64,000 bases of DNA from Juglans regia. Taxonomy: Eukaryota > Streptophyta > Magnoliopsida > Fagales > Juglandaceae. The notes below the pieces were generated by a model, which was not told the origin of the DNA, ran no database searches, and saw only the letters and a program-made list of their open reading frames with translations. The translations under genes and the position numbers were made by a program. Below, one piece after another: positions 1 to 64,000 of the stretch (position 1 is the stretch's first letter; each line of letters opens with the position of its first letter). The stretch spans positions 15,958,241-16,022,240 of the forward strand of contig NC_049902.1 of assembly GCF_001411555.2 (NCBI RefSeq). The letters run 5' to 3'.

Positions 1-1
1 A

Positions 2-790
2 TTGAATGTGCCATGTTTGTTATTTGATACTTGGAAGGCAAGAATCTCGGCATGTTTGATTTTGGCTAAGAAGGTTTCTTTATCTGGTAATCTAACTGGT
101 ATGCTTTCGTACATCATCATTACTTGGTGTTTATGGAACCGCAGATGCAAAACTAGAATGGAAGGGTTGAAAGCTAATACAGAGCAAGTGTGGAGGTCAG
201 TTAAAATGTGGCTTAAAATTCTGGCAACAGAATTGAAAGTGCATAAAACATTGACTTCTCAAGACGCTCTCTTGTTGAATGAACTTAATTTGGAGCCACC
301 CAACGTTGTGTCCGGAAATGCATGTTAGTGGGGTGGATGGGTTAAAATTAATTGTGATGGGAGTGTTCGCAATAATCTAGGTTCTTCAGGGGGTGGTGGT
401 ATTTTGAGGGATGCTAATGGTAATTTCATAGGAGCATTCATGTGTCACTATGGTGTTGGCAGAATTAAAGGCTTTGTTTGATGGAATTCGGCTATGCAAG
501 AGGTTATCTTACTTTAATGTAATTATTGAGAGTGACTCCAAAATTGTTGTGGATTGGTTTCGAGCAGGTAAATGCACTCTATGGTATTTATGGGACTTTT
601 GGGATGAATGTATTAAAGAGAGCAGGGATGAATGCTCGGATTGTTCATCAATTTTGTGAGGGGAACCAAGCGGCAGATTTCTTGGCTAAGCTAGGTGAAA
701 GTGGCAGTAATGTTATTTATGAAGATTTCCAAGAGTTGCCACATTATTACAGGGTATTGTTTGAATTTATAAGTCGAGATTGTCGACTAT
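2..790 (+). pseudogene. Broken RNase H-domain remnant of a LINE-type retroelement
   Basis: Three plus-strand frames together read as one plant RNase H-like domain. An N-terminal segment (2-328, rich in W and K) ends in a TAG. The same frame continues with INCDGSVRNNLG and GGGILRDANGNFIGAF (about 346-440), the first catalytic Asp region. A frameshift then gives AELKALFDGI and ESDSKIVVDW (450-560), which carry the Glu and second Asp. A second frameshift gives HQFCEGNQAADFLAKLGE (about 640-705), the C-terminal His/Asp segment. One stop and two frameshifts make it non-functional. This arrangement is typical of RNase H domains (RVT_3 type) in plant non-LTR elements and derived host proteins. No reverse transcriptase is visible to the left, so the parent could be either. 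The domain call is firm; the parent element is inferred. Confidence 0.8.
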
Positions 791-1584
791 TAGACATTAA
801 TTTTGGTCGGTTTTATCTTGGTTGGTTGCTCTTTTTGTTTATGTTCTTTGATTGTGGGTTTTTTAGGCTTGTTTAGAGGTTATTGGTTTTATTATATAGG
901 CATGTTTAGTCTTGTTCTTATTATAGGCTTGTTTAGTTTGTTTACCTGCTTTATGTTTATTGGCTTGTATTTGGGAGGGTTTTATTTGCTTATTTGTAAT
1001 CTCCCAGATGCTTCACTTGTAACCACAGTTTTCCTCCGCTATAAGTGAGGGCATATTAATAAATTTGAGATGGGGCCACTATGTATGTGGGTACCGACTC
1101 TTTAAAAAAAGCAAAACATGGGAAAAGTAAGAGACACATGGGAAAAAGGAAAAGACACATGGGAAAATGAATAGGCACATGGGGAAAGGGAAGGACGCAT
1201 GAGGAACATGCACCCACATCCTACTTGGATTTTTCAACTTGGCAAGCATGCACAAGTCTACAAGATTCAAGCCAAGGGTTAGGATTTATCAAATGTCAAT
1301 TTTACCCTAGAGATTCATTGAATCTGGACCATATGGGGGATAATGCTCAAAGAGCCTCTTAGGATCTCGAATTTTGACAAGATACCACGGCACATGTCAC
1401 TCATGTAGAGGATCATTTGGATTTTCCAAGGAGAGACAATGGAGGGGCTTTGACACATGGCGCCCATGCAAGGATATTCTTAGATTTCCCAAGAAAGTGA
1501 AGAGAATTTTGAATTTCCAAGGAGCCATGCCACTTGGCAAGATTATTCTTTTCAAGAATACTTTTGTGTTCCCTATAGCTTAGC
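791..1584 (+). other. No gene: remnant 3' tail, then the presumed 5' part of LTR a
   Basis: After the RNase H remnant comes a T/G-rich stretch with no protein signal, ending near TAATAAATTTGAGATGG (about 1058), which resembles the 3' UTR of RNase H-bearing elements. From about 1080 the composition changes to repeated ACATGGGAAAA blocks (1116-1190) and CACATGG motifs like those in the 5' third of LTR A (47530 onward). I assign 1080-1719 tentatively to LTR a. No clear TG start or TSD was found. Confidence 0.4.
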
Positions 1585-1697
1585 AAAGGCGCCACTTGTC
1601 CCACATGCATCAGAAAAGGTGCCGCTTGTCCCACATGCATCACAAAAGGTGCCATTTGTACCACATGCATCAGCTACGCCACTTGTCCAACATGCAG
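1585..1697 (+). repeat. Minisatellite, about 30-bp unit, four copies
   Basis: Four diverged units, each containing GCCACTTGTCCCACATGCAT followed by CAGAAAAGGT, lie head to tail immediately left of solo LTR S. Unit starts are near 1585, 1614, 1644 and 1674; the last unit is shortened. Confidence 0.85.
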
Positions 1698-2403
1698 ACC
1701 TTCCATATGCCACTTGTACTGTCACAACCCCGTCCCAATTCTAGGACGTGATCGCAACGCGTGACCTGTTCTTTCCTTATTAATATTAGTATATATTTAT
1801 ATTTTTTTTTCTACGAGGGTAAAAGGGATAGGCATGAACATGGCATGCATGTACACTGCGTTTCTAGTTTAAAAGTAAGCACTTGATAGACAATATGTTC
1901 AACAAATTACCCAAAGGACTCTCAGAGTCCACCATTCATTCATTTAAAACATCGCTAGTTCCAATAAAAAGGGGACTTCGTCCCTACAACACACCCAAAA
2001 GACATTTAACCTTTTTATGTGGGGTTACCATCACCCCACTATAGAAGTTACACAATCACCATCATCCCACCATAATACCAACATCATGCCCAAGGACATA
2101 TTGTCTTAAAGTCAAACCAACAAAACATCCCAACATGGGACCCATCATAAAACATAAAACATAACCATTATCATCAAACCGAACCGACATGGAATTCTAA
2201 GCATCAGCCCTTCCCTCCTCAGTGGTGCCTAGCTCCACAGCCTCAACATTCATACCTGGACGTTTAAAACATAAACACAAAGTGAGTCTAATACTCAGTA
2301 AGCAGTACACCATGCCTTTAACTTATTAATCACATAATATTTTCTTTTGAAAACATGCATACATAAATATTTGCTAATTCTTGACAATGCTTTCATGCGT
2401 AAC

Positions 2404-2550
2404 AATTTAAGAATAACTGTACTTTTCATGCATAACTGTACTTTTCAAGTTTAACTGTACTTTTCATGTATAACTGTACTTTCATGCATAACTGTACTTT
2501 CATGCTTAACTGTACTTTTCATGCATAAACAGTACTTGCTTTCATGCATA
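2404..2550 (+). repeat. Minisatellite inside LTR S, unit AACTGTACTTTTCATGCAT
   Basis: About seven imperfect 17-24 bp units of AACTGTACTTTTCATGCAT run through the predicted intron of solo LTR S. Unit length varies because the T run and the CATGCAT part differ between copies. Confidence 0.8.
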
Positions 2551-3041
2551 ACATTACTTAGAAATGACTTTGCTTTATGTTTCACTTTCTTGGGCCAGTA
2601 CATACTATTACGCCCCGTGTGTTGGGGTTAGCGGTCTTTTAGACTTGGATTCCGCTTGCGGCCGCAGGTTGGGAACCCCTTTCATGGGGGGCAGCACTGG
2701 GTGCACTACCAGTACTACTTACCCGGCATTGCAATCTGCCCATTCCTTTGGTACCCTTTTCATACATGTGGCCGTTACGTACATTCATACATTCATGCTT
2801 TCATTCCTTTTCCTTTCCTTTCTTTAGAAAAATAATGTTTTCATTATCTTCATTTAGTGCCAATGCGTATGCGTTTCTTTAAAAGGAATGTTTCATGTCA
2901 TGCTACATATAGGTAAGGCATAATTATTTGAGAGAGAGCATGCATAAAATCTCATGATGTATTACCTTACATACACAGAATGGTAAGGTGTGTATGTATA
3001 CTATACATGCATCTATTCTTTCATAAGAGAAAGATTTGGAA

Positions 3042-3061
3042 GGAGAGAGAGAGAGAGAGAG
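3042..3061 (+). repeat. GA microsatellite
   Basis: An uninterrupted GA dinucleotide run of about 20 bp inside LTR S. Confidence 0.9.
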
Positions 3062-5081
3062 ACTTTTTTCATAAGAGAGCTTTGTGTGTAAGGAGCATGG
3101 TCATAGCTACTTACCTCGTGGCTTTACAAGTAAGTTCCTTTAATCTTGAAAATAAACTCCTATTCAATGAAATAAAATAAACATATTAATATTCAATTCA
3201 CTTAAGACTTGAATATCCAATACCCATACGTGCTCACTTAAATTCCAAATGGAATTAAGGTGTCTTCCTTAACCCATTTAGCTACATACATGGCACTAAG
3301 TCAATTCTTAGTATCCTCCTTCCAATATTTAAGAAAACCTCATATTTTCTGAAAATAGTACCAGTAAAAAGATACAACTCTTGGCAACTTAAAATTTCTA
3401 AGTAAGCTTACTAGCTTAGGTTTAAAACTCTTAGTGGCTTACTTAAGCCATAAACTTGAGGAAAGCATGTTTAAAAATGATAAACCTTGACTCCATTAAT
3501 TTAACAAATAAAAGCATAGCTAAAAACTTGGCTTAACTAAAGGTAACACAATAAAGGAACCACAAAATCAGCCTTGGGACACACGGCTGGAACACACACA
3601 CCAAAACAGGACATAAACACATACGGCTGGAACACATACACCAAAACAGAGTATACCCCACAGCTCCATATACGTATATAAAAAATGGATAAAAATCATC
3701 ACTTGTGACTAACAAGCTTAAACCAGAAAATATGCCATCTCAATGATAAGAAGCACACGGCTTCTTGGTCCACATACATATATATATATATCAACAAACC
3801 AATTAATCAACACTTGAGGCTAACGAAGTTAAACAAGAAATATATCATTTTCGAAAGGTAGCAGAATGCACAGCAAAACCATCTCAAAACACTTGGTTTT
3901 GACCAGAAAACAGGGCTCTTGATTACTACCCACTAGAGCAGCTAATAGAGGAAACAAAATGAGAAATTTTTCTAGAGGCTACCACATGATACTCGGCTAA
4001 CACAGAAATCCGAAAACCCCCAAATACATGACACAAATTTGCTTAGCAATAATCTCAATCGCAAGAAATCTTAGGGAGAGAGTATCACCTGATTTGATCC
4101 CCTTTTCAAGCCACGGAAACACAGCAACGAGAAGAGGAAGAGAAAAATCCGAAATCTCAAAGTTGGAATACAACCAGAAAATTTCTTAAAACAAACCCTA
4201 GGCTAAACTCATAGTCCAAGATTCCAAACCAGAAATTAAAGCCATAGGAATTCACTTACGAGGTTGGTTTTCCCCTGGAGATTTTCGGTGGGAGACTTGG
4301 GCTTACGAAATGGAAGAATCGGCTTGAGGAGAAGAAGAGGTCACGCGGTTGGGGAAGAGCTGAGCGGTTTCTCTTGTGAAGGAACACTTGAGGAGATTTT
4401 CTCTCCTTCGGGTGCCTTGGAATCGAAGGATGAAGAGAGGTGGGGAAGAAATTTACTGGTTTTTGTCTTGGAGGCCGTCGGTGGTGCAAGGGAAAATGAG
4501 AGGATTGTGTTTCTCTTTTCCTTGGATCCGACGTGTGGGGGAAGAAAGAGGAATCCACTAAGCTTCTTGAGGAAGCTGAAGGGTGAAGAGAGGGCTGAGA
4601 AAGTCTAATGGCTTGTTGAGGAAGCCAACGTGTAGGAGAAGGAAATGGATTCACTTGGCTTATGGGGAAAGCTACGGGTAAGGGAGAATAAAAGGTCAAT
4701 GAATATAAATTAAACTTGTCCATAAGCTAGAGAATGAATGGTGGAGATCAAATGTTGGAGGTTAAAAAGAGTTTGGGCCATTTCTTGAGTAAATAAAATT
4801 AAAGGATTTCAAAGAAATATTGTAAGGTCATAAAAATCATACCCATGAATTATTTAATGACCCATTTAAAAATAAAAGCACACCCATCTTAAAATAATAT
4901 AATAAATAATAAAAGTCTTTATCTCAAAATATTTAACTTGAAAATATTTTAATAGATGACGCAAGACCTACGTAGTAAGGTTCGGGTATTACATGTACAA
5001 CATGCAATAGCCAAAAATCTAAAGCCATCCACTTGGCAATAACGCTGAAGCAAGAAGAAAGTGAGTTTCGGCTATTTTTGG

Positions 5082-5088
5082 TATAAAA
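5082..5088 (+). promoter_or_regulatory. TATA box of LTR a
   Basis: GTATAAAAAC lies about 230 bp upstream of the GTAAGT donor and is followed by ACACTCCTTCATCTTC, a pyrimidine-rich start-site context. It is the only good TATA match in this part of the LTR. Confidence 0.6.
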
Positions 5089-5312
5089 ACACTCCTTCAT
5101 CTTCTGATTTGGGGTTTTACACAAAATTCTGACCTTATTCTCTTATTTTCCTCATCATTCATGTACACACCCAAAACTCTAGCTACACCACATTTGAATT
5201 AAGAGCCTAACACACTACAATGGTGATAACCGAGAGTTGTTGGTTAGAATAGTGCAAACCGAGCCTCCTCTTCAAGATTTTTGACATACTATTTGTAAGC
5301 AACGAAAAGTTT

Positions 5313-6659
5313 GTAAGTATACACTCAACTTACTCTTGGTTAATACTTGTATATATTTGTGTAAATCCTTTCATCGATATGTTTGCTTTGTTTGCTATCT
5401 CTTGTTTGTTTGTTTGAATGTGCCTATGTGATCTTGGAATATGAATATTACATGAATGGTATGATTTGGTTTAAGATGAGAATAGCAAGAATGTTCTTAG
5501 CATGTTTCGGTTCTAAGAAAAGTATTGTTGTCAATTTGTGATACTTGGTGATTCGGCTATATCATGTCTTAGAAGTTTTGGATCTTGGCCAAATACCATG
5601 ATTTATGTTTCATTTCGTTATGCTTTGATTTCTAAGCAATATGTTTGAAGAAAAAGCATGTTCAAGTGATAATTTTTCATGTTTTTGAACCTACAAGTTT
5701 CGGCCAAGGCCCTTTTTCATCATGGTCCCTTGTATGTGTTTTGATATCTCATGTGATCTATGTTATCATGCCATGAATTGAACATGTTATGCTTGGTTAT
5801 TTCATGCATGGCATTTCATATGTCATATGTCAAGTATAAGTACGTATGTCTTAAGTCTCATGTCACATGCATTTGGGGAAAACTGTTTCCAAAAAGTGTT
5901 TCCAAAGAAAAGAGTTTAAAAGTTTTATCATGACCCCAAGTGCTAGAACGAGGGAATGTCCTAGTGGTACTCCTCTGTCTACTCTAGAGTGCTTAAGAAT
6001 AGAGTGGTAACCTCTGTGTCGACAAAGTACCTTCGACGAGCCTCGAATGGATTCTTTTCAAAGAATGCAAGGTGAGGAAGTGCCTAACACTAGTGGGTGC
6101 ATAAGGCATGTAACCTGACGAAGCAAGGTCGAGTTATTATGAAATCTCTATTTATGACGTATTCGTCACGGTGCACGAACCATTGATGGTGTGGTAACTA
6201 GCAGGACCACGCGGTGCTAAGGGGAACCATGTTGTGTCCACCCTCTGAACAAGGATAAGAGCTCATAAGTTATGGATCACTTGATGATAATCTCATGATA
6301 TGATAAGGAACACTTGATGAAAATCTCATGATATGATAAGGATCACTCGATGAAAATCTTGTGATATGTTTTGATAAGGCAAGTTCTGATTAAGATCAAC
6401 ATGAAAAAGAAAGTCAAAGAAGTTTTTTGAAAATGTTAAAGTCTATGTTACAAGTCTTTTGAAAATGGTCAAGTGCATAAGTCAAGTTCTGGTCAAGTCA
6501 TATGTCATGTACATGTCCATGCATGCATTTCATGATATACCTCTTATATGCTTGTGTTAACTATTGTATGTTACATGTTTACTTGCTGAGATTTCTCGAA
6601 ATCTCACCGTGGTAGTTTTCACTACCATTCCTAACCTGGAATGGTAGAACTTTTTGCAG
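5313..6659 (+). other. Predicted intron of LTR a, containing the conserved hairpin domain
   Basis: The donor is TTT/GTAAGTAT at 5313 and the acceptor is TTTTTGCAG/G ending at 6659. Inside are the covarying hairpins described under findings: H1/H2 near 5932-6000, H3 with stem GTCGA/TCGAC (6018-6022 and 6033-6037), ATTCTTT/AAAGAAT (about 6050-6065), ACCAT/ATGGT near 6180, TGACG/CGTCA near 6157, and the terminal module (6588-6648). After the acceptor, phase 1 reads LGITSQDNDEGKG and stops at 6701-6703. An overlapping frame at 6687-6776 reads MKAKDELNLEERMDL...YLEIAEIRKML and resembles the ORF of LTR C. Splicing is inferred, not shown. Confidence 0.45.
6588..6649 (+). promoter_or_regulatory. Terminal hairpin module with mutually exclusive stems
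   Basis: The near-palindrome GAGATTTCTCGAAATCTC (6588-6605) is followed by GGTAGT-TTTC-ACTACC, then by CTACCATTC...GAATGGTAG. The ACTACC segment belongs to both of the last two stems, so only one can form at a time. Homologous modules lie in seven LTRs in this window (see findings). Confidence 0.7.
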
Positions 6660-7071
6660 GACTAGGAATAACTAGTCAGGATAACGATGAAGGCAAAGGA
6701 TGAGCTCAACCTGGAGGAAAGAATGGATCTAGTCATGACCTATTTGGAGATAGCTGAGATTAGAAAGATGCTTTAATGATTTATTTGTTAAGGCCTTTTT
6801 AGAAAATACTTGTTTTGTTAAGTGTAAACAAAGAGCTTGATACTCTATTGCTAAGAAGTGTGATTTAAAGCTATGAATGAAGAAGTTGGTATACTAGTTT
6901 GTTCTGGCACAACATTTAAACCACTTATTCCGCTGTGATTTATTGCATACTACTAGTATATATAGGTGCATTGCATCTTATCTGTCATGTACGAGGGGTA
7001 TGTAGCTTTGTATTGCAAGTCAAGGCATTTCAGTCTCCATCCAATCCCAAGCAGGGGCTGGGGGCGCCACA

Positions 7072-7782
7072 ACCCCTTCCTATATACCCCACGCCTTACC
7101 CATTTGCCTCCCACACTTTGTATTTTTTCACTTGCTTCTAAAGATAGAAATCGGGAGAGAGCTTGAGAGAAAACTAGGCAATTTTGGCTCCATGTGTTCC
7201 AAGATTTTGTAAGTATTTTCTTGAGGTCTAACCTCTTTGTTTTATCTATCATTGAGTCTAGTTTATTTTTGTATGTATTGGTGAATTTTTGTTGGAGTTT
7301 TGATGCATGAAAGTTAGTGTTTTTGGTTGAAAGATTCGGTCTTGACAGTTTTGGTATTTGCGTTGAACTTTGGTAGTTTTATGAAATGTTTGGTGAAATA
7401 TTGGATAGATATTGCTATGATGAAGTGTTAACATGTTTATATAAAAGATATAATTTGATTCAATACATGTTAGTATTTTTATAAAAGAGTTTTTGCATGA
7501 TTTTGAAGAGCTAGAAATTGATTGGTTCAAATTAGATTTTTGATGGTTTATTTTGTGACTTTGGTTCTAGGAACTTGATCTTGTGGCTTTGATTTTTATA
7601 AATGTTGTTCTTGAAGCTTAAATCTATGGATTTAGAATAAAATTTTAAGAAGTTATGGTTTAGATCTTTGTTGGAATGATGATGAGCATGCATGAGTTTG
7701 TTTTAAACTCAATCTAGAGACTCTCGGGTTTGATACTTTGTTGTCATGAGAGTTTTTCTATGACATACTAGATTTCATGCTT
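7072..7782 (+). other. Unassigned LTR-like DNA, no gene
   Basis: This follows the end of LTR a and precedes LTR C. It has CCTATATACCCC (about 7078), a leader rich in CACTTG and GAGAGAG, and a donor-like TTTTGTAAGTATTTTC (about 7207). It looks like the promoter/leader part of another long LTR. No boundary, TSD or coding signal was found. The repeat copy is at 22370-23080. Confidence 0.4.
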
Positions 7783-9390
7783 TGTGGCGCCCCAAGCCCC
7801 CTCTTGGGATTGGATGGTGACTGAGACGTCGGGACATGTAACACAAGGCTACACACCCCTCGTACATGACAGGTAATATGCTATGCACTTAAGTACACTA
7901 GCAATATGCAATAGTGTAGCAACGGAAAAATTAATAAAAGTCAGATAAACTAAGGAACATGACAAGCAATTACAGAACACATGGCACTATAAACTAATAT
8001 CATAACCCAAACATTGTCCAAAACATAAACATAAGCCATAAAGGCATAATATCCCAGAAAGCATAAAACATAATTTAAAATTCCCAAAACACGGGATCTC
8101 CACCAAAGTGGACATAATTCCACAAAAGTTGGCCATAATTGTTGTTGCCTTTTATATTTTTTTTCTTTTCTTCACAAAATACTTAAGCTCCTGTATTCTT
8201 CATAGCCATTGTCCCATTAGGAGATAGACACCAAAAGACTCCATGGGATTGCTAAGGCTCAGGCGGTATCAGACCTAAATCCTTTGCTACTGCCTTCGCG
8301 TCAGCCAAAGCCTTAGAGGCTCGCTCTAAATATGTAGACAACTGGTCCATATTCTACCAAAACTTCAAGTTCTTAGAGGGTTGATAGATCGTAGCATCAA
8401 TTTCTATCTCACTAATACTATGTAAAATCTCCCTAAGAAGCTTAGCCGTATGAATTAGTATATTAGCAGTGTAGTCTTGACGGGCATGAACAGTGAACTC
8501 GTCTTCTACCAGGGAACCGTCGTGGTTCATGCTTCCTAGATATTTGAGGTGCATGTTATAACTTCTACCATTCTGGTTGGGGAATGGTAGTGGGAACTAC
8601 CACAATGAGATTTTGAGAAATCTCAACAAGTAATCACACAACATACCACAGTTAACACAAGCATACAAACGGTATATCATGATATGCGTGCATGGACATA
8701 TACTTGACTTATGCCTTAACTAGAATTTGACTTATGCACTTAACCCTTTTCAAAAGACTTGTAATAGAGACTTAAACTTTTCATGAAAACTTCTTAACTT
8801 TTCTTATTCACGTGAACTTATTCAGAACTTGCCTTATCAGAACATATCACAAGATTACATCAAGTGATCCTTAAAATGCCATAGCAACCTAGAACAAATT
8901 CTAAGGACCAAGCCTAGACAAAACTCGGGCCATCGCATGCTTAGATCTACTTACAACTTGAATTTGAGGTATATGATTGCATTCTTTCAAGAGTTACTGC
9001 ATGAAAATCAAGGATCTAGCAAAATACACAACAAATCCACAATAACACAAATCCTAAACTAGTAAAGAAATCATTTGCAAAGTACTAAACATTAAACAAA
9101 AAATTTGACAGAGATAGAGAGAGGGATTGAGGGACTAAGTCGAGAGAGGAACTTCTTTGACCATAGAAGTAGAGGATGACGTCATGGCGATTGAGAGACT
9201 AAGAGTCAATTGTCGAGAGAGGTTAAGAGCAGAGAGGAATATCAAGAAAGAGAGAGGGGGGAAGAGAGAGTTAGAGGTCGAGGTAGAGGAGGGGTACTAG
9301 AGTTAAATTAACCCCCTCCAAATGACGTCGTTGCCCTTTTAAAAAAAAATTACCACAAAATTTATATGTATATATATATTATATGTATGT
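7783..9390 (-). mobile_element. LTR C, reverse, probably a shortened solo LTR
   Basis: It begins TGTGGCGCCCCAAGCCCC, the reverse complement of the LTR a terminus. In minus orientation it has a donor (GTAAGTAG, first intron base 8954), the hairpin module (8565-8624), an ORF (8252-8535) and the TTCCGTTG variant of the box near 7922, about 139 bp from the LTR end. The domain carrying hairpins H1-H3 is missing, so the predicted intron is only about 0.4 kb. The right boundary is uncertain. TGCTT occurs at 7778-7782 and again at 9401-9405, but an LTR ending there would lack the TG/CA terminus. Confidence 0.65.
8252..8535 (-). pseudogene. LTR-encoded ORF of unknown function, one in-frame stop
   Basis: From a possible acceptor ATCTAG (8536-8537) the minus strand reads, in phase 1, SMNHDGSLVEDEFTVHA... 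up to KNLKFW. A TAG follows at 8354-8356. The same frame then continues NMDQLSTYLERASKALADAK...LGLIPPEP to a stop at 8252-8254. An ATG at 8552-8554 would start the same frame. The second part is predicted helical. Its motif MDQLxxYLE resembles MDLVMTYLE in LTR a (6720-6760) and IDQLE in LTR B, and its GLIPPEP end resembles GLAPPEE in LTR H (58590-58617). I recognise no known family. The position at the 3' end of an LTR, outside gag-pol, is unusual. It could be a chance ORF, but the shared endings argue against that. Confidence 0.45.
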
Positions 9391-9795
9391 GTAACATCCT
9401 GCTTAAAAGGCTCCTTAGGCCTTGACCTTAGTAGCCTTAATCCTAGTTAATTAGGTGTTGGGCTATTTGAGAATAAGAACAATTTTGGATATTTGAGTTG
9501 GCAAGAGGACCGTATACTTTGGGTTTAGTAGAATTATTAGAAGATTCTAGTGCAATATTGATTTTGAGGAAAATGAAATTTTTGGAGCTTGATTGGTTTA
9601 GTAATATTATTTTGGAGAATTTTTAGTGTTTTATTAATTTTAAGAATAAGAAGCTAAGAAGCCCATAAGGGAATGACACACGGCATATTGGAGGGTTGTT
9701 ACATTAATGGGTTAAGTAATTTGGGTTAAATATTTGATGAATTTGGAGAAGTCCCAAAGAGTGGTTTCTAAGGGCCCAAGTTTTTTGGGTATAAA
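9391..9795 (+). mobile_element. LTR D, 5' fragment
   Basis: It begins TGTAACATCCTGC and runs to GGTATAAA before LTR E starts. About 205 bp of it (9395-9600) reappear inverted at 15130-15343. The layout (TG start, AGCCCATAAGGG, TATA-like GGTATAAATG at 9789) is that of the promoter side of a forward LTR, like LTR J at 60256. No 3' end was found. Confidence 0.6.
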
Positions 9796-10831
9796 TGTAA
9801 CGCCCCATCCCCGAGGGTCCGGAGAGTTAACTCATATAACCTAATAATCAACTCTAACAAGGCTAGAGTACTTCCAAATTCAAGAATATATATTTTCCCA
9901 AACCTCAAATCAAACGTAAATACTTCAATTAAATAAACCATATAAACTCATCTATCCAATTTTCAATCCAACAACCCAAATAAAATCAACTCTTCTTCAT
10001 GTCTCAAATAACAAACTAGAAATAATGAAACATTAACATAAGTCTCCATAAACCGTCTAAATCCATTGAAGCAAACTTAAGAAATATAAATAACTTCCAA
10101 CATCAACACTAATACCACGAGATACCCAACAACCATTCACTGCTAATCTTCTCCATAAACTCTAATACTGATCCTCAGCTGAACCGTCAATGTCATCTGA
10201 AATATTATGAAGATTAAAGGGGTTAGTTATCAATAACTCAGCAAGCAGAGAGCATATACTAGCATATAAACATAAGCATTTATAACATTTGATAAGCAGA
10301 ACAAAACATTTACTTTCAGAAGGCAGAACCAAAACTTGGTACAAAAACATTAGAGCGAAATTTCCAGAAAAATAAACTTATTCCAAAAAGAAAATCCGTT
10401 GGCATTTCTAAACCGAAACATTATAATCATATCATCGTTTAGTATCACATCGGGACAATACCATGTTTAACCCCCGTGGTAGGGTTATAAACCACCATTA
10501 TACCCGTGGCTGGGCCATATTCCATGTTTCACCCCCGTGGTAGGGTTATAAACCACCATTATACCCGTGGCTGGGCCTTAACAGAAACAGAACAGATTTC
10601 ATCGAAAATCCGATTACAATCATATACAAAATCAGAACTTCATGCCAAGGTTTTCAGATGACACATCATATCAAAACAAAATACTTAATTGCTTTAGATG
10701 GCTTCACATGTTCGACTAAACAAAATCAAAATATTTTCATTGGCTCATAACAAAACTTTTAGAATTCCTTATTCGCTCTTTTGCATAGTTCAGAAATAAA
10801 GTGCACAAAACTAGCTCATGTCTACACCAGT
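9796..10831 (-). mobile_element. LTR E, 3' fragment in reverse
   Basis: It begins TGTAACGCCCCATCCCCG, the inverted end of a long LTR. The hairpin GTTATCAATAAC followed by TCAGCAAGCA (about 10225-10245) matches the terminal module of the other families. A CAG acceptor at 10197-10198 is followed in phase 1 by the acidic peptide DIDGSAEDQY and a stop (10162). The fragment stops at 10831 against reverse LTR B, and no other end is visible. Confidence 0.55.
10461..10577 (+). repeat. Tandem duplication, 61-bp unit, two copies
   Basis: Two almost identical units contain ACCCCCGTGGTAGGGTTATA and ACCCGTGGCTGGGCC, at 10461 and 10522. They lie in the predicted intron of LTR E. The repeat copy is at 25759-25875. 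Confidence 0.85.
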
Positions 10832-13800
10832 TGTGACGCCCCCAAATTCCGCTTGGGATCGGATGGACATTTGAAGCGTCGAGACATGCAACACAAGGTT
10901 ACCTGCCCCCGTTCATGACATATAAGATGCAATATTCCTAACATGCATCTAGCATTATGCAATATTCGCAGCGGATAATTTTTTTTTCTTTAGAAATACT
11001 ATGCACCAAACCGAAATATCCCAAAGACTTAAAACATACTTCATACATAATGACATACTAAACAACTGAGATCACAACATTAGTCCAAAATGGTTGTGAT
11101 AAAAAGAGTGTTGGAGATTGAACTCCACAAATACAAGTAGTAACCTGAGGTAACTACTGTATTACCATCTACGTTGCACCATCGCTTAATCGATCGTTTC
11201 CAGATGGTCGATTCTCGATTCACCTTCAGATCCTGTAATAAGATCTACCATTCGGGGGTAATGGTAGTTGGGACTACTATAGTGAGATTTGATTACAAAT
11301 CTCAGCAAGTTAACAAGAAACTTCCACACAGGTTAATGATGCATGCATGGCAGTAAAAGCATGAATGCATAATCAAATCATAAGTAATCATAGCATAACT
11401 TGACATACAACATAACATAACTGGCATAACTTAAACTGAAACTGAAGCTTAGCATGAACGTGACTTGAAACATAACATGGATTTGAAACATAGCATGAAC
11501 GTGAACTTGGAACATAACATGGACTTGAAACATAGCATGAACGTGAACATGCATAATTTGAACTTGAACTTGAGCATGACATAACATAAATGTGAACTTG
11601 GAACATAACGTGAACGTGAACATAACATAACATGAACTTGAAACATATTCTTGTCTCATGGGATTACCATGATTGCGTGAACGTAAACTTGAACATAACA
11701 TAACGTGAAACATGACTTGAACTTGGAATCTTATTCAATAGACTTAATCATTAAAGTGACCATATGGGTGCTACACAGGTCCCCTTGAGCGTGTGTCCCT
11801 GCCGATTACCGCATCACATCACAGGTGTCTATACCAGTTGTGAGTGCGTTAATACGTACTCCACAGTTGTTGTGGCCCCATGACTTATCTGTTTGTGCCA
11901 CACTTGCTGTAGACACATGTAACATAATGTGTGGCACCATCGGCGTTAGTGCCTGGCGCGCTCCGGTGACCAGCTAATTAGGCCCCATTCGCAACCTGTT
12001 GACTGTACTTCGTCAACCCAGGGAATTTCACACCTATTTAGACACTCCAGCGTGAACAAAGGAGTTCCACTAGGATATTACCCCATCCTAGCGCTTAGGG
12101 TCGTGATTGACATGAATAACTTAACTGGCATACATGACATTTCGTAACGTGACGTAACATGAACGTGACATAAAAGACAGAAGTCCTGACGTAGCATAAC
12201 GTGACATGAACTAAGACGACAGACATGACATACCTCGAGACATAAATGTAACAGAGAACATTTCATAACATGGCATACATGTAACATGCAACATTTCGTA
12301 ACATGGCATACCATATAATAGACAACATTTCTTAACATGGCGTAACATGTGACAGTGAATATTACGTGACATGAAATACATGTAACAGATGGCATACTTA
12401 ACATGACATACTTGCAATGTATAGCAATACGTGACATAATATCTTGTGTAACAGATGAATAATTCATGACAGAATAAATTCTGTGTAACAGATAAATATG
12501 TAATGACTTGGCATGGCACATATGATAACATGCATACATACATTTAGTTCCCTTACTTATCACTCATACACATTAAACTGATAGTAAGTTAAAAGCTAAC
12601 TTACCTCGATCTTCGCGCTTCGAGACAAAACTCAAGTGCGATCACGAGAAACTGAAAGTAGTGATTTCTAAAAATTAGAACTTAATCACTAACAATTAGG
12701 AATATGGAGAAATATCAACTTCGAGTAAAATTACCATTTTACCCTCTACATGTGAGAAAATGACCATTTTACCCCTAACTTAAGGATTTTGCATCCTAAC
12801 TCCGAAAATCACCAAAATTTACATACCTTATGTAAATTTTGTCCTAAGCTCAAATATCAATTCAAAAAAATTTAAAACTAAACACAACCATTAAAACTCT
12901 ATAGGGCCGAAACTTACAAAGCTATTTCCTTTGATTTTGTTGTAATTCTTTCAAATTTCAAAACTCATGATTAAACCAAAATTTTTCCTCTACTACACTC
13001 ATAACATATTCCTAAGAATAATCATGTTTTGAATCATGAACAAAATTCATCAAAATCACTAAAACCATACTTGAACTTTTTGGTTTCTCTTCTAAGTTCA
13101 AAACAGATTTTTGTTTCTAACTTGTTTTGATCAACCTCTTGATCCATGACTTATAAAGAAGTGATCTTCAAACCAAAACGTCACATGGTTAAAAAAGGTG
13201 TCCTAAAACAGATCCAAGCTTCAAACTCAAGATCACATGGTTAAACATCACCCAAAACATAAATTTAGCCAAGAACATCATCACTTTGGCCTAACCAAAT
13301 ATCTCAATGCATAAAATTTCATATCTTCGAAACTAACATCAAATATCTTCAAAATAACATTCTAAAATGTATATAAGATGCTTAGGATCTTCTAATAAAA
13401 ATATCAAAGCCATTGGAATAAGATTAAACTATAAAAGATTTAAACTTTCTCAAAACAGAAACTGTTTTTCCTCTTCCAGTTTCTAAGTTTCTAGACCTAA
13501 GAAAATATTTCACCAAAACTTTTAATCATGCAACAAATCCTCAACCAATAATCATATACACATGTTAACAGTACTCCATAAAAATTTCGGACCAAGATCT
13601 ATTCATTAGCTTGGTCAAAAACTCCAAAATATAACACACTCTCCAGTTTATCGCCCAGAATGACCTTTCTGTGGTCTAAACAACTTCAGACCGATCACAT
13701 GATCCCCAAATGGAACGAATAAGGTATCCACCTAAACTAGACTCAAAAATAAAGAACTTTCATGAAGGAAAATTTGCGAGAAAACACTTACAAAAGCTTT

Positions 13801-15129
13801 GAAACAGGCGTTCAAAAGAGGTACGAAAAACTGTTAGAGAGTGTCTTTTGTGTTCTATGAAGGAAAAGTGTAAAGGAGAGCTGCTTTTCGTGGGAAGTGG
13901 ACTGGAGAGCTTCTTACACAAGCTATGTAAAGTGATAGGACTGAAGGAATGGTTGAGTGTTGGCCCTTTCTTCTCATAAAAATCAGACCAAGATCTTTTC
14001 TCAAGGTGGAGTGTGAGAGTGAAAGAGTGGGGTGGCCCTTTAGCTTTGTATTTCAAGAACCTTCTAGGCCCTTCTTGTACAGATCTGAACAGCCAAGTGG
14101 GGGTACAAAACTTAGCCCTGAAGCAATCCTATGGTGACCAAATTCGTGGGCCTTAATGGGCCTAAACCGAATGGGGCTAAATTTTGGGGTTTAAAGAGGG
14201 TTTGGGTTGCTATCAAGCCCAAATCCAATATCACTTGGTCCAATCAATTTCTCAAGATTAACAAGGTTGGATAATGATGTTCTAACACAAATTTGAAGGA
14301 TTTATAGCATGTGGAAGTGATTTAATCAAGTGATTAAACACAATGCTATAAATCGGATTAGAAAATGTTTAGAGGCCAACTTTAGGGTTTTGGGGAAACC
14401 GTTTAGGGTTTCAATTTCAACAAAACTTTTGGGCTTTCAATTGGATTCCCACCATTTAGGGTTTCACTAGGATTGAAAACCTCTTTGGTCTGACACAATT
14501 TGGTTGAGCAGATGAAACAAGGTTTTGCTTAAGTGGCATGATCTCACACCTTGATTCCTTCAAATCCAACAAACATTCCTCATGGTGCCAAGTGTCTAAT
14601 ATTATTCACTAAGTGTGGCTATGATCTTGCCAAGTATCCAAATAAAACTTCTCTAATCTAATTTGGACACTCCACACTATGATTTTGAAACACTGCAATT
14701 GGTGCGCTTATCGAGGTTACTATTCACTCACAAAAAGTGAATCATAAACTTAACACTAAAAATTTCTAAATATTCATATCAACCTACAATGAAAATCGTT
14801 TACCAAAATTCAACCTCGAACTGCCCCTAAAAATAATTTCACAATTTCCAACAGACGTTTCGTCCGGAATTATGAAAATAGGATAATGCGCCATAAAATC
14901 CTAAATAATCCACTAAGTCTAATGGCGTAGACCATAATTCATTTTGACACTTCTAACCACCTCAAATAAATAAAACTCATATTTCTAGCACCATAGTGAG
15001 TGATAACGCTGACTATGTTGACAGACTAAAACCTATGCAATTGGTCGATTCGTAAAAACTTATGGAGTTTTTACGAGATTCCTAAAGTCAATAGAAATTC
15101 CACTAATGAATTTCTAGCGGGCTGTTACA
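10832..15129 (-). mobile_element. LTR B, reverse copy, 4.3 kb
   Basis: The ends TGTGACGCCCCC (10832) and GGGCTGTTACA (15129) are the inverse of forward LTR B (TGTAACAGCCCGC...GGGCGTCACA). There is no TSD: flanks are CCAGT and ATATT, and the two sides belong to different elements (E and D). It therefore looks like a recombination product. In minus orientation a predicted intron runs from 12604 (CGAG/GTAAG) to 11233 (TTACAG/GATC). It holds hairpins H1/H2 (about 12043-12115) and H3 (GTTGAC/GTCAAC near 11998-12017). The exon after the acceptor reads SEGESRIDHLETID then stop (11186). The stretch 11390-11710 is a low-complexity ACATAACATGAACTTG array, which produces spurious ORFs. The TTCCGCTG box is at about 10970. 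Confidence 0.85.
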
Positions 15130-15343
15130 ATATTGCTAAACCAATCAAGCTCCAAAAATTTTCTTTTTCCTCAAAAATCAATATTACACTAGAATCTTCT
15201 AAAAATTCTTCTAAACCCAAAGTATACAGCCTTTTTGCCAACTCAAGTATCCAAAATTGTTCTTATTCTAGAATAGCTCAACTCCTAATTAATTAGGATT
15301 AAGGTTACTAAGGTCAAGGCCTAAAAGCTTTTTAGGTATCTTA
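15130..15343 (-). mobile_element. Inverted fragment of LTR D
   Basis: This is the reverse complement of 9395-9600 with scattered changes (CTAGAATCTTCTAAAAATTC, CCTAATTAATTAGGATTAAGG). It directly abuts the outer end of reverse LTR B. Similarity fades at about 15343. Confidence 0.7.
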
Positions 15344-15800
15344 AAGCTCGAGCTTCTGTACCGCGACTAGACTCTGCCTAAGGGTTAAGTCTGAGTAGAC
15401 ATAACCTTTTTGCATCTCTCCATACCAAAGGATCATGTGGGGGTTGACGCTCTTCATGTGGTAAGGCTTTCCTTAGAAACATATTGCCCCTTAAATTTGC
15501 ATCCAACACATGAGTGCGATGATGCTCAAATCTTTCCATCTGCTGCCAGTGAGCACTCATCATTCGATCCATCCTTACTCGTCAGTTCCTGTGGTTGCGT
15601 TCGCATCTCGCTCTAATCTGTGCTATCGAGGATACAGATATGCGAGGGGTAGTCCTATTAAGAGCCATGCCCTGTTCACGAGTATGGTAGGTGCACATAT
15701 CATCACTAGAATTCACAGATAACACAGAGACATCCACACACAATAAATCAAGGTACAATTAAACAATCATTCATAAATGAGATGTATGAATACACAAGTT
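15344..15800 (-). other. Presumed 3' untranslated part of a gypsy element
   Basis: This lies directly downstream of the integrase stop on the minus strand. A 64-codon minus frame (15378-15572; MDRMMSAHWQQMERFEHHR...) shows no recognisable domain and may be chance. No polypurine tract or 3' LTR start was identified. The repeat copy is at 30642-31098. Confidence 0.4.
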
Positions 15801-16613
15801 CTAAGTTACAAACAAATGAGGATATTTAGCCCTCATCAAATCATCTCTTTCTCACGCCGCTTCTTAAGAAGGTGGGTTGTTCCAAAGTACTTTTACTAAA
15901 GATATTTTTCGATTCCTTAGCTCTTGATCATTGCTATCCACAATCTGCACAGGCCATTCTTCATAGGATAGATTTGGCTGAAGTTGTATACTACCGGCTT
16001 CCATTACCACAAGTTGTCTTTCCCCAAAGCTCTTCTTTAATGATGATACATGAAAGACATTGTGCACTCCTTGCAGCTCAATTGGTAGACCCAATCGATA
16101 TGCCACTGCACTGACTCTTTCCATTACTTTGAACGGTCCTACATACCTGGGACTCAATTTTCCTTTCGTCCTGAACTGTATGACTCCTTTTATGGGCAAA
16201 ACCATGACATACACCCAATCTCCCACATTAAATTCTAAATTCCTTTGTCGTTTATCGGCATAAGTCTTTAGACAACTTTGGGCTACTTTCATCCTTTCCT
16301 GGGTTAGTTCCACCAGTTTTCGTACGTCCTACAAATATCTCGGTCCTAACAACCTTATTTCACCAATTTCATCCCAATACAAAGGGGATCTGCACTTCCT
16401 TCCATACAACGCATCGTAAGGTGCAATCTGTATTGTAGCCTAAAAGCTATTATTGTATGCAAATTCTATCAAAGGCAATGACTTTCCCAATCGCCACTTA
16501 ATTCCATTATGCAAGCACATAACATATCCTCCAATGTCTGGATAGTACGCTCTGTTTGTCCATCTTTCTGTAGGTGATAGGCACTACTAAACCTCAGATT
16601 CATGCCCAACATC
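15801..16613 (-). pseudogene. Ty3-gypsy integrase C-terminus, decayed
   Basis: The minus-strand translation gives the late integrase core (SSAYHLQKDGQTERTIQTLEDM, where the Tekay/Del-type consensus has HPQTDGQTER), then APYDALYGRKCRSPLYWDEIGE. The 149-codon block ELTQERMKVAQSCLK...PRYVGPFKVMERV...LHNVFHVSSLKK-type motif...YEEWPVQIVD follows. It ends with a chromodomain-like VKVLWNNPPS and a degraded tail MRAKYPHLFVT before a stop at 15801. In-frame stops occur near 16314, 16440 and 15863. It is cut at 16613 by LTR G. The matching upstream part of integrase appears at 46031 with about 80 residues missing, so both may come from one element. The repeat copy is at 31099-31911. Confidence 0.85.
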
Positions 16614-19181
16614 TGTAACACCCCGCTCATTCCTTCTTACATACACTTCTTCTTTCTGAGGTTAGAAAATTCCGAGGGCAGAAATTATGTAACAGTCCGC
16701 CCCTTCTCTCTAAAGAGTGCGAGCCTCGTTATGCGTGCTAAACCCCGATGGCGTGTTTTTAAAGATACTATGTGATTTCTAAAGTTAGCTTTGTGTTTTA
16801 AAGTTATGTGTATTTAAATGGAATATTCCCATCATTATTTAACTAAGTAATATTTTAAATAACTTAATTATAATATATTTGAAGAGCTTCAAAAATATTA
16901 TAATTGTGGGGAATCATTTTATATAAATTATTCCAGTTATTTAAAATATTACGTGATTTAAATAATGATAAAATCTTTAAATTAATTTAATGATTTTATT
17001 CTCTTAAATATATTAAATAAGACTTCATCATTTTATTAATGATGAATGAATATTATTTTATAAACTAAAGTTTAGTTTAAATAATATTCTACCTTAATTC
17101 TTTTCAATGCTTTTAATTAAGTTAATGTTTACGTATTTTAAACAGTGTTTTAATTCCCCACCGTTAGGTCATTTTGTAGATCCCAAGACGAAGGGACTGG
17201 ATTAAATACCCAGACCCCTCACTTTTCCCTCCCCTCTCTCTCTCCTCCCTCTCCTTCAGCGTACGTCATACGTAGCTCTCCCCCATGCCCGATTCCTCCA
17301 CTGCCTAGCCCGGCGCCACCATGCGCCGTTGAGCCTCACAGCCCCTTCCACCAGCAACACCTCACTTCGGCGAGTCCCCCCCACACCGGTCTCACGCTCT
17401 GTCTTCCTCTCTGTCGGTAGTGCACAGCCCGAATGGGCTTGAAGTTGCTACGCCGCTGTGCGCCATCCTCTGGCGCCACCACCTCCACGGTAGCCTCCCC
17501 TCCCACTGGCCATCCTCCTCCAGCGAGCTCGGCCTCCATCTCCCTGCCGTTTGCCCCCACGAAGTCCACCTCTCTCTTGCACGAGTTCTCCCCATCCACC
17601 GCCGTACGCCGCCACCCACGGTGTCCAGCCACTGTCATGAGCCACCATCGACCTACCCCAGCCACCCATGGCCCCGATCTACCCCTCATGTATGCCCACT
17701 CTCTCTCACTCTCTCACGGACTCTCCCTCCTTCCCAAGCTCAACCTGCCACTGTAGCACCACCCCACCCCCACCATGAGTTCCACCGCACCTTCCTCAAC
17801 TCCTCCATGGCCAGGCATAACCAACCAAGCTTCCCCTTCCATTTCCATGCCTTAAGCACACGAGTTCCCTTGGAAACCCACGGCTCCGCCGTGTTCCACT
17901 CCTCACCGCCACCACGAGGCCACCATGAGACCACCCTCAGCCTCCCTTGGCCTTCCTGAGCCTAGGCCCTAAGCCAAAACAGCCACCACACATGGTGGAC
18001 AGCCACTGTACGTGGGTTAGCCTCCACGTACAATCCTTTCGACGTCATTAACTGTGACGATCAACGAGCAATGCACAGGTTATCCCATCGATGGTATAAC
18101 TCTCTATCCCTCGTTATTTATGTTAGATGTTAATTAGTTGATTTGGTTGTGGACTGTGTTGTTAGTGTTGTGGAGTTCCTTGATGTGCTGTGTATGTGAA
18201 GTGTTGGGCGTATTTGTGTAATGCGCTATGTAGTGTGGTTGTGGAGCACGTGCAGTATGGGTGACGTGGCGTTGTGTGGAATGGGAAGAGTACATATGAA
18301 GTGTACTCTGTGTGGCGTGGCATGTATGAAGGGAGTACATGCGGACTGTACTCCATGTGGTGGAGTGATGCACCATATGGCGTGTATGCCATAGTGGTGA
18401 TGTGGCGTAGCGTGTGAGAAGGGAGTACATGTGGAATGTATGTACTCCATGTGGTGGAGTGATGCACCAGATGGCGGGTATGCCATCATGGTGATGTTGC
18501 GTAATGTGTGTGAAGGGAGTACACGTGGAGTGTACTCCAATAGGTGCAACGACACACTGTGTGGTGTGTCGCAGAAATAAGGATGATTGTGTGATCGATG
18601 GGTGTAGAGCGTGATGGGTAGTATCGGGAACTGTAGAACAGTGTCCCGAAGTAGTTATGGTGTAGGCTGTAGTCTGAGGTGACTGGTGTCACCATAATTG
18701 CCTTATGGCTGGGAGTATGAGTGAAGTAGCAAAACATGTATCAGAGTAGTGCAGTGGAAGCATGACTGGGGAATGTCACGAGGTGACATGGTTACCAATA
18801 GTCGTGCTTATGACAGGTGAGGATTTAGCATAGAAATGACGTAGCGGGATGTCAGGTGACGTGACACGATCACGGTGTAGCTTAGGAGTAGTCTCGATCT
18901 ATATGACGTGACGTAAGGCGTAGTTGTGAACGGAGTTTTTTTGTGCTAAGTGTTGGGATGAACTGTCAAAAGGGACGGGTAGCATGAAGAGTCATGCTAG
19001 CCTGGTTAAGAGAAGGTTGGTATCGGAGTATGGTGTTTGTTTACACAAGCAGGTGATCAACGTGTTATATGTTGATCTTAGGTGATAAGGGGTAAGGTAC
19101 ATGTGTAATCTGGTGAGACACATGTGCCAAATGGATTCACCGTATGTAATGGGTAATCCGTCCTAAACATAGTTGGACGGT
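16614..19181 (+). mobile_element. LTR G, left part (copy 1)
   Basis: It starts TGTAACACCCCGCTC (16614). A second start-like TGTAACAGTCCGCCCC lies at 16688, so the first 74 bp may be a separate remnant. It has an AT-rich stretch (16800-17150), then GGATTAAATACCC and a CT-rich, GC-rich leader (17190-18000), then the hairpin array (18287-19180). It ends at the GCTTA target duplication of forward LTR B. In copy 2 the sequence resumes beyond B at 44028. The long GC-rich ORFs at 17420-17959 have low-complexity P/H/S composition and are not considered genes. Confidence 0.7.
18287..19180 (+). other. Dense hairpin array inside LTR G
   Basis: Perfect or nearly perfect stems follow one another: AGAGTACA/TGTACTCT (18287-18309); GGAGTACA/TGTACTCC three times (18332-18354, 18422-18448, 18516-18538); CGACACAC/GTGTGTCG (18550-18571); CGGGA.ACTGT/ACAGT.TCCCG (about 18623-18646); GGTGAC/GTCACC (18678-18693); ATGTCAC/GTGACAT (18773-18789); TAGCATGA/TCATGCTA (18980-18999); GATCAAC/GTTGATC (19055-19077); ACATGTG/CACATGT (19099-19125); CCGTCC/GGACGG (19158-19180). 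The first four sit in a minisatellite of roughly 90 bp. Its outer base pair switches from A-T to G-C between units, which preserves pairing. Confidence 0.8.
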
Positions 19182-19186
19182 GCTTA

Positions 19187-21772
19187 TGTAACAGCCCGCT
19201 AGAAATTCATTGAAGGAATTTCTATTGACTTTAGGAATCTCGTGAAAATCCCATAAGTTTTTACGAATCGACCTATTGCATAGGTTTTAGTCTGTCAACA
19301 TAGTCAGTGTTATCACTCACTATGCTGCTAGAAATATGAGTTTTATTTATTTGAGGTGGTTAGAAGTGTCAGAATGCATTATGGTCTACGCCATTACACT
19401 CAGTGGATTATTTAGGATTTTATGGCACAATATCCTATTTTCATAATTCCGGACGAAACGTCTGTTGGAAATTGTGAAATTATTTTTAGGGGCACTTCGA
19501 GGTTAAATTTCGGTAAAAGATTTTCACTAAAGGTTAATATGAATATTTAGGAATTTTTAGTACTAAGTTTATGATTCACTTTTTCGAAGTGAATAGTAAC
19601 CTCGATAAGCGCACCAATTGCAGTGTTTCGAAATCACAGTGTGGAATGTCCAAATTGGATTAGAGAAGTTTTATTTGGACACTTGGCAAGATCTTAGCCA
19701 CACTTAGTGAATAATTTTAGACACTTGGCACCATAAGGAACGTTTGTTGGATTTGAAGGAATCAAGGTGTGAGATCATGTCGCTTAAGCAAAACTTTGTT
19801 TCATCTGCTCAACCAAATTGTGCCAGATCAAAGAGGTTTTCAATCCTAGTGAAATTCTAAATGGTGGGAATCCAATCGAAAGCCCAAAAGTATGGTTGAA
19901 ATCGAAACCCTAAACGGTTTCCCCAAAACCCTAAAGTTGGCCTCTAAACATTTTCTAATCCGATTTCTAGCATTGTGTTTAATCACTTGATTAAATCACT
20001 TCCACATGCTATTAATCCTTCAAATTTGTGTTAGAACATCATTATCCAACCTTGTTAACCTTGAAAAATTGATTGGGCCAAGTGATATTGGATTTGGGCT
20101 TGATAGCAACCCAAACCCTCTTTAAACCCCAAATTTTAGGCCCATTCGGTTTAGGGCCTTTAAGGCCCACGAATTTGGTCACCATAGGATTGCTTCATGG
20201 CTAAGTTTTGTACCCCCACTTGGCTGGCCAGATCTGTACAAGAAGAGCCTAGAAGGTTCTTGAAAGACATAGCTAAAGGGCCACCTCACTCATTCACTCT
20301 TACACCCCACCTTAAGAAAAGATCTTGGTCTGATTTTTATGAGAAGAAAAGGCCAACACTCAACCATTCCTTCAGTCCTATCACTTTACATAGCTTGTGT
20401 AAGAAGCTCTTCAGTCCACTTCCCACGAAAAAGCAACTCTCCCTTACACTTTTCCTTCATAGAACACAAAAGACACTCTCGGACAGTTTTTCGTACCTCT
20501 TTTGAATGCCTGTTTCGAAGCTTTTGTAAGTGTTTCCTCGCAACGTTTCCTTCATGAAAGTTGTTTCTTTTGGAGTCTAGTTTACGTGGATATCTTATTT
20601 GTTCCATTTGGAGATCATTTGATTGGTAAAAAGTTGTTTAGACCCCAGAAAGGTCATTCTGGGCGATAAACTAGAGAGTGTGTTATATTTTGGAGTTTTT
20701 GACCAAGCTAATGAATAGATCTTGGTCCGAAATTTTTATGGAGTACTGTTAACATGTGTATATGATTATTGGTTGAGGATTTGTTGCATGATTAAAAGTT
20801 TTGGTGAAATATTTTCTTAGGTCTGGAAACTTAGAAACTGGAAGAGGAAAAACAGTTTCTGTTTTGAGAAAGTTTAAATCTTTTATGGTTTAATCTTATT
20901 CCAATGGCTTTGATATTTTTATTGGAAGATCCTAAGCATCTTATATACATTTTAGAATGTTATTTTGAAGATATTTGATGTTAGTTTCGAAGATATGAAA
21001 TTTTATGCATTGAGATATTTGGTTAGGCCAAAGTGATGATGTTCTTGGCTAAATTTATGTTTTGGGTGATGTTTAACCATGTGATCTTGAGTTTGAAGCT
21101 TGGATCTGTTTTAGGACACCTTTTTTAACCATGTGACGTTTTGGTTTGAAGATCACTTCTTTATAAGTCATGGATCAAGAGGTTGATCAAAACAAGTTAG
21201 AAACAAAAATCTGTTTTGAACTTAGAAGAGAAACCAAAAAGTTCAAGTATGGTTTTAGTGATTTTGATGAATTTTGTTCATGATTCAAAACATGATTATT
21301 CTTAGGAATATGTTATGAGTGTAGTAGAGGAAAAATTTTGGTTTAATCATGAGTTTTGAAATTTGAAAGAATTACAACAAAATCAAAGGAAATAGCTTTG
21401 TAAGTTTCGGCCCTATAGAGTTTTAATGGTTGTGTTTAGTTTTAAATTTTTTTGAATTGATATTTGAGCTTAGGACAAAATTTACATAAGGTATGTAAAT
21501 TTTGGTGATTTTTGGAGTTAGGATGCAAAATCCTTAAGTTAGGGGTAAAATGGTCATTTTTCCACATGTAGAGGGTAAAATGGTAATTTTACTCGAAGTT
21601 GATATTTCTCCATATTCCTAATTGTTAGTGATTAAGTTCTAATTTTTAGAAATCACTACTTTCAGTTTCTCGTGATCGCACTTGAGTTTTGTCTCGAAGC
21701 GCGAAGATCGAGGTAAGCTAACTTTTAACTTACTATCAGCTTAATGTGTATAAGTGATCAGTAAGGGAACTA
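19187..21772 (+). mobile_element. Forward LTR B, copy 1, truncated at the assembly gap
   Basis: It starts TGTAACAGCCCGC after the target site GCTTA (19182-19186). It matches 34485-36223 until about 20925. From there to 21772 it instead matches, in reverse complement, the inverted LTR B. At the very end it carries the variant found at 27843-27905 rather than the one at 12543-12605. The gap follows. It contains donor-like CTTTTGTAAGTG (20525) and CGAG/GTAAG (21710). Confidence 0.8.
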
Positions 21773-21872
21773 NNNNNNNNNNNNNNNNNNNNNNNNNNNN
21801 NNNNNNNNNNNNNNNNNNNNNNNNNNNNNNNNNNNNNNNNNNNNNNNNNNNNNNNNNNNNNNNNNNNNNNNN
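21773..21872. other. Assembly gap, 100 N
   Basis: Exactly 100 unknown bases, the usual size for a gap of unknown length. The sequence to its right is the sequence of 6575 onward again. Confidence 1.
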
Positions 21873-22369
21873 ATGTTTACTTGCTGAGATTTCTCGAAAT
21901 CTCACCGTGGTAGTTTTCACTACCATTCCTAACCTGGAATGGTAGAACTTTTTGCAGGACTAGGAATAACTAGTCAGGATAACGATGAAGGCAAAGGATG
22001 AGCTCAACCTGGAGGAAAGAATGGATCTAGTCATGACCTATTTGGAGATAGCTGAGATTAGAAAGATGCTTTAATGATTTATTTGTTAAGGCCTTTTTAG
22101 AAAATACTTGTTTTGTTAAGTGTAAACAAAGAGCTTGATACTCTATTGCTAAGAAGTGTGATTTAAAGCTATGAATGAAGAAGTTGGTATACTAGTTTGT
22201 TCTGGCACAACATTTAAACCACTTATTCCGCTGTGATTTATTGCATACTACTAGTATATATAGGTGCATTGCATCTTATCTGTCATGTACGAGGGGTATG
22301 TAGCTTTGTATTGCAAGTCAAGGCATTTCAGTCTCCATCCAATCCCAAGCAGGGGCTGGGGGCGCCACA
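21873..22369 (+). mobile_element. LTR a, 3' end (copy 2)
   Basis: The sequence restarts inside LTR a, two bases before the ACTTGCTGAG hairpin module, and runs to GGGCGCCACA. It is the same as 6575-7071. Confidence 0.8.
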
Positions 22370-23080
22370 ACCCCTTCCTATATACCCCACGCCTTACCCA
22401 TTTGCCTCCCACACTTTGTATTTTTTCACTTGCTTCTAAAGATAGAAATCGGGAGAGAGCTTGAGAGAAAACTAGGCAATTTTGGCTCCATGTGTTCCAA
22501 GATTTTGTAAGTATTTTCTTGAGGTCTAACCTCTTTGTTTTATCTATCATTGAGTCTAGTTTATTTTTGTATGTATTGGTGAATTTTTGTTGGAGTTTTG
22601 ATGCATGAAAGTTAGTGTTTTTGGTTGAAAGATTCGGTCTTGACAGTTTTGGTATTTGCGTTGAACTTTGGTAGTTTTATGAAATGTTTGGTGAAATATT
22701 GGATAGATATTGCTATGATGAAGTGTTAACATGTTTATATAAAAGATATAATTTGATTCAATACATGTTAGTATTTTTATAAAAGAGTTTTTGCATGATT
22801 TTGAAGAGCTAGAAATTGATTGGTTCAAATTAGATTTTTGATGGTTTATTTTGTGACTTTGGTTCTAGGAACTTGATCTTGTGGCTTTGATTTTTATAAA
22901 TGTTGTTCTTGAAGCTTAAATCTATGGATTTAGAATAAAATTTTAAGAAGTTATGGTTTAGATCTTTGTTGGAATGATGATGAGCATGCATGAGTTTGTT
23001 TTAAACTCAATCTAGAGACTCTCGGGTTTGATACTTTGTTGTCATGAGAGTTTTTCTATGACATACTAGATTTCATGCTT
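22370..23080 (+). other. Unassigned LTR-like DNA (copy 2 of 7072-7782)
   Basis: Identical by eye to 7072-7782. No gene seen. Confidence 0.5.
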
Positions 23081-24688
23081 TGTGGCGCCCCAAGCCCCCT
23101 CTTGGGATTGGATGGTGACTGAGACGTCGGGACATGTAACACAAGGCTACACACCCCTCGTACATGACAGGTAATATGCTATGCACTTAAGTACACTAGC
23201 AATATGCAATAGTGTAGCAACGGAAAAATTAATAAAAGTCAGATAAACTAAGGAACATGACAAGCAATTACAGAACACATGGCACTATAAACTAATATCA
23301 TAACCCAAACATTGTCCAAAACATAAACATAAGCCATAAAGGCATAATATCCCAGAAAGCATAAAACATAATTTAAAATTCCCAAAACACGGGATCTCCA
23401 CCAAAGTGGACATAATTCCACAAAAGTTGGCCATAATTGTTGTTGCCTTTTATATTTTTTTTCTTTTCTTCACAAAATACTTAAGCTCCTGTATTCTTCA
23501 TAGCCATTGTCCCATTAGGAGATAGACACCAAAAGACTCCATGGGATTGCTAAGGCTCAGGCGGTATCAGACCTAAATCCTTTGCTACTGCCTTCGCGTC
23601 AGCCAAAGCCTTAGAGGCTCGCTCTAAATATGTAGACAACTGGTCCATATTCTACCAAAACTTCAAGTTCTTAGAGGGTTGATAGATCGTAGCATCAATT
23701 TCTATCTCACTAATACTATGTAAAATCTCCCTAAGAAGCTTAGCCGTATGAATTAGTATATTAGCAGTGTAGTCTTGACGGGCATGAACAGTGAACTCGT
23801 CTTCTACCAGGGAACCGTCGTGGTTCATGCTTCCTAGATATTTGAGGTGCATGTTATAACTTCTACCATTCTGGTTGGGGAATGGTAGTGGGAACTACCA
23901 CAATGAGATTTTGAGAAATCTCAACAAGTAATCACACAACATACCACAGTTAACACAAGCATACAAACGGTATATCATGATATGCGTGCATGGACATATA
24001 CTTGACTTATGCCTTAACTAGAATTTGACTTATGCACTTAACCCTTTTCAAAAGACTTGTAATAGAGACTTAAACTTTTCATGAAAACTTCTTAACTTTT
24101 CTTATTCACGTGAACTTATTCAGAACTTGCCTTATCAGAACATATCACAAGATTACATCAAGTGATCCTTAAAATGCCATAGCAACCTAGAACAAATTCT
24201 AAGGACCAAGCCTAGACAAAACTCGGGCCATCGCATGCTTAGATCTACTTACAACTTGAATTTGAGGTATATGATTGCATTCTTTCAAGAGTTACTGCAT
24301 GAAAATCAAGGATCTAGCAAAATACACAACAAATCCACAATAACACAAATCCTAAACTAGTAAAGAAATCATTTGCAAAGTACTAAACATTAAACAAAAA
24401 ATTTGACAGAGATAGAGAGAGGGATTGAGGGACTAAGTCGAGAGAGGAACTTCTTTGACCATAGAAGTAGAGGATGACGTCATGGCGATTGAGAGACTAA
24501 GAGTCAATTGTCGAGAGAGGTTAAGAGCAGAGAGGAATATCAAGAAAGAGAGAGGGGGGAAGAGAGAGTTAGAGGTCGAGGTAGAGGAGGGGTACTAGAG
24601 TTAAATTAACCCCCTCCAAATGACGTCGTTGCCCTTTTAAAAAAAAATTACCACAAAATTTATATGTATATATATATTATATGTATGT
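23081..24688 (-). mobile_element. LTR C, reverse (copy 2)
   Basis: Identical by eye to 7783-9390, with the hairpin module at 23863-23922. Confidence 0.65.
23550..23833 (-). pseudogene. LTR-encoded ORF of unknown function (copy 2)
   Basis: Same as 8252-8535, including the single in-frame TAG (23652-23654) between the KNLKFW and NMDQLSTYLE parts. The stop being present in both copies means it predates any duplication, or that both copies are one locus. Confidence 0.45.
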
Positions 24689-26129
24689 GTAACATCCTGC
24701 TTAAAAGGCTCCTTAGGCCTTGACCTTAGTAGCCTTAATCCTAGTTAATTAGGTGTTGGGCTATTTGAGAATAAGAACAATTTTGGATATTTGAGTTGGC
24801 AAGAGGACCGTATACTTTGGGTTTAGTAGAATTATTAGAAGATTCTAGTGCAATATTGATTTTGAGGAAAATGAAATTTTTGGAGCTTGATTGGTTTAGT
24901 AATATTATTTTGGAGAATTTTTAGTGTTTTATTAATTTTAAGAATAAGAAGCTAAGAAGCCCATAAGGGAATGACACACGGCATATTGGAGGGTTGTTAC
25001 ATTAATGGGTTAAGTAATTTGGGTTAAATATTTGATGAATTTGGAGAAGTCCCAAAGAGTGGTTTCTAAGGGCCCAAGTTTTTTGGGTATAAATGTAACG
25101 CCCCATCCCCGAGGGTCCGGAGAGTTAACTCATATAACCTAATAATCAACTCTAACAAGGCTAGAGTACTTCCAAATTCAAGAATATATATTTTCCCAAA
25201 CCTCAAATCAAACGTAAATACTTCAATTAAATAAACCATATAAACTCATCTATCCAATTTTCAATCCAACAACCCAAATAAAATCAACTCTTCTTCATGT
25301 CTCAAATAACAAACTAGAAATAATGAAACATTAACATAAGTCTCCATAAACCGTCTAAATCCATTGAAGCAAACTTAAGAAATATAAATAACTTCCAACA
25401 TCAACACTAATACCACGAGATACCCAACAACCATTCACTGCTAATCTTCTCCATAAACTCTAATACTGATCCTCAGCTGAACCGTCAATGTCATCTGAAA
25501 TATTATGAAGATTAAAGGGGTTAGTTATCAATAACTCAGCAAGCAGAGAGCATATACTAGCATATAAACATAAGCATTTATAACATTTGATAAGCAGAAC
25601 AAAACATTTACTTTCAGAAGGCAGAACCAAAACTTGGTACAAAAACATTAGAGCGAAATTTCCAGAAAAATAAACTTATTCCAAAAAGAAAATCCGTTGG
25701 CATTTCTAAACCGAAACATTATAATCATATCATCGTTTAGTATCACATCGGGACAATACCATGTTTAACCCCCGTGGTAGGGTTATAAACCACCATTATA
25801 CCCGTGGCTGGGCCATATTCCATGTTTCACCCCCGTGGTAGGGTTATAAACCACCATTATACCCGTGGCTGGGCCTTAACAGAAACAGAACAGATTTCAT
25901 CGAAAATCCGATTACAATCATATACAAAATCAGAACTTCATGCCAAGGTTTTCAGATGACACATCATATCAAAACAAAATACTTAATTGCTTTAGATGGC
26001 TTCACATGTTCGACTAAACAAAATCAAAATATTTTCATTGGCTCATAACAAAACTTTTAGAATTCCTTATTCGCTCTTTTGCATAGTTCAGAAATAAAGT
26101 GCACAAAACTAGCTCATGTCTACACCAGT
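24689..26129. mobile_element. LTR D fragment (24689-25093, +) and LTR E fragment (25094-26129, -), copy 2
   Basis: Same as 9391-10831. The LTR E acidic exon is at 25460-25494, and the 61-bp tandem duplication is at 25759-25875. Confidence 0.6.
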
Positions 26130-29100
26130 TGTGACGCCCCCAAATTCCGCTTGGGATCGGATGGACATTTGAAGCGTCGAGACATGCAACACAAGGTTAC
26201 CTGCCCCCGTTCATGACATATAAGATGCAATATTCCTAACATGCATCTAGCATTATGCAATATTCGCAGCGGATAATTTTTTTTTCTTTAGAAATACTAT
26301 GCACCAAACCGAAATATCCCAAAGACTTAAAACATACTTCATACATAATGACATACTAAACAACTGAGATCACAACATTAGTCCAAAATGGTTGTGATAA
26401 AAAGAGTGTTGGAGATTGAACTCCACAAATACAAGTAGTAACCTGAGGTAACTACTGTATTACCATCTACGTTGCACCATCGCTTAATCGATCGTTTCCA
26501 GATGGTCGATTCTCGATTCACCTTCAGATCCTGTAATAAGATCTACCATTCGGGGGTAATGGTAGTTGGGACTACTATAGTGAGATTTGATTACAAATCT
26601 CAGCAAGTTAACAAGAAACTTCCACACAGGTTAATGATGCATGCATGGCAGTAAAAGCATGAATGCATAATCAAATCATAAGTAATCATAGCATAACTTG
26701 ACATACAACATAACATAACTGGCATAACTTAAACTGAAACTGAAGCTTAGCATGAACGTGACTTGAAACATAACATGGATTTGAAACATAGCATGAACGT
26801 GAACTTGGAACATAACATGGACTTGAAACATAGCATGAACGTGAACATGCATAATTTGAACTTGAACTTGAGCATGACATAACATAAATGTGAACTTGGA
26901 ACATAACGTGAACGTGAACATAACATAACATGAACTTGAAACATATTCTTGTCTCATGGGATTACCATGATTCCGTGAACGTAAACTTGAACATAACATA
27001 ACGTGAAACATGACTTGAACTTGGAATCTTATTCAATAGACTTAATCATTAAAGTGACCATATGGGTGCTACACAGGTCCCCTTGAGCTGTGTGTCCCTG
27101 CCGATTACCGCATCACATCACAGGTGTCTATACCAGTTGTGAGTGCGTTAATACGTACTCCACAGTTGTTGTGGCCCCATGACTTATCTGTTTGTGCCAC
27201 ACTTGCTGTAGACACATGTAACATAATGTGTGGCACCATCGGCGTTAGTGCCTGGCGCGCTCCGGTGACCAGCTAATTAGGCCCCATTCGCAACCTGTTG
27301 ACTGTACTTCGTCAACCCAGGGAATTTCACACCTATTTAGACACTCCACGTGAACAAAGGAGTTCCACTAGGATATTACCCCATCCTAGCGCTTAGGGTC
27401 GTGATTGACATGAATAACTTAACTGGCATACATGACATTTCGTAACGTGACGTAACATGAACGTGACATAAAAGACAGAAGTCCTGACGTAACATAACGT
27501 GACATGAACTAAGACGACAGACATGACATACCTCGAGACATAAATGTAACAGAGAACATTTCATAACATGGCATATTTGTAACATGCAACATTTCGAACA
27601 TGGCATACCATATAATAGACAACATTTCTTAACATGACGTAACATGTGACAGTGAATATTACGTGACATGAAATACATGTAACAAATGGCATACTTAACA
27701 TGACATACTTGCAATGTATAACAATACGTGACATAATATCTTGTGTAACAGATGAATAATTCATGACAGAATAAATTCTATGTAACAGATAAATATGTAA
27801 TGACTTGGCATGGCACATATGATAACATGCATACATACATTTTAGTTCCCTTACTGATCACTTATACACATTAAGCTGATAGTAAGTTAAAAGTTAGCTT
27901 ACCTCGATCTTCGCGCTTCGAGACAAAACTCAAGTGCGATCACGAGAAACTGAAAGTAGTGATTTCTAAAAATTAGAACTTAATCACTAACAATTAGGAA
28001 TATGGAGAAATATCAACTTCGAGTAAAATTACCATTTTACCCTCTACATGTGAGAAAATGACCATTTTACCCCTAACTTAAGGATTTTGCATCCTAACTC
28101 CGAAAATCACCAAAATTTACATACCTTATGTAAATTTTGTCCTAAGCTCAAATATCAATTCAAAAAAATTTAAAACTAAACACAACCATTAAAACTCTAT
28201 AGGGCCGAAACTTACAAAGCTATTTCCTTTGATTTTGTTGTAATTCTTTCAAATTTCAAAACTCATGATTAAACCAAAATTTTTCCTCTACTACACTCAT
28301 AACATATTCCTAAGAATAATCATGTTTTGAATCATGAACAAAATTCATCAAAATCACTAAAACCATACTTGAACTTTTTGGTTTCTCTTCTAAGTTCAAA
28401 ACAGATTTTTGTTTCTAACTTGTTTTGATCAACCTCTTGATCCATGACTTATAAAGAAGTGATCTTCAAACCAAAACGTCACATGGTTAAAAAAGGTGTC
28501 CTAAAACAGATCCAAGCTTCAAACTCAAGATCACATGGTTAAACATCACCCAAAACATAAATTTAGCCAAGAACATCATCACTTTGGCCTAACCAAATAT
28601 CTCAATGCATAAAATTTCATATCTTCGAAACTAACATCAAATATCTTCAAAATAACATTCTAAAATGTATATAAGATGCTTAGGATCTTCTAATAAAAAT
28701 ATCAAAGCCATTGGAATAAGATTAAACTATAAAAGATTTAAACTTTCTCAAAACAGAAACTGTTTTTCCTCTTCCAGTTTCTAAGTTTCTAGACCTAAGA
28801 AAATATTTCACCAAAACTTTTAATCATGCAACAAATCCTCAACCAATAATCATATACACATGTTAACAGTACTCCATAAAAATTTCGGACCAAGATCTAT
28901 TCATTAGCTTGGTCAAAAACTCCAAAATATAACACACTCTCCAGTTTATCGCCCAGAATGACCTTTCTGTGGTCTAAACAACTTCAGACCGATCACATGA
29001 TCCCCAAATGGAACGAATAAGGTATCCACCTAAACTAGACTCAAAAATAAAGAACTTTCATGAAGGAAAATTTGCGAGAAAACACTTACAAAAGCTTTGA

Positions 29101-30427
29101 AACAGGCGTTCAAAAGAGGTACGAAAAACTGTTAGAGAGTGTCTTTTGTGTTCTATGAAGGAAAAGTGTAAAGGAGAGCTGCTTTTCGTGGGAAGTGGAC
29201 TGGAGAGCTTCTTACACAAGCTATGTAAAGTGATAGGACTGAAGGAATGGTTGAGTGTTGGCCCTTTCTTCTCATAAAAATCAGACCAAGATCTTTTCTC
29301 AAGGTGGAGTGTGAGAGTGAAAGAGTGGGGTGGCCCTTTAGCTTTGTATTTCAAGAACCTTCTAGGCCCTTCTTGTACAGATCTGAACAGCCAAGTGGGG
29401 GTACAAAACTTAGCCCTGAAGCAATCCTATGGTGACCAAATTCGTGGGCCTTAATGGGCCTAAACCGAATGGGGCTAAATTTTGGGGTTTAAAGAGGGTT
29501 TGGGTTGCTATCAAGCCCAAATCCAATATCACTTGGTCCAATCAATTTCTCAAGATTAACAAGGTTGGATAATGATGTTCTAACACAAATTTGAAGGATT
29601 TATAGCATGTGGAAGTGATTTAATCAAGTGATTAAACACAATGCTATAAATCGGATTAGAAAATGTTTAGAGGCCAACTTTAGGGTTTTGGGGAAACCGT
29701 TTAGGGTTTCAATTTCAACAAAACTTTTGGGCTTTCAATTGGATTCCCACCATTTAGGGTTTCACTAGGATTGAAAACCTCTTTGGTCTGACACAATTTG
29801 GTTGAGCAGATGAAACAAGGTTTTGCTTAAGTGGCATGATCTCACACCTTGATTCCTTCAAATCCAACAAACATTCCTCATGGTGCCAAGTGTCTAATAT
29901 TATTCACTAAGTGTGGCTATGATCTTGCCAAGTATCCAAATAAAACTTCTCTAATCTAATTTGGACACTCCACACTATGATTTTGAAACACTGCAATTGG
30001 TGCGCTTATCGAGGTTACTATTCACTCACAAAAAGTGAATCATAAACTTAACACTAAAAATTTCTAAATATTCATATCAACCTACAATGAAAATCGTTTA
30101 CCAAAATTCAACCTCGAACTGCCCCTAAAAATAATTTCACAATTTCCAACAGACGTTTCGTCCGGAATTATGAAAATAGGATAATGCGCCATAAAATCCT
30201 AAATAATCCACTAAGTCTAATGGCGTAGACCATAATTCATTTTGACACTTCTAACCACCTCAAATAAATAAAACTCATATTTCTAGCACCATAGTGAGTG
30301 ATAACGCTGACTATGTTGACAGACTAAAACCTATGCAATTGGTCGATTCGTAAAAACTTATGGAGTTTTTACGAGATTCCTAAAGTCAATAGAAATTCCA
30401 CTAATGAATTTCTAGCGGGCTGTTACA
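26130..30427 (-). mobile_element. LTR B, reverse (copy 2)
   Basis: Same as 10832-15129 except for a cluster of differences between about 26970 and 27900. These include four compensating 1-bp indels and several substitutions around 27575-27900. The region 27843-27905 carries the variant that also ends the left contig. The predicted intron is 26531-27902. Confidence 0.85.
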
Positions 30428-31098
30428 ATATTGCTAAACCAATCAAGCTCCAAAAATTTTCTTTTTCCTCAAAAATCAATATTACACTAGAATCTTCTAA
30501 AAATTCTTCTAAACCCAAAGTATACAGCCTTTTTGCCAACTCAAGTATCCAAAATTGTTCTTATTCTAGAATAGCTCAACTCCTAATTAATTAGGATTAA
30601 GGTTACTAAGGTCAAGGCCTAAAAGCTTTTTAGGTATCTTAAAGCTCGAGCTTCTGTACCGCGACTAGACTCTGCCTAAGGGTTAAGTCTGAGTAGACAT
30701 AACCTTTTTGCATCTCTCCATACCAAAGGATCATGTGGGGGTTGACGCTCTTCATGTGGTAAGGCTTTCCTTAGAAACATATTGCCCCTTAAATTTGCAT
30801 CCAACACATGAGTGCGATGATGCTCAAATCTTTCCATCTGCTGCCAGTGAGCACTCATCATTCGATCCATCCTTACTCGTCAGTTCCTGTGGTTGCGTTC
30901 GCATCTCGCTCTAATCTGTGCTATCGAGGATACAGATATGCGAGGGGTAGTCCTATTAAGAGCCATGCCCTGTTCACGAGTATGGTAGGTGCACATATCA
31001 TCACTAGAATTCACAGATAACACAGAGACATCCACACACAATAAATCAAGGTACAATTAAACAATCATTCATAAATGAGATGTATGAATACACAAGTT
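30428..31098 (-). mobile_element. LTR D inverted fragment and gypsy 3' region (copy 2)
   Basis: Same as 15130-15800. LTR D homology runs to about 30641. The remainder has no recognised coding sequence. Confidence 0.55.
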
Positions 31099-31911
31099 CT
31101 AAGTTACAAACAAATGAGGATATTTAGCCCTCATCAAATCATCTCTTTCTCACGCCGCTTCTTAAGAAGGTGGGTTGTTCCAAAGTACTTTTACTAAAGA
31201 TATTTTTCGATTCCTTAGCTCTTGATCATTGCTATCCACAATCTGCACAGGCCATTCTTCATAGGATAGATTTGGCTGAAGTTGTATACTACCGGCTTCC
31301 ATTACCACAAGTTGTCTTTCCCCAAAGCTCTTCTTTAATGATGATACATGAAAGACATTGTGCACTCCTTGCAGCTCAATTGGTAGACCCAATCGATATG
31401 CCACTGCACTGACTCTTTCCATTACTTTGAACGGTCCTACATACCTGGGACTCAATTTTCCTTTCGTCCTGAACTGTATGACTCCTTTTATGGGCAAAAC
31501 CATGACATACACCCAATCTCCCACATTAAATTCTAAATTCCTTTGTCGTTTATCGGCATAAGTCTTTAGACAACTTTGGGCTACTTTCATCCTTTCCTGG
31601 GTTAGTTCCACCAGTTTTCGTACGTCCTACAAATATCTCGGTCCTAACAACCTTATTTCACCAATTTCATCCCAATACAAAGGGGATCTGCACTTCCTTC
31701 CATACAACGCATCGTAAGGTGCAATCTGTATTGTAGCCTAAAAGCTATTATTGTATGCAAATTCTATCAAAGGCAATGACTTTCCCAATCGCCACTTAAT
31801 TCCATTATGCAAGCACATAACATATCCTCCAATGTCTGGATAGTACGCTCTGTTTGTCCATCTTTCTGTAGGTGATAGGCACTACTAAACCTCAGATTCA
31901 TGCCCAACATC
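31099..31911 (-). pseudogene. Ty3-gypsy integrase C-terminus, decayed (copy 2)
   Basis: Same as 15801-16613, with the same in-frame stops and the same truncation by LTR G. If the 15.3-kb repeat is an assembly artefact, this is the copy physically linked to the rest of the gypsy pol at 46031-51970. Confidence 0.85.
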
Positions 31912-34479
31912 TGTAACACCCCGCTCATTCCTTCTTACATACACTTCTTCTTTCTGAGGTTAGAAAATTCCGAGGGCAGAAATTATGTAACAGTCCGCCC
32001 CTTCTCTCTAAAGAGTGCGAGCCTCGTTATGCGTGCTAAACCCCGATGGCGTGTTTTTAAAGATACTATGTGATTTCTAAAGTTAGCTTTGTGTTTTAAA
32101 GTTATGTGTATTTAAATGGAATATTCCCATCATTATTTAACTAAGTAATATTTTAAATAACTTAATTATAATATATTTGAAGAGCTTCAAAAATATTATA
32201 ATTGTGGGGAATCATTTTATATAAATTATTCCAGTTATTTAAAATATTACGTGATTTAAATAATGATAAAATCTTTAAATTAATTTAATGATTTTATTCT
32301 CTTAAATATATTAAATAAGACTTCATCATTTTATTAATGATGAATGAATATTATTTTATAAACTAAAGTTTAGTTTAAATAATATTCTACCTTAATTCTT
32401 TTCAATGCTTTTAATTAAGTTAATGTTTACGTATTTTAAACAGTGTTTTAATTCCCCACCGTTAGGTCATTTTGTAGATCCCAAGACGAAGGGACTGGAT
32501 TAAATACCCAGACCCCTCACTTTTCCCTCCCCTCTCTCTCTCCTCCCTCTCCTTCAGCGTACGTCATACGTAGCTCTCCCCCATGCCCGATTCCTCCACT
32601 GCCTAGCCCGGCGCCACCATGCGCCGTTGAGCCTCACAGCCCCTTCCACCAGCAACACCTCACTTCGGCGAGTCCCCCCCACACCGGTCTCACGCTCTGT
32701 CTTCCTCTCTGTCGGTAGTGCACAGCCCGAATGGGCTTGAAGTTGCTACGCCGCTGTGCGCCATCCTCTGGCGCCACCACCTCCACGGTAGCCTCCCCTC
32801 CCACTGGCCATCCTCCTCCAGCGAGCTCGGCCTCCATCTCCCTGCCGTTTGCCCCCACGAAGTCCACCTCTCTCTTGCACGAGTTCTCCCCATCCACCGC
32901 CGTACGCCGCCACCCACGGTGTCCAGCCACTGTCATGAGCCACCATCGACCTACCCCAGCCACCCATGGCCCCGATCTACCCCTCATGTATGCCCACTCT
33001 CTCTCACTCTCTCACGGACTCTCCCTCCTTCCCAAGCTCAACCTGCCACTGTAGCACCACCCCACCCCCACCATGAGTTCCACCGCACCTTCCTCAACTC
33101 CTCCATGGCCAGGCATAACCAACCAAGCTTCCCCTTCCATTTCCATGCCTTAAGCACACGAGTTCCCTTGGAAACCCACGGCTCCGCCGTGTTCCACTCC
33201 TCACCGCCACCACGAGGCCACCATGAGACCACCCTCAGCCTCCCTTGGCCTTCCTGAGCCTAGGCCCTAAGCCAAAACAGCCACCACACATGGTGGACAG
33301 CCACTGTACGTGGGTTAGCCTCCACGTACAATCCTTTCGACGTCATTAACTGTGACGATCAACGAGCAATGCACAGGTTATCCCATCGATGGTATAACTC
33401 TCTATCCCTCGTTATTTATGTTAGATGTTAATTAGTTGATTTGGTTGTGGACTGTGTTGTTAGTGTTGTGGAGTTCCTTGATGTGCTGTGTATGTGAAGT
33501 GTTGGGCGTATTTGTGTAATGCGCTATGTAGTGTGGTTGTGGAGCACGTGCAGTATGGGTGACGTGGCGTTGTGTGGAATGGGAAGAGTACATATGAAGT
33601 GTACTCTGTGTGGCGTGGCATGTATGAAGGGAGTACATGCGGACTGTACTCCATGTGGTGGAGTGATGCACCATATGGCGTGTATGCCATAGTGGTGATG
33701 TGGCGTAGCGTGTGAGAAGGGAGTACATGTGGAATGTATGTACTCCATGTGGTGGAGTGATGCACCAGATGGCGGGTATGCCATCATGGTGATGTTGCGT
33801 AATGTGTGTGAAGGGAGTACACGTGGAGTGTACTCCAATAGGTGCAACGACACACTGTGTGGTGTGTCGCAGAAATAAGGATGATTGTGTGATCGATGGG
33901 TGTAGAGCGTGATGGGTAGTATCGGGAACTGTAGAACAGTGTCCCGAAGTAGTTATGGTGTAGGCTGTAGTCTGAGGTGACTGGTGTCACCATAATTGCC
34001 TTATGGCTGGGAGTATGAGTGAAGTAGCAAAACATGTATCAGAGTAGTGCAGTGGAAGCATGACTGGGGAATGTCACGAGGTGACATGGTTACCAATAGT
34101 CGTGCTTATGACAGGTGAGGATTTAGCATAGAAATGACGTAGCGGGATGTCAGGTGACGTGACACGATCACGGTGTAGCTTAGGAGTAGTCTCGATCTAT
34201 ATGACGTGACGTAAGGCGTAGTTGTGAACGGAGTTTTTTTGTGCTAAGTGTTGGGATGAACTGTCAAAAGGGACGGGTAGCATGAAGAGTCATGCTAGCC
34301 TGGTTAAGAGAAGGTTGGTATCGGAGTATGGTGTTTGTTTACACAAGCAGGTGATCAACGTGTTATATGTTGATCTTAGGTGATAAGGGGTAAGGTACAT
34401 GTGTAATCTGGTGAGACACATGTGCCAAATGGATTCACCGTATGTAATGGGTAATCCGTCCTAAACATAGTTGGACGGT
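31912..34479 (+). mobile_element. LTR G, left part (copy 2)
   Basis: Same as 16614-19181. The hairpin array is at 33585-34478. LTR B interrupts it at the GCTTA target duplication (34480-34484 and 44023-44027), and LTR G resumes at 44028 with AGCCTCAGAATTGG. Confidence 0.75.
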
Positions 34480-36341
34480 GCTTATGTAACAGCCCGCTAG
34501 AAATTCATTGAAGGAATTTCTATTGACTTTAGGAATCTCGTGAAAATCCCATAAGTTTTTACGAATCGACCTATTGCATAGGTTTTAGTCTGTCAACATA
34601 GTCAGTGTTATCACTCACTATGCTACTAGAAATATGAGTTTTATTTATTTGAGGTGGTTAGAAGTGTCAGAATGCATTATGGTCTACGCCATTACACTCA
34701 GTGGATTATTTAGGATTTTATGGCACAATATCCTATTTTCATAATTCCGGACGAAACGTCTGTTGGAAATTGTGAAATTATTTTTAGGGGCACTTCGAGG
34801 TTAAATTTCGGTAAAAGATTTTCACTAAAGGTTAATATGAATATTTAGGAATTTTTAGTACTAAGTTTATGATTCACTTTTTCGAAGTGAATAGTAACCT
34901 CGATAAGCGCACCAATTGCAGTGTTTCGAAATCACAGTGTGGAATGTCCAAATTGGATTAGAGAAGTTTTATTTGGACACTTGGCAAGATCTTAGCCACA
35001 CTTAGTGAATAATTTTAGACACTTGGCACCATAAGGAACGTTTGTTGGATTTGAAGGAATCAAGGTGTGAGATCATGTCGCTTAAGCAAAACTTTGTTTC
35101 ATCTGCTCAACCAAATTGTGCCAGATCAAAGAGGTTTTCAATCCTAGTGAAATTCTAAATGGTGGGAATCCAATCGAAAGCCCAAAAGCATGGTTGAAAT
35201 CGAAACCCTAAACGGTTTCCCCAAAACCCTAAAGTTGGCCTCTAAACATTCTCTAATCCGATTTCTAGCATTGTGTTTAATCACTTGATTAAATCACTTC
35301 CACATGCTATTAATCCTTCAAATTTGTGTTAGAACATCATTATCCAACCTTGTTAACCTTGAAAAATTGATTGGGCCAAGTGATATTGGATTTGGGCTTG
35401 ATAGCAACCCAAACCCTCTTTAAACCCCAAATTTTAGGCCCATTCGGTTTAGGCCCTTTAAGGCCCACGAATTTGGTCACCATAGGATTGCTTCATGGCT
35501 AAGTTTTGTACCCCCACTTGGCTGGCCAGATCTGTACAAGAAGAGCCTAGAAGGTTCTTGAAAGACATAGCTAAAGGGCCACCTCACTCATTCACTCTTA
35601 CACTCCACCTTAAGAAAAGATCTTGGTCTGATTTTTATGAGAAGAAAAGGCCAACACTCAACCATTCCTTCAGTCCTATCACTTTACATAGCTTGTGTAA
35701 GAAGCTCTTCAGTCCACTTCCCACGAAAAAGCAACTCTCCTTTACACTTTTCCTTCATAGAACACAAAAGACACTCTCGGACAGTTTTTCGTACCTCTTT
35801 TGAATGCCTGTTTCGAAGCTTTTGTAAGTGTTTCCTCGCAACGTTTCCTTCATGAAAGTTGTTTCTTTTGGAGTCTAGTTTACGTGGATATCTTATTTGT
35901 TCCATTTGGAGATCATTTGATTGGTAAAAAGTTGTTTAGACCCCAGAAAGGTCATTCTGGGCGATAAACTAGAGAGTGTGTTATATTTTGGAGTTTTTGA
36001 CCAAGCTAATGAATAGATCTTGGTCCGAAATTTTTATGGAGTACTGTTAACATGTGTATATGATTATTGGTTGAGGATTTGTTGCATGATTAAAAGTTTT
36101 GGTGAAATATTTTCTTAGGTCTAGAAACTTAGAAACTGGAAGAGGAAAAACAGTTTCTGTTTTGAGAAAGTTTAAATCTTTTATGGTTTAATCTTATTCC
36201 AATGGCTTTGATATTTTTATTGGAAGATCCTAAGCATCTTATATACATGTTAGAATGTTATTTTGAAGATATTTGATGTTAGTTTCGAACATATGAAATT
36301 TTATGGAAGGAGATATTCGGTTAGGCCAAAGTGATGATGTT

Positions 36342-36677
36342 TGTTGGAATATACAAACTCATATTGAAGCTTTGGAGTTGAAGTCAAAAGAAGCTAAACA
36401 GAAAAGTGAAGTCAGATTGCAAAATGAGATAATTCCAAATAATAGTGAAATTAAATCCAAATGCAAATGTGATAATTAGTTAGAATGTTAAGTGAATATC
36501 TTCTGTTTCTGTAAAGTGAAGTTAGTTAGTATACGTGTCTATAAATAGAAAGGTTGTAAAAGTATTATGCATGCAATTTCTGCAGAATAATAAATTCACA
36601 TTGAATTTTTGTTCTCAATCTTTAGTTTACATTTCAAGTTCTCTGTTCTTCTCAATCTTGAAGTTACAGATTTTACA
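36342..36677 (+). repeat. Copia 5' LTR
   Basis: 336 bp, TGTTGG...TTTACA, with a TATA box TCTATAAATAG at about 36539-36549 and AATAATAAATTC downstream as a possible polyadenylation context. Confidence 0.97.
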
Positions 36678-36688
36678 TGGTATCATCG
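36678..36688 (+). promoter_or_regulatory. Copia primer-binding site
   Basis: TGGTATCATCG directly follows the 5' LTR. Its first eight bases match the initiator tRNA-Met PBS consensus TGGTATCAGAGC; the remainder diverges. Confidence 0.8.
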
Positions 36689-36755
36689 TCCATAAACATT
36701 CCGCTGCCCTCTTGATTTTTCTTTTACAATTCTTGCTTTTGTTTCTTATGCTTCT

Positions 36756-39700
36756 ATGGCAGAATCCTCTAATAATAATTTCTCTGAAAATTCTTCTTTT
36801 CCTTTGGGGAATCCATCTGATGATTCCTCAAGTCACTACTACTTGCATCCATCTGATAATCCTGGAGTCCTTCTTGTTTCTGAAATATTTTCTGGTGATA
36901 ACTATGTGGCTTGGAGTCGGTCCATCACAATTGCTCTCACAGTCAAGAACAAAGTTGCCTTCATCGATGGGAGTTTGCCTCAGCCTAATTCTACTAACTC
37001 TCGACTTAAGATTGCTTGGTTGCGAGCCAACAATCTTGTGCTTTCTTGGCTAATGAATTCCATTGCAAAGGATATTCGAGGTAGTCTTCTTTATTTCAAT
37101 AGTGCTGCTGACATCTGGAATGAGTTAAAGATTCGATACCTGCGTAGTGATGGTCCAAGAGTATTTGCCTTAGAGAAATCCTTAAGTTCTATCTCTCAAG
37201 GCTCAAATTCAGTCACTGAGTATTTTAGTGCTTTCAAAGCACTATGGGATGAACACATTAGTTATCGTCCCCTTCCAACTTGTAATTGTGGATTTTTGGA
37301 AAAATGTACCTGTGCAGTATTGAAGAATCTTGCTGATCAACAAGAAGCTGACTATATCATGAAATTCTTGATTGGTCTGAATGATTCTTTCTCAGCAATT
37401 CGAAGCCAGCTATTGCTTCTTTCTCCATTACCATCAATGGGAAAAGTTTTCTCTTTATTGATACAAGAAGAGAGCCAACGTTCCTTAACTAATGCAGTGC
37501 ATATTCCCCTTGATTCTCATGCTATGGCTGCTGCACAACCATCTACACAAACATATTCAAATGCTGTTAAGTTCAGCAAAGTCAAAGGCAAATCAGATGT
37601 CATTTGTTCCCATTGTGGATTCTCTGGACATCTTGTAGATAAATGTTTTCAGCTTATAGGTTATCCACCAGGTTGGAAAGGGCCTCGAGGAAAGAGAATT
37701 AATTCCACACGATTGTCCAATGCAAACATGGCATCTTCTATGGAGCAAAACTTAAATAACCCAACAATGTTTTTTTCTCAAGAGCAAATACAGAATTTGA
37801 TCACTCTTGCCAATAGTCTATCCACTTCTTCTACCAATCCTAATCCTGCAGTTAACACTGCCTCTACATCAGGTAATAACTCCATCTTTTGTTTAGCTAA
37901 TGCCTCCTTAAATCACATCTCTTCTTGGATATTAGATACTGGAGCAACAGATCACATGATCTGTTCTCCTCATCTGTTCACGTCCATAAAAATCCCAAAC
38001 AAACCCTCTTCAGTCCATTTACCAAATGGTCATTCAGTTCCCATCATTTTTACTGGTACTGTTAAAATCTCACCTGATTTAACTTTACACAATGCCCTTT
38101 ATGTTCCTTCTTTTCATGTCAATCTCATTTCTGCTTCTAGGTTGACTAAAGAAAATTCTGTTGCCTTGTTTTTCTTTCAATCTAAATGTGTATTGCAGGA
38201 CCTCAGCAAATGGAGGATGATTGGGCTTGCTGAAGTCAGAAATGGCCTGTATCACCTCATCAATCTTTCTGCTGCTACACAAAAGGAAATTCCTGGTTCA
38301 AACAGCTCTTTCTTGGCTAACACATCTACCATTAGTCCTAACATATGGCATTTTCGGTTGGGACATTTATCTTCTGCCAAACTTAAACTCATTAGTTCTA
38401 TTGATCCTTCTGTAAAAACATCTCACAAACATGTTTGTGAGATCTGCCCTCTAGCAAAACAAAAGAAGCTGTCTTTTCCTGTATCACAAAGCAATTCAAA
38501 TAAAGCTTTTCAGTTAGTACATTGTGATATTTGGGGTCCTTTTTCCACTATCTCACATTCTGGCCATAAATTCTTTCTTACTATTGTGGATGATCATACA
38601 CGTTTTACTTGGCTTTTTCTTATGAAAGCAAAATCAGAAACTCGAGTTTTACTAGCCAACTTCATTACATATGTTCAAACTCAATTTGATTCTCAAATAC
38701 AAACTTTTAGAACAGACAATGGCCAAGAATTCAATATGCCTTCCTTTTAGCAAGAAAATGGTATAATACATCAGCTATCATGTGTAGAAACTCCTGAGCA
38801 AAATGGTAGAGTTGAGAGAAAACATCAGCATTTGCTAAATGTTGCTAGAGCCCTTCTTTTTCAATCTAAACTGCCTTTAACATACTGGACTGAGTGTGTA
38901 TTGACAGCAACACATCTCATAAATCGAACCCCCTCATCTGTGCTAGATAATAACACACCATATGCTCTCCTTTTTCACAAATCTCCAGCCTATAACTATC
39001 TTAAAGCCTTTGGCTGTTTGTGTTTTGCCAGCACAATCCATACCAGTCGAAGTAAGTTTCATCTAAGAGCCTCAAAATGCTTATTTCTTGGGTATCCACC
39101 AAATATCAAGGGATACAAAGTGCTTGATCTCCTTACCCTTAAAATCTTTGTTTCCAGAAATGTCATTTTTCATGAGAACATTTTTCCTTCTCTTCCAAAC
39201 TCTACTCACACACCTTTTGTTTTTCCTGATTTTCCCCCAATACATGACTTCACAGTACCCATTAATCCACCAAATCCACATTCTGCAATTCCAGAACCTC
39301 CTCCTTCACAGAATCAATTGCTTTCTGAAGTACCAGAATCTATAACTTCACAAAATTTCTCTTCTGCTATTCCAACATCAGAACCTATTACTTCACAGAT
39401 TAATCTTGAAAATGTAAACCTTCGAAGATCTGAAAGAATAAGGAATCCTCCTTCATATTTGCAGCATTTTCATTGTGGTAATATGGCTCACTCTACTTCA
39501 ACATCTCAAAAATCTCCTAGCTACTGCATTCCTTCTTCTGGTAAGCCATACCCTCTTGCTCATTTTCTTTCAACACATAAATTGTCACCTAGACATGCAG
39601 CATTCACTTCTGCTGTATCATCTATTTTTGAGCCTAAGACATTCAAACAAGCCAATTCTTCTCCACATTGGCAAGCAGCCATGTTAAATGAGATCAAAGC

Positions 39701-41312
39701 TCTTGAATTAAATAAAACATGGGAACTTGCAATATTACCTCCAAATAAGGTTGCCATTGGATGTAAATGGGTATATCGTGTTAAGTTCAAAGCTGATGGC
39801 ACAATTGATCGATACAAGGCTAGATTAGTAGCAAAAGGCTACACCCAACAAGAAGGCCTTGATTATTTTGACACATTCTCACCTGTAGCTAAGATGACAA
39901 CAGTGAGAACATTGTTATCCATTGCTGCCATTAAGAATTGGCATTTACACCAACTTGATGTAAACAATGCTTTTCTTCATGGAGATTTAAATGAAGAGGT
40001 GTATATGCAACTACCACCAGGGTATTCTTCACCAACTGATCCGAGAGTTTGCAAACTCAAAAAGAGCCTATATGGTCTAAAGCAGGCCTCAAGACAATGG
40101 TTTTCCAAATTGTCATCTTCTCTACTTCAATTTGGTTTTATTCAAGGGAAGTCTGACTCCTCTCTATTCATCAAGCATAATTCAAACAGTTTTATAGCAC
40201 TCTTGATTTATGTTGATGATGTGATTCTTGCTTCTAATAATCTTGCTGATATAGTCAATGTCAAAAGGTTCTTACACGACTCTTTCACTATAAAAGACTT
40301 GGGAGAACTAAAGTACTTCTTGGGGATAGAAGTGGCTCGATCAACCAAAGGCATAACTTTATGCCAACGAAAATATGCCTTAGATATCTTGCAAGATAGT
40401 GGTTTTTCAGGTTGTAAACCTGTGGCATTTCCTATGGAGTCTACATTAAAACTGAGTGCAAATGACTCATCTCCACCTTTGACAGATCCTGCACAATACA
40501 GAAGATTAGTGGGCAGGCTATTGTACCTCACTATAACTAGACCTGACTTATCCTACTCAGTCCAAGCACTAAGCCAGTTCATGGCTAATCCTAGTAGTAA
40601 TCATCTTCACGCTGCTGAAAGAGTCCTCAGGTATATCAAAGCAACACCAGGCCAAGGTATATTTCTGTCTGCACATTCCCCTCTTCATCTAAAAGCCTAC
40701 TCAGATAGTGATTGGGGTGGTTGTATTGACACTAGAAAGAGTATCACTGGATTCACAGTGTTTCTTGGTGACTCTCTTATATCATGGAAATCAAAGAAAC
40801 AGCCAACAGTTAGTCGATCCTCAGCTGAGTCTGAATACAGAGCTCTAGCCTCTACCACATGTGAACTACAATGGTTGATCTACTTGCTAGCTGACTTAAA
40901 GGTCCCTCATCCACAGGCTATTCTGCTTTATACAGACAGCAAACCAGCTTCTGACATTGCATCAAACCCTGTCCAACATGAAAGAACAAAGCACATCCAA
41001 CTCGACTGCCATTTGGTCCGAGAAAAATTGCAAGAAGGTTTGATCAAGATCATTCACATCCCATCCAAACATCAGCTGGCAGATATTCTAACTAAACCAC
41101 TTGGTTCCCTCAATTTCCATCATCTGATCCGCAAGATGGGAATGATCAATATACATTCTCATCTTGAGGGGGGGTGTTGGAATATACAAACTCATATTGA
41201 AGCTTTGGAGTTGAAGTCAAAAGAAGCTAAACAGAAAAGTGAAGTCAGATTGCAAAATGAGATAATTCCAAATAATAGTGAAATTAAATCCAAATGCAAA
41301 TGTGATAATTAG
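36756..41312 (+). pseudogene. Copia gag-pol polyprotein with one premature stop
   Basis: A single frame of 1,519 codons is broken only by TAG at 38748-38750 (codon 665). Visible domains are: a copia-type Gag N-terminus (DNPGVLLVSEIFSGDNYVAW, residues 35-53); a CCHC knuckle C284-C287-H292-C297; protease DTGA (394-397); an HHCC integrase zinc site H532, H537, C561, C564; and an integrase core with D591 and D654. The third acidic residue lies beyond the stop, in the PEQNGRVERKH segment. RT carries YVDD at 40209-40220, and RNase H has SDSDWGG (about 40699) and YTDSKP. The stop replaces a codon in the conserved FYQ-type position between the second Asp and the final Glu, so integrase, RT and RNase H would be lost without readthrough. 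The frame runs 138 bp into the 3' LTR before stopping. The start ATG at 36756 is the first in this frame after the PBS. Confidence 0.95.
41166..41174 (+). promoter_or_regulatory. Copia polypurine tract
   Basis: GAGGGGGGG sits immediately before the 3' LTR TGTTGG, the expected plus-strand primer position. Confidence 0.9.
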
Positions 41313-41509
41313 TTAGAATGTTAAGTGAATATCTTCTGTTTCTGTAAAGTGAAGTTAGTTAGTATACGTGTCTATAAATAGAAAGGTTGTAAAAGTATTA
41401 TGCATGCAATTCTGCAGAATAATAAATTCACATTGAATTTTTGTTCTCAATCTTTAGTTTACATTTCAAGTTCTCTGTTCTTCTCAATCTTGAAGTTACA
41501 GATTTTACA
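41175..41509 (+). repeat. Copia 3' LTR
   Basis: 335 bp, differing from the 5' LTR by one T deletion as far as can be read. It contains the last 45 codons and the stop of the polyprotein frame. Confidence 0.97.
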
Positions 41510-42185
41510 ATGTTCTTGGCTAAATTTATGTTTTGGTTGATGTTTACCCATGTGATCTTGACTTTGAAGCTTGGATCTGTTTTAGGACACCTTTTTGAAC
41601 CATGTGATGTTTTGGTTTGAAGATCACTTCTTTATAAGTCATGGATCAAGAGGTTGATCAAAACAAGTTAGAAACAAAATTCTGTTTTGAACTTAGAAGA
41701 GAAACCAAAAAGTTCAAGTATGGTTTTAGTGATTTTGATGACTTTTGTTCATGATTCAAAACATGATTATTCTTAAGAATATGTTATGAGTGTAGTAGAA
41801 GAAAAATTTTGGTTTAATCATGAGTTTTGAGATTTGAAAGAATTACAACAAAAAGCAAAGGAAATAGCCTTTGTAAGTTTCGGCCATATAGAGTTTTGAT
41901 GGTTGTGTTTAGTTTTAAATTTTTATGAATTGATATTTGAGTTTAGGACAAAATTTACATAAGGTATGTAAATTTTGGTGATTTTTGAAGTTATGATGCA
42001 AAATCCTTAAGTTAGGGGTAAAATGGTCATTTTCCCACATGTAGAGGGTAAAATGGTAATTTTACTCTAAGTTGATATTTTTCCATATTCCTAATTGTTA
42101 GTGATTAAGTTCTAATTTTTAGAAATCACTACTTTCAGTTTCCCGTTATCGCACTTGAGTTTTGTCTCGAAGCACGAAGATCGAG

Positions 42186-43624
42186 GTAAGTTAGCTTTTA
42201 ACTTACTATCAATTTAATGTGTATGTGTGATAAATAAGGGAACTAAATTGTATGTATGCATGTTATCATATGTGCCATGCCAAGTCATTACATATTTATC
42301 TGTTACACAGAATTTATTCTGTCATGAATTATTCATCTGTTACACAAGATATTTTGTCATGTATTGCTATACATGCTATACATTGCAAGTATGTCATGTT
42401 AAGTTAAGTATGCCATCTATTACATGTATTTCTTGTCATGTAATATTCATTGTCACATGTTACGCCACGTTAAGAAATGTTGTCTGTTATATGGTATGTC
42501 ATGTTACGAAATGTTGCATGTTACATGTATGACATGTTATGAAATGTTCTCTGTTACATTTATGTCTCGAAGTATGTCATGTCTGTCGTCCTACGTTCAT
42601 GTCACGTTATGTTATGTCAAGATTTCTGTCTTTTATGTCACGTTCATGTTACGTCACGTTACGAAATGTCATGTCTGCCAGTTAAGTCATTCATGTCAAT
42701 CACGACCCTAAGCGCTAGGATGGGGTAATATCCTAGTGGAACTCCTTTGTTCACGCTGGAGTGTCTAAATAGGTGTGAAATTCCCTGGGTTGACGAAGTA
42801 CAGTCAACAGGTTGCGAATGGGGCCTAATTAGCTGGTCACCGGAGCGCGCCAGGCACTAACGCCGATGGTGCCACACATTATGTTATGTGTGTCCACAGC
42901 AAGTGTGGCACAAACAGATAAGTCATGGGGCCACAACAACTGTGGAGCATGAAGTATGGGGCCACAACAACTGTGGAGCATACACTACGTGAGACATAGC
43001 AATTGTGACACGTAGAATACGTGGGGCCACAACAACTGTGGAGTACGTCTTAACGCACTCACAGCTGGTATAGAAACCTGTGATGTGATGCGGTGATCGG
43101 CAGGGACACACGGCTCAAGGGGACCTGTGTAGCACCCATATGGTCATGTTAATGATTCTATTGAATAAGATTCCAAGTTCAAGTCATGTTTCACGTTATG
43201 TTATATTCAAGTTTACGTTCACGCAATCATGGTAATCCCATGAGACAAGAATATGTTCCAAGTTCATGTTATGTTATGTTCACGTTTACGTTATGTTCCA
43301 AGTTCACATTTATGTTATGTCATGCTCAAGTTCAAGTTCAAATTATGCATGTTCACGTTCATGTTATGTTTCAAGTCCATGTTATGTTTCAAGTCACGTT
43401 CATGCTAAGCTTCAGTTTCAGTTTAAGTTATGCCAGTTATGTTATGTTGTATGTCAAGTTATGCTATGATTACTTACGATTTGATTATGCATTCATGCTT
43501 TTACTGCCATGCATGCATCATTAACCTGTGTGGAAGTTTCCTGTTAACTTGCTGAGATTTGTAATCAAATCTCACTGTGGTAGTCCCAACTACCATTCCC
43601 CCCGAATGGTAGATTTTGTTACAG
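42186..43624 (+). other. Predicted intron of forward LTR B
   Basis: The donor is ATCGAG/GTAAGT at 42186 and the acceptor is TTGTTACAG/G ending at 43624. The donor context CGAG/GTAAG recurs in LTR I (minus, 62423) and as CACGAG/GTAAG in LTR S (minus, 3114). The intron holds all the conserved hairpins. The following exon reads, in phase 1, SEGESGIDQLEMVD then stop (43669-43671), and the reverse copies give SEGESRIDHLETID. The conserved length and frame suggest selection before the copies separated. Splicing is inferred. Confidence 0.45.
42926..43045 (+). repeat. Local expansion of a hairpin unit in LTR B
   Basis: GGGGCCACAACAACTGTGGA occurs three times (from about 42927, 42959 and 43022), with a diverged fourth unit near 43000. 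Each unit folds as CCACA/TGTGG. The reverse LTR B copies have only one such unit (11867-11883 and 27165-27181). Confidence 0.85.
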
Positions 43625-44899
43625 GATCTGAAGGAGAATCGGGAATCGACCAACTGGAAATGGTCGACTAAGCGACGATGCGATGTAGGTGTTAATACAG
43701 TAGTTACCTCAGATTACTACTTGTATTTGTAGAGTTCAATCTCCATCACTCTTTTGATCACAACCATATGGATTAATATTGTGATCTCAGTTGTTTAGTA
43801 TGTCATTATGTATGAAGTATGTTTTAAGTATTTGGGATATTTCGGTTTGGTGCATAGTATTGCTAAAAAGAAAAATTATCCGCTGCGAATATTGCATAAT
43901 GCTAGATGCATGTTAGGAATATTGCATCTTATATGTCATGAACGGGGGCAGGTAACCTTGTGTTGCATGTCTCGACGCTTCAAATGTCCGTCCGATCCCA
44001 AGCTGAATTTGCGGGCGTCACAGCTTAAGCCTCAGAATTGGCTTAGAACCGTGTGGCTTGTATGGATGGGAATGAGGATTTAGTGTGAGCTAGGGTGCAT
44101 GAAGATAGTGACGGGTGTATTGTCTAGGATTGGGATGCATGATTCCATCGGTCGGAATCATACGTCGGAATGTGGTTAGTAAGAAGAGTAAGACGAAGGT
44201 CTTAGTGTCTTAATCCTAAGGTGAATCATGGGTTCACTTCAGTAGATGGGCACTCGAGGTAAGACCTTGAGTTTGGAAGAGATAATGACCGTAAGTAGAT
44301 CCTGAAGGTTTTAGCATAGTAAAGGGCACATAAGTGCAAGGGATAGTTCCAAGTGTTCCAAGTGAAGCATAGTTCCATTTCTAGTTTAGGTCGCTTATGC
44401 ATTAGATAGAGAATGATGTTAAGGTTATGTGTATGCATGTACGTTTCCATCTGACACGCACATGAATGGACTGCATGATATGAAAGTAGCATGGAGTCCA
44501 GGTAAGTATTGCATTCATACTCTTCTAGAGTTTTCTAAAATATATGAAAGAAAATGAAACGCTTTTCCTTTATGAAATGACACGAAAGATGTTTTACGAA
44601 AACGTGCTATGTCTAAGTGTTCAAAGGTATACGTATGTATGGCCATCCTTGGCAATCCCTTTTTACGCAACCAAAGTATTAATCGTACGCATGTGAATGG
44701 ATGACGATACGCTGTATCTATTGTCTGTATTTTCTAAGAAAAGAAAATGTTGAAGCTTTAACTGATGCTTTAAACGACGCGAAGATGGTCCCTATGAACT
44801 GATGTTGAAATGCCCCTGTGAACTGATGCTTTACGGATGCCACGAAAGATGATGTTTAAGCCCATGCTTTTAAATGACATTTTCCATGAATGAACCTTT

Positions 44900-44972
44900 A
44901 AATGAAAAGGACTGAAATGAAAGGACTGGACTGAATGAAAGGACTGAACTGAAAGAATGGACTGAACGTTTA
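44900..44972 (+). repeat. Short tandem tract of GGACTGAA/TGAAA units
   Basis: Degenerate repeats of AAAGGACTGAACTGAA and close variants in the predicted intron of LTR G. Confidence 0.7.
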
Positions 44973-45162
44973 ATGTATGAAAATTTGTAACGGCCATATG
45001 AATGAATGGAAAGGGTACCAATGAATGGGCATATTGCAATGCCAAGTAAGTAGTACTGGTAGTGCACCCAGTGCTGCCCCATGAAAGGGATTCCCAACCC
45101 ATAGCCACAGGTGGAGTCCGGGTCCAAAGGAAGACCGCTAACCCCAACACACGGGGCGTAAC

Positions 45163-45501
45163 TGATGAGGACATCTCCTTCTATTAATGTTTTAGTTATT
45201 TTATTAATGTTTTGTCTATTTTATTTAGGGTTGTATTGCCCTACTACTTAAAGACATTTTCTATTTTTGTCATTTTATTAATGTGTTAGTTATTTCATTT
45301 AGGGTTTGTGTTGCCCTACTACTTAAAGACATTTGAAGGAATTTTGTAGTCAGTTGATTTTGAATGGAAAAACTGATGCGCTAGCCGCCCCCTTCAGTCC
45401 CGATTGTCTTCTTCTCCTCCCTCCCTCCTCTCTCGTTCTTTTCTCTTCTCTATTCTCTTAATATTCTGCTCTACCTCTTGTCTCATTTCTACCCTACATC
45501 A
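45163..45501 (+). mobile_element. 339-bp solo LTR, TSD GTAAC
   Basis: It begins TGATGAGGACATC and ends CCTACATCA, with GTAAC duplicated on both sides (45158-45162 and 45502-45506). Removing it restores GGGGCGTAACAGTGTGTAC, which aligns with LTR S. Its size and ends fit a copia LTR. It carries an internal tandem duplication of about 95 bp (45212-45330), each unit ending TGCCCTACTACTTAAAGACA. Strand is arbitrary. Confidence 0.9.
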
Positions 45502-46030
45502 GTAACAGTGTGTACCGGCTAATGAAAGTGATAAGAAAGAATGTATGAATGCATGAATGCATGAACTCTTTAATAAATGAAGGCACTGACGGGACATACA
45601 TTTATGAAAAGAAAGCCCATTTTTAAAGAAAAACTCCGTCCAGTGATGTTTTCAAAAGAACGCACGTATGCATGTACGTATAATATGTATGGAATGATGA
45701 ATGCATGAATGAAAACTTATGTTATTATATTTTAACTGTTTGAAGTAATGCTTACGAGTCATCGACTCATTTTAGTTTTCATGTATGCCCCTCCCCCCAC
45801 AGGAATTGAATGAGAAGGACGAGTCAGGACAGGCACAGCCCATGGGGAAGAGCACGGAAGTCTAGGCATGAGTGTTTAAATGTATGAGAGGCCTTTTTAT
45901 TATTAAAATTAATGTTTTCCGCTGTAAAGCTCTTTTATTCTCAAAGCACATTATATTTTATAACGTAGAGTCTTGCACCCTGGGTATGAAAGTAAAAATT
46001 TTTAAATCGAACGGTAATTCCCGTTCTGAC

Positions 46031-47529
46031 CCAAATCAAATTCTTCCCTAACAATGGCCTTGGCAAACCTGTCACGAAATCAATAGACACATCCTCCCAC
46101 TTCCATTAAGAGATCGGTAATGGTTGCAACTCTCCATATGGCCTTTGATCCTCAGCATTTACCAGCTGACAAATTGAACATTTTGAAACAAACTCTACCG
46201 CATCTCTTTTTATTCCATACCACTAAGTGTTTCCCTTCAAATCCCAGTACATCTTGGTGCTACCAGGATGAGCAGTATATGGTCTGCAATGGGCTTCCTT
46301 CAAAATCCTTTGCTTTAATTCAGGAACATTAGGAATCACTTTCCTCTCCTTCTAATACAACATCCCATCTTTATGAATAAAGAATTTATGTGGTCCTTCA
46401 AATTTCAAAATTTTATGCCGAAGTTTCTCCAATTTATCATCCTTACCTTGTCCTTCGATAATTTCCCCATCAGTTAATGGTACAGTCTCCTTCACCACCA
46501 TTAACCTGATATCTCTTGGCGGCTTTCCTACTAGCAAATCCGGCATTCCTACCAAAAGCGATTGCACGTCGACCTGAGTCTTACGACTAAGGGCATCTGC
46601 TACCACATTGGCTTTTTCAGGGTGATACTTAATCTCACACTGGTAATCGTTGATCATCTCAACCCATCTTCTTTGCCTCATGTTCAGGTTCTTCTGACTA
46701 AACGAATACTTGATAGTTTTATGATTAGTGTACACCTCATACTTTTCTCCATAAAGACAATGTCTCTAGATCTTCTGCACAAAGACTATTGCGGCAAGTT
46801 CCAAATCATGAGTAGGGTAATTTCGCTCGTGATCCTTGAGTTGTCGTGAGGCATAAGCGACGACTTGCTCTTCTTGCATTAATACACAACCTAAACCCAT
46901 CTTAAAGGAGTCATTATAAACCACATACAACTTTTGAGGCTCAGGTAAAGCCAACATAGGTGCCATGGTTAACCTCATTTTGCGTTCTTGGAAGCTCCTT
47001 TCACATTCCTCACTCCAAACGTACTAGGCATTCTTCTTGGTCAATGTCGTTAACGAACCATAAAGTTTAGAAATTACTTCGACAAATCTTCGGTAATATC
47101 CTACCAAACCAAGAAAACTACGTGTCTCGTGGGGATTGGTTGATTTCTACCATTCCATTACTACTTCTATCTTAGTAGGGTCTACAACCACATCTTCACA
47201 AATGACATGTCCAAAAAATTCCACCTCTTTGAGCCAAAACTCACACTTGCTGAGCTAAGCGTAAAGCTGATGTTCTTGTAAAGTCCTCAACACTATCCTC
47301 AAGTGCTTCCTATGTTCTTCATCACTTTGGGAGTAAATCAAAATGTTGTCAAGGAACACCACTACAAAGCTATCCAAATACTGCCTAAATATCCGATTCA
47401 TCAAATCCATGAATGTTGTTGGGGCATTTGTAAGTCGGAAAGGCATTACTAAAAATTCAAAGTGTCCATAACGAGTCTGGAAAGCCATTTTAGGTACTTT
47501 GGATCCTTAATCTTCAATTGATGATATCC
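46031..47529 (-). pseudogene. Ty3-gypsy RT-RNase H-integrase remnant, 3' side of solo LTR A
   Basis: Reading leftwards, RT continues from GYHQLKIKD (at 47524) to [32 protein letters not shown]. The catalytic box follows as FLDNILIYS, where the family has FxDDILIYS: the second Asp is Asn. Then come KCEFWLKEVEFFGHVI and FLGLVGYYRRFVE. RNase H follows ([78 protein letters not shown]), then the integrase H2C2 finger region and the first core Asp (WEDVSIDFVTGLP, about 46085). Several in-frame stops (TAG for Lys and Trp) and a frameshift are present. It ends at LTR G (46030). Lineage appears Tekay/Del-like. Confidence 0.92.
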
Positions 47530-48916
47530 TGTGATGACCCGAGTTTGTCTAAACATGGCCCATAGAATTCATTCTTGGTTGCCATGGCATTTTAAGAGCC
47601 TTAGTTACTTTGAAAGGCCTTAGAGTCTTTGATTTAATGATTTGAGCCCAAGAGGGGAGTGACCCTAGATTGCCTTGTAATTTTCGGCCTTATTTAGAAA
47701 ACCCAGGCCTAATGGCTTTTGGTCCATGGCCCAAACCTTAGTCACTAGGGCCATGTGTTATGCATGTGTTGCACTATGAATCTTATCTTGATCGTAGGCT
47801 AAGGGGGAGAGATAAGTGTAGGGAAACACCAAGAGGTGGCTTACACGCCTACCCTAGAGGACTTGCCACTTGTCAACGTGCTAGAAACCTTCTAGAAGAA
47901 TCAAGGGACAAAAGGGACCTAGGAAGGCCAAAGGATTTTTGGCCAACTCATTTTCCCACCGCCTACACCCTTGTTTGGCCTGATTTCGAGTTTCAAGGTA
48001 CATTTCTCGGAAAGAGAAGCCTAGGGAAGAGGAAGGAGGTTTCTTGGAAATGGTACATGGGAAACCGAAAGGGGCACATGGGATTTCAGATTTTTGTTAG
48101 ATTTTGCCAAGTGTCAAGCATACGTTAAGCTTCTAGAAGATTAGATGAAGGGACTCTTGTATCAAAGGACAAATATGCCCCTAGGATTTTGGCTACCACA
48201 TTTCCAATGTATCTCTTCACTTGCCACTTGTCACTTAGGTTAGTTTTAGACCAATGGCACATGAGGAGTCATCTTGGGAAGGAGCAATAGAAGATGAAGC
48301 ATCAACTTGGGAAGTGGAAGAGATAGTGGACGGCTAGGGCAAGGCACACACCCATGCCACTTGTCATCCATGCCAAAGGTTGTTTGTTGGGAAAAGGAAG
48401 AGGCACAAGATGTTTTACAAAGATACCCTTGAAGAGATATTCACTTGCTTAAGGAAAGGAAGGGCATAAAGGGGAAAGAAGGGATTTCGGCCAAGGGAGA
48501 GGAAACCCTACACGCCACCCCAAGTCATCCCTTTGGCAAAAGACTTGCCACTTGTCATCCATGCAAGGAGGGAGTGCACACCTATGGGCTTTTCCCTTGC
48601 CATTTTTTGGAGTTTGCATGAACTCTCACTCTCTCCACACAATTCTCATATGTTCACTTGAAGATTCTCTCATTTTCTCGTATTTTCTTTCCAACCAAAC
48701 AAGGAGGATTCCTTTCAAGAGAGGATTTCGGCACCATCAAGGATAGACAATGTAAGGATCCGTTTCTCCTAACTTTGCGCACACATATCACTTTCTCAAC
48801 CCAAAAATAAGATTCAAATCTCATAAGACTTCGAGAATGGTGAGACACACTTTTTTCTACCCATTTTCTTGGAGAATGACTTAAGGGTTTTTAAGAAACC
48901 CTTGAAGCTGAACAGT

Positions 48917-48928
48917 GGGGGGGGGGGG
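48917..48928 (+). repeat. Poly-G run (12)
   Basis: Twelve consecutive G in the promoter/leader part of LTR A. The length is likely error-prone in reads. Confidence 0.9.
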
Positions 48929-49131
48929 AGTTCATGTATTTTTGTTTTACTACATGAATGGAATAAAGGGATTTTTTAACCTAAGAACTCTAAAAGTTGA
49001 GTGGTTTAAGATCATGTGATGCCATAGAAGCCCACACACACTCAAGAACACGAAATAGGGTTTTTGGACACTCTTTCTAATGTAGTATATTCGGATTTAC
49101 AGCTTGCTAGTATTTCTTTATGCGGATTTTT

Positions 49132-50380
49132 GTAAGTATTCACTCAACTTACTCTTGGTTAATATTTGTTTATGATTGTGTAAATCCTTTCATTGTTCTG
49201 TTTGTTTTGTTTGCTATTTCTTGTTTGTTGGTTTGAATATGCTTGTATGATCTTGGAATATGAATATTACATGAATGGTATGATTTGGTTTTAAGATGAA
49301 AATGGCAAGAATGTTCGATGTTTCGGATCTTGTGGTTGATTGGTGTTATTTGATGATTTGGCTATACCATGTCTTAGAAGTTTCGGATCTTGGCCAAATA
49401 CCATGATTTTATGTTTCGTTTTGTTATGCTTTGATTCCTAAGCATGTTTAAGTGATGAATCTTCATGTTTTGCATCCATATGTTTTAGCCATGGCCCTTT
49501 TTCATGGGTTCATGTATATGTTTTGATATCTCATATGGTTTATGTTATCATGCTATCAAATGAACATGTTATGATTAGTTATTTTATGCACGGCATTTCA
49601 TATGTCATACGTCAATTGTAAGTAAGCATGTTGTAAGTCTCATGTCACATGCATTTGGGGGAAAAGTGTTTTCAAATAAAAGTTTTTCAAATAAAAGTGT
49701 TTTCAAAGAAAGTGTTTTCAAAGAAAAGGATTTAAAAGTTTTATCATGACCCCAAGTGCTAGGGCGGGGGAATGTCCTAGTGGAACTCCTCTGTCCACTC
49801 TGGAGTGCTTAAGAATAGAGTGGTAACCCCTGGGTCGACAAAGTATCTTCAACGAGCCTTGAATGGATTATTTTCAAAGAATGTCGGAGCAAGGAAGCGC
49901 CTAATGCTAGTGGGTGCATAAGGCATGTAACCCGACAAAGTAAGGCCGATTTAGTATGAATCTTTGTTTATGACGTATTCATTATGGTGCACGGACTGTG
50001 GATGGTGCAGTAACTAGCAAGAGCAAGCGGTGTTAAGGGAAATCGTGTTGTGTCCACCCTCTGAATAAGAATAAGAGCTTATGTGATAAGGATCGCTCGA
50101 TACAAATCTTGTGATATGTTCCGATAAGGCAAGTTCTGATTAAGATCACGTGAATAAGAAAAGTTTAGAAGTTTTTATGAAAAGTTAAGTTTTGTTACAA
50201 GAGAAATTCTGGTTAAGTGCATAAGTCAAGTACATATCCATGCACGCATTTCATGATATACCTCTTGTATGCTTGTGTTAACTGTGGTGTGTTGTGTCAC
50301 TACTTGTTGAGATTTCTTGAAATCTTATTAAGGTAGTTTCCACTACCATTCTCCAACCTAAATGGTAGAAGTTGTGACAG
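49132..50380 (+). other. Predicted intron of LTR A
   Basis: The donor TTTTT/GTAAGTATTCACTCAACTTACTC is almost the same as in LTR a (5313). The acceptor is TTGTGACAG/G. H3 here has one C-A mismatch (GTCGA against TCAAC), a likely decay step from the paired form in LTR a. Confidence 0.45.
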
Positions 50381-50640
50381 GTGTAGCAGACGATGCCCAT
50401 GACCAAGAGGAAGAGAACGACACCTCCTCCTCTGGAGAGGATGGTGCCTAAGATGGCTGCAAGTCAACCTGACCCTCCATCCTAGAGCGACTCGAGGCCA
50501 TCGACCTAGAGATCTCTGGAATACTTGAGTTCATTGCATAATTCAGGAGGTGTAATAATCAGGACAAGGATAAGACCTTGGAAAAGCATGTGAAGCCCGA
50601 ACCCTCTTGAAGAGAATGGAAACCTAAGTTATTTTGTGGG

Positions 50641-50657
50641 AAAAAAAAAAAAAAAAA
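50641..50657 (+). repeat. Poly-A run (17)
   Basis: An uninterrupted A run downstream of the acidic exon in LTR A. There is no TSD, so it is not read as a retroposon tail. Confidence 0.85.
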
Positions 50658-51015
50658 GAGATGGGACTTATTGTTTTAGACCCCAACTTTTTTGGAACTA
50701 TGTTTTGAGGAGGTCCCGTGTTTTGTTAGATTTAAACTATACTCTATGATTTTGGGATGCTATATCTTTATGACTCATGTTTATGTTTTGGGCAATGTTG
50801 GGATATGATATTAATACGGTGTCATATGCTTTGCAATTGCTTGGATTATTCGACCTTTGCTATTTTTCCGCTGCTACATTATTGCATACTGCTAGTGTAC
50901 TTAGGTGCATATCATATTATCCGTCATGTACGAGGGGTGTGTAGCCTTGTGCTACATGTCCCAGCGTTTCAGTCACTGTTCAATCCCAAGCGGGGGCTGG
51001 GGATGCCACATATCC

Positions 51016-51958
51016 TGATCGTAAGCCTATCTTAGAAAATATCGATGCTCCTTGCAACTGATCCAACAAGTCGTCGATCCGAGGTAAAGGGTACTTATTC
51101 TTAATGGTTACTTTGAATATCAGCAAAAACTTCAGGAAACTCTTCTATCTCTGGAATCCCTTTGACTCCTTAGGTTCTTCCTCTATTGCACTAGTCATAA
51201 CCACTAGATATGCATCGGCTCCTTCCTTCAAGGCTTTCTTCGCTCGTCCTACCATTAAGGTTGACATAATCGACTTCACTACTTCCCCCATGTAACAAAT
51301 TATGTCCTTCGAGGGTAATTCGAAGATCACCTTCCTTCTACGGCAATATATCTTAGCATAGTGCCTAGACAACCAATCCATTCATAAGATCAAATCGAAT
51401 TCCATTAAACGTAAAATGATCAAATCCTCAGTTAGGGTCAGCCCTGTGACTTCCAACAGACAATTCCTAACTATACGAGTGCATCCAACTAACTTCCTGT
51501 CTGGAATAAATACTAAAACATTCTGAGACAAGGATTCCGAACTCAACTTACATCTTCTCATGCAATATATGACACAAAAGAATGCGATGCTCCAGAATCA
51601 AACAGAGCACAATACAATTGTTACATCAACTTAACCTTACCTACAAGGGTAACTAAGGTTACTTAGGAATTCTTAGCAAACACAAGCTACCAACTACAAT
51701 ATGGTTGGAATGTTAACAGTGATTACTCTGGCATCTGTAGCTTCCTCAACTTCCCAAACCAGTTCTCCTAAAAGTAGAGATTTATTCCTTCTTCACTTCA
51801 CAAGTTGAGTTCAACCGCACGCTTATCTTTCGAATGTGCCTCCTTAAGGATTCAAACCTATAGCTATAAAATTTAAGCATATAACTATTAGATTTCAATC
51901 CTAGCATCAAAAACCATGTATTCCTAGGACAATTAATGGTTTACCTAGAGACATAATT
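51016..51958 (-). pseudogene. Ty3-gypsy protease and early RT remnant, gag missing
   Basis: On the minus strand the protease site DSGASHSFVSYIA is at 51570-51600 (DSGA codons 51589-51600) and is followed by a stop. Next come ...LTEDLIILRLMEFDLI, a one-base frameshift, MDWLSRHYAKIYCRRRKVIFELP and [10 protein letters not shown] (to 51120). After an internal deletion of roughly 70 residues comes [23 protein letters not shown], up to solo LTR A. Between protease and PBS only about 350 bp remain, so gag is almost wholly deleted. It is the upstream half of the pol at 46031-47529. Confidence 0.88.
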
Positions 51959-51970
51959 GCTCTGATACCA
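51959..51970 (-). promoter_or_regulatory. Gypsy primer-binding site, tRNA-Met type
   Basis: GCTCTGATACCA on the plus strand is TGGTATCAGAGC on the minus strand, the perfect 12-base complement of the plant initiator tRNA-Met 3' end. It lies 9 bp from the start of the reverse LTR at 51980 and fixes both the orientation and the identity of the 5' LTR. Confidence 0.92.
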
Positions 51971-52327
51971 CCACTTCTATGATGCCCCTAGCCCTAGCTT
52001 GGAACTTAATGGTGATTGAATCATCAGGACATGTAACAGAAGGCTACATACCCCTCGTACATGACAGTTAAGCTGCAATGCACCTATTGATATCTAACAG
52101 TATCCAGTATATCATAGTGGAAAGTTTACTTAGGTCAAACAAACAAGACATATATCATGATACCGAGGCACATAAATCCCAAAGCAGAAGTTTTCATAAT
52201 AGTCATCAAAAGACTTAATTGTTCGAAAAGAAACTCCACAGAACATGGGACCATCACATCAAGTGTCATCAAAATAAGTCAATTATCAAAAGGGTCCCAT
52301 AACATAAGTCCTTAAGTGAGGCCGATC

Positions 52328-52522
52328 CTACTTTGCCTTGTCTTGATTCATAATCATCCTCAGTTGCTCAAAAAGATGCAAAACCTCAATGATGAGATGG
52401 TTGGCAGCTTCCAACCTTTCCAAAATAGACGGCTCCTGAGAGACCTTGTGTCTCTTTGGAGTCTCCTTAGGAATTTGAGGAGCCGGTCTCTTGGGTTTCC
52501 CCATCACCATCCTCTTGAGTTC
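52328..52522 (-). CDS. LTR-encoded small ORF of unknown function, 64 codons
   Basis: Read directly from the predicted acceptor in phase 0, the frame is open for 64 codons: ELKRMVMGKPKRPAP..., a basic-proline segment, then SILERLEAANHLIIEVLHLFEQL, a probable amphipathic helix, ending NQDKAK. LTR A has the same C-terminal signature in broken form (ILERLEAIDLEISGILEF... NNQDKDK, about 50482-50570), and LTR C has YLERASKALADAK. In phase 1 the first 17 codons read TQEDGDGETQETGSSNS, acidic like the other families; a one-base indel may have separated the two parts. No known family is recognised. An ATG is available at codon 5. Confidence 0.35.
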   Translation of the reverse strand, partial: ELKRMVMGKPKRPAPQIPKETPKRHKVSQEPSILERLEAANHLIIEVLHLFEQLRMIMNQDKAK

Positions 52523-53989
52523 CTGTCACAACTTATATCATTTCGAGTAGGGGAATGATAGTGAAAATTACATTAGTGAGATTTCAAAAAATCTCAGTAA
52601 GTAAACAAATAATATGCAATGGATATCGTAAGCATATGTAAGCAAACTCAAAATGAATGCATGGACATGAAACTTTACTTATGCATTTGACTTTTTGAAA
52701 ATACCGTGTACATCATGGCTTTAATAACAATTTTCTTTCATAAAACATTTTTCTATCATTTCATACTTGTTCATTAATTAATATACTTGTGAGCTCGGGT
52801 TCTTGTTCATATAACAAAGCATAGCATGACTTGAAGCTCAAGGCCTTTCTTTGGCTTTAACTTATAAGTAGATACCTCACGGTGCCCCTATGCACCGTGT
52901 GTTCCCCACTAGTTACCGCATTAACCATTGGCCCACTTTGACTAAGGTGACTACGTCTTATTTCAATCATTCATATTACAGCAGTTCGATTTTCGCCTTC
53001 ACCGTAGGGCACCCACTAGCTTTAGGCACAACCCCGCTCCGGTATCCTTTTCTTTTAGGAACCATTCGAGGTCCACCGATTGTACTTTATCGATGCTGGG
53101 GTTTCCACTCCATTTTACACACTCCTGAGTGGACAGACGAGTTCCACTAGGGCATTTTCCCATCTTAGACTTTGGGGTCCTGACAAAATTTTAAAAGACT
53201 CGTTTTCTTTTTGAAAGATTTCACAAACTCAATGCATGTGATATCAACTATGAAACTTTAAACTTTCATGGGACGCATGCAATGCCGAAACTTAATCATC
53301 ACCATATAACAAACAATCATGCATATTCATGTACATTTCGCGTTGCGGCTTGAAAATATTAGAACATGTGACCATGTTCTATTTCATAAATTCTAAGGCA
53401 TTCAATCAACAAACAAAATGCGAACATTCACAACTTCACATGTATCATGCAATGGATGAGACAATAAACACTAGCAGCATGCATGAGAATTATTTTTATT
53501 GCTTTAAAACTTTCATCACATCATACTAACCCTTCATCTATGGTCATGGCCGAAACCTATTATTCTTGAATATACATTACATTAACTTTCGTGATCTTAG
53601 AATTTTCTAATGTGCTTAACAAAACTTTATCAATGAGCCTCCATGTGTAGCCGAAATATATGAGTGAGCATGCTTAGGAAAAACAAGCATTTCTTTGAGT
53701 TTAATCCCTTTAAAAGATTAGGTAAGGCGACAATCTTCACGAACATGTTAGGAATCAGGCAAAAATCTGATACCCTTAATGTGTCCTTCCACTCCATATT
53801 CATGATAGGTTGATCTGTTAAGAATCAACCTATGAACCATTTCAATCATAGGTTCATCATTCACACAAGGATCCGATTATATCACAAAGAAGAACATCAT
53901 CATATCAAGCATAATCATACAACCAAACAACAAGTAAGTCCACATTGCATATACATAAAATATCAAGTACAAGTTAGAAGTTTACTTAC
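52523..53989 (-). other. Predicted intron of the gypsy 5' LTR
   Basis: On the minus strand the donor is TTTTTGTAAGTAAAC and the acceptor TTGTGACAG. It has the same order of hairpins as LTRs a, A and B. H3 keeps the 8-base loop around AAAGTACA, although its stem sequence is different. Confidence 0.45.
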
Positions 53990-55500
53990 AAAAATCCACA
54001 ATTGATAAATAAGCAAGCTGAAAATATATATACAAAAATCATTAGGTTCAGTTATTTAAAACCCTAACCCTTGTGTGTATGTGTAAGCTCATGACATCTA
54101 GTCTAAGGAAAAGCTCCCAATATTTTGGACCTCCATTCCTCAAGTCCAAAACTTGCAGCAATTCAAACCCTAGTTTAGAATAAACCCTAAAATCATGTGT
54201 GTATTTATGGGAGCTCATATGGGAAACTCAACAAAACAAGAGCTAACTTCCTCTAGCTCGAGTGTGTGTGCATGAGAGCATGACTTCATGGTGAACTTGC
54301 TAAAACCGAAACTTGCCTCTCATGGCCGTGTGTGTGGTGAAATGGAAATGTGGTTTTTGGCTTCATACCTTATGTGATTTCCTCCTTAGAATGTATCCTC
54401 TAACTTTGCCTTCCCTCAAAATGGTGTTTGAAAGAAAGAGAGTAACGTGAGTGGTGTTTGGATGGTGAGAAAATGATGCAAAGAAGAGAAAAAGGTGATG
54501 GCTAAAAGCTTCAAGAGAAAGTCCTCCAAGTAACTAAAAAAAATAGGGTTTTCGGCATCCTCTCCCTTTTACAAACATAAGAGGCTTCTTGTACAAGTTA
54601 AGCTTTTTTGCATGGATGCCAAGTGGCACCTCAACCTTGAGCCTCTTCTCCTTCTCCATCATTAGATTGTGTTGGGAACACAAAGGAGCTTTTTGGACAA
54701 GTGGTGCCTCCCTCTCAAAACTGAAACCTCCCTCCGCTAGTTTCCCTTCATCTTGTGTCTTGGTTCAATGAACCTCATGGTAAAATGATCTCTTACCTAA
54801 CTAAGATCTTCCTTAATCTCCTACAAATGTGCATGTGGGCCAAGTGGCACATGAGGAGTGTGTGTGTGTGCATGATGGCCGAAAAGTCCATTTCTTCCCA
54901 AGAAGATATTTCCTCTACCAATGATTGGTCCCAAAGGTGGCAAAAGTGCACAAACTTCCTTGCCCTAGCCATCCACCTCAAGGGACTTTCTTTCAAGAAT
55001 CCTTCTAGAAACCCTAGCAGGCTTGTAGCCCCTTCTTCCAACAAGATCTTACCCTTTCCCAAGACAAGAATCTTCACCTTACATTTGCATGCATGACACA
55101 TGGCGAAAATCAAGTCATGTCCCTCTATGGTTTACGTGCATACCCTTTGGACTTCCTTCAAGTTCCAACTTTTCATGTCTCTTCACCTTCCTTCTAGAAG
55201 CTCTCCCCCATAGTGACAAGTGTCACCATACTATCACCTCCCAAGAAATTCTTCTTGCATGTATGACACATGGCAAGAAGGAATCCATTCCCTAGGGTAG
55301 GCGTGTACCCTAATTCCAATGGGCTTCAAAACCCAAATTCCACTACAAGGCTAAATTCCTCATGGGCTTGGGCCGTCCTCAAGATCTCATATTTCGTCTA
55401 TTCCAACCTAATTTCTCAATGGGTTATTACTCCTTTCTTGGCCCAAATTAACAATATTTAATACAATGCATTGAAAGCTTAGCAAAAATCTTGGTCTTCA

Positions 55501-55541
55501 TTGTTGATATTTGAGTTTAGGACAAAATTGACATTAGGAAT
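55501..55541 (+). repeat. 41-bp LTR B-like sliver between two LTRs
   Basis: GATATTTGAGTTTAGGACAAAATTGACAT is nearly the same as LTR B at 41933-41960. It lies exactly between the end of the gypsy 5' LTR and the start of LTR K, like filler DNA at a break repair or the last remnant of an older LTR B. Confidence 0.75.
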
Positions 55542-56398
55542 TGTAACACCCCACCTATTACCTTTATAGATTAACTCTTAGGTCAACACTAGAATTTAGA
55601 AGACTAGCTCATTAGAGTAGTCCACGACCCTAAGAGCTTTAGAAAGAATTAAATTAAGTTTATAATTTTGGTTAAGAGCATTGATCGATTACCACACGAT
55701 TAGTGATCTTGAAACCATGTTGTAAGCTTGATTTTGATTCTTATCGTTTCTCATCCTTTTGTTCTAAAATTTCCTTGTTTTGGCATCCATTTCCATTATT
55801 CTTATATCATATTTGGACTTTAATTAAACTTTTATATATGTCATTAAGGATAATGACATGTCAAAACCCGAATTCACTCCAATCGGCACCCATGTGTACT
55901 CTTGTGTGCAATGGACTGATGTGCCCCTAGTTCAAACCTTTTTGTGCCATTTTCTCAGAGTCATTTATGTCTTTTAAACACCTTATTCTCTTTCTTAAAA
56001 TACGACCAAGTTTCAGTCACATTGATTTCAAGAACCCTAGTCGAAACCCCAAACCAAGTGCACCAACTATTAGGCAACTGAATGGCACTTTTTTTAATAT
56101 TAAAATTTTTTCCATGGTAGAAGCACCACCCCATGCCACCCAATTCTACTTCCATTCATCAAAAGGCCCTCCAACTATCATGAAGAAATTTGAACCAATT
56201 CAAATGCACCTTTGAGTATCTCAACAACCACCATTAAATCACCTTATTCATTGGGTTGTTATTTCATCATCACTTGGCAACCAATCCCCCACCATCTATC
56301 ACCTATGTAGGGCACTTAAGAGTGCATTTAAGTTAGGCATAACAGCCATAGAGAAGAGTCCAAGTAAATAAGACAAAAATAGATGGCCTTGGGAAAAC
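55542..56398 (+). mobile_element. LTR K, left part
   Basis: It begins TGTAACACCCCACC and is split by solo LTR H at target AAAAC. The upstream 5 bp are GGAAT; the corresponding right duplication was not found. No retroelement coding sequence is present. Confidence 0.6.
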
Positions 56399-58911
56399 TG
56401 TGAGACCCCAAAAATTAGTGTGTTTTATTTTATTTTATTTTATTTTTATTATTTTCTTTAAGAAATTCTACCCATTTGGTTGTTGTGGGCTTTCTTTATT
56501 GTTGTTGTAAGTGCTTTGGGCCAGCATTTTTTTTTTTTAGACTTGTGCGTGAGGATTTCAAGCCCAGCCCGATGCCCGTGTGCTTGAAGCCCAGCCCCTT
56601 CCCCACTTGAAGCGATGCCGTTTTGACACTGTGGAATTGTTTTGCTTCCTTCCCCTAAACAATGCCGTTTTGGGCTTAAGGGTAAAATCCTAATATTTTC
56701 TTATTTTTCCCCTGGTGCCGCACCCTTCCTTTTCTTTTTTTCCTTTCTTTTTTACAATGCCGTCCCCGTTGCCAGCCAGCCTTCGCCATGCTTACATCAA
56801 GCAAGGGCCTCCATCGTCACCTACCCCACCTTCTTTTCCCCAATTCGACCACCCCTTTTCTATGGTCTTCTCCGACTCCCTTTGCTCCCGAGCTCACATT
56901 GGCCATGGTGAAGCCTAGCCACTACCGCGAGCCTCTCATTACACGCCATGCATGTGTTGCTCACGAAGCCCGTGCCACCCTACCCCCACAATCACAGTCG
57001 TGGTTACGTTTGCCAAGACCCACCCCATGGCCTACAAATAGGCCAAGCCCCTCGTCCCTCAAACCACCCCTCAATTGGTTTCCTCCTCTCTCAAAACCTA
57101 GTTCTAGCTTTTCCCCACCCTCGGATCTACATCCTGAAACCTTTAGGGTTAATTTTGCCCTAACGCCAGTTGTCTTCTGGTGGCCGCGCAACCACCCCTA
57201 TGTACCCCATTTCCCTTTCTCGTCGTCCTCTTTCCTGGGTTCCACCTAACTCGTGAGCTAAAGCTCACTGTAGACGTTGCTCTGCCACACCCCGCTGCAA
57301 CAATCCTCACCTTCACCCACTAGCACATCAGATCTGCCATCTTTGTTAAAAGAAACCCATTTTAGCCCCTCTCTTCTATTAGTTTCACCATTGCCACTGC
57401 CTACTGCTGCTGCTACTGCTCTGTCGTGCTCCACCCCTCTAGACGCCATGACAATAAGCCTTAATGCCTCTTGCCTTGTGTTTCATTTTTATCGGATGAC
57501 CAATTTTTAATCTAATCAACTTTTTCCATCTATCCAGGGACACGCGCACTCGTTCAATTGCGGGACCCCGTAAACCATCACACGCAATCATCCAGAATAT
57601 TTGCGTTCCGTGCTGTAAGTAACTCTCCAACGCAACCCTTGGAATTCTAACATCAAGTTTATCGCTAGCTTTGTTGCAGTTTGGTTATGTTGAGAAGGGC
57701 CTTGGGCCAGGGGAAGTGTTGGGAATAATTGATTGTGTTGTTATCGGATTTTGGGCTGAGGACCAGATGGAGGATGGGAAATGCGTATAGTTGGGGTTTG
57801 TGAATCAATGGTATGATGACTTGTGTGTTGTTGTGTGGTTGACTATTTGTGATATGCCATGTCATCCAATAAACTGCCTGTCATGCATCTTCATATTCAT
57901 CGTTATGAAATCTATCCTAAATTATTCATCTATGCTATGCTATATGGCATAATCTGAAACTGGTTTTGGTGTCATTAGAAAAATAATATATTTTTGTGTG
58001 GGTGCGTGCATGTCACGACCCCTAGTCGAGATGGATTATTATCTCAGTGGAGCTCCTCTGGTCACTCGGGAGCGTGTAAAACTGAGAGACATCCCTGGGG
58101 CTGTCGCCAAGCGACAACAGGCTTGACCAAGACAGTAACGCTCTTGGTACGACTATGGAGCCCCTCCGCTGGCAGGGGCTAGAGGATGCTTGGTCACGTT
58201 ATGCACTGAGTGCGAAGTTGGGCATCGCTCATAACAATGTCACACGCACGGTCGTTACCCGTGGTGTGACGAAGGGAGCTAGGGCATGCAGGTGACATCG
58301 AGGGGAAACCTTTGTGTACACTGTAATAAATGGTTGTGTTTTGGGTACAAAAGGGGTTTTGGCATGAGTGGTTATAAGAAATGCATTTTGGGGATTGTTG
58401 TAAAAATAAACATTTTTTAGGTTATTGCTTCCATGGATGTTGTGCTTCGTTTATGGTATAATTTCATGCTTGAAACTTAGTTGTCGCTCTGCTGATTTAT
58501 TTACTGAAATTGCAAAATATCATTGCGGTATTCCTACCTGCAGTTCCATTTCATGGAATCGTAGACTTTGATACAAAGGAGTGGTATGAGCAAGAGGGAC
58601 TAGCCCCACCTGAGGAGTGATGGCAGGACTTCTCGCGTTATTTGTTGTTGGACCTTTGTTTTCCTCTTCTTTATTTCAGCCGAATGACTGTATTAACTTC
58701 TTGGATGACTTTATTTTGGGTTGTATTGCTGTTAAACTTTCTGGTACTTAGTTTTTTATTGCCTTATATTTTTTCGCTGTGATATTTTTGCTGTACACAT
58801 TTTGCATGTTTGCACACACTTGCACAATGCGATGGGGTGTATGATCCATGTGGTCATCATCTCGGTGTCACGACTCCCACCAAATCACACGTGAGGGTCG
58901 AGGGTGCCACA
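56399..58911 (+). mobile_element. Solo LTR H, 2.51 kb, TSD AAAAC
   Basis: It begins TGTGAGACCCCAAA and ends GGGTGCCACA, with AAAAC on both sides (56394-56398 and 58912-58916). A TTTTA-rich run (56421-56455) is followed by a GC-rich leader. The donor is GCT/GTAAGTAAC (57615) and the acceptor is CTACCTGCAG (58543). The hairpin domain at 58014-58300 includes TGTCGC/GCGACA (58102-58116), ACCAAGA/TCTTGGT and AGCCCCT/AGGGGCT. The phase-1 exon reads PFHGIVDFDTKEWYEQEGLAPPEE then stop (58544-58620). The box TTTTTCGCTGT is about 137 bp from the end. Long GC-rich ORFs at 56642-57510 are low-complexity leader sequence. Confidence 0.92.
57615..58543 (+). other. Predicted intron of LTR H
   Basis: H1 here is GAGAT/ATCTC with an 8-base loop, in place of CTAGGAT/ATCCTAG in LTR B. 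H2 is GCTCC/GGAGC in place of ACTCC/GGAGT. The change of both partners while position and loop length are kept is the strongest single case of covariation in the window. Confidence 0.45.
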
Positions 58912-60255
58912 AAAACACCCTACCTGGAGGTATGATAATACGCCTTCATGCCATGCATTTATTGCACCACCCTTTTCTCCACTCCCACATGGCAACTCTC
59001 CCTCTTCCCTAGCAGAATTAGCCTATATAGATGTCATCATGGTGGAAAACATCAACCACACCCCATGGAAAGGAGGATCTAGGTGCATCATCACTAACCA
59101 CCCAAACCCCCCAATGGGAAGCCACCATTGCCACACCCTTCCACCCCTTTGAAACCTATATAAACTCATCTCCCCTTCACTTGTTCCTCACTTCATTTCC
59201 TCAAGCCTTCCTTGACTGCTCTTGAGAGTTCTCTTCCCTTGTTCTTTGAGTGTTCTTAAGTGTTCTAAGTGAGTTTTTGAGTTTCTAAATTTTAAGTGGG
59301 AAGCTTAGGAGGGCCATGAAATCATTGTAAGTTTTTCTCTCTAGACCTTAGTTTATGTGTTAAGTTGTCTGTGATCATATTAATCTTGGGTGAATATAGC
59401 ATGAGATACCATGTTTAGCTAGAAGTCGAAATATTGGTGGATAGGTTTAGTGTTTAAATTATTTTTGGTGAAGATATTAATGATGACATGCCTTGATAAT
59501 TCATGATATGATTTGAGTATGTCTTAGAATAATTTCTAAAGGTTTAGTTTGAGGTTAGAAACATTTTATAGTAGGTTTTAATTTCTATCTTGTATTGATC
59601 ATCAAAGCATGTATGGGTTGACTTTTAATCATGCTTCATTCGAGGAAATTAACTTATTTTACTTAGGCTTGAAATATGAGCATTTAGAAAGCCTTCTGAT
59701 TGGGATAAGAAGAATGCATGATTTAATTCTAGCATGTCATTGATAGAGAGGTCATATCATGCATCACTTGAGGTTTAGTTAGAATTTAAAGATTTTATCA
59801 AGCATGACTAAGTCCTGGGACGAACTTACTCAAGGTTAAGCTTTTATTTCATCATTGAGGATTTTGGTTATCATCATTTTATTGAATGAATTTTTCATGC
59901 ATGCATTCATAAGGATCAATAGTCAAAATTTCATATAGGCATCAACTAGAGAGCATGCCACGAATTGAGGATGAATAGGCTAAGATCCTTTTGGTTTTAA
60001 AGGCATAGACGATCTTAAAATGTGCAAGATATGAGGACTATGGATTTTGGTCAAGTTTGGAGAGCATTTGCATTAGTAGCAGTATTTGGAAGTTTGGGGT
60101 ATTTTCATAATTTCCTTTATCTAGAAGATTTTATTCTTCTTTAAGATAGTATAGATTCGAACTTAGTGCAACTTTTCTTACAACCACTACCTCACTTCCA
60201 ACTTCAACAATCTATAAGTTGGCCTCTAACTTACACTTTGATGATTATTTATGAT
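58912..60255 (+). mobile_element. LTR K, right part
   Basis: This continues LTR K after LTR H. It has a TATA box CCTATATAAACTC (about 59154), a C/T-rich start region, and a donor ATTGTAAGTTTTTC (about 59327). It is cut by the start of LTR J before any hairpin domain appears. No coding signal was seen in the remaining 900 bp. Confidence 0.55.
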
Positions 60256-61516
60256 TGTGACATCCCAGACTTTGCCAAGTCCCCATTCATATTTTTATTT
60301 GGATACTATTTTAGTTATTGGATAAGTACTAGGAGTTAGAGCAATACCTTGAGGTATGTTCTATTTTGTTTGGACTTTGGAGTTCTAAGCTTGAAGAGCC
60401 CACAAGAGGAAATAGAGGTGAAGGCCCATAAGGGATTCAGTCACCTAGAGAAATTAGGGTTTTTGGAAAGCCCAAGTTGACTTTCTAGGAAGGGGGACTT
60501 GCCACAGGTAAGAGGAGCCTTTTTGTTCTAGAAACGCATCATTTGGAACATTGGAAAGAAGCAAGTGTGACACATGTCCATCATGCAAAAGGATTCTAGA
60601 AGAATGAGTGGAAGAATCAAGGAACGAGGGAGAGAGTTTCAGCCAAGGGCTTACACGCCCACTTGCATGGCCCATTCCCCTAAGAGTGACAATTGTCAAG
60701 CTGGAAAAGGGACTTTTGGAGTTCCAATGAATATCTTGTTTCGGAAGAGAGAAAGGCATGTTCTAGAAGAAGCTTTTTGGAGGAGCAAGAGAGAGATGGG
60801 GCGACGACAACTACATGGGGAAGACTCAAGGTTCACCTTGGGAAGACAAAAGTCATTAGAAGGGACCTAGGATTCCAGCAAGCCACATACACACACACAC
60901 ACACCCTTTTTGCCACATGGCAACCATGCACACTAGTAGGGTTTCAAGAAAGAATAGGATTTTTGTGTGTTTACCTTTGAGCCACCGAGTGCACTGAATC
61001 TAGACAAGTGAAGAAGGGAAAAATTGGAAGGTGAGGCAAGAGAGGATTTCAGTTTTTGAGAGCCACACGCCACCCCACACAAGGCAACTTTTGGATTTCT
61101 CATGCAATCCCATCATGAGGGAAAGGGAAGAGTCCTTTTGCCAACTATCAAACATGCAATGGCTCTTGGATTTTCCAAGAATGAGGGAAAGCTCTATATA
61201 AGGACATAGCCGAAAATCATGGAGGCCTTTTTGCTCATGTTTTCAACTTTTCTTCTAAGGATTTCGGACACCACTACTTTTCCCTCTAGTTCTCACACTT
61301 TCTCTCCAAACAAACACCACCATTCTCTTCACTATTTCAAAAATCACCAAGGTTTCTCCTTCAACTTTTCGACTAGAGGAAGAGCACACGGAGGTAAGGA
61401 TTATTTCACTTTTCTTGCTACCACATACATGACCAAAGAGAGAGAACACACACAATGTTTCTGTTTAGGGTTTCTTTCACATGAACCCACACTTTCACTT
61501 TAGAAACTAGGGTTTT
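60256..61516 (+). mobile_element. LTR J, left part
   Basis: It begins TGTGACATCCCAGAC. It contains the CACTTG/TGGCACATG motif family shared with LTR A, a CA run (about 60887-60902), a TATA box CTATATAAG (61195-61201) and a C/T-rich leader. Solo LTR I interrupts it at GTTTT, and it resumes at 63986. The 3' part lies outside the window. Confidence 0.65.
61195..61201 (+). promoter_or_regulatory. TATA box of LTR J
   Basis: AGCTCTATATAAGGACATAG, a strong plant TATA context, lies followed by the C/T-rich leader. Confidence 0.65.
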
Positions 61517-63980
61517 TGTAACGCCCCCTTCCCGTAGGCTAGGTGTGTCACGTATTTTTCATGAAAATAAACCCGGCAAGCGATTCTCTAATTTCATAAT
61601 TGAAAAATAAACTGAAATAATTTATTATGAAATAAAAGGTCTAATAAAAATGTCTTCCCAAAAACATTAAAGGAATAAACTGAATAAATTCGTCATAAAA
61701 GACACATTTTATTTTAGAAAGTCTGAAGAAAACTAAAATGCTCCTTCTACTCCTGGCTTGCCTGCTCGTAATCATCATCTTCACCTGGGTGGTTAAAAAC
61801 ATGAAAATAAGCTAAAATGAGTCGATGACTCAGTAAGAAATCTATCATAACGAAAACGTAATAAACATAAGATTTTCATAAGAACTTTCATGCTGAGCTT
61901 AAAATTTATGACTATTCATGCTGATGCTTATGCTATATATGACTAGTTTATCTGAACTAACTGACTGATTTATTTGACTTATCTGACTGGCCAACACACT
62001 TAACCCTGTGTGCAAGGTTGTGCACCAGCCCCACATCCCGCTGCAGCAAGGGGAACTGCTGATAGTATTCTAGCATACTATGGTGGACCACGACTGAGTT
62101 CGTGGCTTGCACACCACCCTGAACTGAACTGCATTGGTACCATGCATCTGAATGGCCATCTTATTAACTGATCTGAACTTATCTTACACTTGAAATTAAG
62201 ATGGCTTACATGTCTTATACACATGAGATGCATGACATATTACATACGTAAATCATAATTTCTGAATTTAAACGTGATGCGGAATGACATGATCGTATGC
62301 TATGCTGAATGACATGCTTGCACATGAGCGGTTCATAAATAATGGCTATCAAAGAACTGGCTTGAATAATACATACATATAAGTTAACTGTGATGATCCT
62401 AATTTATGATCAAATTTACTTACCTCGATGCGTTTCTTCTTGAATAATACTTCGTAACTTGAGACCTATATTCAATAAATAACTATCACTAAATTGTTTG
62501 GAAATACATAAATAAATACTAATATCTTATTTAGCTAAATTTGGAATTCTAAAAGATAGTCAAACAAATATTTGTTTAACACTAAAATCGATAATTCATA
62601 GTACTTAAATTACTAATTTATAATTTAGTAGAAATACTCGAGCTATTTTAAAATAATTCACAAAACTTAAATTCTTAAACCAAGTTTCATTTCTTAACGT
62701 AATTATTAAATCTTAGAAGAAACTTAATAAATTTTATTAAAATCTTACTAAATTGACAAAGGAAATACTAACTCAAATATTAGACTTAAAATTATACTTT
62801 AAAACATATTTCCAATTCTTTAGACATTTTTATTAAAAAGAACCTTTAACTAAATATATTTATTTAATAAACTCAACTAGTAATATTAAACTCAATATAA
62901 AACACTAAAACAATTATTGAAATAAAATAAGATCAAGTCTAACTTAAAATATAAGTTCAATTAAACTTCATTATAATCTGTAAAAAGGTTAAAAACTCTG
63001 GCCCATAAATATAATACTGCAAGAGCCCAAACAACAGAACAGGCTCGTACGCACAAGGGCTTAGGGCCCAATGGCCCAAAAGACCCACAAATTCCTTCAA
63101 GAATCTGAAAACATGTCTAACATGAAAATGAAAACAGAGAGTTGAGAGAGAAAGAGTCTGCGATGGAGGAGCTCACTGAGGGAGAGGGGCTAACTCGACG
63201 GCGATTCTGGTGGCTGGGAGTGGTCGGCGGCGCGACTGGGGGTTCCTATGGTGGTGCGGCACCGAGTGAGAGAAAGAGAGAGAGAGTTTAGAGAGAGGAA
63301 CTACTAGACCGAAACCAAAAGAGAAAAGAAAGAGAGATGTGGCGGCTGAGGCCTTACCGGAGAAAAGAGTGGCTCGACGGGGGTTGAGGGTCGGCGGCTT
63401 CTGAGTCGACGAAGAGAGGTTCGGCGCCTACTGAGGTGGCTACCGAGGAGAAGGGCGATGGCACTGGTTCGGCAACAGGGGTTCTTCGCAGCTCACAGGT
63501 TTGTCTTCTCATGTACGGGTAAGCATGTTTTATAATGGTAGATGATAGAGAATTAGAGAAACCCTAGAAGAGCATAGACGTGCACGTGCAAGAGAGTGGA
63601 GACGTGCATGTATAGAAGATACTCGGCAACAGAGTAGGATTTTCCACTAGGATGCTAGCAAAAATCACTGAGAAGTATACGGGTTTGGTGGTTTGAAGTT
63701 TTCAACAGAGGCTAACAATGTGATGAGGTTCGGTGACTAGAAGAAAAATTAAACTTTAAATTTCAAAACAAAATCATAGTGAACGTAATCTGATACACTT
63801 TAGAAATCCTTATTAAAACAAAACTCTAACAAATCTTAAATAGCAACTATAATAGAAAATATAAAGATAAATTAAATATAAACTCTGATAAAACTATACT
63901 CATAAAAATATAAATTCTAAAATAAAAGTTTACTAGGAAAAATTACTAATATACCCTAAAACCAAAACTGGTATGTCACA
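61517..63980 (-). mobile_element. Solo LTR I, 2.46 kb, TSD GTTTT
   Basis: It begins TGTAACGCCCCCTTCCCG and ends CTGGTATGTCACA, with GTTTT on both sides (61512-61516 and 63981-63985). Orientation is minus. The donor is ATCGAG/GTAAG (first intron base 62423), the hairpin TGAGTCGATGACTCA lies at about 61818-61832 (shared with LTR G), and the acceptor is CACCCAG (61785-61786). The phase-1 exon reads EDDDYEQASQE then stop (61747-61784). The GA-rich and GCGGC-rich part (63130-63500) is the leader side. No retroelement coding sequence is present. Confidence 0.9.
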
Positions 63981-64000
63981 GTTTTTCTTCAAGGGAAGAA
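63981..64000 (+). mobile_element. TSD and resumption of LTR J
   Basis: GTTTT (63981-63985) is the right duplication of LTR I. The last 15 bases are again LTR J and continue past the window. Confidence 0.7.

What the first reader, a model, noticed from the sequence alone, without database searches (positions are those of the whole stretch)
42186..43624. Candidate structured RNA domain with covarying stems conserved across long LTR families
In LTRs a, A, B, the gypsy 5' LTR and H, the same ordered hairpins occur. H1: CTAGGAT/ATCCTAG in B, CTAGGGC/GTCCTAG in A, GAGAT/ATCTC in H, each with an 8-base loop. H2: ACTCC/GGAGT in A and B, GCTCC/GGAGC in H. H3: GTTGAC/GTCAAC (B), GTCGA/TCGAC (a), CGAT/ATCG (gypsy 5' LTR), TGTCGC/GCGACA (H), with an AAGTAC core kept in the loop in the first three. 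Both sides of the stems change together, which points to selection on RNA folding and not on DNA sequence. I know of no described RNA family with this pattern.
Basis: partly seen in the sequence, partly recalled or inferred. Interest (0 to 1): 0.88.

Follow-up and report, generated by a model that had tools for sequence, protein, structure and literature searches.

The report
Folded RNA domain in walnut retrotransposons
The long terminal repeats of several families of jumping genes in what is probably the walnut genome share a stretch of about 320 bases whose paired sides keep changing together, the mark of an RNA that must fold, and no catalogued RNA family matched the copies tested.

Summary
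Seven places in the window carry the domain (one is an assembly duplicate). It runs about 320 nt, not 110; the most distant H-type loci compared align there and hardly beyond. On 94 non-redundant copies the core stems show 17 two-sided pair-keeping changes against 5.7 expected on the same tree (maximum 11 in 100 simulations). A covariance model trained without that lineage scores its copies 20 bits above one with slid pairs. Single copies do not fold unusually well, and no single pair is significant. In the few complete LTRs the domain lies 1.2 kb after a TATA box and 1.0 kb before the primer site. Likely role: cis-acting signal of the element's RNA, inferred. Other plants untested.

The parts
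42700..43141 (+). structured domain, copy B (end approximate; longer than other copies through tandem hairpin repeats at 42931-43041)
42715..42736 (+).
   Evidence: covariation
42741..42762 (+).
   Evidence: undecided by covariation
42750..42779 (+).
42789..42808 (+).
42853..42873 (+). P5 in B: 42853-42857 with 42869-42873, loop motif shared with other families
43108..43130 (+). P8 in B: purine-rich loop closed by 43108-43113 with 43124-43130 (one bulged base)
   Evidence: family-level covariation
34485..44022 (+). LTR B, a solo LTR of 4,370 nt (TG...CA, target duplication GCTTA) split by a copia element at 36342-41509
58013..58325 (+). structured domain, copy H (divergent lineage; end approximate): P1 58028-58032/58041-58045, S1 58052-58056/58069-58073, S2 58061-58068/58083-58090 (one mismatch), P3 58102-58107/58111-58116, P4 58126-58132/58142-58148, P5 58160-58165/58174-58179, P6a 58185-58189/58222-58226, P8 58290-58293/58308-58311 (poorly formed in this copy)
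5928..6245 (+). structured domain, copy a (end approximate)
49744..50062 (+). structured domain, copy g5 (the gypsy LTR at 49.1-50.4 kb; end approximate)
52865..53183 (-). structured domain, copy x (end approximate); primer-binding-site-like 12-mer at 51959-51970 on the same strand, 1.2 kb downstream of the domain's start
11760..12106 (-). structured domain, copy A (end approximate)
27058..27404 (-). copy A2, duplicate of A (99.8% repeat across an N gap); not counted as independent

Best explanation
Shown: a domain of about 320 nt in the LTRs of several families of gypsy-type retrotransposons of one genome, probably walnut, has helices P1, S2 and P3 (tested across families) and P5, P6a and P8 (tested in the H lineage) that were kept by compensating changes while their letters drifted; S1, P4 and P6b are undecided. 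Shown for the few loci with a complete LTR: it lies downstream of a TATA box and upstream of the primer-binding site, in the same orientation. Inferred: it is part of the R/U5 leader of the genomic RNA and works in cis, as a recognition site that marks the element's own full-length RNA for Gag binding, packaging or reverse transcription, the role that folded leaders have in Ty1, Ty3 and retroviruses. No call shows that the domain is transcribed, which protein binds it, or at which stage it acts.
For: Homology confined to the domain: the far H-type loci L132 and L134 align from -8 to +368, L132 and L135 from -8 to +223, L134 and L135 from -13 to +219, L132 and L133 from -50 to +363 (matches over 200 nt). 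RNAalifold z -4.2 (0-121) and -6.5 (120-230); four flanking stretches give no structure, but also no conserved alignment. Tree-based test on 94 copies: the observed number of two-sided changes is reached in 0 (P1), 1 (S2), 3 (P3) of 100 simulations. H lineage, 21 rows: P5 0, P6a 0, P8 1 of 200. Pairs slid by 1-3 columns lose it. Model trained on a, g5, x, B only: 13 H-type loci (two of them, L064 and L072, score alike) score 20.3 bits more on average with the true pairs than with slid pairs (minimum 6.4); 38 of 39 chosen loci score more. LTR anatomy: TATA at -1213 to -1225 in L126, L128-L131 and L137; LTR start (TG) near -2455, -2498 and -2507 in L126, L131, L137; LTR end followed by the primer 12-mer at +1003, +1051, +1036 in L048, L051, L061. 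The folded 5' end carries tRNA annealing, dimerization, cyclization and packaging sequences in Ty1, Ty3 and HIV-1 (PMC11381356, passages; PMC4974528, passages).
Against: Single copies hardly fold better than shuffles (80-nt windows mean z -0.53 inside, -0.25 outside). No single pair passes the tree-based pairwise test: best E about 0.8, and the four best pairs are not stem pairs. In the unbiased 5-row scan only S2 (p 0.033) and P1 (p 0.007 at rank three) stand out; P3 and S1 do not (p 0.32, 0.79). Over 120-330 the consensus energy is low (z -4.1) but two-sided pairs are as in shuffles (7 against 6.8). S1: 0 two-sided changes. In the H lineage P1, S1, S2, P3 are not individually significant (41, 56, 18, 35 of 200), P4 and P6b show none. 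Fraction of paired cells beats the null clearly for S2 and P3 (2 and 0 of 100), not for P1 and S1 (12 each). G-U over A-C as a sign of sense-strand RNA is 93:29 in S2 cells but 122:98 as events over the four helices. The copies were picked by sequence patterns, which fix some positions. P4-P8 were first found by eye. The place in the transcript rests on a TATA box, not on transcripts. The Ty1 pseudoknot was not shown to act in packaging (PMC4974528).
Confidence: 0.5

Rival explanations
1. The domain is a nuclear export or RNA-stability element of the full-length RNA.
For: Same fold evidence. A review says that the mouse MusD element exports its RNA through a folded element with pseudoknot and kissing loops, and that a plant pararetrovirus uses a highly structured 5' leader that recruits the plant export complex (PMC12786077, section 2.2 read). 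The domain sits 1.0 kb from the primer-binding site, where priming and dimer signals usually lie (recalled).
Against: The same section states that RNA export of plant LTR retrotransposons has not been studied directly; no host factor is known here; nothing in the sequence favours export over packaging.
Confidence: 0.22
2. It is the folded 3' part of a long R region that presents or regulates polyadenylation and the first strand transfer.
For: In 4 of 6 H-type loci with long context AATAAA lies at +310 to +317, just after P8 (L009, L047 which is the window's own H, L063, L065); L064, which has a deletion inside the domain, has it at +225; rows L145 and L147 show it too.
Against: 49 of 60 loci with long context have no AATAAA between +200 and +700; R would be about 1.5 kb long; poly(A) sites not mapped.
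Confidence: 0.1
3. It steers translation of the long leader (internal entry or ribosome shunt).
For: Leader of more than 2 kb before the coding region in families with complete LTRs (inferred); a large fold would hinder scanning.
Against: It lies about 1 kb upstream of the primer-binding site, hence far from any gag start; no shared open frame across it in the six copies translated.
Confidence: 0.1
4. The conservation is of DNA (promoter, enhancer or insertion relic) and the stems are by-products.
For: Short blocks (TCANGACCC, AGTGG) are invariant in the window's copies without an assigned pairing partner; the other strand folds about as well; event-based G-U bias is weak; single pairs are not significant.
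Against: Two-sided changes exceed a tree-based null in two sets; slid pairs lose it; true pairs predict a held-out lineage better.
Confidence: 0.06

Closest known systems
Ty1 5' leader with its pseudoknot, and the Ty3 5' leader
   Same: Folded non-coding RNA in the leader of an LTR retrotransposon; in Ty1 a pseudoknot needed for efficient reverse transcription and bound by the Gag C-terminal region (PMC4974528 passages); Ty3 dimer hairpin (PMC11381356 passages).
   Different: Here the domain lies in mid-LTR, about 1.2 kb after the TATA box and 1.0 kb before the primer-binding site; the candidate pseudoknot is local, whereas Ty1's joins R to a stretch downstream of the primer-binding site; no sequence relation was tested; evidence here is comparative only.
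Structured 5' leader of the plant pararetrovirus CaMV
   Same: Plant reverse-transcribing element with a highly structured leader that recruits export factors (PMC12786077 section 2.2).
   Different: Virus leader, function reported; no sequence comparison made here.
MusD transport element (MTE)
   Different: Animal element with reported export role; here function untested.
Retrozymes (hammerhead ribozymes in plant LTRs)
   Same: Structured RNA tied to LTRs of plant retrotransposons (PMC4918200, search listing and abstract start only).
   Different: No hammerhead or other Rfam match; these LTRs belong to gypsy-type elements with a tRNA primer site.
Conserved LTR modules found by hidden Markov models
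   Same: That work links conservation in long R regions to stem-loops (PMC3601003 passages).
   Different: Its chromovirus model was trained mainly on zebrafish LTRs; no plant chromovirus LTR and no covariation test in the passages read.

Membership tests
Structured RNA (any cis-acting RNA) | two-sided changes above phylogenetic expectation at helix level | tested here: met
   94 rows, 17 vs 5.7, max 11 of 100; 21 rows, 16 vs 3.3, max 10 of 200
Structured RNA (any cis-acting RNA) | individually significant covarying base pairs | tested here: not met
   best pair E about 0.8 and not in a stem; best stem pair (P3) E about 4
Any Rfam 15 family | match at gathering score in the window, or E up to 5 for copies B and H | tested here: not met
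   0 matches
H-type pseudoknot (S1 with S2) | both interleaved stems conserved by compensation | tested here: inconclusive
   S2 supported (1 of 100). S1 pairs in 90% of cells with no two-sided change, but three of its five 5' letters were fixed by the patterns; in 12 loci found by a pattern outside S1, 9 pair fully, with little variation
Retrozyme | hammerhead core in the LTR | tested here: not met
   no Rfam match in the window
Ty3/gypsy chromovirus as host element | initiator-tRNA primer-binding site next to the LTR end | tested here: met
   L048 (1 mismatch), L051, L061 of 60 loci with 1.5 kb context; L009 has a 12-mer with 1 mismatch at +1160 and L039 a chance one inside the domain; the 12-mer is recalled as the primer site
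Ty3/gypsy chromovirus as host element | integrase C-terminal part with chromodomain | tested here: inconclusive
   reading frame 15867-16328 beside LTR A has 1,080 hits; the 120 listed bear PF24626, several also PF00385; one element only
Retroviral-type packaging signal | binds Gag and directs RNA into particles | not testable with these tools
   needs binding and packaging assays
RNA export element (MTE/CTE type) | raises nuclear export of unspliced RNA | not testable with these tools
   needs reporter assays

The most novel reading that the evidence does not exclude
A large, uncatalogued RNA family: a pseudoknotted domain of about 320 nt kept in the leaders of a clade of plant gypsy elements through near-complete turnover of the rest of the LTR, present in well over a thousand copies in one genome, and serving as a shared address by which one element's proteins can take up the RNA of other families and of solo LTRs.
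Probability: 0.3. Interest if true: 0.82.

Novelty: new variant of a known kind. Interest (0 to 1): 0.66.

Why it matters
Plant LTR retrotransposons fill much of many plant genomes, yet a recent review states that export of their RNA has not been studied directly (PMC12786077), and my searches turned up no conserved folded cis-element of their genomic RNA. A covarying domain with a clear place in the LTR makes the question of how plant elements select, export or prime their RNA directly testable, and gives a structure-based marker for LTRs whose sequence has diverged beyond recognition. With 1,670 exact matches to a core pattern and 671 matches with up to one mismatch to an H-type pattern (the two sets may overlap) one genome holds ample material.

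Tried and rejected
Thermodynamic stability of single copies: not informative. Pairwise covariation with a tree-based null: no significant pair. Relatives in viral contigs and bacterial genomes: three stretches, none confirmed, one and one; the five stretches read are unrelated coding-like sequence by eye, so breadth outside this genome is untested. A translated frame across the H domain found no protein relative. Alternative hairpin GTGG/YCAC in place of S2: the YCAC side changes together with S2's 3' side (GGTCACTC/GAGTGAC, GGTTACTC/GAGTAAC) while GTGG stays in 11 of the 12 loci that were found by a pattern not holding it (rows), so S2 is preferred. A TATA-like site at about -87 as a start just before the domain: TATAAA or TATATA occurs in 42 of 90 copies in an AT-rich stretch; not adopted. 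A GTAAGT site upstream as an intron start: its position differs between families; left open. P5 and P8 by motif anchors over 92 copies caught only 36 and 57; own pairing beat all 2,000 permutations for both, but the P8 anchor mis-registered part of the rows. P4 by best-hairpin search: at least 6 of 7 pairs in 79% of 71 copies, 46% of letter shuffles. A further search meant to collect copies by a pattern outside S1 did not complete; S1 was looked at in 17 rows at hand instead (where w_x was mis-anchored; its S1 pairs 4 of 5).

Literature: ten searches, nine on LTR RNA structure, plant elements or walnut and one on MusD, in open-licence PubMed Central text; I judged by listings and abstract starts, passages of PMC3601003, PMC4974528 and PMC11381356, and passages plus one section of PMC12786077. 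None described this domain; subscription journals are not covered.

Full report
What is there. Seven stretches of the window carry the same motif: a 5925-6045 (+), A 11992-12108 (-), A2 27291-27406 (-), B 42698-42814 (+), g5 49741-49862 (+), x 53070-53188 (-), H 58011-58125 (+). A2 is not independent: 6575-21043 recurs at 21873-36341 with 99.8% identity directly after a 100-N gap. A and B are copies of one family (95% over 1.4 kb), a and g5 of a second (80%), x a third (72-73% to a and g5), H a far relative. With each lineage left out of the profile, the others still find it: H E 9.9e-11, x 1.4e-38, A 1.6e-26, a 1.2e-28, g5 1.3e-32; no further place in the window reaches E 1.

Size. Against 300 column shuffles the consensus energy is low from 0 to 121 (z -4.2; two-sided pairs 8 against 4.4, p 0.05), from 120 to 230 (z -6.5; 6 against 1.2, p 0.02) and only weakly from 230 to 340 (z -1.4, p 0.10; two-sided pairs 7 against 2.6, p 0.04). 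Taken over 120 to 330 the energy is low (z -4.1) but two-sided pairs are as in shuffles (7 against 6.8). At -240, -120, +340 and +460 there is no structure, but there the copies no longer align. The far H-type loci L132 and L134 align by blastn from -8 to +368, L132 and L135 from -8 to +223, L134 and L135 from -13 to +219, L132 and L133 from -50 to +363, whereas closer relatives align over most of the LTR (matches over 200 nt). I therefore put the domain at about 320 nt.

Host and genome. Proteins encoded next to LTR A are closest to Juglans, and five contig lengths of the window's assembly (C1, C4, C8, C10, C16) equal those of Juglans regia contigs listed there, so the window is most likely from walnut. 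The core pattern has 870 + 800 exact matches in 571 Mb, the reversed control 2 + 2. A pattern for other families has 58 + 37, control 0. An H-type pattern with up to one mismatch has 330 + 341, control 0.

Structure of the core. S2 ranks first in an unbiased scan of the 5-row alignment (p 0.033), P1 third (p 0.007 for that rank); P3 and S1 rank low (p 0.32, 0.79; P3 of H is misaligned there). On the 5 distinct rows, 11 of the 27 pairs of P1, S1, S2 and P3 have a two-sided change against 5.2 in shuffles (1 of 500 as high), and 1 to 3 when slid by one to three columns; further pair types, 18 against 15.8, do not stand out (70 of 500).

Larger alignment. From 119 loci of the genome (L006-L125 less L047, which is the window's own H) and 6 window copies I kept 94 below 93% identity over the first 145 nt. 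A pairwise G-test with a tree-based null gives no significant pair: the best has E about 0.8 and the four best are not stem pairs; the best stem pair, in P3, has E about 4. At helix level I counted by parsimony the branches on which both sides change and pairing is kept, against simulations with independent columns on the same tree with the same number of changes per column: P1 8 against 1.8 (0 of 100), S2 5 against 1.8 (1 of 100), P3 4 against 1.3 (3 of 100), S1 0 against 0.9 (100 of 100); total 17 against 5.7, maximum 11. The fraction of paired cells beats the null for S2 (2 of 100) and P3 (0 of 100), not clearly for P1 and S1 (12 of 100 each). The search patterns bias this set: that fixes the last base of P1 and three of the five bases of S1's 5' strand, that also part of S2's, so S1 could hardly show two-sided change. 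In 12 H-type loci found by a pattern outside S1, 9 pair fully there, with little variation. S1 stays undecided. Typical states of P1 are CTAGGAT/ATCCTAG and CCGAGAT/ATCTCGG; own halves pair better than in any of 2,000 permutations among 92 copies.

H lineage and downstream helices. I aligned 23 H-type copies (11 of the 14 at hand, window copy included, plus the 12) and dropped two near-identical rows, leaving 21. Two-sided changes: P5 4 against 0.5 (0 of 200), P6a 3 against 0.2 (0 of 200), P8 4 against 0.6 (1 of 200); P1 1, S1 1, S2 1, P3 2 (41, 56, 18, 35 of 200); P4 and P6b 0. Total 16 against 3.3, maximum 10; slid pairs give 1 to 6. Paired cells beat the null for P8 (0 of 200), S1 and P6a (3 each), P1 (5), P3 (8), less so for P5 (18), P6b (27), P4 (30) and S2 (33). 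P5 reads GTCC/GGAC, GCCC/GGGC, GCCTC/GAGGC in this lineage and GTGCC/GGTGC, GCGCC/GGTGC, GGCAC/GTGCC in the window's other families, around a related loop. P8 reads ATGGTC/GGCCAT, ATGATC/GATCAT, ACAGTC/GACTGT here, CACAGT/ACTGTG elsewhere, around a GGGGA-type loop. P4-P8 were found by eye first and tested afterwards.

Prediction of a lineage not used in training. R1 (structure), R3 (the same helices slid by two columns) and R2 (sequence only) were built from a, g5, x, B alone. On 39 hand-chosen loci of the 120 (the 13 I classed as H-type, of which L064 and L072 score alike, and 26 others) R1 exceeds R3 in 38, by 14.9 bits on average; for the 13 H-type by 20.3 (minimum 6.4), for the 26 others by 12.2. 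R1 minus R2 is 23.2 bits for the H-type and 18.8 for the others, R3 minus R2 only 2.9 and 6.5. In the window H scores 59.0 with R1 and 39.2 with R2, though the two E-values are alike (6.4e-12, 3.4e-11).

Against the reading. Single sequences hardly fold better than their shuffles except B (z -2.1) and H (-1.65); sliding windows differ little inside and outside. The reverse strand's consensus fold is as good. G-U against A-C is 93 to 29 cells in S2 but 34 to 26 as events out of Watson-Crick pairs, and 122 to 98 over the four core helices. So the strand rests on LTR orientation.

Place in the element. LTR B is a solo LTR of 4,370 nt with TG...CA ends and target duplication GCTTA, split by a copia insertion with its own duplication ATGTT; the domain starts 3,047 nt from its start and 1,322 nt before its end. 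In related loci with long context the LTR starts with TG about 2.5 kb before the domain (L126, L131, L137), a TATA box followed by a pyrimidine-rich stretch lies at -1213 to -1225 (L126, L128-L131, L137), and the LTR ends about 1.0 kb after the domain's start, followed by the primer-binding 12-mer in L048 (one mismatch), L051 and L061. Of 60 loci with 1.5 kb context five have a 12-mer with at most one mismatch downstream: these three, L009 at +1160, and a chance one inside the domain of L039. The transcript start is thus inferred about 1.2 kb upstream, and the domain lies in R or U5; strict TATA boxes were not found in LTR B. In part of the H lineage AATAAA follows the domain directly (4 of 6 loci with long context), which would put it at the end of R there.

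How it probably works. A non-coding domain that keeps its fold while its letters turn over, in the leader of an RNA that is message, genome and template, is most simply a cis-acting recognition element. Gag-directed packaging or reverse transcription is my first choice because folded 5' ends carry these functions in Ty1, Ty3 and HIV-1 (PMC11381356 and PMC4974528, passages). Export is the main rival (MusD element and the structured leader of a plant pararetrovirus in PMC12786077, section 2.2). Nothing computed here separates them.

Known or new. Rfam 15 has no match in the window at gathering scores and none up to E 5 for B and H. Nine literature searches on the subject found no such domain (listed in Tried and rejected). 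One relevant paper ties conservation of long R regions to stem-loops, in other clades (PMC3601003, passages). From memory, and tested by no call, LTRs of some other plant families carry a similar start motif; that is a lead only. I call it a new variant of a known kind: the kind is the folded leader of LTR retroelements, the variant a large mid-LTR domain of a plant clade.

Noticed in passing
6575-21043 and 21873-36341, N gap 21773-21872: 99.8% identical direct repeat of 14.5 kb directly after a gap of exactly 100 N; probably an assembly duplication or unmerged haplotype.
   Followed up: partly
36342-41509: Copia element (336-bp LTRs 99.7% identical, RVT_2 and gag domains, target duplication ATGTT) nested in solo LTR B; its coding region is in two reading frames.
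   Followed up: partly
42931-43041, 11861-11875, 27160-27174: Copies A and B carry a small hairpin (CCACAACAACTGTGG) inside the domain, three times in B and once in A.
   Followed up: partly
43.98-44.02 kb and LTR ends of L126-L131: By eye, a second short inverted pair (GACGC...GCGTC) closes the last 50 nt of the LTR in several families, like the U5 stem of retroviruses.
   Followed up: no
1720-1750: TGTCACAACCCC followed by a GTCC/GGAC hairpin with 8-nt loop resembles the start of the domain but is not found by the profile.
   Followed up: partly
C1, C2 of G000 (list): Several H-type matches lie in same-strand pairs about 6.4 kb apart, as expected of complete young elements with two LTRs.
   Followed up: no
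5310-5319, 49129-49138, 53983-53992 (minus): A TTTGTAAGTA stretch, like a splice donor, recurs 0.6-0.8 kb upstream of the domain in a, g5 and x.
   Followed up: no
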